Notes under the pieces: generated by a model
What the model saw: the letters and a program-made list of their open reading frames with translations, nothing else
Told to the model about the DNA's origin: nothing
The model's database searches: none
Shown here: positions 1-64,000 of the stretch, in pieces
Position numbering within the stretch: position 1 is the first letter of the stretch
Layout: each line of letters opens with the position of its first letter
Program-made: the position numbers and the translations under genes
Source of the DNA: Streptacidiphilus melanogenes
GTDB taxonomy: Bacteria; Actinomycetota; Actinomycetes; Streptomycetales; Streptomycetaceae
Assembly: GCF_000787835.1 (NCBI RefSeq)
Contig: NZ_BBPP01000040.1
Coordinates: 1 to 64,000, forward strand
Reading direction: 5' to 3'
DNA: 64,000 nucleotides

Positions 1-515
1 CAGTCTGCGAACGCGACGCAGCAGCCGGAACCCCAGCTATCTGGGGTCTTTCCCAGCAGTACGTCGAAGTCGGGACGGCGTTCAACGGCGACGAGAAAGC
101 TCTCAGGGCCAATCCAGGGCCGACAGCCGCGAGCAGCGGCGACCCTGTCCGCGAAGCCAACAGACGCCCGATCCTCGGCACGCCGCCGACCCACTGGACC
201 GATTGCGACCGGCTGACCTTGGACGAGCAGCTTGGCTGTTTCGGCCCGACCCTGCGTTCCTGTTCAGCATGCTGGTGGCCAGGGCCGAGCGCGGCAAGCG
301 TCGGATGCTTCGGAGGGTGCCTCCGGATGTTCGCCGCATGACAGCCACGTAGGCTGAGAAGGGCCGATCTGCGGAGTGCCGTCTCGGGTAGCCCGGGATG
401 CCGACCGCGAAATTCCGCTGGCGCAGAAGCCCGGGGTTGGTGCGAGCAAGTGCTGCACACGGCAGGCGATTCAACCCGCCGGAATCGCAGGGGGAACCGA
501 ATCAAAGGATCCACC
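1..515. other. Left edge without a recognisable gene
   Basis: Open frames here are low-quality arginine/proline-rich readings of GC-rich DNA and none resembles a known family. The only structure I can support is the short hairpin at 30-47, listed separately. The stretch probably holds the end of a transcription unit lying left of the window and the promoter region of the gene starting at 516. Confidence 0.4.
30..47. terminator. Hairpin, possible intrinsic terminator
   Basis: ACCCCAG at 30-36 pairs perfectly with CTGGGGT at 41-47 around a four-base loop and is followed by CTTTCCC. The stem is short, but the pyrimidine run on the plus strand fits a terminator for a gene lying left of the window. 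Confidence 0.4.
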
Positions 516-908
516 ATGACGAACGCGAATGCTGAACTGATCGGACAGGGGTATCGTGCCTTCGCCGAAGGCGACATCCCCGCTGTCCTTGAGCTCTTTG
601 ATCCCGACATCACCTGGCATGTTCCGGGGCACAGCCCGCTGTCCGGTGACTACCACGGCCCCGAGGGGGTCTTGAAGTTCTTCGGCCTGTGCATGGAGCT
701 CTCCGGCGGAACTCTCAAGGTCCCGGCCGACGAGATCCTCGCCGACGGAGAACGCGTCGTCGTGCTCAGCAACGTGTCAGCCGAGCGCCACGGGCAGTCC
801 TGGTCCTCCCCGGAGGTCCACGTCTGGCGTGTCGTTGCCGGGCGGGCCGTGGAGTTCCGCGAGTTCCAGGGCGACGAGGAAGCCGAGGACGCTTTCTGGT
901 CCTCGTGA
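516..908 (+). CDS. SnoaL-like / NTF2-fold nuclear transport factor 2 family protein
   Basis: This 130-residue protein has the typical SnoaL/NTF2-like pattern: an N-terminal helix (GYRAFAEGDIPAVLELF), then DPDITWHVPG, a GPEGVLKFF helix and a C-terminal beta-sheet ending in WRVVAGRAVEFREFQGD. Family members are small alpha+beta cone proteins that act as isomerases, hydrolases or ligand binders, and the substrate cannot be told from sequence. I chose ATG 516 because the conserved fold begins there; an in-frame extension to 450 adds only Arg-rich, unconserved sequence. It stands alone, upstream of an oppositely oriented gene. Confidence 0.8.
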   Translation: MTNANAELIGQGYRAFAEGDIPAVLELFDPDITWHVPGHSPLSGDYHGPEGVLKFFGLCMELSGGTLKVPADEILADGERVVVLSNVSAERHGQSWSSPEVHVWRVVAGRAVEFREFQGDEEAEDAFWSS

Positions 909-992
909 ATCGCCGCCGCCCGCAGGAGCGAAGGGCCAGGCCCGGCAGTCACACGGACTGCTCGGGGTGAGAAGATCTGGCGCTGGGTGTGG

Positions 993-1289
993 TCAGGATG
1001 TCACGACGTTAAAGGCCGGGTAAATCTTCGGCTGGACCTCCGGTGCACCGACCTCCTTGAGCATGGGCATGAGGACTTCGCCGAACTTTCGGAAGGCTTC
1101 CTCTGACTCCCAGACGTCCACGACGAGCCAGCCGTTCGGCGTGGGGGCGGCCGCGTGAGAGATGAGGCCTGGGACGGGCCAGTCGGACACCTTCTTGACG
1201 CCCCCGTGCCCGCCGGTGATTTGGTTGGTGCCCTGCTCGTACATGGCCTGGGTCATGCCGGGCGCATCGAAGACGGCGATGATCGCCAT
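993..1289 (-). CDS. Small dimeric alpha-beta-barrel-like hypothetical protein
   Basis: The 98-residue product starts MAIIAVFDAPGMTQAMYEQ and contains VVDVWESEEAFRKFGEVL. This beta-alpha-beta arrangement with a W/E/F pattern is typical of the ABM-like dimeric alpha-beta-barrel superfamily (monooxygenase-like or EthD-like). A GGAGAGCCACC ribosome binding site lies just before ATG 1289. It resembles the product encoded at 1984-2286 in plan and length (both have a VWES/QSxxxFxxF segment), so the two look like distant paralogues on the same strand. Function is unknown. Confidence 0.7.
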   Translation of the reverse strand: MAIIAVFDAPGMTQAMYEQGTNQITGGHGGVKKVSDWPVPGLISHAAAPTPNGWLVVDVWESEEAFRKFGEVLMPMLKEVGAPEVQPKIYPAFNVVTS

Positions 1290-1656
1290 GGTGGCTCTCC
1301 TGTGTCAGGGTGGGATTGGACGAGCCCCAGTCGAGCACGCAGCCGGTCCCGTCGCGCGCTGGTCTACGACGGACGAGTGACCCGAGCTGGGGCGCGATCT
1401 CTGGCCCGTGCGACTTCCTAGTTCGGCCCGCCAAGGGCTATCCGGCAGCAGTCCGCGGTGGCGGCGTGGGGGACGGGGAATCCGGTGTCAAACTGCCGGG
1501 GCGCGTCGCCGATTCGGTGGCTCGTCCCTGGATGCCGCCGTTGAGGCTCCATCAGCCCTGTGCGAATGGATGGTCCGCGAGGCTCGGACGGCGCTGCCCT
1601 GTGAGAGCGCTTGCTGCGTATTTCAGTGGTTGGCGGCAGTGGTGAGTGAGGAACGA

Positions 1657-1693
1657 AGAGGCCCGCCCGGCTCTCCTGTCTGGGCGGGCCTCT
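1657..1693. terminator. Strong GC-rich hairpin
   Basis: Bases 1657-1668 (AGAGGCCCGCCC) are perfectly complementary to 1682-1693 (GGGCGGGCCTCT), giving a 12-bp stem with a 13-base loop. No U-run follows, which is normal for actinobacterial terminators. It is the first of three hairpins in tandem. Confidence 0.5.
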
Positions 1694-1696
1694 CGG

Positions 1697-1764
1697 GCAT
1701 GCGGGCCGCCCCCGCGCTCGGCCCGCATGCGTGGAAAGCCCCGGCCGAGCACGACGGCCGGGGC
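1697..1764. repeat. Two further adjacent inverted repeats
   Basis: GCATGCGGGCCG at 1697-1708 pairs with 1719-1730 (12 bp, 10-base loop), and GCCCCGGCCG at 1738-1747 pairs with 1755-1764 (10 bp, 7-base loop). Together with the hairpin at 1657-1693 they make a 108-base string of three stems. Confidence 0.55.
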
Positions 1765-1983
1765 GACCTCGGCTCATGGAGCCAAGGTCCTACGTGATGC
1801 TCGCTGAGGCAGGTGACCGCGGGTACCACTGGCCGGTGGGATCTGCCCCGCCGACCGGCGGAGATGAGACCTGGCCCCGCACCAACCTCTTTGCGCCCCG
1901 TGACACAGTCCGGTCCCATGAACCCCAGGGCCAACGCGCTGGCCGACGCCCCACCGCGCCGTTTGGCTCGGCGAACAGTCGGC

Positions 1984-2286
1984 TCAGCTGTCCGCGCCGG
2001 CTACGCCTGGGGCGATGAAGCGGCGGTGAAGGGGCCGGAAGCTGGTCTCCGGTTCCCCTTCGATGCCGGCCTCCTTGACCGCGGCGGCGAGCCGGTCGGC
2101 AAAGAACCGCTCGAAGTCTGCCTGCGACTGCCACACGTCGGTCACGTGCAGCGCGCCGCCCTCGAACGAGGCGACGTGGAGGAACGCGCCAGCGGGCGTG
2201 TCCTGCTCCCAGCGGACCATGTCGCGCACCGAGTCGTACTGCTCGGGTGTGACGCCGGCCCAGCGCATCGTCATCACGACAGCCAT
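1984..2286 (-). CDS. Small dimeric alpha-beta-barrel-like hypothetical protein
   Basis: The 100-residue product begins MAVVMTMRWAGVTPEQYDSV and continues with a GAFLHVASFEGGALHVTDVW strand/turn segment and QSQADFERFFADRL. This looks like an ABM/EthD-type beta-alpha-beta domain, in which HV and VW-type residues line a small ligand cavity. ATG 2286 is preceded by GGAAGATCATCG. A long in-frame N-terminal extension is compositionally unlike the rest and was rejected. Its role is unknown; see also the gene at 993-1289. Confidence 0.75.
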   Translation of the reverse strand: MAVVMTMRWAGVTPEQYDSVRDMVRWEQDTPAGAFLHVASFEGGALHVTDVWQSQADFERFFADRLAAAVKEAGIEGEPETSFRPLHRRFIAPGVAGADS

Positions 2287-2559
2287 ATCGATGATCTTCC
2301 TTCCATGTTGAGGTCCCCCTTGGACAGCAGATAGCAACAGGTGGGGTGCGGCACGCCGGGCGAATGCCTTCGCGCGAGAACGCTGTATGTCGCTCGGGCC
2401 GCCCGTCGCGCCGGGGGCGACGTCGGGCAACGTGCCGCGGCGGCAACCGGGGCCTAGGCTGAGGGAGTGAGGTTCGAGTGCCGTACCGCTCGCACCAACC
2501 GGGAGGTCCCGTGCGCGGCCTGGCCTCACCGCCGACCTCGACACCCGCGTCGGGTCGAT

Positions 2560-2930
2560 CCCAATTCGTGCTGCGCGATCGCGACAGCAAGTACACCGAG
2601 GCCTTCGACGCCGTCTTCGAGGCCGAAGACATCGATGTGCTGCTCAGCGCACCCCGAGCGCCGCGGATGAACGCCTACTGCGAGCGCGTCATCGGCACGA
2701 TCCGCCGCGAGGTGCTCGACCATGTTCTGGTCATGAACGAGGCCCACGCCCGACGCGTCCTCGCCGAGTACCAGGACCACTACAACGCCCACCGACCGCA
2801 CCGATCACGAGACCAACGGCCACCCGAAGCCGCGCACCAGCAGCCGGACCTGCCTGCAGGTGAGCCGGGCAAGCTCCTGCGGACGCGCATCCTCGGCGGA
2901 GTCATCAACCAGTATCGGTACGTGGCTTGA
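2560..2930 (+). pseudogene. Truncated integrase-core (DDE) transposase, C-terminal part
   Basis: The readable product matches the last part of an rve-type integrase core as found in IS3/IS481-like transposases: FVLRDRDSKYTEAFDAVF (the second catalytic Asp region), then APRMNAYCERVIGTIRREVL (the Glu helix), HYNAHRPHRSRDQRPP and the end GGVINQYRYVA. The N-terminal half, with the helix-turn-helix and first catalytic Asp, is absent, and sequence before about 2560 is unrelated. It is therefore a dead fragment and marks an old insertion at the edge of the decayed region 2.5-5.8 kb. Confidence 0.8.
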
Positions 2931-2944
2931 GCCATGGCGATGAC

Positions 2945-3770
2945 TTTTCGAGCCCCACAGGGTCGGGGCCCGAACCACTCCTCGGTCCGTTCACCGCACT
3001 GTTGGAGAACGAGAGCCTGGCCCCGCAATCGGGCTACCTGGGCGAGATCACGGACATGCTGACCCGTCTCGACGCCGGGCTGTCCACTCGGCACCGGGCC
3101 CGGCTGCGCCGGGGCGTCACGGAATTCGCGGAGGGCTGCCTAACCGAGGCCCGCCTACGCGCCGGCTTGGCGCGGCCTGGGCCGCCCTTGGCGTCTCCAA
3201 TCTGGGACAGGCCGGGACCGTCGGGCCCGGGGAGTGGGAACGAGTGCGGCTGCAGCCTTATCTGACGGAGCGGATGCTCCGGCTGTCCCCGGCGCTCGCC
3301 CCTGGGGGCGAGCGCGGTGCAGTACGGCGAGCGGCTGGACGGCTCCGCTACCCGCGCGGGCTCGCGGGCGGCGCGATCTCCTGGCCGGGCCGGATCCTGG
3401 GCGTCGCGGACGCGTACCAGTCGTTGATCGAGCCGCGCCCGCACCGGGTGGCGCTCCAGGCGGCGCAGGCCGCTGCGCAGCTGCACGCCGAGGTCGCCGC
3501 CGGACGCCTGGACGGAGAGGCGGTCGCCGCGGTCCTCGCGGCCGCGGCGACCGCAGGCCGCGGCGCGGCGCCGGGCCCGCTGGCCTGGCCACCCGTGAGA
3601 TCGATGTGCTGCGGTTGCTGGCTCGTGGCTGCTCCAGCAAGGAGATCGCCGTACGGCTGGTGGTCTCGCCCAAGAGCGCGCGCAACCACATCGAGCACAT
3701 CTACGCCAAGATCGGGACCTCTAGCCGGGCCTCGGCCTGCCTCTTCGCGCTGCAGAACGGTCTGCTCTGA
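2945..3770 (+). pseudogene. Degraded HD-GYP-type phosphohydrolase / LuxR-HTH regulator
   Basis: Pieces of one protein appear in different frames. An N-terminal part reads to about 3170. A middle part reads GEWERVRLQPYLTERML and GRILGVADAYQSLIEPRPHR, typical of the HD-GYP domain of streptomycete HD/LuxR proteins. The C-terminal part reads GLATREIDVLRLLARGCSSK and EIAVRLVVSPKSARNHIEHI, a LuxR/FixJ helix-turn-helix. At least two frame changes are needed (near 3180 and near 3300; the GYP segment lies out of frame), so the gene cannot make a full protein as read. Intact relatives are expected to act as transcription factors with a degenerate signalling domain. Confidence 0.7.
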
Positions 3771-3886
3771 GAGCGGGGGACGGCTCCGTGAACGACGGCG
3801 CCGAAGATGGGGCATCCGCCCCATGTGCCGGGCACGGCGCGGGCCTAGCGTCGAGGCAGAACGTCGGACCGTGAATCGAGGCAGTC

Positions 3887-4249
3887 ATGGGTGTCAGAAG
3901 CACACTGTTCGCGGTGACCTACGACCGGATGATGGCCAAGGCCGAGCGGCAGGGCCTGAGCGATCTGCGTCGCCGGCTGATCGCCGAGGCGGGCGGCCGG
4001 GTGCTCGAGATCGGCGGCGGCACCGGGGCCAACCTCGCCCTCTACGGCGAGGGCGTCGAGTCGCTGACGGTCACCGAGCCCGAGCCGGCGATGGTCCGCC
4101 GGCTGGAGCGGCACGTCGCGGAGCGGGCTCCGCGCACCACGGTCCTGCGGGCCCCGGCCGAGGACCTTCCGTTCGAGGACGACAGCCTCGACGTCGGCCA
4201 GGGCCACGACGGTCCTTGTGCCGTGGATCGGCCTCCGGAGCAGGCGTGA
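3887..4249 (+). pseudogene. Truncated class I SAM-dependent methyltransferase
   Basis: The frame opens with a normal methyltransferase N-terminus: FAVTYDRMMAKAERQGLSDL, then motif I (GRVLEIGGGTGANL), an acidic motif II (LTVTEPEPAMVRRLE) and APAEDLPFEDDSLDV. After that the frame degenerates into GQGHDGPCAVDRPPEQA and stops, where relatives continue with a VVSTLVLC-like strand and the remaining half of the Rossmann fold. The C-terminal half is missing: the following DNA (4250-4375) is a GC-rich stretch and then transketolase sequence. The product would lack most of the substrate domain. Confidence 0.75.
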
Positions 4250-4375
4250 TTGTGCTGTCGCGGTCCAGTTGGTCGCCCCTGAGCCGGCACTCGCGCCCGC
4301 CGGGGCGGGCCCTGAGGCGGGCTCGGGGGCGGGCTGCGGCGGCAGGGGGCGGTCGGGGACCGCGGCTGCCCGGGC

Positions 4376-5742
4376 CGGCTCGCGAACCTCACCGTGATCG
4401 TGGACGTCAACCGCCTGGGACAGCGCGGACCCACCGAGCTCGGCTGGGACCTGGACGCATACGCCGGCCGCGTCGAGGCCTTCGGGTGCCGCGCCCTCAT
4501 CGTGGACGGCCACGACCTGGCCGCCGTCGACGAGGCCATGACCGCCGCCCAACAGGCACAGGGCCCGACCGTCATTCTGGCCCGCACAGTCAAGGGCCGA
4601 GGCGTACGTGAGGTGGAGGACGCCGAGGGCTGGCACGGCAAACCGCTGCCCGCCGAGATGGCCGACCGCGCCATCCAAGAGCTCGGCGGCCCACGGCATC
4701 TGACCGTGTCCGGCCCACAGCCGCCCGCCGCCGGACCGCGATCCGGACAGCCGGCGCACCACCCCGTCCAGTCCAGGGACCGCGGTTCGAGACCGGGCAG
4801 AGCATCGCGACCCGGTCCGCGTTCGGCCAGGCCCTGGTCGCCCTGGGCGCCGCCCGCCCGGACGTCGTCGTGCTGGACGCCGAGGTCGGCAACTCCACCC
4901 ACACCGAGGAGTTCGGGCAGGCCTACCCTGGCCGGTTCTTCCAGTCCTACATCGCCGAGCAGCAGATGGTCGCCACCGCCGTAGGTATGGCCGTGCGCGG
5001 CTACCGCCCCTACGCCACCACCTTCGCGGCCTTCCTGACCCGTGCGCATGACTTCATCCGCATGGCGGCCGTCTCCCATGTCGCGATGGCGCTGTGCGGC
5101 ACCCACTGCGGGGTGGAGATCGGCCAGGACGGACCATCGCAGATGGGCCTGGAAGACCTGGCCATGATGCGCTCCGTCCACGGCTCCACGGTCCTGTACC
5201 CCAGCGACGCGACCAGCACCGCCGCGCTCACTATGGCCATGGCCGACCTGGACGGCGTCTCGTACCTGCGCACCACCCGCGGCGCGTACCCCGTCCTGTA
5301 TCCGCCTGGTGAACAGTTCCCGATCGCCGGATCCAAGACCCTGCGCAGCAGCGAGAGGGACCAGGTCACCCTCCTCGGGGCGGGAGTGACCGTCCACGAA
5401 TGCCTCAAGGCCGCCGACGCACTCGCCAGCCAGGGCATCACCGCGCGCGTCATCGACCTGTACAGCGTCAAACCCCTGGACGCCGAGACGCTGTTGCGGG
5501 CCGCACGGGAGACCGGCGCCTTCGTCGTGGCAGAGGACCACCACCCAGAGGGCGGCCTGGGCGAGGGGGTCCAGTCCGTGCTCGCGGCTGTGGGCAGCAA
5601 CCCCACCGTCGCGCACCTGGCCGTCCGTAACCTGCCCGGATCCGGCACCCCGGACGAACTCCTCGCCGCTGCCGGCATCGGCGCCGACAGCATCACCCGC
5701 GCGGCCGCCGGCCTGGTCATCGCGCAAGGACGCGGGCTGTGA
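4376..5742 (+). pseudogene. Transketolase, 5'-truncated and frameshifted
   Basis: The sequence enters transketolase in the middle of the TPP-binding domain (NLTVIVDVNRLGQRGP, then VDGHDLAAVDEAM and VKGRGVREVEDAEGWHGKPL). It shifts frame near 4730-4745 and then continues without interruption through the Pyr and C-terminal domains (SIATRSAFGQALVALGA, YIAEQQMVATAVGMAVRGY, FAAFLTRAHDFIRMAAVSH and VIDLYSVKPLDAETLL). The first roughly 150-200 residues, including the GDG Mg/TPP motif, are absent. A 22-codon frame beginning at GTG 5739 overlaps the stop and ends at 5807, and may be the start of a lost downstream gene. Transketolase works in the pentose-phosphate pathway; this copy should be non-functional. 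Confidence 0.85.
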
Positions 5743-5807
5743 ACGCGGCAACCATTCAGGGGTCCGTCGAGGAAGCCGTCCGGGACCTCCTCCTGCAGAG
5801 TCGTTGA

Positions 5808-6101
5808 ATCCGGGCCGGACGTCCGAAATTCGACGAGATGGCGCCTGGCCCCCTGGCGAGGATCCCGCCGCCCTGGGCCTACCCAGAGCCGATTCGTAGA
5901 CCTACCAGCGCTCGAACAGGGGGGCCTTGATAGCGAAGCCGACCGGAATCTCCAGGCCGGCGAAAGAGCTGGGGTGCTCCTGCAGGGAGCCGGGTCGCGT
6001 CAGGCAGATGGCCGCGCGAGGATGGCAACAAGGGGGTTCCGTCCGCCGTGCTTGCGTGAGCGGATCATCCGCTAGCTAGACGTCCGATGAGGGGTGACGA
6101 G
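5808..6101. other. Intergenic region
   Basis: About 290 bases lie between the transketolase remnant and the hemerythrin gene. I see no coding sequence; it should hold the promoter of the hemerythrin gene, but no motif stands out. Confidence 0.4.
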
Positions 6102-6602
6102 GTGTCCACCGACGCGATCGTGCTGTTGAAGGAAGACCACAAGGAGATCCGGAAACTGTTCCGGGCCTTCAAGGCCACCGGTCCGGACGCACACGCGACC
6201 CGGGCCAACCTGACCGACAAGATCCTCGAAGCGCTGACCGTGCACACCTACGTCGAGAACGAGGTGATGTACCCGCGGGTGAGCGAGCTCGTGCCAGAGC
6301 TTCGGGCAGAGATCCTGGAATCGTTCGAGGAGCACCACGTCGCCGACGTGCTGTGCCAGGAGCTCGCTTTGATGAGCCCGGAGAACGAGCGCTACGACGC
6401 CAAGACGTTCGTCCTCATCGAGGCCGTCAGCCGCCACATCGAAGAGGAGGAGGACGACTGGTTCCCCAAGGTCCGCGCCGCGCTCGGCCGCAAGGAGCTC
6501 CAGGACATCGGCGCCCAGCTGCTGGACGCCCGCGCCAGGGCACCGCACCGGCCCGAGCAGCCCGGCGTTCTCAGGAAGGCCGCCGACGCGCTCCTTGGAT
6601 GA
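6102..6602 (+). CDS. Hemerythrin HHE domain-containing protein
   Basis: The 166-residue product shows the four-helix HHE cation-binding layout: LLKEDHKEIRKLF, then VHTYVENEVMYPRV, FEEHHVADVL and VSRHIEEEEDDWFPKV. The His and Glu residues supply the ligands for a non-haem di-iron site. Such proteins bind oxygen or NO, or protect against oxidative stress in the cytoplasm. GTG 6102 is preferred over ATG 6087 because GAGGGG lies eight bases before it and the family typically begins with STDAIVLLKEDH. It stands alone between the decayed region and a toxin-antitoxin pair. Confidence 0.85.
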   Translation: MSTDAIVLLKEDHKEIRKLFRAFKATGPDAHATRANLTDKILEALTVHTYVENEVMYPRVSELVPELRAEILESFEEHHVADVLCQELALMSPENERYDAKTFVLIEAVSRHIEEEEDDWFPKVRAALGRKELQDIGAQLLDARARAPHRPEQPGVLRKAADALLG

Positions 6603-6903
6603 TCACACCCCGCCTCGGGCCGCGCTCCTCGCCCCTACCGTCAACGACCGCGCAACGCACGCCGGGCGCCTGCCGCAGCGGGCTCTCTTCGCCGCCACCG
6701 TGCGCGACGATTCAACGTTGGTGAGAACCGGTGGCGGCGCGCGAGGTCAGCGCGACCAGCAGCCTGGCGACGGCGGGTCCGGCGCAGGCGGGTGGCACAG
6801 CTTGGCGCCGGGAGGTACAAGTCCGGCAGTCGCGGGAACGCGGCTTCGGCGCCCGATGCGCGCGGACGAAGTCGACTCCCCGGCCGCCTGGGCGGCGGGA
6901 CGC
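6603..6903. other. Intergenic region before the toxin-antitoxin pair
   Basis: About 300 bases without a supported gene. The right end runs into the palindromic operator candidates at 6904-6944. Confidence 0.4.
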
Positions 6904-6944
6904 GCATACGCCTGTATGCTCTCGCGTATGGCTACTCGTACGCG
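6904..6944. promoter_or_regulatory. Two palindromes overlapping the antitoxin start: candidate autoregulatory operator
   Basis: GCATAC (6904-6909) and GTATGC (6914-6919) form a perfect palindrome around four bases. CGCGTA (6923-6928) and TACGCG (6939-6944) form a second one around the antitoxin start codon at 6928. Ribbon-helix-helix antitoxins usually repress their own promoter by binding paired palindromes of this size, so this is the natural operator candidate. The site assignment is inference. Confidence 0.5.
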
Positions 6945-7143
6945 GACCACTGTCACGCTGCCGGATGATCTGCTGGCCCACGCCCGAAGCGCGTCGGGCG
7001 GCAACCTGTCGGCGTACATCGAGCAGGCGCTGCGCGCCCAGCAACTGCGCGACGCCGCCCCCGTCGTACAGGCCTGGCGGGGAGATCGGGGCGTCGCGGA
7101 CGTGGAGGAGTTCTCCGACCTGTTCGGCGAGGACGTCGCGTGA
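6928..7143 (+). CDS. Ribbon-helix-helix antitoxin
   Basis: The 71-residue protein starts MATRTRTTVTLPDDLLAHAR, with the beta-strand then helix of the ribbon-helix-helix fold, continues NLSAYIEQALRAQQLRD as the second helix, and ends with an acidic tail (VADVEEFSDLFGEDVA) suited to masking a toxin surface. The stop overlaps the start of the PemK/MazF-like gene by four bases (GTGA), the usual arrangement for type II antitoxins. It should dimerise, bind the palindromes around its own start and neutralise the toxin. ATG 6928 is chosen because upstream codons add nothing to the fold. Confidence 0.85.
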   Translation: MATRTRTTVTLPDDLLAHARSASGGNLSAYIEQALRAQQLRDAAPVVQAWRGDRGVADVEEFSDLFGEDVA

Positions 7144-7460
7144 CCGGTTTGGCCCGCGGCCAGGTCTGGCGCGTCCAGCTGGCGACCAAGACCCGCGCCG
7201 TGGTCGTCGTCGAGTCGAACGCCGCCCTGGACGCTCTGCCCGGCACCGCAGTCTGCATGATGATCGACGAGACCCTGGGCGCGCCGGACACCGTGGTGAC
7301 CATCCCCATGACGCACCCCGTTCGCGGCGCCGCCGTCTCGGTCGACCTCACCGCGCTGACTGACAAGCGGCTTCAGGCCGGGGAGCTCTTGGGCGTGGTC
7401 GACGCCGCGACCATGGAACGCATTTCCGCGGCGCTGCGGGTGACGCTCGACCTGACCTGA
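7140..7460 (+). CDS. Type II toxin, PemK/MazF family
   Basis: The 106-residue product shows the MazF/PemK core: LARGQVWRVQLATKTRAVVV (the family's RGDIWxVxL-type start), MTHPVRGAAVSVDLTALTDK (the T-N-RxxxSxV region) and LLGVVDAATMERISAALRV (the last helix). MazF-family toxins are mRNA interferases held inactive by the partner antitoxin. The canonical RGD of the first strand is RGQ here, which is common in this large family. GTG 7140 overlaps the antitoxin stop, so translation is coupled. Confidence 0.85.
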   Translation: MTGLARGQVWRVQLATKTRAVVVVESNAALDALPGTAVCMMIDETLGAPDTVVTIPMTHPVRGAAVSVDLTALTDKRLQAGELLGVVDAATMERISAALRVTLDLT

Positions 7461-7527
7461 TGCCGGCGAACCCGAGTCCTTGCCTGGTGAGCCCCCTGTC
7501 CGGGCTGCTGTTGTGGCAGGGCGTCCG

Positions 7528-9210
7528 CTACAGCAGTCCGCCGAGCGGCAGGACGCGCTCGGTGAGCCGGCCGGGCAGGCGGCCGTCGCGGGCAGTGGCG
7601 TCGGTGAGCCAGTCGGCGGCGACCAACACGTCGACGTGTTCGGCGATCCCGTCCTCGGGGAGGGCGCAGAACGCTGCGGCCTGGGCGAGGCCGAGTCCGC
7701 TGCCCTGGTCGCGGCCGAGGTGCCCGTCGGGGCGCGTGTGGGCGGCGGTGTACAGGGCCAGGAGCTTTGTCTGGACGCCGGCCTTCTTCTTGCGCATCTT
7801 CCGGTCGCCGACAACCTTCTGGGCCCAGCCGGAGATCTTGGAGCGGGTGGCCTTGCCAAAGCCGAGCAGCCGGGGCTGGTCGGGCAGCAGCGAGGGGACG
7901 GTGAGCGCGGCCGGGTCCTCCGGCCGGGAGGCCATCACCTCCTGCACCGTGCCGGGCAGGCGCAGCCAGTCGGTGTCGACCATCTGGTCCAGAACCTGCG
8001 CCGCGTCACCGCCGAGCCAGCCCGCCAGGTCCTGGCCATTGACGTTGCCGGCGCCGGCGCGTGCCGCGCGCAGGGCGAGCAGGAGCACCGCAAGGCGCAC
8101 CTCAGGCTGCGGGCCGGGGGCGTGGGCGGCGGCGTAGTCCAGGACGTCGCGCGCGTGGGCTGCCTGGCCTGCGGTCAGCAGGCGCTCCACCACCGGCCCG
8201 TCGACGGCCACGGCACCCGCCGCGTCTGCGGTACCTGCCAGCGCGCGGGGGCCGGCGCCCTGGCGGTGGGTCTCCTGCGCCGCCTTCTGCGCGCGCTGTG
8301 ATTCCTGGCGCAGTGCGTCATCGCCGGTGACGTCAGCCCATGAGTTGAACGCGCGCGCCCTGCGCTCGAGGAGAGTGGCAAGGACCGAGAGGTCGGGACG
8401 GCCGACCTGGTAAGCGCGGAAGGCGTCCCCGAGTTCGATCAACTCGTCCCGCAGGACCGTGGGCTGAAGGCCGGCCGGCACGGTCCACTGCCCGACCTTG
8501 CCCCACTGCCGCTGCCCGTTCCTTCGCGACACCCGTGCGGTGGCGGTGCGCGCCTGCGGGATGAGCGGCGTGGTGTCCGGGGACGGATCGCCACCCGCCG
8601 AGGCGGGATTGGCGCCGGAGAAGAGCGCCGTCACGGGCACTTCGCCTTCCGCAGGCGGCCCTGCCGGCGTATGTCCGCTGCCGACGGTGGCTGGCCGCGC
8701 CGGCGGTGGGGCGGCATCCAGGACCTGGGTGTCGGGGGTGGCAGCGGCGCAGCGTGAGCACGTCGCCGCGATCCGCCAGAACCTGCCCGCGCGGTCCGCG
8801 TACCCGATCAGCACCACCGGGCCCCCGCACTTGCCCGTCCCCGTCGATGTGGGGGCCGCTGGCCTGCCGTGGGCTCCGGCGATCGGGTCGGGGGTGTGCC
8901 ACGCACACCCGGCGGAGCGGCAGGCACACCACGCCTCGCCGTTCGGGCCGCCACCCGCGCGGATCCGGGCGAGGTGCTGCTTGACGTGGCCGACGGCTTT
9001 GCGTCCGGCGCTCGCGCCGTGAGGAATGCGCTGATCTGGGCAGGTGGGGCGGGAGCAGGTGAGCTTGACCTGCCCGGCGGACGGGCGCCCGTAGGCTCCC
9101 GGATCATCCACACCCGTCCCTTGACGCGCTGGGTCTGCCGGCTGCCCGTCTCTGCCGTCATGCGCACTTTCCCCAGTTCCTTGATCCGTCACCCATGGGC
9201 TTCCCATCAT
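7528..9210 (-). CDS. Large hypothetical protein with N-terminal Cys/His motifs
   Basis: I do not recognise the family. The N-terminal third contains paired cysteines typical of zinc ribbons: LTCSRPTCPDQR, then WCACRSAGCAWH and, further on, ATCSRCAA. The middle is Ala/Pro-rich. The C-terminal part looks like a folded helical domain (VGQWTVPAGLQPTVLRDEL, GWAQKVVGDRKMRKKKAGVQ and DGIAEHVDVLVAADWL), the last resembling a winged-helix-like segment. The start is uncertain: ATG 9210 gives 560 residues, while GTG 9111 has AAGGGACGG close by and would start just before the first cysteines. The overlapping plus-strand frames lack any such pattern. A nucleic-acid-binding role is only a guess. Confidence 0.6.
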   Translation of the reverse strand: MMGSPWVTDQGTGESAHDGRDGQPADPARQGTGVDDPGAYGRPSAGQVKLTCSRPTCPDQRIPHGASAGRKAVGHVKQHLARIRAGGGPNGEAWCACRSAGCAWHTPDPIAGAHGRPAAPTSTGTGKCGGPVVLIGYADRAGRFWRIAATCSRCAAATPDTQVLDAAPPPARPATVGSGHTPAGPPAEGEVPVTALFSGANPASAGGDPSPDTTPLIPQARTATARVSRRNGQRQWGKVGQWTVPAGLQPTVLRDELIELGDAFRAYQVGRPDLSVLATLLERRARAFNSWADVTGDDALRQESQRAQKAAQETHRQGAGPRALAGTADAAGAVAVDGPVVERLLTAGQAAHARDVLDYAAAHAPGPQPEVRLAVLLLALRAARAGAGNVNGQDLAGWLGGDAAQVLDQMVDTDWLRLPGTVQEVMASRPEDPAALTVPSLLPDQPRLLGFGKATRSKISGWAQKVVGDRKMRKKKAGVQTKLLALYTAAHTRPDGHLGRDQGSGLGLAQAAAFCALPEDGIAEHVDVLVAADWLTDATARDGRLPGRLTERVLPLGGLL

Positions 9211-9521
9211 CGGGGATCGGGTCGCGCAGTCCGGGTAGACACGATCGGCTTTGCACTGACGGACCTGGACGACAGCCGCGCCGTCAACGCCATGACCACC
9301 TGGCTGGACTGAGCCACCCGGACCGCGAAGCCTGGCCGGGTAGGTGACAGCGGGGTCTCGGCTTGTCGGCGCTGTTGTCTGCCAGAACCGACGCGTCGGG
9401 TTCGAGGACCGACCGGGGGCGTCTGTCTCCGGCGTCGCGGGTGGGCGCTTGGGGGCGGGGTAGCCGCGAGGCAGTTCCGGGACCGCGATGGCCCCGAGCC
9501 TTTCCTCAGGAGGAGGCGCTG

Positions 9522-9890
9522 ATGTCTCTCCGGCACCCTGCCGAGCGTGCGGACGGAGGTCACGGTGCTTTCGAGCGCACCGCTGAGGCGGCCTCGAACT
9601 TCACCAGCTCGCCCGTCTTTCTGCTCGTGTGTCTGCTTCTGGTGGCGGCCTTCGTCGCGGTCCACGCCGCTGGGCTCTCGCTCGGCTGGCAATTGCTCGC
9701 CGGAGACCTGATGACCGCCGTCACCCTCCTGCTGCTCGCCCTGCTCAAGAACACGGAGCGCCGCGCCGAACACGCCATCCAGCGCAAACTCGACGCGATC
9801 GCAGCCGCGCTCCTGGAGCGGGGCAGTGGACACACCGACAAGTCCGTCGAGTCTTTGGAGGAGGCGATTCGCATGGAGGAGGACTCGTGA
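9522..9890 (+). CDS. Low-affinity iron permease family membrane protein
   Basis: The 122-residue protein has two predicted membrane segments (SSPVFLLVCLLLVAAFVAVH and LLAGDLMTAVTLLLLALL) followed by KNTERRAEHAIQRKLDAIAA, which is the hallmark of the Fet4-like low-affinity iron permease family (PF04120). In bacteria these are small inner-membrane proteins whose transport role has mostly not been tested. ATG 9522 is preceded by an excellent AGGAGGAGG site. An in-frame upstream extension to 9363 was rejected because it is unconserved and precedes that site. Confidence 0.85.
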   Translation: MSLRHPAERADGGHGAFERTAEAASNFTSSPVFLLVCLLLVAAFVAVHAAGLSLGWQLLAGDLMTAVTLLLLALLKNTERRAEHAIQRKLDAIAAALLERGSGHTDKSVESLEEAIRMEEDS

Positions 9891-9978
9891 ACCGCCCCCG
9901 GGAACCACTGGGGCAGGGAGACGTGCTCAGGTGCCAGTGTTCTCGCCAGTAACTATCCGGCCGGCGGTGCCGCTTGGC

Positions 9979-10209
9979 TCATACCCACACCTGGGGTCCG
10001 CCACCGATCCACTTCACCATGTCGTCGGCCTCCAGGTCCAACTCGTCCAGACCCGCGCGGCGGCACAAATCTGCGACGTCCGCCAGCTCGTACGCCTTGC
10101 CGACCTCCTCACCGAGGATGTCGACGCGCCGGTACGGGCCCGCCATGGGCTCGGTCTCCACACCGTGCACGACCACGTGTGCGTGATGACCTGGGTTTGA
10201 CTCACTCAT
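9979..10209 (-). CDS. Conserved hypothetical protein, 76 aa
   Basis: The short acidic protein reads MSESNPGHHAHVVVHGVETE at its start and ends WIGGGPQVWV. It has no membrane segment or cysteine. Its composition and the well-formed strand/helix pattern (VDILGEEVGKAYELADVADL, then DDMVKW) argue for a real gene. ATG 10209 gives the best start; the upstream in-frame codons are Arg/Gly-rich. Function is unknown. Confidence 0.6.
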   Translation of the reverse strand: MSESNPGHHAHVVVHGVETEPMAGPYRRVDILGEEVGKAYELADVADLCRRAGLDELDLEADDMVKWIGGGPQVWV

Positions 10210-10309
10210 GTCCCAGGTTCGTTCCCGCCCGCGCCCAGCGCATCCCCACCCGACCAGGCCGCAGCCCTGCACGGTGCCTTTCGCCTCCGCCAGCGGATGA
10301 GAAGGCCCG

Positions 10310-10640
10310 CTTCGTGAGGGTGGTGAACGCCGCCAGGAGGGTGACGCCGGTGGCGAGCCAGGCGGCGTTGTCGCCCAGTCGCCCTGAGTGCGGGCGGCGC
10401 AACGGCACGATCAGGCGTCGTGTGCCGGCTGCGGCGAGGTCGCGCGGGCGGTGAACGGGGATACCGGGCAGGGCCAGGTCCCCGGAGTGCGATCGCGGCG
10501 AGGGCCACCGCGAAGAGCGTGGACAGCACTCCAAGCGCGGTGCCTTCGCCGGTCCACCTGGCCGCCGTGGCGGGTGCGGGCGGGTCGGCGGGCCCGGCTG
10601 CCGCCAGGTAGTCGGCTGGGTCGGTGAACAGCTCGCCCGC
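10310..10640 (-). pseudogene. Remnant of an MrpD-like antiporter subunit, C-terminus
   Basis: Read on the minus strand from about 10640, the DNA gives LFTDPADYLAAAGPADPP and LGVLSTLFAVALAAIALRGP. After a frame change near 10400-10450 it gives LRRPHSGRLGDNAAWLATGV. These match, in order, the C-terminus of the MrpD-like protein encoded at 43301-45118 ([32 protein letters not shown] and [20 protein letters not shown]). Only about the last 100 residues remain, with no start and a frameshift. It is a decayed, partial copy about 33 kb from the intact gene. Confidence 0.75.
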
Positions 10641-10719
10641 GCGGGTGAGGGGCGGACCAACGCCTGGCCGCGGAGCTTGGGGATCTTCGGGTGCCCCTCG
10701 CCGTTCCTGCCCAGCAAGA

Positions 10720-11196
10720 TCACATAGCCGCCCGGTCGCACCTCGCCTGCAAAGAGCCGGCAGGGAGCTCCGCCCAGACAGCTTTGCCGGAGCGGCAGGG
10801 CACCCAGCCCCAGGCGGTCGACAGACGGTCGATGATGTAAAGGCCGTGACCGCTCGTGCGTTCCGGCAGGTGCGGCCGCACCTGCCGCGGCGGCAGGGGA
10901 CTGACGTCGGTGACGGTCAGGCACAGCGCGCCGCTTCGCGGTTCGATGTCGATCGCGGTCGCGCCGCCGCCATGACGCTCGGCGTTGCTGAGCAGTTCGG
11001 CGGCGACGAGGAGCACGTCGACTGCCTGCTCCTCATCACCCCCCAGCGCCTCTGTTCCTACCTGCCACTCGGACACGGCCCGGCGCACGAAGTCGATCCC
11101 TTCGGCGACACGCTCGTGGCCCTCATGCCATTCGATGTCCGAGAAGGCGAGGTGGCGATGCCCCGGTGAGGGCGCGGTCGCCCGCGCGCGGCTCAT
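10720..11196 (-). CDS. HATPase-domain anti-sigma factor (RsbW/SpoIIAB-like serine kinase)
   Basis: This 158-residue protein contains a Bergerat-type ATPase core. The N-box region reads LVAAELLSNAERHGGG, the ATP lid carries ERTSGHGLYIIDRLS and the end reads WGWVPCRSGKAVWAEL. This matches the streptomycete ATP-binding family related to RsbW/SpoIIAB, which binds a sigma factor or phosphorylates an anti-anti-sigma STAS partner. ATG 11196 overlaps the stop of the upstream STAS gene by four bases (ATGA), so the two form a coupled partner-switch pair. Its sigma partner is unknown; the two SigB-type genes in this window are candidates. Confidence 0.85.
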   Translation of the reverse strand: MSRARATAPSPGHRHLAFSDIEWHEGHERVAEGIDFVRRAVSEWQVGTEALGGDEEQAVDVLLVAAELLSNAERHGGGATAIDIEPRSGALCLTVTDVSPLPPRQVRPHLPERTSGHGLYIIDRLSTAWGWVPCRSGKAVWAELPAGSLQARCDRAAM

Positions 11197-11636
11197 GGCG
11201 CTCTCCCTGTGCGTCCGTGCTCCAGGCCGCGAGGCTTCAGATCCAATGACGCAGTGCCGGCGCTCGCGGCCTGCCAGTCGGGGTAGACCGGGAACAGCGA
11301 GGCGGCGTCGGTGAGTTCGAGCAGTCTCCTGACGCGTGCGCTGGGCGCCACGAGCGCGAGCGTTCCTCCACGGCTGTGGCATTGTGCGCGCAGTGACAGG
11401 AGCAGCGCGAGACCGGCTGAGTCGCAGAAGTGGACACCCGCCATGTCGATGCAGAGCACGGGCGGAGGCCTCGTGAGGGCGTCGTTGACCGCGGTTTGGA
11501 CGATTGATCGCGTATGCAGATCAAGGTCGCCGTTCAGCAGGCACAGGACGGTGCCGGCGGTTTCGTGGACGTCGGCCTTCAGCCGAGGTCCCGCGTGCAA
11601 TCCGGCAAGAGAGGTGGGAAATTCGACGTCACGCAC
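11193..11636 (-). CDS. STAS-domain anti-anti-sigma factor
   Basis: The 147-residue protein has the SpoIIAA/RsbV-type STAS fold: GTVLCLLNGDLDLHTRSIVQ, then VLCIDMAGVHFCDSAGLALL, with the conserved Asp-Ser of the phosphorylation loop (DSAG), and LLELTDAASLFPVYPDW at the end. In partner switching the unphosphorylated form captures the HATPase anti-sigma factor. GTG 11636 is chosen because GGGGAGG lies just before it; upstream in-frame sequence is Arg/Pro-rich. Its stop overlaps the HATPase gene. Confidence 0.88.
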   Translation of the reverse strand: MRDVEFPTSLAGLHAGPRLKADVHETAGTVLCLLNGDLDLHTRSIVQTAVNDALTRPPPVLCIDMAGVHFCDSAGLALLLSLRAQCHSRGGTLALVAPSARVRRLLELTDAASLFPVYPDWQAASAGTASLDLKPRGLEHGRTGRAP

Positions 11637-12006
11637 GGAAAACCTCCCCTGCGGTCTGTTCGTCGTCCGGGCCCGGGGTCGCAGGTGAGCGCCTCCTGGG
11701 CCGTCCGGTGGCCTTGTCCATGCCAGCCGCCTCCGATCGTCGATGTCTTGGGGCGGATACCCCGACGCCCGACCTGAAACGGTCCCGTGCGAAGTCGTCT
11801 CGAGGTGCGGCTGGGGGACAGCGGGCCGAAGGGCCAGCAGCAACGCCGATGACAGCATCGATCGAGGAGATGTCTGCCAGCGGGAGTGGTCGGCGGGAGC
11901 GCCGAGGACGTCGCGCCGTGCGTGTCCCCGGCTGACCACCGCCCTGGTCTTAGCTGCGTGTCAGAGGACCCGCGCGTGACGCGGCTGAGTCGCTCTCAGG
12001 GGCGGC
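11637..12006. other. Intergenic region upstream of the STAS gene
   Basis: About 370 bases with no supported gene. It lies between the stop of the 57-residue hydrophobic protein gene and the STAS start, both on the minus strand, and should contain the STAS promoter. No consensus element stands out. Confidence 0.4.
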
Positions 12007-12180
12007 TCACCACCGGTACCAGCGTCGGCGTCCGCCTCCCACTCCTTCTCCCGCTCGGAAGAGGAAGCCGAGGAGCCACAGGGCGAGGACTGCTAGTGCG
12101 ACCCACCACAGCACATGTACGGCAAACCCGGCGCCACCCAGGATCAGGGCCAGCAACAGAACAAGAATCACGACAACCAT
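12007..12180 (-). CDS. 57-residue hydrophobic membrane protein
   Basis: A short gene read from ATG 12180 gives MVVVILVLLLALILGGAGFA, then HVLWWVALAVLALWLLGFLF and a basic, Gly/Arg/Trp-rich end (GGGRRRWYRW). It has two closely spaced membrane helices with a short turn and a positively charged C-terminus. GGAGG lies ten bases before the start. Very similar tiny hydrophobic proteins are common in streptomycetes, often beside stress genes. No biochemical role is established. Confidence 0.8.
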   Translation of the reverse strand: MVVVILVLLLALILGGAGFAVHVLWWVALAVLALWLLGFLFRAGEGVGGGRRRWYRW

Positions 12181-12789
12181 GAGATATCAACCTCCTAGGC
12201 GCGCGTCTGCCCCTCGTCGACGCGTCCATGCACGCGACCCGCGCGCCGGCGTCGTCACCGTCCGCGCCGAAACCAGAGGGAATGGACCGAGCTGGATCCG
12301 GCGCGCACGCCGTGACGCGCTCCGCCACGGGCCGTGCTCTGGCTATCGGCGCCCAGTCCGTCCTCCGAGGATGGCTTTCGGCCCTCGAAGACCCGTCACC
12401 TCACTGCGCAACCATCCGCTGCGACCGGTCCTGGTTCAAGGAAGAGGCGGTCGCTTCAAGTTGTCCCGGCGATCTGAAAAACGTATGCGATGGAGCACAT
12501 ATGACGGTCAGTGCGGTATGCGAAGAACGGTTCGCCGGAGGCTACTTAGTGGCGATGAGGCCGGAAGCTGGTGGGCAAGCCGACGGCGTGGCCGGTGTAG
12601 CCGAATTCACGCGGCAGCCGGGCCTGGACCCGCCCTGGTCCAACCCGAAGGGTCGCGGTGAGCGACCGTACGGTGTCCAAGGCCCGGCCGGACCGCTCCT
12701 GGGGCCGCGGCATCGGTGGTGAGGGTAGAACGCCGACCACGGGGCAGACGCTCACGGATGAACCCGATCCTGGGAGGAGAGGAGAATCC
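12181..12789. other. Intergenic region between divergent small genes
   Basis: About 600 bases separate the hydrophobic protein gene (minus) from the CsbD gene (plus). Open frames are short and Arg-rich and I support none of them. The region must hold two outward promoters. A GGGTAG at 12723-12728 lies 62 bases before the CsbD start, but I found no matching upstream box at the SigB spacing. Confidence 0.4.
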
Positions 12790-12963
12790 ATGAGCGCGGG
12801 AAAGAAGATCAAGCACACGGCAACGACGGCGAAGGGCAAGGCCAAGGAGGCGGCAGGCAAGGCCGTCGGCAACGAGCGGCTGGTCGCCAAGGGAAAGGGC
12901 GAGCAGATCAAGGGGGACGTCGCGCAGGCCGGCCAGAAGGCCAAGGACGCCTTCGAGCACTGA
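12790..12963 (+). CDS. CsbD family stress protein
   Basis: The 57-residue, Lys/Ala/Gly-rich protein starts MSAGKKIKHTATTAKGKAKE and contains GKAVGNERLVAKGKGEQIKG. This is the CsbD signature, in which the GxxxGNxxLxxxGKxxQ unit forms two helices. CsbD proteins are abundant general-stress proteins under SigB control in Bacillus; their molecular function is unknown. ATG 12790 is preceded by GGAGGAGAGGAG. A 12-bp hairpin follows the stop, consistent with a single-gene transcript. Confidence 0.9.
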   Translation: MSAGKKIKHTATTAKGKAKEAAGKAVGNERLVAKGKGEQIKGDVAQAGQKAKDAFEH

Positions 12964-12974
12964 GGCCCCACCGG

Positions 12975-13014
12975 GTCGGCACCGCCATCTCCACGCGGGG
13001 AAGGCGGTGCCGAC
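12975..13014 (+). terminator. Terminator after the csbD-like gene
   Basis: GTCGGCACCGCC at 12975-12986 is perfectly complementary to GGCGGTGCCGAC at 13003-13014. This gives a 12-bp stem with a 16-base loop, starting 11 bases after the CsbD stop codon. Confidence 0.7.
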
Positions 13015-13319
13015 GCGCGCAACTACCCGGCAAGCGGTCACGCACAGTCATTCGCGTGCGGCGCCTTCGGGACCGAGCCCGAACGTCCCGCCAGCAGGAC
13101 GGATCCAGAGCAACGTGACCTGGCCGCAGTCGTCGGCGCCGGCTACGTTCCGACCAGTCCGGCCGCGGGGAGGTGGATGAGCGTGCGCCCGGGACTGCTG
13201 GGGCAGCTGATGCAGGCCGCCGGGCGGCCGCCGCCCGCGTGGATGCCAGGGCACCGGGCCAGGCCTCCACCCTCCACCCCGCCGATAGCGGTCTCTAGCC
13301 TGCGCGTTTCATCTGGGGT
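13015..13319. other. Intergenic region before the IS remnant
   Basis: About 300 bases with no supported gene, between the CsbD terminator and the broken IS1380-type end that starts near 13320. Confidence 0.4.
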
Positions 13320-13495
13320 CGCGTCCGGATCGTGATCGGAAAAGCGAAAGCGCCTTCTGAGCTGCAACGATGAGGCTTATCTAAGGTCCCAGTCGTTCGA
13401 GCGGAAAGGCACTTTCTGCGTGCAGACCACCCTGTCGCGCCCCAGCTCGTCGTCGGCGCCGACAGGCATGGGGTGGTCAGCCACGCCGGCTCACG
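13320..13495 (+). mobile_element. Broken left end of an IS1380-type element
   Basis: From 13320 the DNA runs parallel to the left end of the IS1380 element that starts at 15042. Both share the CGCGTCCGGATC start, GATCGGAAAAGCGAAAG, CTTCTGAGCTGC, GGCACTTTCTGCGTG and GTGGTCAGCCACGCCGG. The similarity ends near 13495, about 25 codons into the transposase. Small indels put the remnant transposase start out of frame. The arms of the hairpin before the transposase are partly preserved. Confidence 0.8.
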
Positions 13496-13523
13496 TCACT
13501 TGGCGGGGTGTCATACTGCGCGC

Positions 13524-15041
13524 GTGGCGGAGAACGTGAACACAGATGAGATCGCCGGCGCGCGAGTTTTGGAGTCCCTCCTGGAGGCTCTTGTCGCGTG
13601 GCCGGACCTCGGAATCAGGGCGCGCCTCAGCGTCGAGCAGTGGAGCAGCCTCACTGCGGACGAAGCGAAGGCCTACCAGGATGTCAGCATCTCCGCCGTC
13701 CGCAGCGTTGCCGGTGGACGGGCGGTTTCTGACCAGATCCGGGCACTCGGGCGGTTGCACTACGAGCCGTCCGTCTCGACATTGATCGGGCTGTGGGAGC
13801 AGTGCCCGGTCCAACCGGTCGCGGTGGCTGCCGCCCATGCACTGTTCGAGATCGGGACCGCCGAGGCCCGCGACACGCTGCGGAAGGGGATCCACGATCA
13901 CGATCACCTCGGCCGGTTCATGGCCCTGAAGGTCATGTTCACCGACGAGGGGGCGGCCTGGGACAACGTCAGCCACCTGTTCGCCGACGAGTGTCTGACT
14001 GGTGCGCCCGGTCAGATCGCTGCCGTCGAGGCTCTCGGGCTCCTGTCACCATGGAGCTTCTCCCAGTCCGGTCCCGAATGGCACTCCGAGGATCTCCGCA
14101 ACCTGGTGTCCCGGGATCGCCGCTGGCTTGACCTCTGCGTGGGCCTCCGCGACCACGAGGTCCTGGGCGGGCAGGCCCGCGAGGTGCTCAAGTATGCCGA
14201 TCCTGCTGTCACCGGCCCAGCGCTGGACGCAGCCAGAGCGGCGCGCGCGACGCAGCCTCGGTCTGCCCGCCCGCAGTGGCGGGCGGGGGATCTCGTTGCG
14301 CGCTATGCGAACGGGGACCACCAGGGCGTTTGGCGCGAGCTCGGCACCCTCGATCACCTGGACGGCTCGCAGCGCGCCGAGGCCGAGCAGGTGGCCGCCA
14401 TGACCATGGAGCGTGTTCGACGAAACGCTCACAGCCTCGCCGGCGCTCTCATAGCCCGCGGCTGGCCGGTCACCCTGGACCAGGCGCTGCCGGGACCCGC
14501 TCCGGACGTCGAGGACCACCTGAGGCACCTGGAACAGATCACAGGCTCGCCGGCGCCACTGGCCCTGGCCGCCTACTGGCGCATCGTCGGAACAATCGAC
14601 CTCGTTCCGCGAGAGACGTGGAACGCCCCCTTTCCGCCCGGCGTGCCAGAACAGCTTGCCGTCGCCGACCCGTTGGAAATCCTCGACCTCACCACCGCGT
14701 GGTTCTCGGTCGACGAGTGGCAGGACGAGTCTGCAGACGTGCACCCCGAAATCGCCGGCCCGCTGGAACTGACCATTGCCGCCGACTACCTCCACAAGGC
14801 GAACATCAGCGGCGGGGCCCCATACTCCGTCTGGCTTCCGCACACAGGCGCCGATCCGCTCGTCCGTGAAGAAGAACATTTCCTGAGCTTCACTGACTAC
14901 TTGCGGAGGGCGTTCGCGGGTAAGGGCTTCCTCCGGCTCGACCGGCAGGACGAATGGGTAGCCCACGGTCTCACCCGCGACCACCTGGCCGAGCTGACCG
15001 GCTGGCTGGAGAGCGTCGAATACGAGCACACGGGCTTCTGA
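13524..15041 (+). CDS. HEAT-repeat-like hypothetical protein
   Basis: The 505-residue product is largely helical with recurring HEAT-like pairs, for example SAVRSVAGGRAVSDQIRALG, then PVAVAAAHALFEIGTAEARD and GRFMALKVMFTDEGAAWDNV. The C-terminal part is less repetitive and ends WLESVEYEHTGF. No catalytic motif, signal peptide or membrane helix is seen, and HEAT-type scaffolds usually mediate protein contacts. GTG 13524 is chosen because the in-frame codons upstream come from the IS remnant (VSHAGSR is transposase-derived). TCATACT at 13511-13517 looks like a -10 box, so the mRNA may be almost leaderless. The stop at 15039-15041 directly abuts the next IS end, which suggests it travelled between two IS copies. 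Confidence 0.7.
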   Translation: MAENVNTDEIAGARVLESLLEALVAWPDLGIRARLSVEQWSSLTADEAKAYQDVSISAVRSVAGGRAVSDQIRALGRLHYEPSVSTLIGLWEQCPVQPVAVAAAHALFEIGTAEARDTLRKGIHDHDHLGRFMALKVMFTDEGAAWDNVSHLFADECLTGAPGQIAAVEALGLLSPWSFSQSGPEWHSEDLRNLVSRDRRWLDLCVGLRDHEVLGGQAREVLKYADPAVTGPALDAARAARATQPRSARPQWRAGDLVARYANGDHQGVWRELGTLDHLDGSQRAEAEQVAAMTMERVRRNAHSLAGALIARGWPVTLDQALPGPAPDVEDHLRHLEQITGSPAPLALAAYWRIVGTIDLVPRETWNAPFPPGVPEQLAVADPLEILDLTTAWFSVDEWQDESADVHPEIAGPLELTIAADYLHKANISGGAPYSVWLPHTGADPLVREEEHFLSFTDYLRRAFAGKGFLRLDRQDEWVAHGLTRDHLAELTGWLESVEYEHTGF

Positions 15042-15068
15042 CGCGTCCGGATCATGATCGGAAAAGCG

Positions 15069-15137
15069 AAAGTGCCTTCTGAGCTGCGACGATGAGGCTT
15101 GTCTAGGGTCTCGATCGTTCCAGAGGGAAGGCACTTT
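15069..15137 (+). promoter_or_regulatory. Inverted repeat in the transposase leader
   Basis: AAAGTGCCTTC at 15069-15079 is perfectly complementary to GAAGGCACTTT at 15127-15137, just four bases before the transposase GTG at 15142. Folding in mRNA would hide the start region, a common way for IS elements to limit transposase made from outside promoters. The broken copy keeps a mutated form of the same arms. Confidence 0.5.
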
Positions 15138-15141
15138 CTGC

Positions 15142-16548
15142 GTGCTCACTACCCGGTCTCGCCCCAGGCTCGTCGTCACTGCCGATGGGAACGGGGTGGT
15201 CAGCCACGCCGGCTCGCGGCTGCTCGCGGATCTGGCCGATGCCACCTCGCTGACCAGTGCCCTTTCCGACGCTCTGTGCCGGCTGCGGCCGCGCGGGACC
15301 GGGCACGATCCCGGCCGTGTCGCGGTGGACCTGGCGGTGATGCTCGCCGACGGTGGCGAAGCGATCGCCGACCTGGCTGTGCTGCGCGACCGGCGCGAGG
15401 TGTTCGGTCCCGTCGCTTCCACCCCGACCGCCTGGCGGGTGCTGGCCGGCATCGACGAGGCGGCTCTGAACGCACTGCGGGCGGCCAGGGCCCAGGCCCG
15501 CGAGGTCGCGTGGCTGCAGGCCGACGAGACCGGACGCGCGATCCCCGCATCCCGCGCCGGAGGGCGTGAACTGCCGGGCCTGGTCCTGGACATCGACGCG
15601 ACCCTGGTCACCTGCCACTCGGAGAAGGAACAGGCCGCGGCAACCTACAAGCGCGGCTTCGGCTACCACCCGCTGCTCTGCTTCCTCGACAACACCGGCG
15701 AGGCCCTCGCCGGTCTCCTGCGGGCGGGAAACGCCGGAGCGAACACCGCGGCCGACCACATCACCGTCCTGGACCAGGCTCTCGCGCAGATCCCCGACGC
15801 CCACCGCCACGGCACCCCGATTCTGATCCGCGCCGACAGTGCGGGCGGCGCGCAGGCCTTCCTCGCCCACCTGCGTGGGCTGCGGCAGCGCGGGATCCGC
15901 ACCACCTTCTCCGTCGGACACGCCGTCACCGAACCGGTCCGCAAGGCCATCCGGGTCCTGCCCGACCAGGTCTGGCACCCCGCCCTGGAACAGGACGGGA
16001 CCCTGCGCTCAGGTGCCGAGGTCGCCGAGCTGACCGGCCTGGTCGACCTCAGCGGATATCCGGACGGCACCCGCATCATCGTCCGCCGCGAGCGCCCGCA
16101 CCCGGGCGCCCAGCTGTCCCTGTTCGACCAGAACGAAGGCATGCGCCACCAGGTCTTCCTCACCGGCACGCCCGTCGCCGGCACCGGCTCGCTCCAGCAC
16201 CTGGAGGTCCGCCACCGGGTCCACGCCCGGGTCGAGGACCACATCCGCTGCGGCAAGACCACCGGCTTCGGGCGCTTCCCCTCCCGCCGCTTCGCGATCA
16301 ACCAGGCCTGGCTGGAGCTCTCCCTGACCGCGATCGACCTGCTCGCGTGGACCAGGAGCCTTCTGCTGGACGGGGAGTTGGCCACCGCCGAGCCCAAGAG
16401 GCTGCGCTACCGCGTGCTGCACGCCGCCGCCCGGATCACCCGCGGAGCCCGCCGCCTCCACCTGCGGATCGCCGCCACCTGGCCCTGGCGCCACGAACTG
16501 ACCACGGCGTTCCGCCGTCTGGCGGCGCTGCCCCGACCGGCCACGTGA
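15142..16548 (+). CDS. IS1380 family transposase
   Basis: The 468-residue protein is full length for the family. It contains the DDE features of IS1380 transposases: LPGLVLDIDATLVTCHSEKE (first Asp), TPILIRADSAGGAQAFLAHL (second Asp), and a basic C-terminal region starting with EDHIRCGKTTGFGRFPSR that carries the acidic third residue. It should cut and paste the element in which it lies. GTG 15142 follows a leader hairpin. The broken copy at 13320-13495 preserves the first codons of this gene in a different frame, so it is not a second source of enzyme. Confidence 0.92.
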   Translation: MLTTRSRPRLVVTADGNGVVSHAGSRLLADLADATSLTSALSDALCRLRPRGTGHDPGRVAVDLAVMLADGGEAIADLAVLRDRREVFGPVASTPTAWRVLAGIDEAALNALRAARAQAREVAWLQADETGRAIPASRAGGRELPGLVLDIDATLVTCHSEKEQAAATYKRGFGYHPLLCFLDNTGEALAGLLRAGNAGANTAADHITVLDQALAQIPDAHRHGTPILIRADSAGGAQAFLAHLRGLRQRGIRTTFSVGHAVTEPVRKAIRVLPDQVWHPALEQDGTLRSGAEVAELTGLVDLSGYPDGTRIIVRRERPHPGAQLSLFDQNEGMRHQVFLTGTPVAGTGSLQHLEVRHRVHARVEDHIRCGKTTGFGRFPSRRFAINQAWLELSLTAIDLLAWTRSLLLDGELATAEPKRLRYRVLHAAARITRGARRLHLRIAATWPWRHELTTAFRRLAALPRPAT

Positions 16549-16702
16549 CCGTCGACTCGCCGCTGACCACCCACGACCCGAGGACCCAGGAGCACCCGGC
16601 CACAGCGCCGGGCCTTCGGCATGCCGACCATCCGACCGCAGCCCCAGGACCTCCAGCACACGGATCACACCAGATCAGCCGAGGTGAACCGAAACAGCGA
16701 GG

Positions 16703-17071
16703 CTAGTCGGCGACGAGGGATTTCAGAGCGGATGCCAGGCTGGGGTGGCGGGGGAACAGCGGTGCGGTGTCGGTGATCTCCAGAACCCGCGCGGTGTTGG
16801 CGGGCGGCGCGGCCAGGTGGACGGTGACCTGGTGCTCTGTGGCTGCGGCGCGCAGGCGCAGCAGGGCGTTGAGGGCGGTGGAGTCGAAGAAGGTGACGTC
16901 GGCGAGGTCGACGACGACGGCCCTGAGCGCGTCCAGGGGTGCGTCGAACGCGAGGGCGTCGCGGGCGCCCATGTCCAGGTCGCCGGTCAGCCGATAGACC
17001 AGGACGTCGTCGCCGACGAGCTCTTTCGAGCACCCGGCAGCATGCTCCTCGCGGTCGGGCGGATCGTCCAT
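16703..17071 (-). CDS. STAS-domain anti-anti-sigma factor
   Basis: The 122-residue protein reads DDVLVYRLTGDLDMGARDAL, then RAVVVDLADVTFFDSTALNA, with the Asp-Ser phosphorylation motif (FFDSTALN), and NTARVLEITDTAPLFPRHPS at the end. This matches the RsbV/SpoIIAA-type STAS fold. No HATPase partner is adjacent, unlike the STAS genes at 11193 and 24304, so it must act with an anti-sigma factor encoded elsewhere. ATG 17071 follows AGAGAG; long N-terminal extensions are unconserved. It lies just right of the IS1380 element. Confidence 0.88.
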   Translation of the reverse strand: MDDPPDREEHAAGCSKELVGDDVLVYRLTGDLDMGARDALAFDAPLDALRAVVVDLADVTFFDSTALNALLRLRAAATEHQVTVHLAAPPANTARVLEITDTAPLFPRHPSLASALKSLVAD

Positions 17072-17178
17072 CGGCTTACGCTCTCTTCTGCGTCGTGGAG
17101 GGTCTCGGTGGGCAGAGGTACAGGGGCTGTCCGCGTCTCCGGTGTTCGGCCGGCCGAGCCCGGCCGGCTTGGAGCGGG

Positions 17179-17520
17179 TCAACGCTCGGATGGGGCCGGG
17201 AGCGCGGCAAGGAGCGCGGACGTCGCCCCGGCCTGCCGTGGCGCGGGCGGAGCCTTGTGCGGGTAAGGGGCGTTCGGCCACTGTGCGGCGATCTCCTGCA
17301 GTCGCTCCCACAGGGCCTGGGCGCGTTCCCGTTCGGCCGCAAGCCCCCGGGGTGCGGGATGCTGGTCGGCGAGTTGGAGGTAGGCCTCGATGCCGAGAAT
17401 GGCCTGCTCGACGGTGCGGTGAAGACCGCCGCGTCCGGGCGTCCCCGTGACGGGGAGCGCGCGGGCGCCGAGGTGCCTGCGCAGAAACCGGGCGAGGAGG
17501 TCGAGTTCGTCCCTGGTCAT
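17179..17520 (-). CDS. Hypothetical protein, 113 aa, mostly helical
   Basis: The product starts MTRDELDLLARFLRRHLGAR and has a helical stretch GLHRTVEQAILGIEAYLQLA followed by RGLAAERERAQALWERLQEI, then an Ala/Pro-rich tail. ATG 17520 has a perfect GGAGGAAG site. I do not recognise the family. Its place directly upstream of a STAS gene on the same strand suggests a shared transcript, with a 107-base gap. Confidence 0.6.
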   Translation of the reverse strand: MTRDELDLLARFLRRHLGARALPVTGTPGRGGLHRTVEQAILGIEAYLQLADQHPAPRGLAAERERAQALWERLQEIAAQWPNAPYPHKAPPAPRQAGATSALLAALPAPSER

Positions 17521-17680
17521 CGTGGCACTTCCTCCGGGACGCGTGCGCATGCGGATGGGAACATGCGGACGGTTTGCTATTGGTCCCAGGCTCTGCCCCT
17601 GTTTGCGAGCCTGTCAAGCATTGCACGAAAGAATTGTCAGTCTTTACGAAGCCTGAAACGCTGGTCGTACGATGGTGGGC

Positions 17681-18037
17681 ATGGAGCAAGTGCCCGGTCC
17701 CCGCGCCACCTGGACGTTCCTGACCAACCACGCGAGGGTGCTGGTGCAGATCTCTCGCGATCCAGGGATCCGGGTCCGCGACATAGCGGCCCGCTGCCTG
17801 CTGACCGAACGTGCCGTCCAGCGGATCATCACTGACCTGGAAGACGGGGGTTACCTGACCCACACCCGGGTCGGGCGCACCAACCACTACCAGGTCACGG
17901 CTTCAAGCCCACTGCGGCACCCCGCTGACGCCGGCCCCCGGGTCGCCGACCTCCTCGCGCTCCTGACCCCGCACGAACCGGCCACGGCCGGGCTTGCGGA
18001 CGGCGTACCCGCCGTTGAGGACGGCAGCGATTCCTGA
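17681..18037 (+). CDS. Winged-helix transcriptional regulator (MarR/ArsR-like)
   Basis: The 118-residue protein has a compact winged-helix domain: ATWTFLTNHARVLVQISRDP, then GIRVRDIAARCLLTERAVQR as the recognition helix region and IITDLEDGGYLTHTRVGRTN as the wing. It should bind DNA as a dimer; no effector site is visible. A TACGAT box at about 17667 lies only some 10 bases before ATG 17681, with TTTACG 19 bases further up, so translation may start at or near the 5' end of the mRNA. A close paralogue is encoded at 40103-40444, upstream of a sigma factor gene. Confidence 0.8.
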   Translation: MEQVPGPRATWTFLTNHARVLVQISRDPGIRVRDIAARCLLTERAVQRIITDLEDGGYLTHTRVGRTNHYQVTASSPLRHPADAGPRVADLLALLTPHEPATAGLADGVPAVEDGSDS

Positions 18038-18294
18038 CGCTTGTCCGGTGTGACAGCGGCTGTCGAGCCGGTCTCCGTATGGCCTGGCGGTCGTCATGGC
18101 GCGGCGGGGCTTGCCAGCCGACCGACGCTATCGAGCGATTGCATCTCGCAACGGCTCCGGCCATGGATGTGCTGCTGGGAGCTGCTCCTGTTGGGTGCGG
18201 GTCACGTCGTCGTTTCTCACATGGATGGGCGCCGGTGGGGCCGGGCGCAGAGCGGTCCCTCTTCATCCGGCCGGAGCGTCGCGGGGTCTTGACG

Positions 18295-19278
18295 TCATCG
18301 GTGGGGGCGTGGGTGTCGTCGGGCCCGAGCGGTGAACCGGCTGTTGACGTGCTGCTCGGGGCGTCGCTCTTCCTGTCGGGCGATGCTGTCCAGGACCTGC
18401 CGGTCGGACCGGGTGAGGGGCGGCTGGAGGAGGGAGCGGGGCCACAGGCGGCGCTCGGCGACGACGTTCACCTCAGCGGCGTAGACGGTCAGCTGGGCGC
18501 CGAGGTAGATCCACCACAGCAGGCCCAGGACGGTCCCGAACAGCCCGTAGACCGCGGTGGCGTGACGCAGTTGGTGGGCCACGAGGATCCCGCCGAAGGC
18601 CTGCAGGGCGGTCCAGGCCGGCCCGGCGATCAGGCAGCCCGGGACCAGGCACCGCCACCGGATCTCCCGCGGGGTCAGGATGCGGAAGCAGGCGAGGTAC
18701 AGCCCGGTGTTCACCAGCGCCGAGGCCGCGAGCCCGCCGATGGTGACTGCGGGCCCGGCGCTGATGGAGGCCACGACGCCGGTCGCGGTGGAAGAGGCGA
18801 GCAGCCCGATCCCGAGCACGGCGATCAGCGCGACCGAGCGCTCGAGGCGCGGCAAGTATCCTGGGCGTTTCACGCCGGGGATGTTCCAGACCTGCGCCAT
18901 CGCGAACTGCAACGTCTGGGCGATCCCGAGCGACCCGTACAGCAGCCCCAGCGATCCCAGCACCACTGCCGGCACGCTCCCGCCCAGGGAGTGCACGTTG
19001 CTGTGCAGTTGGTCGCCGATGACGGGGAAGTCCGCCAGCGCGGAGTTGAGCAGGCGCTGCTGCAGCCCGGGGTCCCCGTGCAGGGTGTAGCCGAGCACGG
19101 TGGTGAGCAACAGCAGCAACGGGAACAGGGCGGCGAACCCGTAGTAGGCGATTAGCGCCGAGAGTTGCCCGCCGCGGTCGTCGCCGAACTTCTTCACCAC
19201 CCCGAACGCGAACCCCGCCCCGGTATGCCGCTGCTGCCAGCGGTCCACACCCCGCAGCGCCCGCTCCACCTTGTTCAC
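18295..19278 (-). CDS. YihY/virulence factor BrkB family membrane protein
   Basis: The 327-residue protein carries the BrkB/YihY pattern: an N-terminal helix with QLSALIAYYGFAALFPLLLL, then GSLGLLYGSLGIAQTLQFAM, WNIPGVKRPGYLPRLERSVA and LFGTVLGLLWWIYLGAQLTV, with about six membrane helices and a basic tail. The molecular role of this inner-membrane family is unsettled. GTG 19278 is preferred because GGAAGGAG lies seven bases before it; ATG 19293 is the alternative. A small membrane-anchored protein gene sits just upstream on the same strand. Confidence 0.88.
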   Translation of the reverse strand: MNKVERALRGVDRWQQRHTGAGFAFGVVKKFGDDRGGQLSALIAYYGFAALFPLLLLLTTVLGYTLHGDPGLQQRLLNSALADFPVIGDQLHSNVHSLGGSVPAVVLGSLGLLYGSLGIAQTLQFAMAQVWNIPGVKRPGYLPRLERSVALIAVLGIGLLASSTATGVVASISAGPAVTIGGLAASALVNTGLYLACFRILTPREIRWRCLVPGCLIAGPAWTALQAFGGILVAHQLRHATAVYGLFGTVLGLLWWIYLGAQLTVYAAEVNVVAERRLWPRSLLQPPLTRSDRQVLDSIARQEERRPEQHVNSRFTARARRHPRPHR

Positions 19279-19376
19279 CGCCACTCCTTCCATACTGTCC
19301 GGCGCGATTCCGGAGGCTGCCCGGGACGGGCGACCGGCGGTTCGTCGCCGGCCGTCCGCCTTACGTCTCTCAGCGG

Positions 19377-19730
19377 TCAGAGCGCTGCGACGCCGGGGTG
19401 CCACCGCTCGCGGTGGCCGGGGTCGCGGGCCAGCCGCCACACTGCGAGCGCGAGCCCCACCACCGCGGCGGCGCCCAGTGCAACCGGCCAGCGCCGGCGC
19501 GTCGGCGACGGCTTCGCCCGGGCCGTGAGGCTTCCGGCCGTACGCCGCGCGCCCGCAGTCACTTCCTGGGCCGACCCGCGCACCTGAGAGGCGGTGTCCC
19601 TGATGTGGCCCGCGGCCGAGCGGGCCGATTCCGCGGCGTGCCCGGTGTGGGCTCTCGCGGCCTCGACCGCGCCGACGGCAGCGTGCGTGGCGTCTTGCAG
19701 ACGCGTCTGGGCGAGGGTGTGCTTGCGCAC
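19377..19730 (-). CDS. Small Ala/Arg-rich protein with one membrane segment
   Basis: The 117-residue product has a long amphipathic helical N-terminal half (DATHAAVGAVEAARAHTGHA, then SARSAAGHIRDTASQVRGSA), a membrane segment WPVALGAAAVVGLALAVWRL near residue 90, and a charged end. This is the plan of DUF3618/YtxH-like small stress proteins. GTG 19730 follows GGAAAGGGG. It lies 98 bases upstream of the BrkB gene on the same strand, so joint transcription is likely. Confidence 0.65.
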   Translation of the reverse strand: MRKHTLAQTRLQDATHAAVGAVEAARAHTGHAAESARSAAGHIRDTASQVRGSAQEVTAGARRTAGSLTARAKPSPTRRRWPVALGAAAVVGLALAVWRLARDPGHRERWHPGVAAL

Positions 19731-19875
19731 GAGTGTCCCCTTTCCTGAAAGCTGCGCTTGGTCGACGAGCGTCTATCCCAAATCGGCGCTTTCTACGCGA
19801 ATGACTCACCAACGGTCGATCGGCCAGACGCCTGTCCACGTCGGCGGCGGTTCTTGGAGTTGCTGTGGGTATGAG

Positions 19876-19925
19876 CGGACGGGCTGCCCCGGTGAGAGCC
19901 GAAGCAGCCCGTCCGTCGACTTACT
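19876..19925 (-). terminator. Terminator after the WhiB-like gene
   Basis: CGGACGGGCTGC at 19876-19887 is perfectly complementary to GCAGCCCGTCCG at 19914-19925, a 12-bp stem. It begins 44 bases beyond the WhiB stop in the direction of transcription (minus). Confidence 0.6.
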
Positions 19926-19969
19926 TCCTACCGGCGTGTTCGTCTCCGGGAGCGGTCGGCTGGTTGGCT

Positions 19970-20275
19970 TCAGGCCGCGACGCGCATGGGGCCGCGACGC
20001 CGGCGACGGCGCAGCGCAGCAGCACGTTCGTTCTCGCTGAGTCCGCCCCACACCCCGTAGGGCTCTCGGGCGGCCAGCGCGTACGCGCGGCACCTCGCAA
20101 TGACGGGGCACTCGGCGCAGACGCGCTTCGCGGCCCTTTCCCGGTCTTCGAAGTCCCGGCCGCGTTCACCTGCCGGGTGGAAGAAGAGCCGGGCCTCCTG
20201 CCGTGCGCACGCGGCCTTCTCCTGCCACGACCACGCCGATTCCATCGGCCCGGGCAGTTCCGGCTTGCGTCCCAT
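19970..20275 (-). CDS. WhiB-like iron-sulfur transcriptional regulator
   Basis: The 101-residue protein has the four invariant WhiB cysteines at C23, C53, C56 and C62 (CxxC and CxxxxxC spacing) that bind a [4Fe-4S] cluster. The beta-turn YGVWGG at 73-78 and the basic C-terminal segment [14 protein letters not shown] for DNA contact follow. Wbl proteins act with the principal sigma factor and sense redox or NO. ATG 20275 follows GAGGAGGGAT. It may respond to the same stresses as the surrounding SigB-type genes; its Wbl class cannot be fixed from sequence alone. Confidence 0.93.
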   Translation of the reverse strand: MGRKPELPGPMESAWSWQEKAACARQEARLFFHPAGERGRDFEDRERAAKRVCAECPVIARCRAYALAAREPYGVWGGLSENERAAALRRRRRRGPMRVAA

Positions 20276-20363
20276 CAGTTATCCCTCCTCGCCTTCATCC
20301 CTGTGTCATCGCCTCGCATCCGCGATGGGGCGGGCTGGTCATGTGAAGAGACCGGGCGAGGTG

Positions 20364-20714
20364 CTACAGGGGCCAGGGGGCGTAGTAGGAGCCGATCTTC
20401 TGCTGGTATTCGAGGTCGTCGTCGTGCTTGTCGCGGTCGAACTCGGGGGCGTTCTTGATCTCGTCTTTGCCGCGGTCGACGTACACAACTCGGTCGAGGG
20501 GGTCGATCCTGACGATCGTGCCGACGGGCAGCAGCACACGCTTGCCGAAGATCCAGACGCCGGTGTCGACGGCGATGCGGCCGGCGTCGGCCTCGTCGGT
20601 GTGCTTGTCGACCTTCCCGATCCTGCCGTCGGTCGCCTCCACCTCGAACCCGGCGAGGTTCATGCCCGGCTGGTAGCCGGTGCCCTGACGGTAGGTCCAG
20701 ATGCTGCTCTCCAC
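20364..20714 (-). CDS. PRC-barrel domain protein
   Basis: The 116-residue product has a PRC-barrel core: GFEVEATDGRIGKVDKHTDE, then DTGVWIFGKRVLLPVGTIVR and DRVVYVDRGKDEIKNAPEFD, and an aromatic tail (IGSYYAPWPL). PRC-barrel proteins of this type are small cytoplasmic, possibly RNA- or protein-binding, general-stress proteins in actinobacteria. GTG 20714 lies seven bases after GGAGGAG. A broken relative lies at 32087-32453, and a different PRC-type protein at 23469. Confidence 0.85.
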   Translation of the reverse strand: MESSIWTYRQGTGYQPGMNLAGFEVEATDGRIGKVDKHTDEADAGRIAVDTGVWIFGKRVLLPVGTIVRIDPLDRVVYVDRGKDEIKNAPEFDRDKHDDDLEYQQKIGSYYAPWPL

Positions 20715-20962
20715 GCGCACTCCTCCTTCGGGACGTGAACGCGGGCGCTGTTCTGCGCCCGTAGGCAGCGCCTGCCCCACGAGGCGGTTTCCACACCCCG
20801 CCGTGTGCGGAACGCTGGGACGCGGGTGAACCCACGGACACGCAGCAGCACCCGGGGAGCCTGTCCGTCCCGCGATGATTCAGTGCGCTTCGGGAGTCGC
20901 GGGGGTGGTGGAGTAGCTGCGGGCGCGCGGGGCACACGCGGGGCATGCCAAGGAACATGCAC

Positions 20963-22459
20963 ATGGAGCGTGAGATCACATTCGACGGGGCGCTCGTCCA
21001 GGACCTGACCGACGCCCGGCCCCGCGAGGTGGCGCAGTCCACCGACGGCGGGACGCAGGTGCTGGACGCGGTCTACTTCGACACCCCGGACCACGGACTG
21101 CTCCGGCGGGGTGTGACACTGCGCCGCCGGGCAGGCGGCCAGGACCAGGGCTGGCATCTGAAGATCCCCGGCGAGCACGGCGGGCGGCGCGAGTTCGGCT
21201 GGCCGCTCGACGCGGGGTCGACCGAGCAGGTGCCCGAGGGCCCGGGAAACCTCGCACGTGCATATGCACGCGGCCAGACCCTGCGCCCGGTGGCCCACCT
21301 CCTGACGCACCGGCGGCGCCGGGTCTGGCTCGACGCGGACTCCCATCCGCTCGCCGAAGTGGCCGCCGACCACGTCGCCGCCCGCGTCCTGGACGGCCAT
21401 CTCGGCCGCGGTGCGCCCGCGGCCGAACTGAGCACGTGGGACGAAACGGAGATCGAGCTGACCGGCGGCGGCCCAGGCCTCCTGGACGACACGGCCAGTC
21501 ACCTGGCCGAACGGGGGATCTTCCCGGCCGAACACGGCATCAAGCTCGCCCGGGCATTGCACTGCGCCGGGCTGGACACCCGCCCGGCGCCGCCCGCTGA
21601 CCTCGCCGGCGCCGGGAAGACGGCCAGAGCGGTGGTCACCGCCCTGCGGGAACTGACGGACCACCTCACCAGCCTCGACCCAGCCGTCCGCCTCGACGAG
21701 GAAGACGCCGTACACCAGATGCGCGTCACCGCCCGCCGGCTCCGCAGCCTCCTGCGCGCATGCGAGCGCCTCTTCGGCGGCCACATGGCCGGCGACCTGG
21801 CCGCGGACCTGCGCTGGCTCGGACACCAGCTCGGCGCCTACCGCGAACCCGAGGCACTCCGCGCACGCCTTACGGCCCAGGCTCGGGAACTTCCTGCCGA
21901 CTGCACACCAGGAGAAGCCGAACGCAAGCTGCGCAAGGTCCTCGGCAGGCGGTGCCGCCACGCCCACCGTGTATTGGTGGCCGCGATGTCCTCGCGCCGT
22001 TACTACACGCTCCTGGACCGTCTGGAGTCCTTCGTCGCCGACCCGCCTCTGGCCGCCGGCCAGCACCCGGGTCGCGCCCGAGCCTCCAGGATTCTGCGGC
22101 GCGAGCGGCGCCGCGCCCGGCGGAGGCTGCGCACGGCCATCGGCCTGCCGCTGGGGCGGCGCCGCGATGAGGCTCTGCACCGCGCCCGCAAGGCGGCCAA
22201 GCGGACCCGCTACGTCGCCGACGCCCTCCAGCCCGTGCTCGGGTCGGCAGCCAAGCAGCAACAAGCCCGCTACAAGGAGATCCACAAGCGGCTCGGGCGG
22301 CATCAGGACGCCCGCAGCGCGGAGCAGGCGCTGGCCGAACTGGCGCATGCCGGAGGAACCCGCTCCAGCGAAGCCTTCGCGTTCGGAGTCCTGCGGGCGC
22401 GGCAGCGTGACAGCTCGGCGGCCGACATAGAGGCAGCACGACGCGCGGCCGGCCTGTGA
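20963..22459 (+). CDS. CYTH and CHAD domain-containing protein
   Basis: The 498-residue protein has an N-terminal CYTH (triphosphate tunnel) domain, residues about 1-190, and a C-terminal CHAD domain, about 205-495, with His and Arg/Lys-rich helices (DAVHQMRVTARRLRSLLRAC, ALHRARKAAKRTRYVADALQ). CHAD domains bind polyphosphate. The CYTH signature ExExK reads EREIT here, with Thr in place of the Lys, so catalytic activity is doubtful. ATG 20963 has AAGGA eight bases upstream and is preferred over 20945. It is convergent with phoU, which suits a phosphate/polyphosphate theme. Confidence 0.85.
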   Translation: MEREITFDGALVQDLTDARPREVAQSTDGGTQVLDAVYFDTPDHGLLRRGVTLRRRAGGQDQGWHLKIPGEHGGRREFGWPLDAGSTEQVPEGPGNLARAYARGQTLRPVAHLLTHRRRRVWLDADSHPLAEVAADHVAARVLDGHLGRGAPAAELSTWDETEIELTGGGPGLLDDTASHLAERGIFPAEHGIKLARALHCAGLDTRPAPPADLAGAGKTARAVVTALRELTDHLTSLDPAVRLDEEDAVHQMRVTARRLRSLLRACERLFGGHMAGDLAADLRWLGHQLGAYREPEALRARLTAQARELPADCTPGEAERKLRKVLGRRCRHAHRVLVAAMSSRRYYTLLDRLESFVADPPLAAGQHPGRARASRILRRERRRARRRLRTAIGLPLGRRRDEALHRARKAAKRTRYVADALQPVLGSAAKQQQARYKEIHKRLGRHQDARSAEQALAELAHAGGTRSSEAFAFGVLRARQRDSSAADIEAARRAAGL

Positions 22460-22502
22460 GTGCTTCGGGCTGTCGGGCCGGACGTGCTGTTGCGGGAGGC
22501 TG

Positions 22503-22551
22503 CCGGAAGGGCCTGCCTCCTTGAGCAAGCGGTGCGGGGCTGCCTTTCCGG
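22503..22551. terminator. Hairpin between convergent genes
   Basis: CCGGAAGGGC at 22503-22512 pairs with GCCTTTCCGG at 22542-22551 (10 bp with one G-U pair, 29-base loop). It lies between the stops of the CHAD gene and phoU, so it could serve either transcript. Confidence 0.35.
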
Positions 22552-22575
22552 GGCGGCGCCGCCAGGGGTGCTGCC

Positions 22576-23241
22576 TCAGCGCGACGCTGCCGGGATGCTG
22601 TCGGGGTAGGTGCCGGTGACGAGGTAGACGACGCGCTCGGCGACGGAGACGGCGTGGTCGGCGAAGCGTTCGTAGAAGCGGCCGGCCAGGGCGACGTCGA
22701 CCGCGTCTTCGACGCTGTGGTGCCAGCGGTCGTCCATGAGTTGGCGGAACAGGGCGCGGTGCAGGTCGTCCATCGCGTCGTCGTCGCCCTGAAGTTCCAG
22801 CGCGGTCTCGAGCGTCCGGGTGGCGATGACGTCGGCGGCCTTGGCCATCAGGCGCTGGGCGACGTTTCCCATCTCCCGCACGGTCGCGTACAGCTCGCCC
22901 GGGACGGCGTGGTCGGGGAAGCGGCGTCGGGCCAGTTTGGCCACGTTCAGGGCCAGGTCGCCGGAGCGTTCCAGTTCGGCGCTGATACGCAGCGCGGTCA
23001 CCACGGTGCGCAGCTCGGTGGCGACCGGCTGCTGGCGCGCCAGGACGGCGATCGCGCGTTCCTCCAGGTCGCGCTGCTTCCGGTCGAGCCGGTCATCGGC
23101 GGCGATCACACTCTCGGCGAGCTGAAGGTCCGCGTCGAGCAGGGCTGTGGTGGCGCGGCCGATCGCCGAGGCCGCGAACCGGGCCATCTGCCCCAGGCCG
23201 CCGGTGATCGACTCGAGCTCCCCGTGGTGCACCTCGCGCAT
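22576..23241 (-). CDS. phoU: PhoU family phosphate signalling regulator
   Basis: The 221-residue protein shows two PhoU helical repeats: HHGELESITGGLGQMARFAA at the start, ISAELERSGDLALNVAKLAR in the first repeat and GRFYERFADHAVSVAERVVY in the second. The latter two are the ExxxDxxxN/ExxxDHAxxxAE metal-binding signatures. PhoU damps phosphate-uptake signalling. ATG 23241 follows GGAAGGGG. No pst or phoR genes are nearby, so this is probably an additional, stress-linked copy. Confidence 0.93.
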   Translation of the reverse strand: MREVHHGELESITGGLGQMARFAASAIGRATTALLDADLQLAESVIAADDRLDRKQRDLEERAIAVLARQQPVATELRTVVTALRISAELERSGDLALNVAKLARRRFPDHAVPGELYATVREMGNVAQRLMAKAADVIATRTLETALELQGDDDAMDDLHRALFRQLMDDRWHHSVEDAVDVALAGRFYERFADHAVSVAERVVYLVTGTYPDSIPAASR

Positions 23242-23283
23242 CGCGCCCCTTCCTGTGGTTCCTGCGGCCACTGCTCCATGTGT

Positions 23284-23451
23284 TCAGCGGGTGGGGCGGC
23301 GTGCCCCGTGGCGGAACCTGAGCGCGCCCAGGAGCAGCGCGCCGAGGAAGATGATCACGCCGATGACCAGGAGGTAGAGCAGACCCTTGGCGACCGCGCC
23401 GATGATGCCGAGCGCGACGGCCGCCAGGATGAGAAGCAGCACGAGGACCAT
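23284..23451 (-). CDS. Small hydrophobic membrane protein, 55 aa
   Basis: The product reads MVLVLLLILAAVALGIIGAV, then KGLLYLLVIGVIIFLGALLL and a basic tail (RFRHGARRPTR). It has two membrane helices and resembles the protein encoded at 12007-12180 in size and plan. ATG 23451 follows GGGAGA. It sits between phoU and a PRC-barrel gene on the same strand, probably in one stress operon. Its function is unknown. Confidence 0.8.
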   Translation of the reverse strand: MVLVLLLILAAVALGIIGAVAKGLLYLLVIGVIIFLGALLLGALRFRHGARRPTR

Positions 23452-23468
23452 GTCACGTCTCCCGTCCG

Positions 23469-23825
23469 CTATCGGCGCGCCAGGCGGCGCTCGCCGCCGG
23501 CACCGGCGGTGTAGGACAGTTCGTAGTGGGCGAAGACCGCGGGTTCCTCCTCGGCGGGCAGCACACCGTCGGTGTCGATCGTCGGCGCGTCCTTGACCAG
23601 GGATCTGGGGTAGGCGACCTTCACGTAGCCGGGGCCGACCTGCGCGCCGTCCAGGGGGACGAAGACCAGCCGGTGCCTGGTGGGCAGGCCGACGACCACG
23701 GTCCCGAAGAAGGGTTCGTCGGTGGCGGTGTCCACGTACACGGACTCGAGCGTGCCGATTTTCTTGCCGTCGGGATCCACCACGTCGTGCATGCGCCACT
23801 CGCGGACATCAGCCATCGTGATCAT
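23469..23825 (-). CDS. PRC-barrel domain protein
   Basis: The 118-residue protein begins MITMADVREWRMHDVVDPDG and carries KKIGTLESVYVDTATDEPFF and GLPTRHRLVFVPLDGAQVGP, a PRC-barrel of the kind found in streptomycete stress operons. The C-terminal part ends with AEEEPAVFAHYELSYTAG. ATG 23825 has AAGGAGG seven bases upstream. It lies 17 bases upstream of the small membrane protein gene and probably shares its mRNA. Confidence 0.85.
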   Translation of the reverse strand: MITMADVREWRMHDVVDPDGKKIGTLESVYVDTATDEPFFGTVVVGLPTRHRLVFVPLDGAQVGPGYVKVAYPRSLVKDAPTIDTDGVLPAEEEPAVFAHYELSYTAGAGGERRLARR

Positions 23826-23865
23826 CGCTCGGCCTCCTTCATGGATCGTGGTGTGCGGTTGCAGG

Positions 23866-24291
23866 TCAGGCGCGGTCGATCTCGAACCAGACGGCCTTGC
23901 CGTCCTTCCTTGGCTCGCAGCCCCACGCATGGGAGAGCCGTTGCAGGACCCGCAGGCCGTGGCCGCCGGGGTGCGCTGGGACTGCGGCACGCACCACCGG
24001 TGGCTGGTCGGTGCCGTCTTCGACCTCGACCCGCAGCCGCCCGCCAGTGCTGGAGACGACCAGCTGACGTGGACCGCCGGCGTGCAGGCATGCGTTGGTG
24101 ACCAGCTCCGACGTCATCAGCAGGACGTCTTCGACGACGGCGCGCTGCTCGTCACCGGGGCCGTCGAGCCAGCCGCGCTCGTCCAGGCATGCCCGGACGA
24201 AGTCACGGCAGCGGCCCACCACCCCGCGGCCCTCGGACACGACCATCCGGTCCACCCGGGGACCCTCCGCCGAATACATCACTCTGGCCAC
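23866..24291 (-). CDS. HATPase-domain anti-sigma / serine kinase
   Basis: The 141-residue product has a Bergerat ATPase core: LLMTSELVTNACLHAGGPRQ (the N-box, ELVTNAxxH), VEVEDGTDQPPVVRAAVPAH (the DxG box) and GGHGLRVLQRLSHAWG (the G-box). It ends WFEIDRA. This is the streptomycete RsbW-like family, which phosphorylates STAS partners or sequesters sigma factors. Its start (GTG 24291, after GAGAGGGGG) is 12 bases beyond the stop of the STAS gene at 24304, so they form the second partner-switch pair in the window. Confidence 0.88.
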   Translation of the reverse strand: MARVMYSAEGPRVDRMVVSEGRGVVGRCRDFVRACLDERGWLDGPGDEQRAVVEDVLLMTSELVTNACLHAGGPRQLVVSSTGGRLRVEVEDGTDQPPVVRAAVPAHPGGHGLRVLQRLSHAWGCEPRKDGKAVWFEIDRA

Positions 24292-24303
24292 CGGGGCCCC
24301 CTC

Positions 24304-24684
24304 TCAGCCGCCGTCGACCTGGGCGTCCGCCAGGGACGCGTACTGCGGGAAGAGCGTGCCCGCCCCGGTGGTCTTGAACAGTCGGGCGACCGGGGCGGGC
24401 ATGCCCACCAGGGCGACCAGCGCTCCGCGTTCCTGGGCCCTCAGGCGAGCCTCCAGCAGCAGGTTGAGCCCGGTGGAGTCGCAGAAGCCGAGTTCCGAGA
24501 GGTCCACCAGGACCCGCTTGGATCCGGTTTCCTCGCAGCGCCGCAGGGCATCGCGCAGTATCGGGGCGGTGTCGTGGTCGAGTTCGCCGGCCAGGCACAG
24601 GACCGCCACCTGCTCGGCCAGGGTCTCCGCGACCGTGAGGTGCTCGCCGTCGCCTTCGCCGGGCTTTGGGATTTCGGACGGCAT
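24304..24684 (-). CDS. STAS-domain anti-anti-sigma factor
   Basis: The 126-residue protein reads LTVAETLAEQVAVLCLAGEL, then SKRVLVDLSELGFCDSTGLN, with the phosphorylatable Ser following the conserved Asp (FCDSTGLN), and ARLFKTTGAGTLFPQYASL. It has the RsbV-type STAS fold. In its unphosphorylated state it should bind the HATPase encoded directly downstream and free a sigma factor. ATG 24684 follows GGGAGAGGGAG. The divergent hybrid kinase gene starts 336 bases away. Confidence 0.9.
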   Translation of the reverse strand: MPSEIPKPGEGDGEHLTVAETLAEQVAVLCLAGELDHDTAPILRDALRRCEETGSKRVLVDLSELGFCDSTGLNLLLEARLRAQERGALVALVGMPAPVARLFKTTGAGTLFPQYASLADAQVDGG

Positions 24685-25019
24685 GGCCACTCCCTCTCCC
24701 TCCGGTGCGCGCGTCGGAAGATCTTGTCTGGCGCCATCATCTCCCGGCTTCGGTGGTCGGGCAGCCCGGCTTCCGGGCGGTCCTGGCGTGTCCACCGGCT
24801 GTGTCGTCGCTTCTGCCCACCGGCCGCGACACTATGCCGCGCCGGGTGCCCCGGGTTGACCTCGGCAGAACCCCCTCACCAGATTCCGTTCCCTGGCGCA
24901 ACGGTCAGGGCCTCGGTGCTGTCCTGGCGGGAGGCGTGGAACGATGAAAGCGAGCCAGCTTCTGACTCCCGGGCCGTCGATTTTAGGGCGGCGGGCCGAC
25001 CAGCCGTGAGAGGCCGCAG
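24685..25019. other. Divergent promoter region
   Basis: About 335 bases between the STAS operon (minus) and the HAMP-array kinase (plus). No gene is supported. It should hold both promoters, and the shared region suggests joint control. Confidence 0.4.
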
Positions 25020-28000
25020 ATGGACAGTCATCCGACAACCGGTGCCCCCGTGCCGGGCAATGGCTCCGATCAGCGGGACCGTGAGGGTCTGGCGCAGTTG
25101 CTCGCGGGCCTGACCGCGGTCCGCGACGGCGACTTCTCGGCGCGACTGGCGCCGGGCATGGACGGTTCGGACGGGCTGCTGGGCGAGATCGCCGTGGTCT
25201 TCAACGACATGCTGGACCGGCTCACCCTGGTCACCTCGGAAGTCACCCGGGTGGCCCAGGAGGTCGGCGGTCAGGGGCGACTGGGCGGGCAGGCGCAGGT
25301 GCCGGGACTGCGCGGGGTATGGCGGGAGCTCGCCGACTCGGTCAATGCGATGGCCCGCAATCTGACCGACCAGGTGCGCAATATCGCCCAGGTGACCACG
25401 GCGGTGGCCAAGGGCGACCTGACGCAGAAGATCGAGGTCGACGCCCTCGGGGAGATTCTGGCGTTGAAGAACACGGTCAACACCATGGTCGACCAGCTGT
25501 CCGCGTTTGCCGACGAGGTCACCCGGGTCGCCCGCGAGGTCGGCACCGAAGGGGTGCTGGGCGGTCAGGCCCGCGTGCCCGGCGTGGCCGGAACCTGGCG
25601 TGACCTGACCGACAACGTCAACTCCATGGCAGGCAATCTGACCGGCCAGGTGCGCGCCATCGCGCAGGTCGCCACCGCGGTAGCAACGGGCGACCTGACA
25701 CAGAAGATCGCGGTAGACGCCCGGGGCGAGATCCTGGAGCTGAAGACCACCATCAACACCATGGTCGACCAGCTCTCCGGCTTCGCCGACGAGGTCACCC
25801 GCGTCGCCCGCGAGGTCGGCACCGAGGGCAAGCTCGGCGGCCAGGCAACCGTCCGCGGGGTGGACGGGACCTGGAAGGACCTCACCGACAACGTCAACGT
25901 CATGGCCTCGAACCTGACCGGCCAGGTCCGCTCGATCGCGCAGGTCGCCCAGGCGGTCGAGCGTGGGGACCTGTCCCGGAAGATCTCCGTGGAGGCGAGC
26001 GGCGAGGTGGCCGCTCTGGCCGAGGCGATCAACACCATGGTGGACATGCTCTCCGCCTTCGCCGACGAGGTCACCCGCGTCGCGGGTGAAGTCGGGACCG
26101 AGGGGGTCCTGGGCGGTCAGGCTCGCGTCCCGAACGTCGCCGGGACCTGGAAGGACCTGACCGACAACGTCAACTCCATGGCCACCAACCTCACCGGCCA
26201 GGTCCGCAACATCGCGCAGGTCACCACGGCCGTCGCCCGCGGTGACCTGACCCGCAAGATCGACGTCGACGCCCGGGGCGAGATCCTGGAGCTGAAGACC
26301 ACCATCAACACCATGGTCGACACCCTCTCCTCGTTCGCGGCCGAGGTGACCCGCGTCGCCCGCGAGGTCGGCAGCGAGGGCCGGCTCGGCGGCCAGGCCG
26401 AGGTCGAGGGCGTCCACGGTACCTGGAAGCGGCTGACGGAGAACGTCAACGAACTGGCCGGGAACCTCACCCGCCAGGTCCGCGCCATCGCCGAGGTGAC
26501 CAGCGCCGTCGCTGAGGGCGACCTGACCCGCTCGATCACCGTCGAAGCGCCGGGCGAGGTGGGCGACCTCAGGGACAACATCAATGCCATGGTCGAGTCG
26601 CTGCGTGAGACCACCCGTACCAACCAGGAACAGGACTGGCTCAAGGGCAACCTGGCCCGGATCTCCGCCCTGATGCAGGGCCCCCGAAGCCTGGACGCCA
26701 TGGCCGAGCTGGTGCTGGAGGAGCTGACACCGCTGGTCGACGCGGTGTTCGGCGCCCTCTACCTCGTAGAGGAAACCCCGCAGGGCACGGAACTGGTCCG
26801 CGTCGGCGCCTACGGCGCACCCGCCGGGCAGCCGGTCCGCTTCGCGATGGGCGAGTCCCTGGTCGGGCAGTGCGCGCGCAGCCGCCGAACCCGGGTGATC
26901 GAGAACCTGCCGCCGGGCTACCTGACCGTCTCCTCCGGCGCGGGCAGCGCCACCCCTGCCTCGCTGGCGCTACTGCCGGTCGTGATGGAGGACCAGCTCC
27001 TCGGTGTCGTCGAACTCGCCTCGCTGGCTGGCTTCTCCCAGCTGCACCGAGACTTCCTGGGGATGGTGACGGAGGCGCTCGGCGTCAATGTCAGCTCCCT
27101 TCTGGCCAACACCCGGACCGACGAGCTGCTCACCCAGTCGCGCCGGCTGACCGCCCAGCTCCAGGAGCGGCAGCAGGAGCTGCAGCGCTCCAACGCGGAA
27201 CTGCAGGAGAAGGCGGCCCAGCTGGCCGACCGCAACCACGACATCGAGGCCAAGAACCTCGAGATCGAGCAGGCACGGCAGGAACTGGAGGAGCGGGCGC
27301 ACCAGCTGTCGACAGCGTCGATGTACAAGTCGGAGTTCCTGGCCAACATGAGCCACGAACTGCGCACCCCGCTCAACAGCCTGCTCGTGCTCGCGCAACT
27401 GCTCGCACAGAACCCCGGCGGCACGCTGACGGACACACAAGTCGGCTACGCCACCGTGATCCATTCCGCCGGCTCGGACCTGCTGGAGCTCATCAACGAC
27501 ATCCTCGACCTGTCCAAGGTCGAAGCCGGCAAACTCGGCGTGAACCCCGAACCCTTCGCGCTGCGCCCACTGCTGGACGCGCTGGAGACCACCTTCCGGC
27601 CGCTCACCGCCGAGAAGGCACTGGAGTTCCACGTCAGCACCGGCCCCGACCTCCCCGCTGAACTCGTAAGCGACGAGCAGCGGTTGCGGCAGGTCCTGCG
27701 CAACCTGCTCTCCAACGCGGTCAAGTTCACCGAGAGCGGCAGCATCGAACTGCGCGTCGAGATCGCCACACCGGACTCACTGCCCGACGAACTGCCCGCG
27801 CCCGGCATCCCGGTGCTGGCCTTCCACGTCAAGGACACCGGCATCGGGATCGCCGAGGAGCACCTGGAGACCATTTTCGGCGCCTTCCTCCAAGCCGACG
27901 GCACCACCAGCCGCCGCTACGGCGGCACCGGCCTCGGCCTGTCGATCAGCCGCCAGATCGCCCACCTGCTCGGCGGCGTCATCCAGGCACAGAGCTCCCC

Positions 28001-28502
28001 GGGCCAGGGCAGCACGTTCACCCTCCTCATCCCCGTCCGCACCCCCGCCGGGCCCACCTCATCCGAGCCCACGACCGCATCCCGGGCCCCGGCCCCCGCG
28101 TCCGCTGAAGACGCCCGGCTCGGCACCGGCCTTGAGGGCCGGGTCGCTCTCATCGTCGACGACGACCAGCGCAACGTGTTCGCGCTCACCGGCGTCCTCG
28201 AGCTGCACGGCGCGCATGTCCTGCGCGCCTCCAACGGCCAGGAGGGTGTCGACGTTCTGGAGGCTCGGGACGACATCGACGTCGTACTGATGGACGTGAT
28301 GATGCCCGAGCTGGACGGCTACGAGGCCACACGCCGGATCAGAGCCACCCCTCGCTTCGCGGACCTGCCGATCATTGCGGTCACGGCCAAGGCGATGCCC
28401 GCGGACCGGGAGGCGATCCTGGCCGCCGGCGCGACCGACTACATCGTGAAGCCGCTGGACGCCGACGACCTCCTGCGCCGGATCCTCCGGGTGCTGGCCT
28501 GA
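25020..28502 (+). CDS. Soluble hybrid histidine kinase with HAMP array, GAF, HisKA-HATPase and receiver
   Basis: The 1160-residue protein has no signal peptide or membrane helix. Residues about 25-535 are a row of HAMP units of 92 residues each ([20 protein letters not shown], then DLTDNVNxMAxNLTGQVRxI and [11 protein letters not shown], repeated). A GAF domain follows (about 545-695), then a coiled coil, then HisKA with the phospho-acceptor His779 (MSHELRT). An HATPase domain comes next ([27 protein letters not shown]) and a C-terminal receiver has Asp1092 ([12 protein letters not shown]). This is the layout of fungal Nik1-type osmosensing kinases and their bacterial relatives. Phosphate should pass from His779 to Asp1092. 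GAGAGG precedes ATG 25020. It is inferred to be the sensor of the stress island. Confidence 0.93.
25230..26610 (+). repeat. Tandem HAMP-coding repeats, 276-bp period
   Basis: Copies of GACGAGGTCACCCG begin at 25512, 25788 and 26064, spaced by exactly 276 bases, with diverged units on both sides. Each period encodes 92 residues, so the array evolved by in-frame duplication. The near-identical units invite recombination and misassembly. Confidence 0.85.
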
Positions 28503-28549
28503 CTGGCGCTATTGGTGCCTGGAGCGCCGATATCGCCAGTCTGACCGCT

Positions 28550-28572
28550 GCCCCGGGGCGACCGACCGGGGC
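28550..28572. terminator. Hairpin between convergent kinase and phosphatase genes
   Basis: GCCCCGG at 28550-28556 pairs with CCGGGGC at 28566-28572 around nine bases. It lies between the stop of the hybrid kinase and the stop of the SpoIIE phosphatase, where a shared terminator is expected. The stem is only 7 bp. Confidence 0.35.
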
Positions 28573-28617
28573 CGCAGAAGAGGAGGATGGCAGCTCAGGG
28601 GTACTGATCTGCGGGCC

Positions 28618-30897
28618 CTATTGGACGCGGATCAGCACCAGGCTGGCGTCGTCGTCGGTGTCGCCCCGAGCTGCGGCCAGGAGCGTGTCGGCGCCCGTCT
28701 CCAGGTCGTCGGCGTGATTCAACCCCTCGAGGGCTCGGGCCAGCATGGCCAGGGCGTCGTCGATCGAGGACCGGCGGCGCTCGATCAGCCCGTCCGTGCA
28801 CAGCAGCAGCAGGTCGCCGTCGCGCAGGTCGACCTGTGACTCCTGGTACCGGGTGCCGGGCACCGCCCCGAGGAGCAGGTTGGGTGCGGACTCCAGCAGC
28901 CGCGCTCGCCCGTCGCGCAGCAGCAGCGGGGGCAGGTGCCCGGCGCTGGTCCACCGCAGCGTCTGCCGCTCTGGATCGAAGTAGGCGCAGATGGTGGTCG
29001 CCGTTGGGTGTCCGGTGGTGCGCAGCGCCGCCTCGTTCAGCGAACGCATCACGTCACCTGGCTCGCCGCCGGAGCAGCTGAGCCCCCGCAGGGCGTTCTT
29101 CAGTGCCACCATGCCGGTGGCCGCGTCGATGCCGTGTCCGGCGACGTCGCCGACCGCGATCAGGACCCGGCCGTCGGGCAGGTGCAGCACGTCGTACCAG
29201 TCGCCGCCGACCCGGTACTCCTCGGCCGCCGGGCGGTAGCGTGCCGCGACCCGCAGGCCGGGCAGCGCGTCCAGGCCGGACTGCTCGGGGACGATCGCCT
29301 GCTGCAACTGCAGGGCGAGTTTGTGCCGAAGATCCGCCTGCGCCTGCACCGAGCCGAGCCGGTCGAACGTCGCCGCGAGCGCCACCTCGGTCTGGTGCTG
29401 GGCGGAGGCGTCCTGGAAGAACCCGGTGAGGCCGGTGAGCGTTCCGTGGGTGAGCAGCGGGTCCGCGATGAGCCGGATGTGGCGCACACCCCCTTCCGGC
29501 CGGGGGACCCGCAGCATCCCCGAGACGCCCTCCAGCCGAGACGTCAAAGCCTCCAGCATCCGGGACAGGTCCGGCCTGTCCTCGGGGACGACCAGGTTGG
29601 CCAGCCGCTCGAGCGGGAATGGCTCCGTGTCGGCGGGCAGACCCAGTAGCGGGGCGACCTGCTCGCTCCACTGCGTCACCCCCAGGGCCCGGTCGTCCTC
29701 GAACGCGGCTAGGGAACCCAAACGCCCCGCGCGGTTGAGCACCGAGAAGCTGTGGTCGCGTCCCTCCGCGTGCCACAGCACCGCACACCGTTCGGCGGAG
29801 ACCGCGAGCACACGCACGTTCAACAGCGGCACGGTGCCGGGCTGCTTTGCGACGGGAAGCCGGGGCACCCGCTGCACCGCCCGGTGCCGGTACGCGTCAC
29901 CGACCAGCGCGGTCAGGTCGTCCGCCACCTGCGGCAGGACATGCGCGAGTGGCCTGCCCACGGGCCTTGGCACTCCACTGCCCCTGCGCTGCGCGGCCGC
30001 GTTCATGTGCTCCACGAACAGCACCGGCGATCCGTCCGTGGTCTCATTGCGTGCCCTGCGCAGCATCATCGCCGGCTCGGCCAGCAGATCGAGCGTGGAG
30101 GCCAGCACCGGCAGGGTTGCGCCGGGATCGGTCAGGTGCCGGACACTCCCCAGTACCCGGGCCAGCACATCCAGCAGGCCGCTCACCCGCAGACGCAACT
30201 CCCGGTCCAGCTCGCGGGCCTCGCGCCAGGCCACCAGAACCACGCCGCAGGAAGTCCCCTCGTGCCGCAGCGGCAACACCGCGCGCGCCGCCTCCAGAGC
30301 CGGTCCCGGCAGCTCACCCGCGTCCCCGACGCCGCGCGGCAGCCAGATCGGCTCCGCCTCGGCCAGCGCCCGCTGCGGCAAGGCGTGCCACTGCGGCGGA
30401 ATCTGCGACCACTGCGCGCGGTCCAGGGACGTGAACCCCGCGGAGGCGGTCAGACGCAGACAGTCGCTCGATGTGCGCCGCCACACCATCAGCCCTCGCA
30501 CCCCGACCGGCCGCAGTGCGCCGAGGAGCGTGCCCGTGACCTCGTCCAGATCTCGGCTGACCTCCGCCGCCGTCGTAGCCTCCAGCCGGGCCCGCGAGCC
30601 TGCCAGCGCCGCTTCGGATGCCTCGGGCGCCTCGATGGAGGCCCCGCACGCGCCGCTGACCAGGTCCGCCGCCAGATCGCGGACCGGGACCCCGGCCCGC
30701 GCCGCGAGCTGGCGCAAGGACTGGGCCGCCATCGTGGGTTCCATCGCCTGCTGCGCCACGAGAACACCGGCAGCGAGATCCAGCAGATGGCGATCCTCGC
30801 TCCGCGCCAGCTCGGCCGCCAGGTCCAGGTACGCCGCCGGCAGAGACCGCGCGTCTGGCGCGGACCGGTCCGACGGGACATCGCTGTCCTGTGCCAT
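28618..30897 (-). CDS. SpoIIE-type PP2C phosphatase with N-terminal ANTAR-like domain, GAF and PAS
   Basis: The 759-residue protein opens with an ANTAR-like helical segment (residues about 20-85; DRHLLDLAAGVLVAQQAMEP, then AAQSLRQLAARAGVPVRDLA). A GAF-like region follows (about 105-255), then a PAS-like region (about 260-500), then a PP2C/SpoIIE phosphatase domain (about 530-759) with GGDWYDVLHLPDGRVLIAVG, DVAGHGIDAATGMVALKNAL and LLLLCTDGLIERR. The conserved Asp residues bind the metal ions. RsbU/SpoIIE-type enzymes dephosphorylate STAS anti-anti-sigma factors and so switch sigma factors on. ANTAR domains normally bind RNA, and their fusion to a phosphatase is uncommon. It faces the hybrid kinase gene. 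Confidence 0.88.
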   Translation of the reverse strand: MAQDSDVPSDRSAPDARSLPAAYLDLAAELARSEDRHLLDLAAGVLVAQQAMEPTMAAQSLRQLAARAGVPVRDLAADLVSGACGASIEAPEASEAALAGSRARLEATTAAEVSRDLDEVTGTLLGALRPVGVRGLMVWRRTSSDCLRLTASAGFTSLDRAQWSQIPPQWHALPQRALAEAEPIWLPRGVGDAGELPGPALEAARAVLPLRHEGTSCGVVLVAWREARELDRELRLRVSGLLDVLARVLGSVRHLTDPGATLPVLASTLDLLAEPAMMLRRARNETTDGSPVLFVEHMNAAAQRRGSGVPRPVGRPLAHVLPQVADDLTALVGDAYRHRAVQRVPRLPVAKQPGTVPLLNVRVLAVSAERCAVLWHAEGRDHSFSVLNRAGRLGSLAAFEDDRALGVTQWSEQVAPLLGLPADTEPFPLERLANLVVPEDRPDLSRMLEALTSRLEGVSGMLRVPRPEGGVRHIRLIADPLLTHGTLTGLTGFFQDASAQHQTEVALAATFDRLGSVQAQADLRHKLALQLQQAIVPEQSGLDALPGLRVAARYRPAAEEYRVGGDWYDVLHLPDGRVLIAVGDVAGHGIDAATGMVALKNALRGLSCSGGEPGDVMRSLNEAALRTTGHPTATTICAYFDPERQTLRWTSAGHLPPLLLRDGRARLLESAPNLLLGAVPGTRYQESQVDLRDGDLLLLCTDGLIERRRSSIDDALAMLARALEGLNHADDLETGADTLLAAARGDTDDDASLVLIRVQ

Positions 30898-31021
30898 GAC
30901 GCCTCCCCTGACGGCCTCGCGACGAGAATGACCTCTCCAGTCTGCCCGTCTGAGGTGTTGCAGAGGAGACCGGCTGGTCCCGCGGCGACCTGCTGTGCAG
31001 GGATTGGGCAGGTCCGGTCAC

Positions 31022-31645
31022 TCACGTGGGTCGGTGCGAGCCACTGTCCTCGGCGCTACGGCCGGTGAGCGCGAGCAGGCGCGTCTGCGGGTCGGCGCCC
31101 TGCGGCACCGGCACCGGCAGCGGCGGGTCGAACAGCCCGGTGGCGGCCAGCCGGTCGGCGTAGCCGGACAACTCACGCAGGGCGAATTCCACCAGCGGGT
31201 CGGGGAGCCGTTCCTCGGCACCCAGTGCACGGGCGAGGTCCCAGGCGTGCACCACGGTGTCCATGGCGATCTGGCTGCACAGGTGCGCGGCAGACGCCGG
31301 CCCCGCCGACAGCACGACGGTGCGATCGAGGGCGCCGCCGGTGTGCACGGCCTCCTCGGCGAGCGTCGCGGCCCGCTTCCAGGCCAGGACCGGGGCCGCG
31401 CCGAGCACGTCGGTGCCCTCCCGATCCGCCAGAGCGACGGCAGGGGTCCCGGCCAGCAGCGGCGGCACCCACAGGTGCTGGACGATGACGTGGTTGGCCA
31501 GGGCCCGTACCGACCAGTGTCGGCACGGTGTCCGGTGACCCCACTGGTGGGGCTCGACCTGCCGGAGCAGGTGCCCGAAGTGGTCCAGGGCCGCGCCGTA
31601 GTGCTGCGGAAGCGTGTCAGCGTCGTCCTGCCTTTTGGTGACCAT
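31022..31645 (-). CDS. DinB-like mycothiol-type maleylpyruvate isomerase family protein (TIGR03086-like)
   Basis: The 207-residue protein carries the actinobacterial DinB-like signature: ALDHFGHLLRQVEPHQWGHR, then PCRHWSVRALANHVIVQHLW (the H of the metal site) and SQIAMDTVVHAWDLARALGA (the HAWD motif). The three histidines H43, H53 and H138 (approximate positions) would bind Zn. Relatives use mycothiol or similar thiols. AGGAGA precedes ATG 31645. Its substrate is unknown. Confidence 0.82.
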   Translation of the reverse strand: MVTKRQDDADTLPQHYGAALDHFGHLLRQVEPHQWGHRTPCRHWSVRALANHVIVQHLWVPPLLAGTPAVALADREGTDVLGAAPVLAWKRAATLAEEAVHTGGALDRTVVLSAGPASAAHLCSQIAMDTVVHAWDLARALGAEERLPDPLVEFALRELSGYADRLAATGLFDPPLPVPVPQGADPQTRLLALTGRSAEDSGSHRPT

Positions 31646-31758
31646 GGCGTCTCCTAGGGTGCTGCGCCGGACCGGGGTCCGGGCCAGGAGAATGCCCCGT
31701 GGCGACGGCTTCACACCCGGCGATCACCACACCCCGGGAGCCCGCGCGTACTGACAAG

Positions 31759-31783
31759 GTGTGCGGGGCGTGCGGAGGGGTAG
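31759..31783 (+). promoter_or_regulatory. SigB-like promoter candidate
   Basis: GTGT at 31759-31762 and GGGTAG at 31778-31783, separated by 15 bases, fit the streptomycete SigB pattern GNNT-N14/16-GGGTAY except for the last base. The small gene at 31829 starts 46 bases downstream. Confidence 0.35.
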
Positions 31784-31828
31784 CCGACGTGCGACAGTGC
31801 GAAACCCCTCGCGCAGTGCACCGGGGAA

Positions 31829-32077
31829 GTGATCACGGTGAAGCAGATGACGATCGAACTGGTCTGCCTGACGGACGGCGAAGTGATGGTGCCCGCGCTC
31901 ACCCTCACCTCCCTGCTCCGCGGTGTCAGCGAGGAGATGTCCGGCTGGACCGCCCGGGAGGGTGATCCGCGTACGGTGAGCGCGGTCAAGGACATGCTGG
32001 ACAGCCTGGCCGACCGCATCGACGTGGACTGCATCGCCGTGTCCACCGAGGCCGCGGCGCATGCCGAAGGCCCGTGA
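31829..32077 (+). CDS. Small conserved hypothetical protein, 82 aa
   Basis: The product reads MTIELVCLTDGEVMVPALTL, then LLRGVSEEMSGWTAREGDPR and VKDMLDSLADRIDVDCIAVS. It is acidic and cytoplasmic, with no known motif. The start is uncertain among GTG 31829, GTG 31838 and ATG 31847; GGGGAAG lies best for 31838. A SigB-like promoter candidate precedes it. The frameshifted PRC-barrel gene follows within ten bases, so the two were probably an operon. Confidence 0.65.
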   Translation: MITVKQMTIELVCLTDGEVMVPALTLTSLLRGVSEEMSGWTAREGDPRTVSAVKDMLDSLADRIDVDCIAVSTEAAAHAEGP

Positions 32078-32086
32078 GCACCAGCC

Positions 32087-32453
32087 GTGGGAGCTCCCGG
32101 CGTGCAGGCACAGCTGGTCATCGCACCGGCCGTGGACGGGGGACTGGGCCGTGCCCTGCGCACGGTCGACGACGTCTCCACCGGACTGCTCGTGGTCACC
32201 ACCGGGCCCTGGTTCTTCGGCAGGCTTCTGGCCGTACCCGCGGGTCTGATCGCCGAAGACGCGAGCGGCACCGTCCGCCCAGCGCTGCGGCAAGCAGAGC
32301 CTCAAGCGTGCACCCGAGTACCGCGCCGCCTCCGCGGACGCCTTCGCCGATTACCGGCAGAAGACCGGCAGGTACTTCGACGACGCCCCCGGCTCCGACG
32401 GGCTCCTGGTGATCTCGAACAGCGTTGGCACAGCAGACCAGCTGCCGGTTTGA
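32087..32453 (+). pseudogene. Frameshifted PRC-barrel protein
   Basis: The first part reads LRTVDDVSTGLLVVTTGPWF, then FGRLLAVPAGLIAEDASGTV, a PRC-barrel like that at 20364 (DTGVWIFGKRVLLPVGTIVR). The rest of the domain continues in another frame as CGKQSLKRAPEYRAASADAF and YRQKTGRYFDDA, ending at 32453. A one-base change between about 32270 and 32295 would restore it. It may be a true pseudogene or a sequencing error. Confidence 0.7.
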
Positions 32454-32481
32454 GCCGCCGGGAAGGGGACAGCCGCTGGCC

Positions 32482-33378
32482 ATGGAAGAGATCACTTCGG
32501 CTACGGCAGCATCCGGTCTCGGCTCCCGTTCCGCACGCAAGGCCCTCGATGCTCTGGGCGAGCTCAGCGTGCTCGACCCGCTGGCGCGAGCGGCACGCGC
32601 AGCCGTCCGCAGACTTCCGCTCGGACAGTCCCGGGAGGTCCTGCACGGGACCTGGCTTGGACACCCGGTGCATCCGGCCCTCGTGCAGGTCCCGCTCGGC
32701 TCGTGGATGAGCGCCGCGGTGCTCGACCTCGTGCCGGGCAACCGCCGCGCGGCCGCCGCGCTGGTCGGGCTTGGCCTGCTCGGAGCAGGCCCAGGCGCGG
32801 TGGCGGGCTGGGTCGACTGGGCAGAGCAGAGCTCCGAGCAGCAACGCACAGGGCTGGTCCACGCGGCCGCGAACCTGACCGCGACAGGCCTTTACAGCGC
32901 GTCCCTGCTGGCACGCCTGGGCGGTCGCCCGGTCCGGGGCCGGATCCTGGGTTGGTCTGGGCTCACCGTGGCGGCAGTGGGCGGGATCATCGGCGGGCAC
33001 CTCGCCTACCGGCAGGGCACCGGCATGAACCAAGCGGGCGACGTGGCGCAGCTCGCAGAGCCCGGTTGGCAGACGGTGGGGCCCGTCGACGAGCTGCCGG
33101 TCGGCGAGCCGGTCCGCCGCGACGTCGGCGACATCCCGGTCGTAGTGCTGCACCACAAGGACGGCACCGTCCATGTGCTGGCGGAACACTGCAACCACCT
33201 GTCCGGACCGCTGTCGCAGGGCACCCTCGAGGACGACTGCCTGCGCTGCCCCTGGCACGGCAGCCTGTTCCGGCTCAGCGACGGCGAGGTCCTGGAAGGC
33301 CCTGCCACCTCGCCCCAGCCCGCCTTTGCCACCCGGGTCATCGCCGGCTGCCTGCTGATACGCGCCCCCGGCGCGTGA
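32482..33378 (+). CDS. Membrane-anchored Rieske [2Fe-2S] protein with DUF2231 domain
   Basis: The 298-residue protein has an N-terminal DUF2231-type membrane region of about four helices (GTWLGHPVHPALVQVPLGSW, then RRAAAALVGLGLLGAGPGAV and LTVAAVGGIIGGHLAYRQGT) followed by a Rieske domain. The Rieske cluster motif is complete: C237-x-H239 (AEHCNHLSG) and C256-x-x-H259 (CPWHGS). It should carry a Rieske [2Fe-2S] centre on the membrane, perhaps accepting electrons from a cytoplasmic donor. ATG 32482 is preceded by GGAAGGGG at a rather long 14-base distance. Confidence 0.88.
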   Translation: MEEITSATAASGLGSRSARKALDALGELSVLDPLARAARAAVRRLPLGQSREVLHGTWLGHPVHPALVQVPLGSWMSAAVLDLVPGNRRAAAALVGLGLLGAGPGAVAGWVDWAEQSSEQQRTGLVHAAANLTATGLYSASLLARLGGRPVRGRILGWSGLTVAAVGGIIGGHLAYRQGTGMNQAGDVAQLAEPGWQTVGPVDELPVGEPVRRDVGDIPVVVLHHKDGTVHVLAEHCNHLSGPLSQGTLEDDCLRCPWHGSLFRLSDGEVLEGPATSPQPAFATRVIAGCLLIRAPGA

Positions 33379-33452
33379 CCGTGCCCAAGGTACCGACACG
33401 GTGAGCGGACGACTACATTCTGTCGGCACGCAAACAGCTCGAGGTTCAGTCC

Positions 33453-33477
33453 GATTGGGGGATGCGTTGCGGGGTAA
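33453..33477 (+). promoter_or_regulatory. SigB-like promoter candidate upstream of sigma factor gene
   Basis: GATT at 33453-33456 and GGGTAA at 33472-33477 are 15 bases apart, which fits the streptomycete SigB pattern GNNT-N14/16-GGGTAY apart from the last base. The sigma gene starts 82 bases downstream, so autoregulation by a SigB-type factor is plausible but untested. Confidence 0.45.
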
Positions 33478-33558
33478 CCGCTGGCAGAACGCCCCGAAGA
33501 AGGGACGGCCCCCACCACATCCAGTCGTGCGGGTGCACTCCGCCCAAGGACCCGTTCC

Positions 33559-34389
33559 ATGTCCCACTCACGCACACTCGCACTCGACCGGGCACCCGCG
33601 CGGCTGCCCGCGCCGCACGCCGTCGACACCGAAGAAGCCCGCGAGCTGTCCAGGCAGCTGTTCACGCGCCTTCGCGAGCTGGACGAAGGCACCGCGGACT
33701 ACTCCTACGTGCGCAACACCCTGGTCGAGCTGAACCTCGCCCTGGTGCGCTACGCCGTGGCCCAGTTCCGGCACCGCAACGAACCGACCGACGACGTCCT
33801 CCAGGTCGGCATCGTCGGCCTGATCAAAGCGATCAACCGCTTCGACCCCGACCGCAACCTGGAATTCTCCACCTTCGCCCTGCCGACCATCACCGGAGAA
33901 CTCAAACGCTTCTTCCGCGACACCAGCTGGTCGGTCCGCGTGCCCCGCCGACTCCAGGAGCTGCGCCTGCGCCTCGCTAAGGCCACCGACGAACTCTCCC
34001 AGAAGCTCGAGCGCGAACCCACCGACGCGGAACTGGCCGCCGCCCTGGACGTGACCGAGCAGGAGATCGCCGAGGGCCGCACCGCGAGCAATGCCTACAC
34101 CGCCGGGACCCTGGAAGCCCCCGACGACGGCACCGACTGCGAGGGCCCGCAGAGCCGCCGGTTCGGCTACACCGACGCCGCACTGGAGGGCGTCGAGAAC
34201 CTGGAGTCCCTCAAGCCGCTGATCGCCCAGCTGCCCGAACGCGAGCGCACCATCCTTGCCCTGCGCTTCACCGGCGAGCTCACCCAAGCCGAGATCGGCG
34301 CACGCCTGGGCATCTCTCAGATGCACGTCTCACGGCTCCTGTCGCGCGTGCTGGCACAGCTGCGCGAGGCACTCCTGGCCGAACAGTGA
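33559..34389 (+). CDS. SigB/SigF-type RNA polymerase sigma factor
   Basis: The 276-residue protein is a group 3 sigma factor. Region 2 reads YVRNTLVELNLALVRYAVAQ, then VLQVGIVGLIKAINRFDPDR and FSTFALPTITGELKRFFRDT. Region 3 reads WSVRVPRRLQELRLRLAKAT. Region 4 contains LTQAEIGARLGISQMHVSRL as the helix-turn-helix. Factors of this type are held by RsbW-like HATPases and freed by STAS proteins, and three such STAS genes lie in this window. A SigB-like promoter candidate precedes ATG 33559. A paralogue is encoded at 40548-41447. Confidence 0.93.
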   Translation: MSHSRTLALDRAPARLPAPHAVDTEEARELSRQLFTRLRELDEGTADYSYVRNTLVELNLALVRYAVAQFRHRNEPTDDVLQVGIVGLIKAINRFDPDRNLEFSTFALPTITGELKRFFRDTSWSVRVPRRLQELRLRLAKATDELSQKLEREPTDAELAAALDVTEQEIAEGRTASNAYTAGTLEAPDDGTDCEGPQSRRFGYTDAALEGVENLESLKPLIAQLPERERTILALRFTGELTQAEIGARLGISQMHVSRLLSRVLAQLREALLAEQ

Positions 34390-34813
34390 CCGCCCGTCCC
34401 GGCAGGAGATCTGAGCCATCGTCACTCACCCCGTGGAACCGGAAGGCCCACCGCGCCGTGCGCTGAGCGGGATCGCGGCGGAGCGGGATCTCAGCGTCAT
34501 ACGTGGCCTTGTCGGGCTGGTCGCGGCTCGGGCGCCGTCGGCTTGGGTGGATCCGGGTCGGGGTAGGGCAGGGGGTTCGGGTCAGGTCCCGGCTGCGGCA
34601 CCGAGGCGGGCGCGGTGGCGGACACGGCTGCCTCCTCATTCGCTGGACTGCTGTGGACACAGCCTCGGTGGCGGGGCGGTGCACCTGGCTGCGCCTAACC
34701 GGCATCCTTCGGCGGAAACCCTCCATCCCCGCCAGGATGCTGACTGGGTGTACTCCAGGCGATTGCGGGCAGGCGCGTCGCACCGGCATCCCGAATCGGC
34801 AGGAGGCCCGACC
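34390..34813. other. Intergenic region between sigma factor and MFS genes
   Basis: About 420 bases. Apart from the possible small Pro-rich frame on the minus strand (34497-34625) I see no gene. The large in-frame extension of the MFS gene to 34433 is rejected because AGGAGG precedes GTG 34814. Confidence 0.45.
34497..34625 (-). CDS. Possible 42-residue Pro-rich protein
   Basis: A short frame from GTG 34625 reads VSATAPASVPQPGPDPNPLP, then YPDPDPPKPTAPEPRPARQG, and ends at 34497. GAGGAGG lies five bases before the start, which is why I list it. It resembles in style the 82-residue Pro-rich protein encoded at 47668-47916. Pro-rich readings of GC-rich DNA are frequent by chance, so this could be spurious. 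Confidence 0.4.
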   Translation of the reverse strand: MSATAPASVPQPGPDPNPLPYPDPDPPKPTAPEPRPARQGHV

Positions 34814-36337
34814 GTGGACGCGCAACACACCCCGCCCTCCCGGACGCCCACAGGCGCGAGCGGCGGCACAAGCGGAACCGTGACGGATGTCGTCCGGACC
34901 CAGATCCCCGCCCGCCTGGACCGGTTGCCCTGGTCCCGTTGGCATTGGCGGATCGTGATCGGCCTGGGCACCGTATGGATCCTCGACGGGCTGGAAGTGA
35001 CGATCGTCGGCAACATGGCGTCCCGCCTGGCCGAGCAGGGTAGCGGCATTCACATCAGCGCCGCGCAGGTCACCACTTGGGCCGCGGCCCTCTACGTCGC
35101 CGGCGCCTGCTGCGGCGCCCTGTTCTTCGGACACTTGACCGACCGTTTCGGACGCAAGCGCCTGTTCATGATCACGCTTGCCGTCTACCTCTCGGCCACC
35201 GCACTGACGGCCCTGTCCTGGACGGCCTGGTTCTTCTTCCTGTGCCGCTTCCTGACCGGCCTCGGCATCGGAGGGGAGTACGCGGCCATCAATTCCGCGA
35301 TCGACGAGCTCATCCCGGCGCGCGCCCGGGGCCGCATCGACTTGATCATCAACGGCAGCTTCTGGATCGGCGCCGCCGTGGGTGCGCTTGCCTCCATCGT
35401 CCTGCTGAACACCGCGCTGTTCGCCACCGACCTTGGGTGGCGGCTGGCCTTCGGCATCGGCGTCGTACTGGGCCTGGTGATCCTGCTGGTGCGCCGCCAG
35501 GTCCCCGAGAGCCCGCGCTGGCTACTCACACACGGCCGCGCCAAAGAGGCCGAGCGGCTGGTCGACTCCATCGAGCACGAGGTCAGCGAAGAAACCGGGC
35601 ACGACCTGGAGCCCGTCCGCGATGAATTGGCCGTGCAGCAGCGCGGCGTGATCGGCTTCACGACGATCGCCCGCACTGTGCTGCGCGACTACCCGCGACG
35701 GGGCCTACTCGGGCTCGCCCTCTTCATCGGCCAAGCGTTCCTCTACAACTCGGTGACGTTCGGTTACGCGGTCATCCTCACCACCTTCTTCAAGACCCCG
35801 ACCGGCGACACCGGCTACTACTTCGTCGTCATCGCGATCGGGAACTTCCTCGGCCCACTGCTCCTCGGCCGGTACTTCGACACCGTCGGCCGCAAGCCTC
35901 TGATCGCCGGCACCTACATCCTCTCCGGCCTGCTGCTGTTCGGCACCGCCGCCCTGTTCCAGAACGGCATACTGACGGCGGCCACGATGACGGCTTGCTG
36001 GACCGTGGTGCTGTTCTTCGCCTCCGCCGGGGCGAGCGCCGCCTACCTGACCGTCAGCGAGATCTTCCCCCTGGAGACCCGGGCGCTGTGCATCGCCCTG
36101 TTCTACGCGGTCGGTACCGCGCTCGGCGGAATCACCGGCCCCCTGCTCTTCAACGGCCTGGTCAGCAGCGGCAAACCGGCCGACACCACCCTCGCGTTCT
36201 GCATCGGCGCAGGACTGATGTGCGCTGCCGGCCTGGTGGAGGCCGCGATCGGGGTGCGCGCAGAGCGCCGCAGCCTGGAAGACCTGGCCGCACCGCTCAG
36301 CGCCGTGCCGGCCTCTGCATCCGGAGTAGAGGCTTGA
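34814..36337 (+). CDS. MFS transporter (sugar/metabolite:H+ symporter type)
   Basis: The 507-residue protein has about 12 membrane helices. It carries the MFS signature between helices 2 and 3 (FGHLTDRFGRKRLFMITLAV) and its repeat in the second half (LGRYFDTVGRKPLIAGTYIL). RFLTGLGIGGEYAAINSAID matches the AAHS/sugar-porter-like group. The central loop (HGRAKEAERLVDSIEHEVSE) is cytoplasmic. The substrate cannot be inferred. GTG 34814 has AGGAGG seven bases upstream. It is convergent with a PP2C phosphatase gene across a perfect palindrome at 36385-36402. Confidence 0.88.
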   Translation: MDAQHTPPSRTPTGASGGTSGTVTDVVRTQIPARLDRLPWSRWHWRIVIGLGTVWILDGLEVTIVGNMASRLAEQGSGIHISAAQVTTWAAALYVAGACCGALFFGHLTDRFGRKRLFMITLAVYLSATALTALSWTAWFFFLCRFLTGLGIGGEYAAINSAIDELIPARARGRIDLIINGSFWIGAAVGALASIVLLNTALFATDLGWRLAFGIGVVLGLVILLVRRQVPESPRWLLTHGRAKEAERLVDSIEHEVSEETGHDLEPVRDELAVQQRGVIGFTTIARTVLRDYPRRGLLGLALFIGQAFLYNSVTFGYAVILTTFFKTPTGDTGYYFVVIAIGNFLGPLLLGRYFDTVGRKPLIAGTYILSGLLLFGTAALFQNGILTAATMTACWTVVLFFASAGASAAYLTVSEIFPLETRALCIALFYAVGTALGGITGPLLFNGLVSSGKPADTTLAFCIGAGLMCAAGLVEAAIGVRAERRSLEDLAAPLSAVPASASGVEA

Positions 36338-36384
36338 GCCGCCGGATCAGCCCGGCATCGTCCTAGGGCCGAGGGGCACGACCC

Positions 36385-36402
36385 GCACCACCTCGGTGGT
36401 GC
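36385..36402. terminator. Palindrome between convergent genes
   Basis: GCACCACC and GGTGGTGC at 36385-36402 form an 8-bp stem with only two bases between. It lies between the MFS stop and the PP2C stop. It could be a short bidirectional terminator or a protein site; the tiny loop makes a simple hairpin less favourable. Confidence 0.35.
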
Positions 36403-36433
36403 CGCCGCCGGTCTTCGCGTGCACGCCTGTCTG

Positions 36434-37705
36434 TCAGGGCAGTCCGGTCAGGTCGGCTGCTTGGGTGGAGGGCTGCGGGTCGGTGCCGAGCCATTCGCAG
36501 AACAGGATGGTCGCGTCGTCCTGCAGTTCGCCGTGGTGGTAGTCCAGGACCGCGTGCACAATGCGGCGCAGCGTCTCGGGCACGGGAAGGCCGTCGGCGT
36601 GATAACGCAAGAGGAGTTCGACGAACCGCGCGAGGCCGAACTCGGGGCCGCCCGCGCGCCGGGCCTCGGTGATGCCGTCGGTGTACATCACGATCCGGTC
36701 GCCTGGTTCGAGCTGCTCACGGCACAGCGTGAGGGGCAGGCCGAGGTCCGTGCCCATGGGGTGGGCGGGCTCGCACCGCAGGCTGGCGGTCCAGCGCCCG
36801 GCTCGGATGATCAACGGGAGGTGGTGTCCGCGGTTGACGAAGGTGAGCTGGCCGCTGGTGGTGTCCAGGTCGGCGAGGATGCCTGTGGCGTAGCGGCTGC
36901 GGTGGAATTGTTCGAGCAGGTCTGCCTCGATCCGTTCGCTCGTCTCCACCAGGGAGCAGCCCTGGCGTCGGGAGCTGCGGCAGGTGGCCATGGCCAGGTT
37001 CGCGGTCAGTCCGGCGGCGGTGTCGTGGCCCATGGCGTCGAAGATCGACAGGTGGACGTGCGTGCCGGCCGTGGCGTAGTCGTAGGCGTCGCCGCTGACC
37101 TGGTACGCGGGCTCCAGGGCCGCGGCGATGACCACGCGCCCGTCGGCGTAGGTGCGCGGGGGCATCAGATGCCACTGCATCTCGGCGCCGACCGACATCG
37201 GGGCGGTGCGGGTCAGGCGGGCATAGGAGTCACTTCGGTCGCGCTTGCTCGCGACGGCCAGGGCGGTCAGCGCCGCCAGGGCCTCGATGTCCCCGCGGAC
37301 AGCATCGTCCTCGCGCGCGGTGCTGACCTGCAGGACACCCAGGCGCTCGGTGCCGTTGAGCATGGGGACCCACCACCGGCGCGGGCCGCCGGGCTGTTCC
37401 GAGCCGGCGGCGAGGATCTCCCCGACCTGGTAGGCGCGGCCCGCGAGGGTCCCGTCGATCCGCAGCTCGGCGGGATCACTGCCGGGGTCCTGGCCCGCGT
37501 CCTGGCCCTTGCCGGTGAGCAGCCGCAGGTGCCGAAGTTCCAGGTCCGCCAGGTAGACCAGCACGTGCGTGAATCCGGCCAGGGCGGCGCAGCCGTCCAG
37601 AGTTTCGGGAAGGGTCTCCAGCGGCATCAGGTGGCTGGCCGAGAGCAGGCCCGACAGCATCCGCCGGGCCGGGCCGTCCCACTGGTTCGTCTCGGCCACG
37701 GTCAT
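36434..37705 (-). CDS. SpoIIE-type PP2C serine/threonine phosphatase with GAF-like domain
   Basis: The 423-residue protein has an N-terminal GAF-like region (GFTHVLVYLADLELRHLRLL, then PMLNGTERLGVLQVSTARED) and a C-terminal SpoIIE/RsbU domain with EPAYQVSGDAYDYATAGTHV, LSIFDAMGHDTAAGLTANLA and DRIVMYTDGITEARRAGGPE. The Asp residues in these motifs bind Mn/Mg. It should dephosphorylate a STAS protein and so act as an upstream switch for a sigma factor. ATG 37705 was chosen because the conserved start (TVAETNQWDGPARRMLSG) begins there; longer starts are Arg-rich. Confidence 0.88.
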   Translation of the reverse strand: MTVAETNQWDGPARRMLSGLLSASHLMPLETLPETLDGCAALAGFTHVLVYLADLELRHLRLLTGKGQDAGQDPGSDPAELRIDGTLAGRAYQVGEILAAGSEQPGGPRRWWVPMLNGTERLGVLQVSTAREDDAVRGDIEALAALTALAVASKRDRSDSYARLTRTAPMSVGAEMQWHLMPPRTYADGRVVIAAALEPAYQVSGDAYDYATAGTHVHLSIFDAMGHDTAAGLTANLAMATCRSSRRQGCSLVETSERIEADLLEQFHRSRYATGILADLDTTSGQLTFVNRGHHLPLIIRAGRWTASLRCEPAHPMGTDLGLPLTLCREQLEPGDRIVMYTDGITEARRAGGPEFGLARFVELLLRYHADGLPVPETLRRIVHAVLDYHHGELQDDATILFCEWLGTDPQPSTQAADLTGLP

Positions 37706-38024
37706 CTCGATCACCGCCACAGGTGAGGGCGCACGTTCGCCCTTCAGTCTTCCGGTCGGCGCGCTGTCGTGCACCCGGGATCGCATGCGGGCCGAAGGCC
37801 GGGGCGGCACCCTCGCTTGCGGCCTTCGCCACCGATGGCACAACCAGCACGGAAGCACCCCCTCGTGGTGGATGGCCGGTGCCCTCGTTGACTCTGCACC
37901 TGCCCGTGGCTGCTACCCATCTGGTCAGCTGCCCCCGACCGTAGGGGGTGCGGGCGTCGCCATCGACGCATACGCGATCGCCCGCAGGGAAGACGCAGCG
38001 ACACCGACCATGAGGAGGCCTGTC
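37706..38024. other. Divergent intergenic region
   Basis: About 320 bases between the PP2C gene (minus) and the DUF3040 gene (plus). No gene is supported. It should contain both promoters. Confidence 0.4.
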
Positions 38025-38219
38025 ATGGAGGCAAGGGACGGGCCCGCACTCTCGCGGCGCGAGCAACAGGCGCTGACAGACATCGAGCGCGAGCTCCAGC
38101 AAGACGAGGAACTCGACCAGTCACTGCGCACCATGCGATTGCCTCGGCCCCGGTGGCTGCGTTCCCTGCGGCGGCGCAGCCGGCGTGACGGCCGCGGGCA
38201 GGGCAGTAGTGCCAGGTGA
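38025..38219 (+). CDS. DUF3040 family protein, short form
   Basis: The 64-residue product reads MEARDGPALSRREQQALTDI and ERELQQDEELDQSLRTMRLP, the DUF3040 signature, then a basic end. Longer family members continue with two membrane helices; this one stops before them, so it may be a soluble short form or truncated. ATG 38025 is preceded by GAGGAGG. Function is unknown. Confidence 0.8.
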   Translation: MEARDGPALSRREQQALTDIERELQQDEELDQSLRTMRLPRPRWLRSLRRRSRRDGRGQGSSAR

Positions 38220-38335
38220 GGCGGGCGCTCCGCCAACCGGAATGGATGAACCGTCCCTGCCCCGCTCGTCGACGCCCGCCGCCGCCCGCCCGTTGGGACA
38301 CGAACATCTCCACTCCCACGAGCCGCCTCGCCCCG

Positions 38336-38359
38336 GTTTGTGTTCTCGCCGACGGGTCA
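38336..38359 (+). promoter_or_regulatory. SigB-like promoter candidate
   Basis: GTTT at 38336-38339 and GGGTCA at 38354-38359 are separated by 14 bases, close to GNNT-N14/16-GGGTAY with two mismatches in the -10 box. The membrane protein gene starts 50 bases downstream. Confidence 0.35.
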
Positions 38360-38409
38360 CACGCGGTCATGACGGACCGTTCGAAAACCTTTGACGGAAG
38401 GAACCCGGA

Positions 38410-38808
38410 ATGCTGCTCCTGCTCGGCCTACTCCTGCTCTGCGGCACCGCGGCCTTCACCGGCTTGCTCATCGCGGACAACCTGTCCGGAGGCCCGGACT
38501 ACTCGGTCACGATCCTCGGGAACACGATCGCGACCATGAACAGCCTGGAGATCTTCCTCTCCGGCCTGGCCCTGGCGCTGATCTTTTGCTTCGCCCTCGC
38601 CCTGATGGGCATCGGCGGACGGCTGTCGAGTCGACGCCGCGCCCTGCTGCGCAGCTCGCACGGTGCGCACGCGGCCACGCCGCACGCCACGACCGCTCGG
38701 GCCGACACCGACGTAGCCGTCGACGAAGCGACCGGGACCCCGGCCGGGACGGCTGCCGGTACACCGGCGCGTTCGCACCGTCCGCATCGTCATCTGTTCG
38801 GACACTGA
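38410..38808 (+). CDS. Small membrane protein with His-rich tail, 132 aa
   Basis: The product has two membrane segments (MLLLLGLLLLCGTAAFTGLL and LEIFLSGLALALIFCFALAL) separated by a short extracytoplasmic loop, then a long Ala/Thr/His-rich cytoplasmic tail ending SHRPHRHLFGH. ATG 38410 follows GGAAGGAACCCGGA. A SigB-like promoter candidate lies upstream, in keeping with a stress membrane protein. I know no characterised homologue. Confidence 0.7.
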   Translation: MLLLLGLLLLCGTAAFTGLLIADNLSGGPDYSVTILGNTIATMNSLEIFLSGLALALIFCFALALMGIGGRLSSRRRALLRSSHGAHAATPHATTARADTDVAVDEATGTPAGTAAGTPARSHRPHRHLFGH

Positions 38809-38885
38809 TCCCGATCCGGGCAGACGGCGCCCGCGAGCCGGGTCGCAGCCGGGATGAGCGCTCCGTCTGGCCAGCACGCCGTCGG

Positions 38886-39410
38886 TTACCGGCTTGCTCC
38901 GCCAGGCGGAGCTTCGTCGTCACGGCCGGGTGCGTCGCGCCGGCGCAGGTGCAGTGGGAGGGCGAGCCAGCACAGCGCGAACCAGACCAGCACTGCGGCG
39001 ACGATCGGCCAGGCGGCCCAGCCCAGCCCGGCGACGCGAAGCAGCAGGAGCAGCGCCGCCCCGATCGCGGCCGCCAGCAGGCACACCCCGACCGCCACCA
39101 GACGGCTGACTGCTCCGACCATGTGTGATTTGACGTGGTGCCCGGCAAGGAGCCGGTGGTAGGTGACCGGCGCGATCAAAGTGCCGGTCGCGAGAGCGCC
39201 GAGGACGACCACGACGACGTACAGGCCGCGGTCGAAACCATGCAGCCGCGCGAACCTATCGGTGAAGGCCACCGAGAGCAGGAAGCCGAACATGATCTGC
39301 GATCCGGTCTGGGCGATCCGCACCTCCTGCGTCAGATCCGACCAGCGCCGGTCCGCTGACTGCGCCTGGGTCTCATGGCGCTCCCGCGCGCCCACCTCCT
39401 CGTCACTCAC
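38886..39410 (-). CDS. DUF6328-like four-helix membrane protein
   Basis: The 174-residue protein begins VSDEEVGARERHETQAQSAD and has RWSDLTQEVRIAQTGSQIMF before the first membrane helix, a pattern typical of the streptomycete DUF6328 group. Four membrane helices follow (FGFLLSVAFTDRF, GLYVVVVVLGALATGTLIAP, LVAVGVCLLAAAIGAALLLL and AAWPIVAAVLVWFALCWLAL). GTG 39410 has AGGAGG upstream. Function is unknown. Confidence 0.8.
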   Translation of the reverse strand: MSDEEVGARERHETQAQSADRRWSDLTQEVRIAQTGSQIMFGFLLSVAFTDRFARLHGFDRGLYVVVVVLGALATGTLIAPVTYHRLLAGHHVKSHMVGAVSRLVAVGVCLLAAAIGAALLLLLRVAGLGWAAWPIVAAVLVWFALCWLALPLHLRRRDAPGRDDEAPPGGASR

Positions 39411-39527
39411 GGCGCAACCTCCTGACTCCACCCGTCACAGCGGGCTACGACAGGCTCCTAACCCGAAAGCCCGAAGCCACGCCCACGTGCCGCTCCCGTT
39501 GCAGGCCCAGGGGATTCGGGGTCCTGG

Positions 39528-39742
39528 TCAGCCCTTGGGTGCGCCGGCCGCAAGGGCGATAACGATCGGGAGCGCGAACAGGACCACGACACAGGCTGCG
39601 CGAAGTTCAGGGTCCGGCCGAACCCGATCCGTTTGGGCACGAGAAGCCGCCGGTCGTCTCGGTTGAAGTAGAACTGGCCGGCCTTCCAGCAGCGGTCGTC
39701 GTCCCAGTTCACATGCTGCTCCCCGGCCGCAAAGCCGATCAC
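39528..39742 (-). pseudogene. Frameshifted DUF5808-like protein fragment
   Basis: The first part reads HVNWDDDRCWKAGQFYFNRD, then RRLLVPKRIGFGRTLNFAQP, which is the DUF5808 core. The following membrane helix (VVLFALPIVIALAAG) is in another frame. A single missing G near 39585, in a G-run, would join them (PVSW then VVLFALP). No clear start lies upstream. It is either a remnant or a small gene hit by a homopolymer error. Confidence 0.65.
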
Positions 39743-40102
39743 CGCGCCGTCCGGGGGGACGCGCCATGAGTGGCCGGTCAGGACCGAACCGGAGATCAGG
39801 GGCGAACGGCGCGAATCGGTGCCTGGCCTGGCGGACGGACAGCGCGGTCCAGGTCGTGGTCTTGGGCCTGCCGCGTTGGCGCAGGCATGCGGATGAGGCG
39901 GAGGGGCCAGCGGAGTGGAGCCACCATGCGTGCCCAGGCCTGGCCAGTTCCGGTCCGGGCGTTAGTCACGGATTCGATGCAAGATTGAGGTCCGATCGCT
40001 GGGCGGGGGCGGGGCGTTTGGCCAGGGGCGTCTGCGCGTCCTTCATGACACGAAATGGATGTCGCGTTTGCAATGCCGTGATAATCGGGTCATTGTGGGG
40101 GG
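39743..40102. other. Intergenic region before the winged-helix gene
   Basis: About 360 bases with no supported gene. The promoter of the 40103 gene should lie near the right end; GATAATC at about 40080 is a possible -10 region. Confidence 0.35.
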
Positions 40103-40444
40103 ATGGAGCAGGAGACCACCACGCCTCGGGCGACCCGGTGGACGTTCCTGACAAGCCATGCACGGGTCCTTGCCCAGATCGCCCGCGACCCCGGCATCCG
40201 GGTGCGCGACATCGCTGCGCGCTGTCTGCTGACCGAGCGGGCGGTGCAGCGCATCATCGCCGACCTTGAAACGGGCGGCTACCTCAGCCATGCCCGCAAC
40301 GGACGTGGGAACCGGTACCGGGTCCAGCACGGCACCAGGCTTCGGCACCCCGCCGACGCCGGCCCCACGGTGGACGACCTGTTGGCTGTCCTGACCGCAC
40401 AAGCCCAGCGACCCGACGACGTTCTGGCGCCGCGGCACCCATGA
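40103..40444 (+). CDS. Winged-helix transcriptional regulator (paralogue of 17681 product)
   Basis: The 113-residue protein reads TRWTFLTSHARVLAQIARDP, then GIRVRDIAARCLLTERAVQR and IIADLETGGYLSHARNGRGN, nearly identical over the DNA-binding part to the protein encoded at 17681-18037. Only the wing tip and the C-terminus differ. GGGGGG sits directly before the ATG. The sigma factor gene starts 103 bases downstream on the same strand, so it may control that gene. Confidence 0.8.
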   Translation: MEQETTTPRATRWTFLTSHARVLAQIARDPGIRVRDIAARCLLTERAVQRIIADLETGGYLSHARNGRGNRYRVQHGTRLRHPADAGPTVDDLLAVLTAQAQRPDDVLAPRHP

Positions 40445-40547
40445 GACCGGCCACCAGCCGTCACGGGCATGAAGCCCATGGCGGCGGGCACACTTTCGCG
40501 GCCCATGCACGCGGAGCCGCATCAGCATCGAGGAGGGAAGAGAGACC

Positions 40548-41447
40548 GTGTCCACGGCATCCGCCCATCCGACACACAACAGCTCCGACCGCTCGCTCAC
40601 GACGCTGCCCGCTGCCGCCCAGGACGAAGTCCGCGAGGCGGTGGCTGGGACGGCCCCGATCTCCTGCGACCCGGTGACGCTTGAAGTGATGGAGATCCGG
40701 GCGCTGACGGACGTGCTGCTGCTGCGGCTTCGCGAGCTGGAGGAGGGCAGCGCCACCTACTCCTACGTCCGCAACACCCTGGTCGAACTCAACATGAGCC
40801 TGGTCCGCACCGCAGCCCAGCGGTTCGCGCACCGCCGTGAATCGGTAGAGGACGTCCTCCAGGTCGGTGTCATCGGGCTGATCAAAGCCATCAACGGCTT
40901 CGATCCGCACCGAGAGGTCGAATTCGTCACCTACGCCCTGCCCACCATCACCGGCGAGATGAAGCGCTTCTTCCGCGACACCAGCTGGGCGGTCCACGTA
41001 CCGCGACGCCTCCAGGAGCTGCGCCTGCAACTCGCCAAGGCCGGCGAGGCGCTGGAGCACGAACTGGGCCGGGAACCCACCCGCCACGAACTCGCCGCCC
41101 GCCTCGACACCACCGAGGAAGAGGTCACCGAAGGCCTCCTCGCCAGCGACGCCTACACCGCCGGCACCCTGGACCCCCCAGCCGGGGACGAGGAAGGCGA
41201 CAGCCCCCTCCAACGTCGCCTCGGCGCACTTGACCGTGACCTGGAGAACATCGTCGACCTCACCGCGCTGCGGCAGATCCTCCCCACCCTGCCGGAGACC
41301 GACCAGCGCATCCTCGCCCTGCGCTTCGCCGAGGACCTCACCCAGAGCGAGATCGGGGACCGCATCGGCTGCTCCCAGATGCAGGTCTCCCGGCTCCTCG
41401 CCCGCATCCTGGCCGAACTGCGCGCCCAACTCGACGACGAGCGGTAG
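40548..41447 (+). CDS. SigB/SigF-type RNA polymerase sigma factor
   Basis: The 299-residue protein is closely related to the sigma factor at 33559. Region 2 reads YVRNTLVELNMSLVRTAAQR, then VLQVGVIGLIKAINGFDPHR and FVTYALPTITGEMKRFFRDT. Region 3 follows with WAVHVPRRLQELRLQLAKAG, and region 4 contains LTQSEIGDRIGCSQMQVSRL. Start GTG 40548 follows an AGGAGGGAAGAGAG tract. Paralogous sigma genes suggest separate stress branches that may share the HATPase/STAS partners here. Its stop lies 12 bases from the stop of the convergent terpene-synthase-like gene. Confidence 0.93.
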   Translation: MSTASAHPTHNSSDRSLTTLPAAAQDEVREAVAGTAPISCDPVTLEVMEIRALTDVLLLRLRELEEGSATYSYVRNTLVELNMSLVRTAAQRFAHRRESVEDVLQVGVIGLIKAINGFDPHREVEFVTYALPTITGEMKRFFRDTSWAVHVPRRLQELRLQLAKAGEALEHELGREPTRHELAARLDTTEEEVTEGLLASDAYTAGTLDPPAGDEEGDSPLQRRLGALDRDLENIVDLTALRQILPTLPETDQRILALRFAEDLTQSEIGDRIGCSQMQVSRLLARILAELRAQLDDER

Positions 41448-41459
41448 CCACGCAACCCT

Positions 41460-42458
41460 TCACACCACCGTCGTCCACTCCAGATAGGCGCGCGGATACC
41501 CCAGCAGCACCTGGGCCAGCCGTACGAGGCCGTCCCTTTCGGACGAGGCGAGGGACTGGACCGAGAACACCTCGGGCAGCCGCTCGGCCTCCCGCTCCAT
41601 CTGTCCGCAACGGACCTCGATACGGCGAACCACCCGCTCGGCCGCCGCGTCGAGAGGCAACCTCGCCTGCTGCGCGACCGCCATCACGTGGTTCACGACC
41701 CAGGTGACACCAGAACCGGCCTCGGCCGCGGCGATGTCCTGGCACCAGGCCGTGACGTCGTTGACCCCGTGGACCAGGGCCCGCCAGGCATTGGACCGGT
41801 ACACATCCGCCGGCACCGGCACGCCCAGGAGAACCTCGGGCAGGTCGAACAGCCATGGGCAGTTCACCGCACGCCGCAGCGCCGGGTACCGGTCCGGCGC
41901 GGGGATCCGCCTCAGCGCCGCGTAGTGCGCCTGCTGGGCACGTGCCCGTTGGTGCTGGCGCAGGTGGTAACGGAACCGGCGCGCCCACATGCCGTCGGGG
42001 AGCGGCCTGGTGCGCTGCCACAGCCCACCCGCGGCGTGGCCTGGATCCCGGTCGCGTGAGGCGGCACCGGCCGAGCAGGCCGCCAGCCACGCCTCGAACA
42101 GTTCCGGCAGGCTCCGGCCGTCGGCGGCCAGAGCCTGCCGGTCGGGGTGCAGGGTGGCGGACCATGCGGCCCACTGGCCGAACAGGACCGCAGCGGTGGG
42201 AGCAGCGTCGGGGAGGCAGTAGGAGGCGAGCGTGCCGAAGGTCGAAGTGCCGTCCAAGCCGGCGTCCGCCGCCCAGGAGCCCACCGCCGATTCGATCTCC
42301 GCCACGTCGTCATGCACGGGCGAGGGCCCGGACAGGAGCGGGATCCGAGCCTGCAGCGACTCCAGAACCGCAGGGCCGCCCACCTGCCGTCGCGTCTCTG
42401 CCGGGTCGGTGGGGTCGCTGTTTGAGTCTGCGGCGGTACCTTGATGGCCCGTCACCAC
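41460..42458 (-). CDS. Terpene-synthase-like protein with degenerate metal-binding motifs
   Basis: The 332-residue protein has the size and layout of bacterial class I terpene synthases, including LWQRTRPLPDGMWARRFRYH, VNCPWLFDLPEVLLGVPVPA and the helix H region VHGVNDVTAWCQDIAAAEAG. The motifs needed for Mg-diphosphate ionisation are missing. The region expected to hold the Asp-rich DDxxD reads WAAWSATLHPDRQ, and the NSE triad NDxxSxxxE reads QDIAAAEAG, keeping only the Asp. It is thus probably inactive as a cyclase or has a new role. GTG 42458 (or 42455) follows AAGGA; the long upstream extension was rejected. No prenyl-transferase or P450 gene is adjacent. Confidence 0.75.
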   Translation of the reverse strand: MVTGHQGTAADSNSDPTDPAETRRQVGGPAVLESLQARIPLLSGPSPVHDDVAEIESAVGSWAADAGLDGTSTFGTLASYCLPDAAPTAAVLFGQWAAWSATLHPDRQALAADGRSLPELFEAWLAACSAGAASRDRDPGHAAGGLWQRTRPLPDGMWARRFRYHLRQHQRARAQQAHYAALRRIPAPDRYPALRRAVNCPWLFDLPEVLLGVPVPADVYRSNAWRALVHGVNDVTAWCQDIAAAEAGSGVTWVVNHVMAVAQQARLPLDAAAERVVRRIEVRCGQMEREAERLPEVFSVQSLASSERDGLVRLAQVLLGYPRAYLEWTTVV

Positions 42459-42915
42459 TGGCGTCCTTGCGACCGTGCCGCCGGTTCGTCGAGTTGGACG
42501 GTGGTGAGAGCGGCCGGGTGCATGGCACGAGCGTAGGCCACTGCACGGGCGGAGCGGCTTGGGGCGCACGCGGTGTTCCCGACCGGTTTCACAAGGCGGT
42601 TTGGCCAGGTCACCCTGCGCTGGCGCCGTCTGCTTCTCTCCGGTGTGGGCGCCGGCAGAGGAGGCGAAGGTACGCTGACGGGGTGCGGCGCCGTGGCAGA
42701 CCGCTGCGCTCAAGCGGGGCGGCCGGCTCGAAGTGGCGGACATCCTGGCACATCATCAAAGCCCGGCTGCTGTTGGCAGTCCCATCACGCCGCCAGGGCA
42801 AGAATCCCCGCATGATCGCGGCGCCGGGCCGGCCCTGCCTCCAGTCTGTCCTGGCGAACCTGTGGATGCCGTCGGCGCCGGTGAACCGGCGTCCGCACGT
42901 GGGGACGGATATGGC
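42459..42915. other. Intergenic region upstream of the terpene-synthase-like gene
   Basis: About 460 bases with no supported coding sequence. It should carry the minus-strand promoter of the terpene-synthase-like gene. No repeat or motif was seen. Confidence 0.4.
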
Positions 42916-43250
42916 TCACGCCCTCAGCGCGGCCCGGATGAGTTCGCGCAGTTCGGCGTCGGTGACGCCCACGTCCGTCGAGCGCAGGCGAATGGTTGCC
43001 TTCCCGGTGACGAGCTCGGGATGCCGTCTGGTGAAGCCGCCATCGCGGTCCGTGCCCCACCCGTAGAGCGAGATGCCGTGCTGCCAGGCCCCGACATGCA
43101 GCTTGCGCTTTCCGACCCGGTAGGTCGGCATGCCATAGGACAGCACTGGGCTCGCCCCCGGGAAGCTCTCCAGGATCAGCCCGCTCACCCGGTCGAAGAG
43201 GGGCGGTGATCAGGCGCGATGGCGTCGATGTACTCCTGCACAGCGTCCAT
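42916..43250 (-). pseudogene. Frameshifted DUF1801 domain protein
   Basis: From ATG 43250 the frame reads MDAVQEYIDAIAPDHRP and then stops. The rest of the DUF1801 domain (SGLILESFPGASPVLSYGMP, then TYRVGKRKLHVGAWQHGISL and TDAELRELIRAALRA) continues in the next frame. One extra C in the CCCC run near 43198-43203 would give HRPLFDRVSG and an intact 111-residue protein. DUF1801 proteins are small, and their biochemical role is unclear. An error in a C-run is the likeliest reason for the break; otherwise GTG 43188 could start a shorter product. Confidence 0.75.
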
Positions 43251-43300
43251 ACCCACCATTCTGGCCGTCCTGCTGCGTGGCCAGCTGAAGATTGTGGCGG

Positions 43301-45118
43301 TCACAGTTGCACGGCGAGTGCCGCGCACAGGGCCGCGACACCCACGGCGAGCCACGCCAGGTAGTCGCCCAGGTGTCCGGAGTGCAAGCGGCGCAGCGCG
43401 CGGACGGTGCGGGCGGCCGGGTGGGAGCGGCGCAGACGAGGGCCGCGCGCGTGGACGGCGGCCGCCGCCAGGGCGACGGCCAGCCCCGTGGACAGCAGGC
43501 CCAGCAGAACACCGGCCACCGTCCATCCCGTGGCCGGCGCGGGCACGGCCAAGGGACCGGCGTGCCCGGTGGTGACCGTAGCTGTGTAGTGGGCAGGGTC
43601 GGTGAACACCGCGGCGCCGTGCGCGAGCGCGGCGGCGAAGCCCGGCAAGCAACCGGCCACGGCAGCGAGAACCAGGAGAAGCGCCGGGACGAGGGTCAAC
43701 GTCGCGGGCAGGGTCCGCTCGGGGGACCGGATCTCGGGCTCCTCGCCCTCACCCGTGGTCTCCTCCGAGTCCGGCGCATCGGCGGGCACGGGGCCAGCGC
43801 CCCAGAAGATCCGCAGGCCTGCACGAAGGACGGCTCCCCCGGTGACGGCCGAGGCCACCACGAACACGACCGGCAGCCACGGTTGCCAGCGTGAGGCCGC
43901 GTCCTCGCTGAGGGCCTTGCCCAGCCCGGTGCCGAACGGCGGCAGGCCGACCAAGGCCAGCGCGCCGACGACGAACAGCACGCCCACGGCGCGCAGCCCC
44001 CGGGCCCTGCCGTGCAGACCGTGCTCGTCGACGGAGCCGTAGCGGTCCAGCAGCACGCCGGTCAGCGCGAAGAGCGCGGCTTTGACGCAGCCGTGCGCAG
44101 CGACGTAAACGGCGGCGCCCGCGACGCCGGCCGGGGTGAGCAGCGCGACGGCGGTCAGGAAGAGGCCGATATGGCTGACGGTGGAGAAGGCGAGCAGGCG
44201 TTTGAGGTGCCGTTGCTGCCAGCACATGAGCGCGCCGACCAGGGCGGTGAGCACTCCGAGCGCCGCGAAGGTGGTCCGGAACGCCGTATGCGGGATACCG
44301 CCCGGCCCTGCGAACACGGTCCAGTAGACGCGGGCGACGCCGTAGACGCCGAGTTCAACCATGACGCCCGACATCAGCATGCAGACCGGAGTCGGCGCGA
44401 CCGCGTGGGCGTCGGGCAGCCAGAAGTGGAAAGGCACGACGGCCGCCTTGACGAGCAGCGCGGTGCAGATCAGCACGAACGCGACAACGGTGAGTACGTC
44501 TGTGGGGTGGGAGGCCAGGTGCTGGCCGAGGCGGGCGAGGTTCAGCTCGCCCGTGCGCGCGTACAGCAGGCCGATGCCGAGCAGGGAGCAGTAGGCGGAG
44601 AAGGAGGTGACGATGCCGAAGGTCAGCGCTCCCTGGAGCGGTCGGGGGTCCTCGATGTGGTAGCCGGTGAGCGCGTAGGCGGCGGCGCCCATGAGTTCGA
44701 AGAACACGAAGGCGTTGAACAGGTCGCCGGTGAGGGCGAACCCGGCCATGCCGGCCTCGAAGAGCAGGATCAGGGCAGGGAAGACGCCGGCGTGCTCGCC
44801 CCGCGGTTCCTCGAAGTACCGCCAGGAGTACACGATCACGGCGAGGACCAGCACTCCGACCAGAACCGCCAGCCCGGCCCCGATCGGGTCGGCGGCCAGC
44901 ACGATGCCCACGCTGGCGGGCCAGCCGCCGAGAGCGGAGACGCCGGTGTCGCCGCTGCGGGTCCACACCAGGGCCAGGCAGACCAGTTCGGCGGTGGCGG
45001 CGGTCGTCGCGACGATGTCGCAGCCGGTCCGTGGCAGCCAGCGGCCCACGACGGCCAGCAGCGTGGCGCCGAGCAGCGGGATCGCGACGGCCAGCGGCAG
45101 CAGATGGGCTGCGGTCAC
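43301..45118 (-). CDS. mrpD: MrpD-like proton-antiporter subunit (complex I ND2/4/5 family)
   Basis: The 605-residue protein has about 14 membrane helices and the hallmark segments of the ND5/ND4/ND2-MrpA/D family: [20 protein letters not shown] (with the helix-5 Glu), [20 protein letters not shown] (the conserved Lys and HxWLPDAHxxAPTP) and [20 protein letters not shown]. The Lys/Glu pairs carry protons across the membrane. It closes a cluster of seven genes on this strand. MrpD in Mrp antiporters works beside MrpA, but only one large antiporter-like subunit is encoded here. GTG 45118 lies just downstream of the C subunit gene stop. Confidence 0.92.
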
Positions 45119-45124
45119 GGTCCG

Positions 45125-45472
45125 TCAACCCTTCAGGCCGGTCAGGGCCTGCGGGTCGACGGTGTGGTGGCGTTTGCGCAGCTGGATGGTCAGGGCGAGC
45201 AGCAGTGCAGTGACGGTGGCGCCGACGACGACATCGGTCAGGGCCAGGGCCTGGACGACGGGGTCGACCACGGGCCGGGTTCCGGGGGTGAGGTCCGAGA
45301 AGACGGGGGCGGTGCCGTTGCTGCGGTAGCCGACCGCCAGGAGGAGGAGGTAGGTGGAGGACTGGGCGACGGCGAGGCAGCCGATGGCGTGGATGAGGTT
45401 GCGGCTGGTGACCAGCCCGTACAGGGCGATGAGCAGGACCCATCCGGCGGCGAGGTAAGGCCCGATGCCCAT
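45125..45472 (-). CDS. mrpC: MrpC/NuoK-like antiporter subunit
   Basis: The 115-residue protein has three membrane helices (YLAAGWVLLIALYGLVTSRN, LIHAIGCLAVAQSSTYLLLL and ALALTDVVVGATVTALLLAL) and the NuoK-type DPVVQALALTDVVVG segment found in MrpC and NuoK. It is a small proton-path subunit of the Mrp complex. ATG 45472 abuts the stop of the preceding gene, so the genes are translated together. Confidence 0.93.
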   Translation of the reverse strand: MGIGPYLAAGWVLLIALYGLVTSRNLIHAIGCLAVAQSSTYLLLLAVGYRSNGTAPVFSDLTPGTRPVVDPVVQALALTDVVVGATVTALLLALTIQLRKRHHTVDPQALTGLKG

Positions 45473-46243
45473 TCAGGTGCCTCCCTGGGCATTGGCGTCA
45501 GGCGTGTCTCGTTGCTCGGGGTCACCGATTTCGACGGCCTGGTCGAGGAAGTGGGCGAGCAGCGCGATCAGGCCGGAGGCGACCTCGACGCCGACCGCGG
45601 CGTTGAGGACCGGGACGGTGCCGCCGGAGGTGATCTCGTTGAACGTGCCCAGCGGCGCGATGTTCTTCAGGAACGCACCAGCGACGATCAGCCCGGTCAG
45701 GCCGATGATGCTGTAGGAAGCGGCGGCAATGGAGTCCGCGACGTCCAGAACGGCCAGCGGCCGCAGGCGTTTGAGGACGCGATAGTCGGCGGCGACATAG
45801 GCCAGGTGCAGGGCGGTCGCCAGAACGACGCCGCCCTGGAAGCCGCCGCCGGGACTGAGCTGGCCGTGCGCGACGATGTAGACGCCCACGATCAGGGCGA
45901 CGGGCAGCAGCAGCGCCCCAAACAGGCGGGTGGTCGTCATGACATCCTCGGCCTGCGCGCGGACGTGGCGTTCGTCGCGGGCCCGGCGCAGCAACAGCGT
46001 CGCGCCGAGCACGGTCCCGAACAGGATCGACTCCTCGCCCAGGGTGTCGAAGGCCCGGGTGTCGAAGTTGACCGAGGAGATGACGTTCGCGGTCCGGTGC
46101 TCCAGTGCTGCTGCCACCGCGCGGTCGCCGTAGGGGTGACTGGCCGACCCGAAAGCTGGGAGCCGGACACACGCGACAGCGAAGAAGACCGCGATCACCG
46201 CGGCGGCGGCCAGGAACATGAGCAGCCGGGCGCGCGCCGTCAC
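45473..46243 (-). CDS. mrpB: MrpB with N-terminal MbhE-like (MrpA C-terminus) segment
   Basis: The 256-residue protein joins two pieces. Residues about 1-90 (TANVISSVNFDTRAFDTLGE, then ESILFGTVLGATLLLRRARD) match the C-terminal end of MrpA, called MbhE in membrane-bound hydrogenases. Residues about 100-240 are MrpB (RLFGALLLPVALIVGVYIVA, then HGQLSPGGGFQGGVVLATAL). The MnhB-type fused layout is known in archaea and actinobacteria. GTG 46243 overlaps the stop of the preceding gene by four bases. Confidence 0.88.
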   Translation of the reverse strand: MTARARLLMFLAAAAVIAVFFAVACVRLPAFGSASHPYGDRAVAAALEHRTANVISSVNFDTRAFDTLGEESILFGTVLGATLLLRRARDERHVRAQAEDVMTTTRLFGALLLPVALIVGVYIVAHGQLSPGGGFQGGVVLATALHLAYVAADYRVLKRLRPLAVLDVADSIAAASYSIIGLTGLIVAGAFLKNIAPLGTFNEITSGGTVPVLNAAVGVEVASGLIALLAHFLDQAVEIGDPEQRDTPDANAQGGT

Positions 46244-46539
46244 GTCCTCTCCGGGTCCGAGCCCTCGTTGCGATTACTGGACAGGTCGCTGCTCCCGTCG
46301 TCGGGACGGCGGGTCACCTTGCGGACGCTGAGGAGGATCAGGAGCGGGGTCAGCGCGGTGCCGACGGCGAGTTGGGACAGCGCCACGTCGGGGGCCTGCA
46401 GCACGGCGAAGAGCACCGCAAGGCCAAGCCCGAGCGCGGACAGGACCACCGCCTGCCGGGCCGGATCGCGTGTGAGCACCGCGAGGGTGGCGGCGAGTAC
46501 GACGAAGACGACAGCTATCCCGATCAGCCACTGGTCCAC
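46240..46539 (-). CDS. DUF4040 / MbhD-like antiporter subunit
   Basis: The 99-residue protein carries three membrane helices and the DUF4040 core (RQAVVLSALGLGLAVLFAVL, then QAPDVALSQLAVGTALTPLL). This segment is normally the middle part of MrpA and is separate in membrane-bound hydrogenase operons (MbhD). With the MbhE-like start of the next gene it supplies the MrpA C-terminal region, while the N-terminal antiporter domain of MrpA is not seen. GTG 46539 is preceded by GAGGGGA. Confidence 0.9.
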   Translation of the reverse strand: MDQWLIGIAVVFVVLAATLAVLTRDPARQAVVLSALGLGLAVLFAVLQAPDVALSQLAVGTALTPLLILLSVRKVTRRPDDGSSDLSSNRNEGSDPERT

Positions 46540-46847
46540 TATGTCCCCTCCTCTTGTTGGTCGTCGCCTTCGGCCTGGCGGGAGGCACGTGCGATGGCGA
46601 TCGTGGTGACCGTGCCTCCGACGGCGAAGAGCAGCCCGATGAACAGCGTCTTGACCGCGGACCGGCCTGCCCCTTGGTCGACTGCGATGGCCGCAGCGAT
46701 CAGGGGGACTCCGGCCACCGACGCCGGAGCCAGGCCGTGCAGCCGCATCAGCGTCCCGCGTAGCCGCACCACGGCCACCGCGGAGAGCAGCACGCACGCC
46801 ACTCCCGCCCACAAGAGGAACAGGACAACATCGTGACGCGCAGTCAC
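46539..46847 (-). CDS. mrpG: MrpG-like antiporter subunit
   Basis: The 102-residue protein has three helices with the MnhG signature: FLLWAGVACVLLSAVAVVRL, then RGTLMRLHGLAPASVAGVPL and VKTLFIGLLFAVGGTVTTIA. It belongs to the small EFG module that probably forms the outer face of the Mrp complex. GTG 46847 overlaps the MrpF stop by four bases. Confidence 0.92.
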   Translation of the reverse strand: MTARHDVVLFLLWAGVACVLLSAVAVVRLRGTLMRLHGLAPASVAGVPLIAAAIAVDQGAGRSAVKTLFIGLLFAVGGTVTTIAIARASRQAEGDDQQEEGT

Positions 46848-47134
46848 TGTCGTTCTCCTTCACGAGCGGGGCGGACGTCGCGGCGCGCTCCGATCACGAA
46901 GCGGGTGAAGACCAGCGTGCCGGCGGGCGCGAGAACGCCCAGCATCAACGCGAGGTCCTGGTAAGAGGGCCGGTCGTAGGCCTGCGGCAGCAGCAGGAAC
47001 ACGGCGCCGATCACCGTCGACAGCAGCGACGCCCCGGTTAGACGGCGCACCGCCGTTCCACGCGCCACCACCCACAGACACGCGGGAACCGAAACGGCCA
47101 GCAGGACTAGGGCGGCCGCGGCCCAGGCGTTCAC
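46844..47134 (-). CDS. mrpF: MrpF-like antiporter subunit
   Basis: The 96-residue product starts VNAWAAAALVLLAVSVPACL and continues TGASLLSTVIGAVFLLLPQA, then LALMLGVLAPAGTLVFTRFV. This is the three-helix MnhF/MrpF plan. GTG 47134 overlaps the stop of MrpE by four bases, continuing the translational coupling. Confidence 0.9.
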   Translation of the reverse strand: MNAWAAAALVLLAVSVPACLWVVARGTAVRRLTGASLLSTVIGAVFLLLPQAYDRPSYQDLALMLGVLAPAGTLVFTRFVIGARRDVRPAREGERQ

Positions 47135-47622
47135 CGAGTCCCTCCCGGATCGCGGTCTTCCGCGAGGGCGCGTTCGACTGGGCCCTTGCCTGGACGCAGA
47201 GTGTGCACGACCACCTCGTCCGGGCACGGCACGTCGACCACGCAGGTGTCCGGGGAGGCCCCGAGCAGCACACCGGCCCAGCCGGCGTCCGCGCCCGGCC
47301 GCAACCTGATACGGCGCACAGCCGCATCCGCCGGATTCGCCAGCGCGGCGACGAGTACGGCCAGGCCGCGCAGGACCGCGCGTGGCAGTGCGAGCACTGC
47401 CGCGACCGCACCGCGGACACCTGTGAGGCGAACTCCGGCGATGCGGCGCATCCGTACCGCCGCCAGGGCCCCGCCCACGGCCGCCACACCCGCGACCAGC
47501 AGCTCGACCGGCGTGACGGAACTGATGAACACCACCGTCAGCCCGGCCAGCACCGCCCACCACACCACGAACTCGACCACCGCACGCAACCCAAGCCTCC
47601 CAACCCCACCACACTCGACCAT
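47131..47622 (-). CDS. mrpE: MrpE-like antiporter subunit
   Basis: The 163-residue protein has N-terminal membrane helices (AVVEFVVWWAVLAGLTVVFI, then VELLVAGVAAVGGALAAVRM and VAAVLALPRAVLRGLAVLVA) and a soluble tail with SPDTCVVDVPCPDEVVVHTL, typical of MnhE. MrpE is the first gene of the Mrp cluster. It starts 45 bases after the stop of the Pro-rich gene, so the run of minus-strand genes from 49334 to 43301 could be one long transcript. Confidence 0.9.
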   Translation of the reverse strand: MVECGGVGRLGLRAVVEFVVWWAVLAGLTVVFISSVTPVELLVAGVAAVGGALAAVRMRRIAGVRLTGVRGAVAAVLALPRAVLRGLAVLVAALANPADAAVRRIRLRPGADAGWAGVLLGASPDTCVVDVPCPDEVVVHTLRPGKGPVERALAEDRDPGGTR

Positions 47623-47667
47623 TGCCCTACCTCGCCTTGGCCGACAGGCCGCGCCGTCGTCGAGGGT

Positions 47668-47916
47668 TCAGTCGGGTGGCTCCTGCGGGTGCGCCTCGCT
47701 GGGCCGGGGCGGTTCAGGGGCCGGACCGGGCTCGGGGCCGGGGGCGGGCTCGCCCGGGCCCCGGGGCTCCGGCGGCGGAACCGGCCGGCCAGGCGGCTCC
47801 GGCGGATCCGGTGTCACCGGCGGCTTCACCGGATCCGGCGGGCCGGGCGGTGACGGGGGATCAGGCGGCGGCACAGGGGTGATATCGGGGTCGGGCGGTA
47901 CAGGGACGGTGCCCAT
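47668..47916 (-). CDS. Proline-rich protein, 82 aa
   Basis: The product is almost wholly PxP and DPP repeats (MGTVPVPPDPDITPVPPPDP at the start and GPEPGPAPEPPRPSEAHPQE near the end). It has no membrane segment or known motif. ATG 47916 is preceded by AGGAG and lies nine bases after the stop of the plasmid-stabilisation-like gene. Low-complexity reading in GC-rich DNA is a caution, but the start site and position in a tight gene run support it. Confidence 0.6.
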   Translation of the reverse strand: MGTVPVPPDPDITPVPPPDPPSPPGPPDPVKPPVTPDPPEPPGRPVPPPEPRGPGEPAPGPEPGPAPEPPRPSEAHPQEPPD

Positions 47917-47925
47917 CGCTGGCTC

Positions 47926-48249
47926 CTATCGGCCCAAGGCCTCTTCGAGCTGCTTCTTGTTCATCTTCGAGCGGCCGTGGATGTTGCGCTGCCGGGCCTC
48001 GTTGTACAGCTGCTCCTTGGTGCGCCCCTGGGCTCCGCTGTGGGAGCGCAGCCCGCCGCGCCGCGAGGAGGAGATGTCCTCGATCGAGGTGCGGCTGGCG
48101 GTCTTCGACTCCCCGTGCCGGGCGCGTTCCTTGTTGACGGTGCGGGCCGCGATCTCCTCGGCGCCCTTCTCGCTCGCGCCGCGGTCGAGCTCGCTATTCC
48201 TGATGTGCTCGTACTGCTGTTCCCGCTTGGGGGATGATCCACGGGGCAT
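47926..48249 (-). CDS. Small basic plasmid-stabilisation-like protein
   Basis: The 107-residue protein is hydrophilic (SSPKREQQYEHIRNSELDRG, then GASEKGAEEIAARTVNKERA) and ends with a Rho-N/SAP-like helical hairpin (GRTKEQLYNEARQRNIHGRS, then KMNKKQLEEALGR). Streptomycete annotations often call such proteins plasmid stabilisation proteins, but no plasmid role is shown. ATG 48249 follows GGGAG. The stop of the SDR gene lies two bases upstream. Confidence 0.8.
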   Translation of the reverse strand: MPRGSSPKREQQYEHIRNSELDRGASEKGAEEIAARTVNKERARHGESKTASRTSIEDISSSRRGGLRSHSGAQGRTKEQLYNEARQRNIHGRSKMNKKQLEEALGR

Positions 48250-48251
48250 GC

Positions 48252-49334
48252 TCACTCCCTGTCTGTGTCCGTTGGCTGCGGGACTCGTCGTGTACCCCCA
48301 CTCGGTGACGTGGACCCGCTGGAGGGGCCCGCCACACGGGCTATCACCCGTTCGGCGCCCTGGCGTACCCGCGTCGCGAGGGTGCCGAGCGCGTGTGCGG
48401 CCTCCTGCTGGGCGCTGAAGCCGTGGGCGCGGTCATCGAAGCGGCCGTGGGACCCGAAGTCCCGGAAACCGTCCACTGGTTCGAACAGATTGCCCGCTTC
48501 CCTTCCCGGCTGCCGGTGTCCGTCCTGCTGGGAGGCGAACCCGGTGCGGGCCAGATAGCGGTCCAGCAGGCCCGGGGCGATGGCATTGGCCACGAGCGTC
48601 GCCACGGTGCTGGCACCGACCCAGTACTCGCGCCGCCCAGGATGGTCGGCGGCGTACAGCACGGCACGGGCGGCGACCTCGGGCTGGTAGATCGGCGGCA
48701 CCGGCTGGGCGCGCTCGGGCAGGCGGGAGCGGACCCAGTCGAACTGCGGGGTGTTCACAGCCGGCATCTGCACCATCGTGGTCCGCACCCGGGTGCCGCT
48801 GGCCAGGAGTTCACAGCGCAGGGCCTCGTTGAAGCCCTGGATGGCGTGCTTGGCGCCGCTGTATGCGGTCTGCAGCGGGATGCCGCGGTAGGCGATCGCG
48901 GAGCCGACCTGCACGACCACGCCTCGGTTGCGCGGCAGCATCCGCCTCAGCGCTGCCTGGGTGGAGTACACGTAGCCGAGATAGGTGACCTCGGTGACCC
49001 GCCGGAACTCGTCGGGCGTGATCTCGGTGAAGGGCGCGAAGACGGACGCGAACGCGTCGTTGACCCACACGTCGATCGGGCCCAGCTCGGCCTCGGCTCG
49101 CGCGGCAGCCGCGTCGACCGCGTCGGGGTCGGTGACGTCGGCCTCGATGGCGATCACCTTGGATGCACCGGCCGTCTCCACCTCCCGCACGGCAGCGTCC
49201 AGGCCAGCTCGGCCCCGGGCGACCAGCGCGAGCCGGTCGCCCCGCAGGCCGAATGCGATCGCGCAGGCCCGCCCGATCCCTCCACTGGCCCCCGTGACGA
49301 CTATGGTGCGAGGCGCGATCTCCACAGATTCCAT
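48252..49334 (-). CDS. Short-chain dehydrogenase/reductase (SDR) with C-terminal extension
   Basis: The 360-residue protein starts with an SDR core: TIVVTGASGGIGRACAIAFG (TGxxxGIG nucleotide motif), VGSAIAYRGIPLQTAYSGAK with the catalytic Ser and YxxxK (YSGAK), and a substrate region. About 80 extra residues follow the SDR domain (PGREAGNLFEPVDGFRDFGS and beyond), as in streptomycete SDRs near general-stress genes. It likely uses NADP(H) in the cytoplasm. The substrate is unknown. ATG 49334 was preferred; its Shine-Dalgarno is weak. Confidence 0.88.
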   Translation of the reverse strand: MESVEIAPRTIVVTGASGGIGRACAIAFGLRGDRLALVARGRAGLDAAVREVETAGASKVIAIEADVTDPDAVDAAAARAEAELGPIDVWVNDAFASVFAPFTEITPDEFRRVTEVTYLGYVYSTQAALRRMLPRNRGVVVQVGSAIAYRGIPLQTAYSGAKHAIQGFNEALRCELLASGTRVRTTMVQMPAVNTPQFDWVRSRLPERAQPVPPIYQPEVAARAVLYAADHPGRREYWVGASTVATLVANAIAPGLLDRYLARTGFASQQDGHRQPGREAGNLFEPVDGFRDFGSHGRFDDRAHGFSAQQEAAHALGTLATRVRQGAERVIARVAGPSSGSTSPSGGTRRVPQPTDTDRE

Positions 49335-49480
49335 GAGGGGCGGCTTTCCCGGATCCACCGCAGCAAACGCACCGCTGCCCCAGGGTGCGACAAGGCACGG
49401 CATGCGGAGGGTGTTAGGTCCCGGCCTTCGGGGGCACACGCGCCAGCGTCAGCGCAAAGTCGAGCGAATCGAGGCGCGGC

Positions 49481-49939
49481 ATGAGCATGGTGCAGGAATC
49501 CGTTGAGGTGGAGGTGCCGCTGCACACCGCCTACAACCAGTGGACGCAGTTCGAGGACTTCCCCCGGTTCATGGAGGGTGTGGAGGAGGTCACCCAGATC
49601 GACGCCCGGCACAACCACTGGAAGACCCGCGTCGGCGGGGCGACCCGCGAGTTCGACACCGAGATCGTGGACCAGATGCCCGATCAGAAGATCGCCTGGC
49701 GCACCATCGGCGGGGACGTCCAGCAGATGGGGGTCGTCACGTTCGAGCCCCTGGACGCCCGGCGTACCGCCGTCCGTCTGGCCATCGACTTCGAGCCGGA
49801 AGGCGTGGCGCAGAAGGCGGCGGACGTGATGGGGATGGTCGACCGGCGGGTCAAGGGTGACCTGCGGCGCTTCAAGTCCTTCGTCGAGGACCGCGGCATG
49901 GAAAGCGGGGCGTGGCGGGGCCGAATCACGCCAGCCTGA
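49481..49939 (+). CDS. SRPBCC family (cyclase/dehydrase-like) protein
   Basis: The 152-residue protein has the START/SRPBCC pattern: QESVEVEVPLHTAYNQWTQF, then EDFPRFMEGVEEVTQIDARH and VTFEPLDARRTAVRLAIDFE, with a long C-terminal helix over a hydrophobic pocket. Such proteins bind lipid or polyketide ligands or act as stress-linked chaperones. A related SRPBCC domain is in the acidic protein encoded at 61040. It is divergent from the SDR gene and a 12-bp hairpin follows its stop. Confidence 0.85.
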   Translation: MSMVQESVEVEVPLHTAYNQWTQFEDFPRFMEGVEEVTQIDARHNHWKTRVGGATREFDTEIVDQMPDQKIAWRTIGGDVQQMGVVTFEPLDARRTAVRLAIDFEPEGVAQKAADVMGMVDRRVKGDLRRFKSFVEDRGMESGAWRGRITPA

Positions 49940-49948
49940 ACCCCGGAT

Positions 49949-49982
49949 GTGAGGGTGCCGGCCATGTGGTCGGCACCCTCAC
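49949..49982. terminator. Bidirectional terminator between convergent genes
   Basis: GTGAGGGTGCCG at 49949-49960 is perfectly complementary to CGGCACCCTCAC at 49971-49982 (12 bp, 10-base loop). It lies between the SRPBCC stop (plus) and the end of the GH15 gene (minus). Confidence 0.65.
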
Positions 49983-50013
49983 CGCTGACATCACGCAGGG
50001 ATGGGCGGCTTCG

Positions 50014-51770
50014 TCAGGCGGTCGGGCGGGCGAGGCGGGTGGCTGTCTCGAGCAGCAGCGCGTGGACGAAGGCCTGCGGCAGATTGCCGCGCAACTGGCC
50101 CTGGGCGACGTCGAACTCCTCGGCGAACAGTCTTGGGGGCCCGCATGCGGCGCGGTTGCGTTCGAACCAGCGTGCCGCCGGGACGTGGTGGCCCTGCTGG
50201 TGCTCGGCCGCTGCGACGAGGAACCCGCAGAGCAGGAACGCGCCTTCCGCGTCCTGGAGCGGGCGTCGGTCGTGACGGAAGCGGTAGGCGTAGTGGTCCA
50301 CCGCCAGCTCCTGATGCACGGCACGCAACGTGGCCAGGGTGCGCGGGTCGTCGGCGGACAGGGCGCCGCGCAGGCTGGCAGGAGCAGGGCCGCATCCACG
50401 CCCGCCTGGGTGGGTGAGCGCTGCCACCGGCCGGTGGGGTGGAGGCAGTCGGATGCGGTCTCGGCGACGATCTGGTCCGCCAGCGCCTCCCAGCCGGCGG
50501 CTCGACCGCGGTCCGCGCGAGGGGCGGCGGTGGCCAGTGCGCGCAGTCCGGCGGCGCAGGTGAGCCGGCTGTGGGTCCAGCGGTCGGCGTGCAGTTCCCA
50601 GATTCCGGCGTCCGGCTCGTGGCGGCGGGCGGCGATCGCGTCGACGGCGGTGACCGCGGCTCTCCAGCCGTCCGTGTCCAGCCGGTCGTGGCGGGCGGCC
50701 GCCGCGAGCAGCAGCAGGGCCTCGCCGAACCCGTCGAGCTGGAATTGGTGGTTGACCTGGTTGCCGACCACGTCGAAGCCGCCCGGGTAGCCGGGGAGGT
50801 CGAGACTGCGCTGGTCGGGCAGTGGCTTGCCGGTGGCGGTGTAGGCGGGTGTGAGCGCGGGACCGTGGTCGAGGAGGCGGGCGGTCACGAACCGCACCGA
50901 GTTGTCGAGCAGAGTGTGCGCCCCGGCGGCAGCGGCGGCTTGGCCGATGATGGCCTGGTCGCGGATCCACACGTAGCGGTAGTCGTAGTGGCGGCCCTGC
51001 TCGGCGCGCTCGGGCAGGCTGGTGGTGGCTGCGGCCACGGTGCCTCCGCCGGCCGCGGACATGCCGGCCAGGACTGCGCAGGCGTGCCGGGCGTCGCGTG
51101 GAGCGAGCGTCTGGTCCAGGCCTGGGATGGCGGCGGCCCAGCGTGTTTCGGTGGCCCGCCACAGCATGTCGGTGGGTTCCCGCTCGGGGAGGGGCCGGTC
51201 GGAGATCTCCAGGTCGAGGTCGTGGTGCGTTCCGGGATCCAGTGCCAGCGCGGCGCGCAGCGTTCCCTCGGCCGGTTGCGCGTCGGGCACGCCACTCCAA
51301 CGCACGTACAGGTCACCAGACCTGCCTGTCCAGATGCCGTGCTGGTCGCGCTTCATGTCCTGCAAGGGGTGCCTGCCGAAGCCTGAGACCAGGCGCAGCA
51401 CCACCTCCACACGGGCATGGCCGTCGACCGCCATGAGCCGACGCAGCAGCACGGCGTGGTGCGGGTCACCGGGGTAGGCCAGGGCCTCGCGGCACTCGGT
51501 GATCCCGGTCGTGGTGACCCAGCGGCTGCGCCAGATCAGACCTCCGGGCTCGTAGTAGCCTCCCCACACGAACGGCGTGACCGGAGTGACGGAGTACCAG
51601 CCGTCGCCGCCGATCAGCGCCGCGAAGACGGCGTCGCTGTCCCACGCTGGCGCGCACATCCATACGATCTCACCCCGGGGGCCGACCAGGGCGCCGCGTT
51701 CCCCGTCCGCGAGCAAGGCGTAGTCCCGCAGGGCGTGCGGGGCGGGTGCGCCGCTGACTGTGGCTTTCAT
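50014..51770 (-). pseudogene. GH15 glucoamylase/trehalase-type hydrolase, frameshifted
   Basis: From ATG 51770 the protein reads through a normal GH15 N-terminal domain (PHALRDYALLADGERGALVG) and catalytic barrel with YDYRYVWIRDQAIIGQAAAA and GIWELHADRWTHSRLTCAAG. A frame change near 50374-50382 follows DAALLLP. The rest of the domain continues in another frame (LRGALSADDPRTLATLRAVH, then AEGAFLLCGFLVAAAEHQQG and RGNLPQAFVHALLLETATRL) to 50014. One added C in the CC run there would restore it. The second catalytic Glu region (EGAFLLCGF) lies beyond the break. GH15 enzymes hydrolyse alpha-glucosidic bonds. Error or recent inactivation cannot be told apart here. Confidence 0.8.
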
Positions 51771-51916
51771 GGCGTCACCTCCACGAACAGGTAGGGGAGG
51801 CGGCCGTGTCCGGAAGGGGCCGTCCTGTGGCTCAACTGGCCTGCCGGGCAGGGTTTAAGCCGGGTGGTCTGGGAACAAGCCCGGCAGAGCTTCATGTGAC
51901 CTGGGAGGTGAGGGAG

Positions 51917-52021
51917 ATGGCCGGTATCAGGGTGGTCAAGGTGGTCAAGCGCCCTGCGCCGCAGCGCCCGCAGCCTCCGCTGGACCTGCGGACGCCGTCG
52001 GGGCGCATGCTGCCCTACTGA
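51917..52021 (+). CDS. Possible small basic protein, 34 aa
   Basis: A short frame from ATG 51917 reads MAGIRVVKVVKRPAPQRPQP, then PLDLRTPSGRMLPY. GGGAGGTGAGGGAG lies directly before the start, which is the main support. It lies between divergent and unrelated genes. It may be real or chance. Confidence 0.35.
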   Translation: MAGIRVVKVVKRPAPQRPQPPLDLRTPSGRMLPY

Positions 52022-52115
52022 GCCCGCACTTTTGTGCCGCAGTCCCTGGCGCCAAGGCCACAGCAGGTGCAGTGTGCCGTGGGCCGGCGGCAGACCACTT
52101 GTTGCCGTCCGCAGT

Positions 52116-53243
52116 TCAGGAGTGCGCACGGAACCGCTCCGCTATGTCGGGCCGGACGGTCAGGCCGAGCCCGGGTTCCCCGTCCTGGCCCGGATGCAGC
52201 GCGCCACCTGTGGGGTCGAGGGCGCCCTCGAACAGGAGATTCTCGATTCGGACGTGATCGTGGAACCACTCCAGGTGGCGCAGGTTGGGGATCGCTACGG
52301 CCGCGTGCGCGTGAACGTGTGGGGCGCAGTGGCCGGACAACTGGAGACCGTGGGCTTCGGCGACGGCTGCGGCGCGCAGCCAGACCGTGATGCCGCCGCA
52401 TCGGGTCGCGTCCGCCTGCAGGCAGTCCACCGCCGGGACCATGCGGGCGAAGTAGGGGAGGTCGTATCCGTATTCTCCGGCCGTGACGTCGGCGGTGATG
52501 GCGTCGCGCACCTGGGCCAGGCCGGTGAGGTCGTCGGATGAGACGGGTTCCTCGAACCAGCTCACACCAAGCCCGGCGAGGGTCCGTCCGATGCGGACGG
52601 CCTGCTTGCGGGTGTATGCACCGTTGGCGTCCACATACAGTTCGGCGTCGTCGCCGACGAGCTTGCGGGCCTGTTCGGTGCGGTCCAGGTCACGGTGCTC
52701 CGCCCCTCCCCAGTCCTCACCGATTTTGATCTTGAAGCGGTTCATGCCCTGCTCCGCCCAGCTTTCCAGCTGCCGGGCGAGCTGCTGCTCGTCGTAGGTG
52801 GTGAAGCCGCCGCTGCCGTACACGGGGACGTCGCCGCGCGCACGGCCGAGGAGATCGGCCAGGGGCAGCTGCAGAAGACGCGCTTTGAGGTCCCACAGGG
52901 CGATGTCGACCGCGGAGATCGCGCCGGTGATCAGGCCGGGACGGCCGGCGTTGCGCACGGCGCGGCTCATCGCCTCGTTCACCGCCGGCACATCATGGAC
53001 CGGACGGCCGACGACCGTGTCACGAAGTAGATCGGTGATCACATTCGCCGTGGCGGGGTCGCCGTAGGTCCAGCCCAGGCCAGATGCGGTGCCGCTGCCG
53101 GCCTGCACGAGGACCATGGTCGTTTCGTCCCAGGCGAGCGTGCCGTCCGCCTCCGGGGTGTCGGTGGGGAAGCGCAGGACCTGTACGTACAGCTCATCGA
53201 CGGCCGACCTGTGGGCTGCGGTGGCGGTTTGGGCGGCGCTCAT
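52116..53243 (-). CDS. Enolase-superfamily enzyme (mandelate racemase/muconate lactonising type)
   Basis: The 375-residue protein has the capping domain and the barrel with the superfamily residues: the KxK lysines (FKIKIGED, about 170), the metal ligands Asp (YVDANGAY, about 203), Glu (SWFEEPVSS, about 229) and Glu (AGEYGYDLP, about 255), and a His near 303 (LSGHCAPHVH). It abstracts an alpha-proton from a carboxylate; the substrate is unknown. ATG 53243 overlaps the DUF1360 gene stop by four bases, so it belongs to the operon beginning at 58614. Confidence 0.9.
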   Translation of the reverse strand: MSAAQTATAAHRSAVDELYVQVLRFPTDTPEADGTLAWDETTMVLVQAGSGTASGLGWTYGDPATANVITDLLRDTVVGRPVHDVPAVNEAMSRAVRNAGRPGLITGAISAVDIALWDLKARLLQLPLADLLGRARGDVPVYGSGGFTTYDEQQLARQLESWAEQGMNRFKIKIGEDWGGAEHRDLDRTEQARKLVGDDAELYVDANGAYTRKQAVRIGRTLAGLGVSWFEEPVSSDDLTGLAQVRDAITADVTAGEYGYDLPYFARMVPAVDCLQADATRCGGITVWLRAAAVAEAHGLQLSGHCAPHVHAHAAVAIPNLRHLEWFHDHVRIENLLFEGALDPTGGALHPGQDGEPGLGLTVRPDIAERFRAHS

Positions 53244-53758
53244 GAGGATTCCTCGGCGGCGTGCTGGGCGGCCGCGCGCGCGAACTGGAGGAAGTCGGCC
53301 CCGGCGAGGGTGGCGAGTGTGGCGGTGGCGAGTCGGGTGGCGCGCGGGGCGAACACTGATCCCGCGGTGCATGCGGTCGCGGCCCACAGCCCGATGCAGA
53401 AGGGGCAGGTGAGCATCTCGCCGACGGCCTTGCGGGCGCCGGTGCCGCGGACGTCCTCTTCCAGCTCGGCGGGTCCGGAGGTGCCTTCGAAGCGGGTGAA
53501 CGGCGCGCGCAGCGGGCTGGTGACTGGATCTTTGGCGATCAGGCGGGAGAGCTGGTGGGTGGCCAGCGTGTTCAGCATCAGGTCCCACGGGCTGGGAGAG
53601 GGAAGGGTCCGGCGGGTGAGCCGGGCGGCGACGCTGATGCCGGCCACGGAGGTGGCGTAGAGGGCCATGAGGCCGCTGTAGGCGGCCAGCGGCCGGTCCG
53701 CATTGCCCGTGTAGGCGCGGGCCTCGTCGTGGATGCGGTCGTGCAGGGCCGATGTCAT
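53240..53758 (-). CDS. DUF1360 family membrane protein
   Basis: The 172-residue protein contains the DUF1360 signature: LMLNTLATHQLSRLIAKDPV, then TSPLRAPFTRFEGTSGPAEL and MLTCPFCIGLWAATACTAGS, with a Cys pair (CPFC). Membrane segments surround these motifs. Function is unestablished. ATG 53758 overlaps the stop of the oxidoreductase gene by four bases, so expression is coupled to it. Confidence 0.85.
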   Translation of the reverse strand: MTSALHDRIHDEARAYTGNADRPLAAYSGLMALYATSVAGISVAARLTRRTLPSPSPWDLMLNTLATHQLSRLIAKDPVTSPLRAPFTRFEGTSGPAELEEDVRGTGARKAVGEMLTCPFCIGLWAATACTAGSVFAPRATRLATATLATLAGADFLQFARAAAQHAAEESS

Positions 53759-56700
53759 CGGGTGGACCTCCTGGTGCGGGCACGGTGCTGGGCTGCCAGC
53801 CCTACTGCTGCGGCCGAGGCGGTGGCCGCGGCGACGCCCGCTGTCAGCAGCCGGCCTGCCATAGGGCGGGGTTCAGGACGTGGGGCGGCCTTCTCGGGGT
53901 GGTCGCTCGGTGGCGGCCCGTCGAGGGCCATGGCGAGGGCCTCGGCCAGGTGCAGGGCGCTGCGGCCGGTTGCGCCCTGGTCGATCTGGGTGCGGCAGGA
54001 GAAGCCGTCGGCCAGGACGAAGGCGCTGGGAGCGGTGTCGCGGACGGCGGGCAGGACGCCCTGCTCGGCGATTCTCAGCGAGAGGTCATGGTGGCCTTGT
54101 TCGAAGCCGAAGTTGCCGGCCAGGCCGCAGCAGCCGGCGTCCAGGACGTCCGCGTCGATTCCTGCTCGTCGCATCAGTTCGCGGTCCGGATCGGCTCCGA
54201 GGACGGCGTGCTGGTGGCAGTGGGTCTGGACGGTGGCGGCCCGGGACAGTCGCGGTGGCTGCCAGCCTTCGGGAGAGTGGTTGACGAGCTGCTCGGCGAA
54301 GGTGCGGGTCTGTGCGGCGAGTCGGGCGATGTCCTGGTCCCCTGGCATCAACTCCGGCGCGTCGGAGCGGAACACGGCGGCGCAGGACGGCTCCAGGACC
54401 ACGATCGGGGTCCCGGCCTCCAACCACGGGCGCAAGGCCGCGGTCGTGCGTCGCAGAATGCGTGTCGCGGTGTCTAGTTGACCAGTGGAGATCCAGGTGA
54501 GGCCGCAGCAGACCGAGGCGTCAGGGACGGCCACGTGGAAGCCCGCGTTCTCCAGAACACGGGCGGCGGCTTGTCCGATGTGCGGGTGGAAATGGTTGGT
54601 GAAGGTGTCCGGCCACAGCACGACCGTGCGCGGGTCAGCGGGCTCGGGCGTGTTCCGGGTGATCGCCTGCCACGACTCCTGGAACGTCTTGGCCGCGAAG
54701 AGCGGGGCATCCCTGTCGGGCGCGACGCAGGCGAGCCGCTTGCCGAGACCTGCGAGGAGGGGCGCGTGAAGGGCGGCGTTCGCGATCCCCGGGGCGATCT
54801 GGGTGAGACGAGCCCACAGGGGCAGCCAGCCCATGGCGTAGTGGGTGCGCGGGCGGATGCGGCCCTGATAGTGGTGGGCGAGGAACTCGGCTTTGTAGGT
54901 GGCCATGTCCACCCCGACCGGGCAGTCGGACTTGCAGCCCTTGCAGGCCAGGCACAGGTCCAGGGCGTCGCGGACCTCGGTGGAACGCCAGCCGTCGCGG
55001 ATCGGGGTGTCGGCGTGGCCGCCGAGCATTTCGAACAGCAGCCGGGCCCGGCCGCGGGTCGAGTGCTCCTCCTCACCGGTGGCACGGTAGGAGGGGCACA
55101 TCACCCCGCCCTCGTGGGTGCGGCAGTTCCCGACTCCGACGCAGCGCATGACCGCGCGGGTGAAGTCGTGGTCGTCGTCCGGGTAGGCGAAGTGCGTCGG
55201 CTGGGGTTCCGGGCGCCAGTTCTCGCCCAGTCGCAGGTTCTGGTCCACGCGGTGCGGGTGGACGACCTTGCCGGGGTTCATCCGGTCTCCGGGGTCGAAC
55301 AGGGCCTTCACCTCGCCCATGGCGTCGATGAGGGGCTGCCCGAACATGTGCGGCAGCAGTTCCCCGCGGGCCTGCCCGTCGCCGTGTTCCCCGGACAGCG
55401 ATCCGCCGTAGGAGGAGACCAGGTCGGCGGCGTCGAACAGGAACGCGCGGAACGCTTCGATTCCCTTGCCGTCGCGCAGCTCGAACGGGATCCGGGTGTG
55501 GACGCAGCCCTGCCCGAAGTGTCCGTAAAGGGACGCCTGCTGGTAGCCGTAGCGTTGGAACAGCTTCTCCAGATCGCGCAGGTAGGCGCCCAGCTTCTCC
55601 GGCGCCACGGCCGAGTCCTCCCAGCCCTCCCACGTCTCACGCCCGTCGGGCGGACGGGCCGTCACGCCCAACCCGGCTTCCCGGGCCTTGAGCATCTCCT
55701 GCTCCCGTTCGGGGTCGTCGGAGAACGCCACCGACGGGTCTTCCTCGGAGAGGCCGAGGGACTGCAGCAGGTCGCGGGCCTGCTGGTCGGCCTGCTCCTT
55801 CGAGTCACCGGTGAACTGGACCAGCAGCCAGGCGTCGCCCTTGGGCAGCTGTTCGAGGGAGTCCAGGAAGGCGTGCTCCTCACGCATCAGCTGGGCCATG
55901 CGCCCGTCCAGGGCCTCCAACTGGGCGGGACGGGCGTGCTTGAGTAGGGTGGGCACGGTGTCGGCGGCGGCGTAGATGTCGTCGAATCCCAGGACCAGCA
56001 GAGCCTGGGCCGCAGGCACGGGGACCAGGTCCAGCTCTGCCTGAAGCACGGTCACCAGCGTGCCCTCGCTGCCCACCAGAGCTCGGGCGAGGTGGAAGCC
56101 GTTCTCCGGGAGAAGCCAGTCCAGGTTGTAGCCGGACACCCGCCGCGGGATCTTCGGGTAGCCGCGCCGGATGTCGGCCAGGTTCCGGCCGACGATCTCC
56201 TTGAGGCCCTGGTACATGCGAGCCCTGGGGCCGCCCTCGGCCACGATCCGCGTGTGCTCGTCGTCGCTCGTGGCACCGGCCCAGAACCGGGTGCCCTCGT
56301 AGGTGAGGACCTCCAAACGGCGGATGTTGTCGCAGGTCTTGCCATAGGCTTGAGCAGAAGCGCCGCAGCTGTTGTTGCCGATCATCCCACCCAGCGCGCA
56401 GTGGCTGTGCGTGGACGGCTGAGGCCCGAACATCAGGCCATGGACAGCGAGTTGGCGGTTGAGCTCGTCCAGGACGATGCCCGGCTCGACCACGCAGGTC
56501 CGCGCCTCCGGGTCCACCGACACGAGGTGGTCGCAGTACTTGGTCCAGTCGAGGACCACCGCATCGTTCGTGCACTGGCCGCCCAGGCTCGTGCCGCCAC
56601 CACGCGACAGCACCGGCGCGGCGAACCGCGAGCACACCGCCACCGCCCGAGCTCCGGCCTCCACCGTGCGCGGTACCACCACACCGAGGGGGACCTGCCG

Positions 56701-56823
56701 GTAGTTGGATCCATCCGTCGCGTAGGCACCGCGGCTGCCCGCGTCGAACCGGACCTCGCCGTCGACCTCCTCGCGCAGGGTGTGCTCAAGCCCGGCAAGG
56801 TTCACGCCATTTTGCGTGGGCAT
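53755..56823 (-). CDS. FAD-binding oxidoreductase with 4Fe-4S clusters and CCG domains (D-lactate/glycolate-type)
   Basis: The 1022-residue protein has an N-terminal FAD-linked oxidase domain (VPLGVVVPRTVEAGARAVAV, then LSRGGGTSLGGQCTNDAVVL and THSHCALGGMIGNNSCGASA) and a C-terminal oxidase part up to about residue 535. A ferredoxin-type region follows with cysteines near 560-575 (CVGVGNCRTHEGGVMCPSY) and 622-633 (CLACKGCKSDC). CCG domains follow, with CCGL near 775 and HCHQH plus CCGLAGNFG near 890-905. It resembles bacterial D-lactate dehydrogenase/GlcD-F fusions oxidising a 2-hydroxy acid. The C-terminal 60 residues include a TM-like segment. Confidence 0.9.
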   Translation of the reverse strand: MPTQNGVNLAGLEHTLREEVDGEVRFDAGSRGAYATDGSNYRQVPLGVVVPRTVEAGARAVAVCSRFAAPVLSRGGGTSLGGQCTNDAVVLDWTKYCDHLVSVDPEARTCVVEPGIVLDELNRQLAVHGLMFGPQPSTHSHCALGGMIGNNSCGASAQAYGKTCDNIRRLEVLTYEGTRFWAGATSDDEHTRIVAEGGPRARMYQGLKEIVGRNLADIRRGYPKIPRRVSGYNLDWLLPENGFHLARALVGSEGTLVTVLQAELDLVPVPAAQALLVLGFDDIYAAADTVPTLLKHARPAQLEALDGRMAQLMREEHAFLDSLEQLPKGDAWLLVQFTGDSKEQADQQARDLLQSLGLSEEDPSVAFSDDPEREQEMLKAREAGLGVTARPPDGRETWEGWEDSAVAPEKLGAYLRDLEKLFQRYGYQQASLYGHFGQGCVHTRIPFELRDGKGIEAFRAFLFDAADLVSSYGGSLSGEHGDGQARGELLPHMFGQPLIDAMGEVKALFDPGDRMNPGKVVHPHRVDQNLRLGENWRPEPQPTHFAYPDDDHDFTRAVMRCVGVGNCRTHEGGVMCPSYRATGEEEHSTRGRARLLFEMLGGHADTPIRDGWRSTEVRDALDLCLACKGCKSDCPVGVDMATYKAEFLAHHYQGRIRPRTHYAMGWLPLWARLTQIAPGIANAALHAPLLAGLGKRLACVAPDRDAPLFAAKTFQESWQAITRNTPEPADPRTVVLWPDTFTNHFHPHIGQAAARVLENAGFHVAVPDASVCCGLTWISTGQLDTATRILRRTTAALRPWLEAGTPIVVLEPSCAAVFRSDAPELMPGDQDIARLAAQTRTFAEQLVNHSPEGWQPPRLSRAATVQTHCHQHAVLGADPDRELMRRAGIDADVLDAGCCGLAGNFGFEQGHHDLSLRIAEQGVLPAVRDTAPSAFVLADGFSCRTQIDQGATGRSALHLAEALAMALDGPPPSDHPEKAAPRPEPRPMAGRLLTAGVAAATASAAAVGLAAQHRARTRRSTR

Positions 56824-56826
56824 CGG

Positions 56827-58614
56827 CTACTTCCGTCCACTGCCGGGCAGGAACTCCTGGATCTTCGCCTTCACGCCTTGCTGAACCACCGACGCCCGGT
56901 CGCTGTCGCCGCGCAGGACCGAAGCCGCGGCGGCCTTGATCTGGTCCCAGGTGGCGTGCGGCGGGATTGGCGGCACCGCGGGGTCGGTGCGGAAGTCGAT
57001 CACGAACGGCCGGTCCGCGGTCAGAGCCTGACGCCAGGCCGGCTCCACATCCTGCGGCTTCTCCACCCGCACCCCGTCCAGGCCCATCATCCGGGCGATG
57101 TCGGCGTAGCGCAGGTCCGGCAGGTCCTGCGACGGTTCGAACTGCGGAGCGCCCTGCATGGCCCGCATCTCCCAGGTGACCTGGTTGAGATCGTGGTTGT
57201 TCAGCACCGCCACCACCAGGCGCGGGTCCGACCACTGCCGGTAGTACCTCGCGACAGTGACCAGTTCCGCCAGGCCGTTCATCTGCATCGCCCCGTCCCC
57301 GACGATCGCGATAGCCGGCCGGTCCGGGTGCGCGAACTTCGCCCCGATCACGTACGGCACCCCCGGCCCCATCGTCGCCAGCGTTCCCGACAGAGACCCG
57401 CGCACCCGGCCGCGGAACCGCAGGTGCCGCGCGTACCAATTGGCCGCCGAACCGGAGTCCGACGCCACGATCGCGTCCTCGGGCAGCAGCGCGTCCAGCG
57501 TGTGCACCACGTACTCCGGGTTGACCGGATCCGCGGACACCTCCGCGCGGCGCTGCATGACCTCCCACCAGCGCGCCGCGTTGTCCTCCACCGTCTTCTG
57601 CCATGTGCGGTCCGTCTTGCGATCCAACAGCGGCACCAGCCTGCGCAGCGTCTCCACGGCGTCACCGACGAGGTTGACCTCGAACGGGTACCGCAGCCCC
57701 ACCATGGACGGGTCGAGGTCAATCTGCACCGCCCGGGCCTGCCCGAAGTCGGGCAGGAACTGGGTGTAGGGGAAGCTGGAACCCACCACCAGCAGGGTGT
57801 CGCAGTCCCGCATCATCTCGTACGAGGCACGGGTCCCGAGCAGACCGATGGACCCAGTCACATACGGAAGGGTGTCCGGCAGCACGTCCTTGCCCAGCAG
57901 GGCCTTGGCCACCCCTGCGCCCAGTATCTCGGCGACCTGCTCCACCTCGGGCCGAGCGGAACGCGCGCCCTGCCCCACCAGCATCGCCACCCGATCACCG
58001 GCGTTGAGCACCTGCGCCGCCCGCTCCAGATCCTCCGCGACCGGGATCGGCGCGTACCGCGGGAGACCGAGGCTGGACGGGACCTGCTTGAACGCGTGCG
58101 CCGGCGCCTCGTAGTCGAGCTCCTGCACGTCCGCAGGGATGATCACCGCGGTGACCGTGCGCCGAGTGGCGGCCACCCGCATCGCGCGGTCCAACACGTT
58201 CGGCAACTGAGCCGGGACCGTGACCATCTCACAGAACTCCGACGCCACGTCCTTGTAGAGGGACAGCAGGTCGACCTCCTGCTGGTAGGAGCCGCCCATC
58301 GCGCTGCGGTCGGTCTGTCCCACGATCGCGACCACCGGCACGTGGTCCAGCTTCGCGTCGTACAGGCCGTTGAGCAGGTGTATCGCGCCCGGGCCCGACG
58401 TGGCCGCGCACACCCCCGTCCGGCCGGAGAACTTCGCGTACCCGACCGCCTCGAAGGCTGCCATCTCCTCGTGCCTGGCTTGCACGAACCTCGGCCGGTC
58501 ATCCGCCCGCCCCCACGCCGCAAGCAGCCCGTTGATACCGTCCCCGGGATAGGCGAAGACGTACTCCACCTCCCACTCGCGCAGCCGCTCAAGCACGTAG
58601 TCGGAAACCTTCAT
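56827..58614 (-). CDS. Thiamine-pyrophosphate-requiring pyruvate oxidase-like enzyme
   Basis: The 595-residue protein has the three domains of the POX/acetolactate synthase family. The N-terminal domain has the catalytic Glu (FVQARHEEMAAFEAVGYAKF) and GVCAATSGPGAIHLLNGLYD. A central domain follows, then a C-terminal PP domain with AIVGDGAMQMNGLAELVTVA and VLNNHDLNQVTWEMRAMQG (TPP/Mg motif GDG-x-NN). It probably decarboxylates pyruvate or a relative. GGAGGAG precedes ATG 58614. The FAD-oxidoreductase gene starts three bases after its stop. With DUF1360 and the enolase-superfamily gene it forms a four-gene unit. Confidence 0.92.
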   Translation of the reverse strand: MKVSDYVLERLREWEVEYVFAYPGDGINGLLAAWGRADDRPRFVQARHEEMAAFEAVGYAKFSGRTGVCAATSGPGAIHLLNGLYDAKLDHVPVVAIVGQTDRSAMGGSYQQEVDLLSLYKDVASEFCEMVTVPAQLPNVLDRAMRVAATRRTVTAVIIPADVQELDYEAPAHAFKQVPSSLGLPRYAPIPVAEDLERAAQVLNAGDRVAMLVGQGARSARPEVEQVAEILGAGVAKALLGKDVLPDTLPYVTGSIGLLGTRASYEMMRDCDTLLVVGSSFPYTQFLPDFGQARAVQIDLDPSMVGLRYPFEVNLVGDAVETLRRLVPLLDRKTDRTWQKTVEDNAARWWEVMQRRAEVSADPVNPEYVVHTLDALLPEDAIVASDSGSAANWYARHLRFRGRVRGSLSGTLATMGPGVPYVIGAKFAHPDRPAIAIVGDGAMQMNGLAELVTVARYYRQWSDPRLVVAVLNNHDLNQVTWEMRAMQGAPQFEPSQDLPDLRYADIARMMGLDGVRVEKPQDVEPAWRQALTADRPFVIDFRTDPAVPPIPPHATWDQIKAAAASVLRGDSDRASVVQQGVKAKIQEFLPGSGRK

Positions 58615-58995
58615 CACGAACTCCTCCGCAACACGGTGCTGCACCTCTGGTGCACTGACGGGCCCTCGCCACGCGGCTAACCCCTCACGCCGCGACGAAA
58701 CAGCCGAGCGCACGCAGGCGGGGATGGTTGCTCCACCGGGAGAGGCGAGAGGCCCGGCCGGAGGCCACCGGGAGAACTGGCGCGCCTCTCTGTGCAGATG
58801 CCAGATAGGTGGGCGCGGAGAAGCGGCGGGACACGGTGTGTCCGGCCCCTGCGCTTCGTGATGGGCGGGGCGCCGCTCTGGACGCGGCCAAGGTGGAGAA
58901 GCTACGGCACTGCACACCGAGGCCCGCCAGCCCTGGTGGGCACCTCGGTGGCCGCCCTGAACGGCAGCGTCATGGCTGTTCGATGGTTGCCAGGA
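58615..58995. other. Intergenic region left of the IS982-type element
   Basis: About 380 bases between the TPP-enzyme gene and the left inverted repeat at 58996. It should hold the promoter of the four-gene operon. No further gene is supported. Confidence 0.4.
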
Positions 58996-59021
58996 TTCCT
59001 AGATGATCAATTCCAAGGGGT
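58996..59021 (+). repeat. Left terminal inverted repeat of the IS982-type element
   Basis: The repeat has 26 bases with the core GATGATCAATTCC. Its exact reverse complement is at 60521-60546. Confidence 0.9.
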
Positions 59022-59077
59022 CGTTGGATGGTCGTGAGCGGTTTCGCTTTGGTGGATCGGCCTGCGAGAGTGTGGCC

Positions 59078-59551
59078 ATGAGTGACGTTGTTATCCGTCG
59101 GGCCGATTCCGATGACGCGCCCGCGCTGGCAGCCATGCGCTGGCGGTTCAAGGTGGAGGACGGCGGAGACGAAGTCCCGCAGAACGAAGAGGAGTTCACC
59201 GCCGAGTGCGAGCAGTGGCTACGTTCCCGGATGGTTGGGCCGTGGCGTGCCTGGGTCGCGGAAGTGGGCGGTCGGCCCTGTGGTCACGTGTTCGTGTGTC
59301 TTGTGGAGAAGGTCCCGAGTCCCTATCCGGGTTCCGACGCCCTCGGCTACGTGACGAACTTCTACGTCGTTCCTGAACAGCGCAATCGCGGTCTGGGCAG
59401 GGCCCTACTCGACGAGGCCACCGGATATGCGCGCGCTCACCGCCTGGACACGTTGATCGTGTGGCCGTCCGAGCGCAGCGCGCCGCTGTACCGGCGCTGC
59501 GGATTCGACGAACCGGACGAGCTCCTCGAACAGCCCGTCGCGCCCAGCTGA
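59078..59551 (+). CDS. GNAT family N-acetyltransferase (IS passenger)
   Basis: The 157-residue protein begins MSDVVIRRADSDDAPALAAM and has GNAT motifs A and B: YVTNFYVVPEQRNRGLGRAL (the Q/RxxGxG acetyl-CoA loop, EQRNRGLG) and SERSAPLYRRCGFDEPDELL (the LYxxxGF element). It should transfer an acetyl group from acetyl-CoA to a small amine. The target may be an antibiotic or toxin, but no substrate motif is evident. ATG 59078 was chosen because the fold begins there. It lies inside the IS982-type inverted repeats, 57 bases from the left repeat and 54 bases from the transposase. Confidence 0.88.
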   Translation: MSDVVIRRADSDDAPALAAMRWRFKVEDGGDEVPQNEEEFTAECEQWLRSRMVGPWRAWVAEVGGRPCGHVFVCLVEKVPSPYPGSDALGYVTNFYVVPEQRNRGLGRALLDEATGYARAHRLDTLIVWPSERSAPLYRRCGFDEPDELLEQPVAPS

Positions 59552-59605
59552 GCGAAGTTCTGGCAGTGTCTGCGCGGACGATGCGAGGGCGCCCAAGGTC
59601 AGTCT

Positions 59606-60520
59606 GTGACGAACGACCTGGACACCCTCGCGACCGCACTCTATGTGAAGACCGACGACCTGCTGAAGGACTCGCCGCAACTCGCCCCGCAGCGTCCGGC
59701 CGTGGGCATCGTGCCGCAGCTCAGCGACGCCGAGCTGGTAACGCTGGCGATGATGCAGGCGATGCTCGGTTTCACCTCCGAGGCCCGCTGGCTGCGCCAT
59801 GCCGGCGCCCACCTGCGCCACCTCTTTCCGTACCTGCCCCAGCAGCCCGGCTACAACAAGCGGCTGCGCAAGGCCGCCGAACTGATCCGCCGGGTCACCC
59901 GAGCACTGGCCCGCGACACCACACTGTGGAGCGACGACGTGTGGGTGGCGGACTCCACGCCCGTCGAGTGCGGACGCTCCCGAGAGACCGTCAAACGCTC
60001 CGACCTGGCCGGATGGGCCCAGTACGGCTACTGCGCCAGCCACTCGCGCTACTTCTGGGGACTGCGGCTGCACCTGGTCTGCACCCTTCACGGCCTGCCG
60101 ATCGCCTTCGCACTCACCGGGGCCAAGGCAGACGAGCGCGAGACCCTGCTCGACCTGCTCGCCGTCGAACTCCGTCTCACCGCGGAGCGCCCGGGGCAGA
60201 CGCTGATCGGCGACAAGAACTACTTCGGCCGCGAGTTCGAACAGCGGCTCGCCGACATGGATATCCGCCTCCTGCGGCCGGCCCGCAAGGGTGAGCCGCA
60301 GCGGCCCGGATCACAGCTGTTCAAGCCGCTGCGGCAGGTCATCGAGTCGGTCAACGAGACCTTCAAGGGCCAGCTCGACCTCGAACGGCACCGAGGCCGG
60401 ACCCCCAGCGGTGTCGCCGTCCGAGTCCTGCAACGCATCCTGGCGCTCACCACCGCTGTCTGGCACAACGACCGTACCGGCCAGCCGGCCATGCGCGCGC
60501 TCACCGCCTACGACCACTGA
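59606..60520 (+). CDS. IS982 family transposase
   Basis: The 304-residue protein carries IS982/DDE features: DDVWVADSTPVECGRSRETV (first Asp region), IAFALTGAKADERETLLDLL (second Asp region), LIGDKNYFGREFEQRLADMD and IESVNETFKGQLDLERHRGR (the E of the DDE triad). It has an N-terminal SDAELVTLAMMQAMLGFTSE helical region common in IS982. GTG 59606 starts it, and the stop at 60518-60520 abuts the right inverted repeat. The gene appears intact, so the element could be mobile. Confidence 0.92.
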   Translation: MTNDLDTLATALYVKTDDLLKDSPQLAPQRPAVGIVPQLSDAELVTLAMMQAMLGFTSEARWLRHAGAHLRHLFPYLPQQPGYNKRLRKAAELIRRVTRALARDTTLWSDDVWVADSTPVECGRSRETVKRSDLAGWAQYGYCASHSRYFWGLRLHLVCTLHGLPIAFALTGAKADERETLLDLLAVELRLTAERPGQTLIGDKNYFGREFEQRLADMDIRLLRPARKGEPQRPGSQLFKPLRQVIESVNETFKGQLDLERHRGRTPSGVAVRVLQRILALTTAVWHNDRTGQPAMRALTAYDH

Positions 60521-60546
60521 ACCCCTTGGAATTGATCATCTAGGAA
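60521..60546 (+). repeat. Right terminal inverted repeat of the IS982-type element
   Basis: This is the perfect reverse complement of 58996-59021 and contains GGAATTGATCATC. It begins directly after the transposase stop codon. Confidence 0.9.
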
Positions 60547-61039
60547 CCACTGCGTCGGCTGCTGGAGGAGCACCCTGCCTGCCGCGGTATCCGGAGCGTG
60601 GCTCGCGAGCATCGAACGGGCAGCGGAGCACTGGTTGACTCGCCCCGCTGGTCGACGCGCGGTCACGCCGAACACCGCGACCCTGGGCAATCCGCCCGCT
60701 CTCGTGGTGCTGAGGGTCCGGGCTGTCGGCGGGCGGTGAACAGTTCGCACGGCCCGGATGCCACGCCCTTATAGGCCCGTGGCATCGGTGAGCCAATGCG
60801 CCACACCGGTGCCCCGGGTGGTGGATGCCGCGGCGATCACTACGAGCAGACGGCCGCCACGCTTCACGGACAACTGGCCGCATCGCTCGCGCCTCCGTTC
60901 GACGGGTCCGAATCAGCGGTGGCGTGCGGTGCAGGATTCGCTGAAGGCCTGCGGCGACCCAGGGCATCACGGGGCGGCCGGTTGAGATTCGTCCACGCTG
61001 CGCGTGAGCGACGCCTGCCTGGGCTGGGTGGTTTCTCCG
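60547..61039. other. Intergenic region right of the IS982-type element
   Basis: About 490 bases. I see no coding sequence I trust. A hairpin at 60757-60786 is the only structure noticed. The DNA may be the other half of whatever the IS interrupted, but no joining frame across the element is evident. Confidence 0.4.
60757..60786. terminator. Hairpin, possible terminator
   Basis: GATGCCACG at 60757-60765 pairs perfectly with CGTGGCATC at 60778-60786 around CCCTTATAGGCC. It lies about 250 bases downstream of the acidic SRPBCC gene in the minus direction, so a terminator role is only possible. Confidence 0.35.
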
Positions 61040-62179
61040 TTAGCGCCTGCGGTGGCCGGTCGCGCTTGATTCGGTGGCGTCGGTCTCGTCCTCCTCGGCT
61101 TCCCACTCGTCCTCGTCGTCGTATTCCTCGTCCTCGGGCTCCTGCTCGTCGGACTCCTCGTGGCTCTCGCCCTCGTCGTCTGGCTCCTCGCTCTCGTCGT
61201 CTGGCTCCTCGCTCTCGTCCTCGTCGTCGTAGTCGTCCTCGGCTTGCTCGTCCTCCTCGGCTTCCCACTTGTCCTCGTCGTCGTATTCCTCGTCCTCGGG
61301 CTCGTCGCCCTCATCCTCGTCCTCGGCGTCGTAGCCGACTTCCTGATCCTCTGCGGCGGCTTCCTCCTCTTCCATGGCCTCGTCGTGGGTCCGCACGACT
61401 TCGCCGTCGCGGATCTCGCCGCGCCAGCCCTCCACCTCGTCGTTGCCGAGGGAGACATGGCGCTGGAAGTGCTTGAGGTCCAGGCGCATGCGCCGGCCCT
61501 GGGCCCGCCAGATGTTCCCGGTCTTCTCGAAGAAGCCCGCGGGGTAGTACTCGACGACGAGGACGATGCGGGTCAGCGTGGGGGTGAGCTCGTGGAAGCT
61601 CACGGCGCCGCGGGTGCTGCCCTTGGCGCCCTCTGACGTCCAGACGATGCGCTCGTCCGGTATCTGCTCCTGGACGGTTGCCTTGAAGCTCCGCTTGGAG
61701 GGCCCCACCTTGACCTTCCAGTCGGTCGTGACCTCGTCGCCCTGGGAGACGCTCTGCACGCCCTTGGCGAAACCGCTGAAGTCCTCGTAGGTGGTCCAGT
61801 GGTCGTACGCAGTGCGCAGCGGCACGCCGACGTCGATGGTCTCGACGATGTTCATCGGCTTCTTGCCGGACTTCCGTCCAGGCTTTCCGCCGCCGCCGAA
61901 GGCTCCCTTGACCTTGTCGACGACGTTGTCCTTGATGCTCTTGGCCTTCTCGCCGAGGAAGGCCTTGGCCGGTGAGTCGCCCTGCAGAACGCGGGCGCCG
62001 ACCTTGGGCAGCACGCCCCCGTTCTCGGCGACATCGCCGAGTTGGCCTGTGAGGTCGGAGACCTTGTCGCCGGCCTTGTTGACCAGGTGTTCCAGCTGGG
62101 CTCCGAGATAGTGGACGGCTTCCTCGCGCAGCTTGTCGAAACCCGAAGTATCGGGCGACTTCTGGTCCGTGGTGGCCAT
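61040..62179 (-). CDS. SRPBCC protein with long acidic repetitive tail (gas-vesicle-associated)
   Basis: The 379-residue protein has a helical N-terminus (DKLREEAVHYLGAQLEHLVN), a coiled region, then an SRPBCC/cyclase-like domain (residues about 110-260; ETIDVGVPLRTAYDHWTTYE, then EDFSGFAKGVQSVSQGDEVT and VEYYPAGFFEKTGNIWRAQG). About 100 residues of Asp/Glu-rich tail follow, with EEYDDEDxWEAEEDE repeated twice. Streptomycete gas-vesicle clusters encode SRPBCC proteins of this kind next to gvp genes. It starts three bases after the stop of the basic-tail gene at 62183. The acidic tail may bind the Lys-rich partner protein. Confidence 0.75.
   Translation of the reverse strand: MATTDQKSPDTSGFDKLREEAVHYLGAQLEHLVNKAGDKVSDLTGQLGDVAENGGVLPKVGARVLQGDSPAKAFLGEKAKSIKDNVVDKVKGAFGGGGKPGRKSGKKPMNIVETIDVGVPLRTAYDHWTTYEDFSGFAKGVQSVSQGDEVTTDWKVKVGPSKRSFKATVQEQIPDERIVWTSEGAKGSTRGAVSFHELTPTLTRIVLVVEYYPAGFFEKTGNIWRAQGRRMRLDLKHFQRHVSLGNDEVEGWRGEIRDGEVVRTHDEAMEEEEAAAEDQEVGYDAEDEDEGDEPEDEEYDDEDKWEAEEDEQAEDDYDDEDESEEPDDESEEPDDEGESHEESDEQEPEDEEYDDEDEWEAEEDETDATESSATGHRRR
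61085..61303 (-). repeat. 57-bp direct repeat in the acidic-tail coding region
   Basis: The segment 61085-61141 recurs at 61247-61303 with one mismatch. It encodes the duplicated EEYDDEDxWEAEEDE block. The 162-bp spacing suggests an in-frame duplication in the tail, the type of repeat that expands or contracts easily. Confidence 0.75.
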
Positions 62180-62182
62180 GGC

Positions 62183-63046
62183 CTACCTCCTGCGGGTGGA
62201 GGGTTTGGCTGCTGCGGTCTTCTTGGCCGCGGTCTTCTTGGCGGCGGTCTGCTTCGCCGGCGCCTTGGACGCCCGTGCCGTCGAGCGCTTGGCGGGCGCG
62301 GCGGTCTTCGCGGGCGCCTTCTTGGCTGTTGCGGCCGACTTCTTGGCCGGTGCCTTCTTCGCAGGCGGACGGTCGGTCGAGGGTTTGGCCTGTGCTCGGG
62401 GGGTCGACGTCCGGCCGCGCTTGGGGGTGCGGTCGCTGCTCGTGGTGCTGCGGCGTCGCGGCGCAGGTGCCTTGCGTGACTGCGCGGGCTCGGCGTCCTC
62501 TTCTTCCTCTTCCTCTTGGTCCTCGGCCGGCCGCGAGGGACGCCGCCTGCTGCGGTTGTCACTGGCGGTGGTGCGGCGCCGCGACCTACGGGGTTCCTGC
62601 GGCTCCTGCTCGTCCTCTTCGTCCGCCTCCGCCACCTCCTCGTCCTCTTCCTCTTCCTCCTCAGGCTCTTCTTCCTCCTCGGGGGTCTCCTCTTCGTCCC
62701 ACTCCTCCTCTTCGTCTTCGTCCTCGTCCTTGGGCTTGCCGACGTTCAGCGTGCGCTCCCTCAGCGAGTCCGCGAGGTCCGCGACGCGCCGGTTGGCGGC
62801 GGCGACCAGCGCCTTTTTGCCGGTGTCCAGCAGTTCTCCCTTGACCTGCTCGTTGAGCTCGGCCACCTGGGGAACCTCGCCGAGCTTCCGCAGGCCTTCG
62901 GTGGCAAGCTGCCGCGGGTCCAACCCAAACCTTCGTCCGGCGATGTACGTCGCGGCGGCGAAAGCAAGCCGCCCCTTCTTCACGCGGCCGAGTACGTAGC
63001 CGCCGGCGACGGCAGCCGCCAGGGCGATTTTCGTCGTGTCGTTCAT
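62183..63046 (-). CDS. Acidic and lysine/alanine-rich protein, gas-vesicle-associated
   Basis: The 287-residue protein has a short N-terminal membrane-like segment (TKIALAAAVAGGYVLGRVKK), a helical region up to about 100 (PQVAELNEQVKGELLDTGKK), a long Glu/Asp tract (EDEDEEEEWDEEETPEEEEE) and a histone-H1-like Lys/Ala/Pro tail (AKKSAATAKKAPAKTAAPAK and AKQTAAKKTAAKKTAAAKPS). Such combined acidic-basic proteins are encoded beside the gvp cluster in streptomycetes. ATG 63046 follows AAGAGAG. It is the first gene of a two-gene operon, divergent from gvpO. Confidence 0.65.
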   Translation of the reverse strand: MNDTTKIALAAAVAGGYVLGRVKKGRLAFAAATYIAGRRFGLDPRQLATEGLRKLGEVPQVAELNEQVKGELLDTGKKALVAAANRRVADLADSLRERTLNVGKPKDEDEDEEEEWDEEETPEEEEEPEEEEEEDEEVAEADEEDEQEPQEPRRSRRRTTASDNRSRRRPSRPAEDQEEEEEEDAEPAQSRKAPAPRRRSTTSSDRTPKRGRTSTPRAQAKPSTDRPPAKKAPAKKSAATAKKAPAKTAAPAKRSTARASKAPAKQTAAKKTAAKKTAAAKPSTRRR

Positions 63047-63539
63047 GGGTATTTCTCTCTTTTCGTGGTGCCCTTCTCGATCGGTTACGGCACAAGGGGC
63101 ACGCGCGGCTGGGAGGACATCGCCCTTGGCCGGCGCTCGGCGGCCGGCCCGGCCCAAGTGCTTCGGGCGGCCACGAAGGGGTGGCCGAGCAAAGGTCCCA
63201 GTGCCACAGCCCGTCAATTCGGGTGACACGGATGTCCTCATGTTCTTGTCGCGCTCACCGGCGTCTGCCCGGAGCGAACCTGATTGCGGCCGGTAGGCCC
63301 AAGAGGCGGCTGCGCCCAGTCGGGCAGTCGTCCGGGTGGACGCGTGCTGGGGTGCCGCGCTCCTACCCACGAAGCCGCGGCCGAACCCGGCAACATTCCC
63401 TCGCCCCTTCCGCAAGGACAATTGCTCCAATCTCGGACAGGGATCAGGTGCGTGAAAGTCCAGGGCAGGGGAAGAGGCGCAGGCAGGGCGGGAGAGCAAT
63501 ACGCATTGGCAATCGAGTCTCCTACTGCGGAGAAGTGAC
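63047..63539. other. Divergent promoter region of the gas-vesicle locus
   Basis: About 490 bases between the acidic/basic protein operon (minus) and gvpO (plus). No gene is supported. It should hold the promoters for both, but no clear consensus was found. Confidence 0.4.
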
Positions 63540-63905
63540 ATGGCCGCCGAGAAGGAGGACGGCGCGAGGCGCCGTACATCTGCCCGTGACGACGTGCCCG
63601 AGCGACGCCCGGCCCCTCGCCACCGTCCTGCGGCGCGCCCCCGACGGGTCTCGGCAGCGAGCGCCATGCGCAACGCGGCCGAGCAGCTCGCCGAGCTGCT
63701 CGGCCGGACGCCGGACTCAGTGTCGGCGCTGAAGCCGACCGACGAGGGCTGGCAGGCCGACGTGGAGGTGGTGGAACTGGAACGCATCCCGGACACGACC
63801 AGTGTGATGGCGAGTTATCGCGTCACCCTCGACGAGGAGGGCGAACTCCTCGCCTACCAGCGGATACGCCGCTACACCAGAGGACAGGTCGACCGCCCCA
63901 TGTAA
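63540..63905 (+). CDS. gvpO: Gas vesicle protein GvpO
   Basis: The 121-residue protein has a basic, Arg/Pro-rich N-terminus and then the GvpO domain: AMRNAAEQLAELLGRTPDSV, then DEGWQADVEVVELERIPDTT and SVMASYRVTLDEEGELLAYQ, ending YTRGQVDRPM. In streptomycetes gvpO is the first gene of the gvp cluster, directly before gvpA. ATG 63540 is preceded by GGAGAAG. The gvpA start lies 68 bases downstream at the window edge. Confidence 0.9.
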   Translation: MAAEKEDGARRRTSARDDVPERRPAPRHRPAARPRRVSAASAMRNAAEQLAELLGRTPDSVSALKPTDEGWQADVEVVELERIPDTTSVMASYRVTLDEEGELLAYQRIRRYTRGQVDRPM

Positions 63906-63973
63906 GCGCATCCGGCTGTGGTCGACAGCACCATCCGCCCGGCTCAGGGCTGGGCGGCGAAAGGAGGCACCCG

Positions 63974-64000
63974 TGACCGTGGTGCCGCAAAGCCAGGCCA
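63974..64000 (+). CDS. gvpA: GvpA gas vesicle structural protein, first codons only
   Basis: Translation from GTG 63974 gives VTVVPQSQA before the window ends. The streptomycete GvpA start is typically MTVVPxQQ, and AAAGGAGG precedes the start at the right distance. Location directly after gvpO supports the call, but only nine codons are visible. Confidence 0.7.

Follow-up and report, generated by a model that had tools for sequence, protein, structure and literature searches.

An Mrp-type operon without MrpA in Streptacidiphilus melanogenes belongs to a mostly actinobacterial clade with exchanged ion-path residues

Classical Mrp complexes (groups 1 and 2), in which MrpA is usually the largest subunit, contain two antiporter-like subunits, to which two proton paths are attributed. 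Mrp is close kin of the proton-pumping arm of complex I; the coupling of its proton and cation halves, and the ion pathway itself, are described as disputed (PMC9568556). A stand-alone "group 3" Mrp lacking MrpA has been published for Pyrococcus furiosus (PF1147-53, mrpEFGBB'CD; PMC8415708), so that the MrpA-less arrangement itself is not new; Nitrospira serves as the comparison case for group 3-like operons that carry more than one antiporter gene (PMC7784846). The preliminary description of the locus treated here recognized its Mbh-like gene order and suggested that it may be free-standing, and both points were supported; the published group 3 Mrp was left unmentioned and the exchange of ion-path residues was missed. 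New here is a clade with altered core charges, its fetched loci without MrpA or a redox module; a literature search, subscription papers lying outside it, returned no description of this actinobacterial clade.

Seven open reading frames were recovered on the minus strand of S. melanogenes contig NZ_BBPP01000040.1 (43301-47622, coordinates re-checked; Table 1) within the window, i.e., the whole stretch of 64,000 nucleotides analysed; subunits were identified by Pfam and NCBIfam profile searches. They encode MrpE-F-G, an MbhD-like protein, an MbhE+MrpB fusion (EB), MrpC and MrpD, but an MrpA antiporter domain is missing; the Mbh/Mbs-like order without MrpA, as first described, was borne out by the Pfam calls and by a genome without MrpA. 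The genes had been said to overlap by one to four bases or to abut, which holds for E/F, F/G and MbhD/EB (4 bases shared by each pair), G/MbhD (1 base) and EB/C (directly abutting), but C and D are separated by 6 bases. Chance or mis-read frames are ruled out by 20 of 26 relatives (MrpD 53-95% identical) in which all seven genes were found by tblastn in unchanged order; in the other six, tblastn gave no match for one or two short genes (E, G or MbhD). An MbhD+EB fusion in the loci of some relatives was dismissed, since separate start codons make these two genes.

Table 1. Genes of the Mrp-type operon in order of transcription, with positions in the window
Product	Length (aa)	Position	Strand	Identification
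MrpE-like	163	47131..47622	-	weak profile and family members matching MNHE; SPDT...VHTL segment
MrpF-like	96	46844..47134	-	GTG start, 4-base overlap with mrpE stop; MrpF_PhaF 1.3e-8
MrpG-like	102	46539..46847	-	PhaG_MnhG 1.1e-11
MbhD/DUF4040-like (proximal part of MrpA C-terminal domain)	99	46240..46539	-	MbhD 2.2e-17
MbhE + MrpB (MbhF) fusion, as in MbsE	256	45473..46243	-	MnhB 1.2e-21
MrpC-like, extra Asp79 in TM3	115	45125..45472	-	Oxidored_q2 (PF00420) 6.8e-17
MrpD-like	605	43301..45118	-	PF00361 3.5e-56

The MrpE-like protein alone gave no Pfam match, and PF01899 (MNHE) had no match across the whole genome; four of seven aligned family members match MNHE (best 1.4e-7), the family profile weakly matches the MrpE chains of MBS, MBH and Mrp (0.0015, 0.04 and 0.078), and the retained SPDT...VHTL segment resembles the MrpE cytoplasmic domain. 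A designed repeat protein that ranked top for this profile (3.6e-7) was judged spurious, no single stretch passing. The MrpF-like profile matches the F chains of MBH, MBS and Mrp. PDB matches of the other subunits were: MbhD-like – 6u8y_D (2e-9), 6cfw_D (1.5e-6); fusion residues 24-237 – 6u8y_E (9.7e-24); MrpC-like – 6u8y_G (1e-14), 6cfw_G (2.7e-14); MrpD – 6cfw_H (best, 1.3e-48). In the fusion, MnhB is preceded by an MbhE-like stretch (Pfam 1.8e-4, below the family cut-off) carrying an FDTLGE motif, whose Asp66 and Glu70 were found in 27 of 27 Streptomycetaceae sequences.

A separate MrpA was sought throughout the assembly. PF00361 matched seven places, this MrpD and three on each of two other contigs, the latter six being NuoL/M/N of two nuo (complex I) clusters; TIGR00940 (MrpA) gave nothing above its cut-off and MnhB occurs once, so that an MrpA elsewhere in the assembly is excluded. 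The lack of an adjacent hydrogenase or oxidoreductase, noted earlier, was confirmed: no hydrogenase or complex I genes were found among 20 neighbouring proteins, and NuoB/C/D/H/I-type queries, which do match control loci, had no match in the 64-kb window or in 81 clade loci (nine of these, under 9 kb, could be judged only in part for partner or extra antiporter genes). Of 79 distinct clade loci, 77 have one antiporter-like gene each, and in two the gene is split. No flanking gene family was shared beyond near relatives among 27 loci, window included; the largest (FAM 0, 12 loci) lay at varied distances on both strands, directly upstream only in the window and in L039-L042, and was rejected as a conserved partner. 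With no genomic MrpA, one antiporter-like gene per locus and no conserved flanks, the suggestion of a free-standing antiporter with one ion path gains support.

The locus thus has mrpD without mrpA and all other Mrp domains (in the case of MrpE, judged only from its family members and their profile); it has neither the MrpA with N-terminal antiporter domain of classical groups 1/2, nor the linked hydrogenase or sulfane reductase genes of MBH/MBS, nor the NuoH and peripheral arm genes of complex I. This gene content points to a group 3 (MrpA-less) Mrp of the CPA3 type, which would exchange cations for protons. As in P. furiosus (PMC8415708), there are seven genes in the same order, no MrpA or energy-input module and one antiporter-like subunit; in the published description, however, MbhD and MbhE are fused and MrpB' is separate, whereas here MbhE and MrpB are fused. 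Among PDB sequences, those of MBS and MBH (6u8y, 6cfw) come closest to D, MbhD, EB, C and F, and MbsE of MBS has the same fusion, but a hydrogenase or reductase module is lacking here, MrpD carries extra helices, TM8 Lys is replaced by Glu, MbhD Glu by Gln, and MBH MrpC Asp37/His41 by Gln/Tyr. Classical Mrp (PDB 6z16, 7qru, 7d3u) has homologues of the C, D, E, F, G, B and MrpA C-terminal parts of this locus, which, however, lacks the MrpA N-terminal antiporter domain and a predicted lateral helix and has its cation-site residues exchanged. The group 3-like operons L117 (F, EB, C, D matches), L121 (F, MbhD, EB, C, D matches), L179 and L190 resemble it in their C and D genes and an MbhD segment close by; they differ in having two to three further antiporter genes and in keeping the MbhD Glu, and all four lack both the MrpC Asp and the MrpD C-terminal motif.

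That motif, SGHxGDYxxW, accompanies two extra C-terminal helices of MrpD; it was scored in an alignment fixed to the columns of this MrpD, from which a shifted motif would escape. The predicted MrpD model (pLDDT 90.6) matches Mrp D chains in its core (Z 40-46), and the helix after TM14 allows alignment with NuoL/ND5 chains up to residue 588; among the 50 matches listed, the extra helix of the model is common only to NuoL/ND5-type chains. With a linker of only ~26 residues before the last helix, a long lateral helix is not predicted. By analogy, the extra helix would lie on the side otherwise taken up by MrpA or a redox module.

The operon falls within a distinct clade made up largely of Actinomycetota; in the loci fetched from this clade, neither MrpA nor a redox module was seen. 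In a quick MrpD tree (338 columns, key residues left out, Streptomyces rows thinned) a single branch separates the 43 clade rows from all others (SH-aLRT 100); the clade label required two changes in a first tree with 46 clade rows and one change after removal of the split-gene fragments of L113, of L105, which is degenerate, and of two non-antiporter ORFs from nuo contigs. Its neighbours, two NuoN-type rows and one other, all sit on long branches. Clade MrpD was present in records named Streptomyces, Kitasatospora, Micromonospora, Nocardia and Amycolatopsis (best 80 of 580). Among 150 Streptomycetaceae genomes, 64 had clade MrpD (including fragments, G054 and G123) and 23 an MrpA/B-type Mrp (MnhB in a frame of at least 950 aa, 22 genomes, or a separate 185-aa MrpB frame, G015; broken MnhB matches, G104 and G114, left out); only one genome had both (Fisher p 1.8e-5, ignoring shared ancestry). 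The clade Mrp, so rarely found alongside the MrpA type, may replace it in this family; the low co-occurrence may also reflect shared ancestry. Plasmid spread was not supported (one of 72,556 records, partial match over 71% of the query at 59% identity), nor was a sigma-B-like promoter before mrpE (a loose pattern matched seven sites in the window, none within the 300 bases upstream).

Residues were read in 79 distinct clade loci (81 less two duplicates) and in 45 comparison loci, where the best-scoring antiporter row was used (apparently MrpA in L172 and L195); the loci are related, and counts do not represent independent events. At the MrpD TM8 Lys position, Glu255 in this protein, the clade has Glu (65), Asp (2), Pro (6), Gln, Ala and Val (1 each; 3 unread); Lys occurs in 0 of 76 readable clade loci vs 42 of 45 comparison loci (exceptions L121, L166, L183). 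MrpC-79 is Asp in 74 clade loci (Asn 1, unread 4) and in none of 43 comparison loci read. The MbhD-like protein has Gln56 and Gly60, where solved relatives carry Glu at one of the two; a carboxylate is lacking at both in 70 of 74 readable clade loci (5 unreadable), the remaining four keeping Glu at 56, and is present in 27 of 32 readable comparison loci (absent in 5). One clade locus, L105, deviates at several positions and appears to be decayed. Since six clade loci have Pro at TM8, an acidic residue is not required there across the clade. Loss of the Lys alone is not peculiar to it either, the archaeal hydrogenase-linked L240 and L244 having Gln and Met (2 of 2 read; the seven archaeal stretches, methanogen-like by gene content, were used only as extra comparison). 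Seven of the 45 comparison loci show a single antiporter ORF yet keep the Lys; three of them were inspected and were cut or rearranged operons.

Roles have been described for the equivalent residues of Anoxybacillus flavithermus Mrp and MBH (PMC7419157; PMC9568556). At the H37c, H40c/H41g, D37g, E706a/E69d, D29f and D35f columns this operon has Ser, Tyr, Gln, Gly/Gln, Arg and Ser (the last two in MrpF), and the gained MrpC Asp79 adjoins the T75c position. MrpD TM8 Lys and MrpA-C/MbhD Glu, both absent here, define the classical path and not the family; as the pathway is disputed, to speak of lost ligands depends on one model. MrpD Glu141, Lys224, Lys306, His342, Lys346 and Lys401 were kept in 27 of 27 Streptomycetaceae sequences.

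The reading favoured here (probability about 0.55) is a free-standing MrpA-less group 3 Mrp, probably a cation/H+ exchanger of about 1:1 stoichiometry with a rebuilt coupling site. Seven subunits would assemble, MrpD as the sole antiporter-like (proton-path) subunit and MrpC, MbhD, MbhE/B, F, G and E as a small-subunit tip; a monovalent cation would most likely be exchanged for protons, driven by whichever gradient is larger, and one proton path would imply near 1:1 (electroneutral) exchange. Because the published ligands are exchanged, coupling could not rely on them; the gained MrpC Asp79 and MrpD Glu255 may form a new acidic site next to the MrpD Glu141/Lys224 pair, which is kept, and to the exit at MbhE Asp66/Glu70. 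The analysis itself shows the gene content, the isolation from partner genes, the clade membership, the residue exchanges and the predicted MrpD fold, and from there we infer assembly, transport, the ions, the stoichiometry and the role of Asp79 and Glu255; that the complex balances pH or salt under stress is a guess.

Since the known cation ligands are gone, the complex might instead assemble but carry a different substrate, such as an anion or ammonium, or pass only H+, acting as a regulated leak or a pH sensor; D35L is reported to inactivate A. flavithermus Mrp and E706 to be essential in several species (PMC7419157). We hold this to be rather unlikely, for the proton-path residues and MbhE exit acids are kept, as are a His of MrpG (8 aligned sequences) and a His of MrpE (7 aligned sequences), and an Asp gained next to T75c suggests a site rebuilt, not dead. 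An ordinary group 3 Mrp, with residue changes as tolerated drift, would act as the Na+/H+ antiporter for pH response of P. furiosus, whose gene set and order E-F-G-B-B'-C-D are identical and whose deletion is reported to alter the acidification response and lower Na+ stimulation of H2 production (PMC8415708); near-invariance of the changes over many genera fits selection better than drift, and the P. furiosus Mrp, compared by published description, is said to keep several ion-path residues (PMC8415708), which makes this account improbable. The earlier proposal that the complex may dock to another is disfavoured: a redox membrane arm with its catalytic module encoded elsewhere, docking as in MBH/MBS, would fit the MBS-like order and MbhE+MrpB fusion, an MrpD nearest MbhH among PDB sequences, and L240 and L244, where such a block lies beside NuoB/C/D/H-type genes, but appears very unlikely given a window and 81 clade loci (nine short) without NuoB/C/D/H/I-type genes, unconserved flanking genes, which count against docking to a neighbour-encoded complex, and extra MrpD helices that by analogy would cover the docking face.

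Beyond the exchanger proposed above, it is tentatively suggested that the clade may be a separate Mrp class with a lone antiporter subunit, a relocated charge network (MrpD TM8 Lys to Glu, MbhD Glu lost, MrpC Asp gained) and an MrpD C-terminal cap in place of MrpA; if so, coupling chemistry and stoichiometry, and possibly the ion, would differ from those of the structurally solved Mrp and complex I relatives. A complex that occurs naturally and is widely conserved yet does without MrpA, TM8 Lys and cation-site Glu would reveal which parts are dispensable, and the exchanged residues point to mutations able to decide between coupling models; the operon offers a natural test of how a complex I relative works.

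Seven genes on the minus strand were assigned from their reading frames (see table), and the order E-F-G-DUF4040-(MbhE/MrpB fusion)-C-D, claimed in the preliminary description, was confirmed; the genes are tightly packed. The further claim of overlaps of 1–4 bases or abutting genes held for five junctions (start/stop overlaps: E/F 4, F/G 4, G/MbhD 1, MbhD/EB 4 bases, EB being the MbhE+MrpB fusion; EB and C abut) and failed for C/D, which are 6 bases apart. MrpE of the window gave no Pfam match by itself, the sequence being too divergent; MNHE was matched by 4/7 of its family members. The stretch 25020–41447 is rich in regulatory genes; the operon-proximal sigma factor belongs to a family (FAM 8) present in 4/27 loci, the window counted.

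Features of the window around the Mrp-type operon
Feature	Position	Strand	Basis
Hybrid kinase with five HAMP stretches	25020–28502		domain scan of neighbours
SpoIIE-type phosphatase	28618–30897		domain scan of neighbours
Sigma-70-family factor, regions 2–4	33559–34389		domain scan of neighbours
SpoIIE-type phosphatase	36434–37858		domain scan of neighbours
Sigma-70-family factor, regions 2–4	40548–41447		domain scan of neighbours
ORF between sigma factor and operon	41460–42743		terpene synthase family 2 C-terminal match, 63 bits
MrpE, MrpF, MrpG, MbhD/DUF4040, MbhE+MrpB fusion, MrpC, MrpD	47622→43301	minus	reading frames + Pfam/NCBIfam
Putative ORF, 82 aa, very proline-rich, directly upstream of mrpE	47668–47916	minus	

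Absence of MrpA: the genome assembly, 107 contigs with 8.77 Mb in total and a stated completeness of 100, was searched for a separate mrpA, near the cluster or elsewhere, as set beforehand, and none was found in it: the PF00361 places other than the operon MrpD (seven in all; three each on contigs C78 and C58) are NuoL/M/N of two nuo clusters, the MrpA model gave nothing above its cut-off, and MnhB occurs once. The absence noted earlier is thus borne out. Each of the two complex I gene clusters also carries NuoH.

Distribution: MrpD of the window type was found in 64/150 Streptomycetaceae genomes (E ≤ 1e-60), 48/197 genomes of the order (E ≤ 1e-80) and 17/396 genomes of the phylum (E ≤ 1e-65); six weaker phylum matches, when fetched, proved to be the MrpD of operons that carry MrpA or several antiporter genes. 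All seven genes, in the same order and without MrpA, were present in 20 of 26 family loci (tblastn), and one or two short genes gave no tblastn match in the other six. Neighbours vary between the 27 loci compared (window counted), flanking gene families being shared only by close relatives; NuoB/C/D/H/I-type queries gave no match in 81 clade loci or the window and did match control loci. Among the best 80 of 580 loci from a scan of named genomes, 41 belonged to the clade (two duplicating earlier loci): Streptomyces, Kitasatospora, Actinacidiphila, Nocardia, Amycolatopsis, Pseudonocardia, Micromonospora, Actinomadura and metagenome bins; a few of these bins carry the labels Planctomycetales, Phycisphaerales, Acidobacterium, Deltaproteobacteria or Rhodospirillales and may be mis-binned. 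One genome (G046) has two copies of this MrpD; in two loci (L113, L159) and two genomes (G054, G123) it is split or fragmentary, possibly through operon decay or assembly errors. Of the 150 Streptomycetaceae genomes, 64 have window-type MrpD, 23 have MrpA/B-type Mrp and one has both (G032); the rarity of the two together is consistent with one type replacing the other functionally, with ancestry as a confounder.

Residues: the window proteins were aligned with solved MBH, MBS and Mrp chains. Retained are MrpD TM5 Glu141, TM7 Lys224, Lys306, His342, Lys346 and TM12 Lys401 and MbhE Asp66/Glu70 (27/27 Streptomycetaceae sequences). Exchanged are the central TM8 Lys (5/5 solved D chains shown; Glu255 in the window), the MbhD segment (SQLAVG; Glu at the Q position in MBH/MBS, at the G position in Mrp), MrpC Q37, S38 and Y41 (MBH Asp37/His41, Mrp His37/His40) and MrpF (Arg at the D29f column, Ser at D35f); MrpC Asp79 is new (Ala or Ser in four relatives shown). 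PMC7419157 assigns the exchanged positions roles in binding the cation, in its path or in linking the proton half-channels; PMC9568556 describes MrpA Glu687 as strictly conserved and the Mrp pathway models as conflicting; residues essential in classical Mrp are listed in a review (PMC5703873).

Clade: counts refer to 79 distinct loci vs a comparison set of 45. One antiporter gene is present in 77/79 clade loci (split in 2/79). TM8 residue (76 clade loci read): 65 Glu, 2 Asp, 6 Pro, 1 Gln, 1 Ala, 1 Val, never Lys; Lys in 42/45 comparison loci. MrpC Asp79: 74/75 vs 0/43; MbhD carboxylate: missing at both positions in 70/74 clade loci, present in 27/32 comparison loci; C-terminal D..W motif of MrpD: 73/79 vs 0/45. 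Exceptions to the simple rule are MbhD Glu, kept in four clade loci, and the six TM8 Pro. Two hydrogenase-linked archaeal loci (L240, L244) also lack TM8 Lys; L244, the one of the two with MbhD read, keeps Glu. In both, NuoB/C/D/H-type and hydrogenase-like genes adjoin the MBH-like block, the TM8 Lys position of the MrpD-like subunit is taken by Met or Gln, and MrpC has Asn at the position of the clade Asp. In the tree a branch with full support separates the clade MrpD sequences from the others; the residue pattern marks a clade.

MrpD model (pLDDT 90.6, pTM 0.93): residues 1–518 form the core (Z 40–46 against Mrp D chains), followed by two additional helices (534–556, 583–604). Among the 50 matches listed, only NuoL/ND5-type chains align out to residues 585–589; chain 9f5x_V we take to be of this type. 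By analogy, the docking face for MrpA or a redox module would be covered by these additional helices.

The data themselves show the gene content, the isolation of the operon, the clade and the residue exchanges. How the seven-gene complex assembles, whether it transports, which ions and in what ratio we infer as follows: with MrpD as its one antiporter subunit and a single proton path, the complex would most simply exchange one H+ per cation, with no net charge; the coupling step would be expected at the MrpC/MbhD/MrpD junction, which lacks the classical ligands, and the acids gained there (MrpC Asp79, MrpD Glu255) are the best candidate stand-ins. The earlier observation stands, and its interpretation, a free-standing one-path antiporter or one docking to another complex, is partly supported. 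According to PMC8415708, MrpA-less operons are 'group 3' Mrp, and the stand-alone mrpEFGBB'CD of P. furiosus, MrpA-less like the window operon, takes part in the pH response and uses Na+ as its coupling ion, its driving force being called unknown there; the arrangement as such is therefore not new. The operon is a variant of group 3 Mrp, new as a variant and not a new kind of system.
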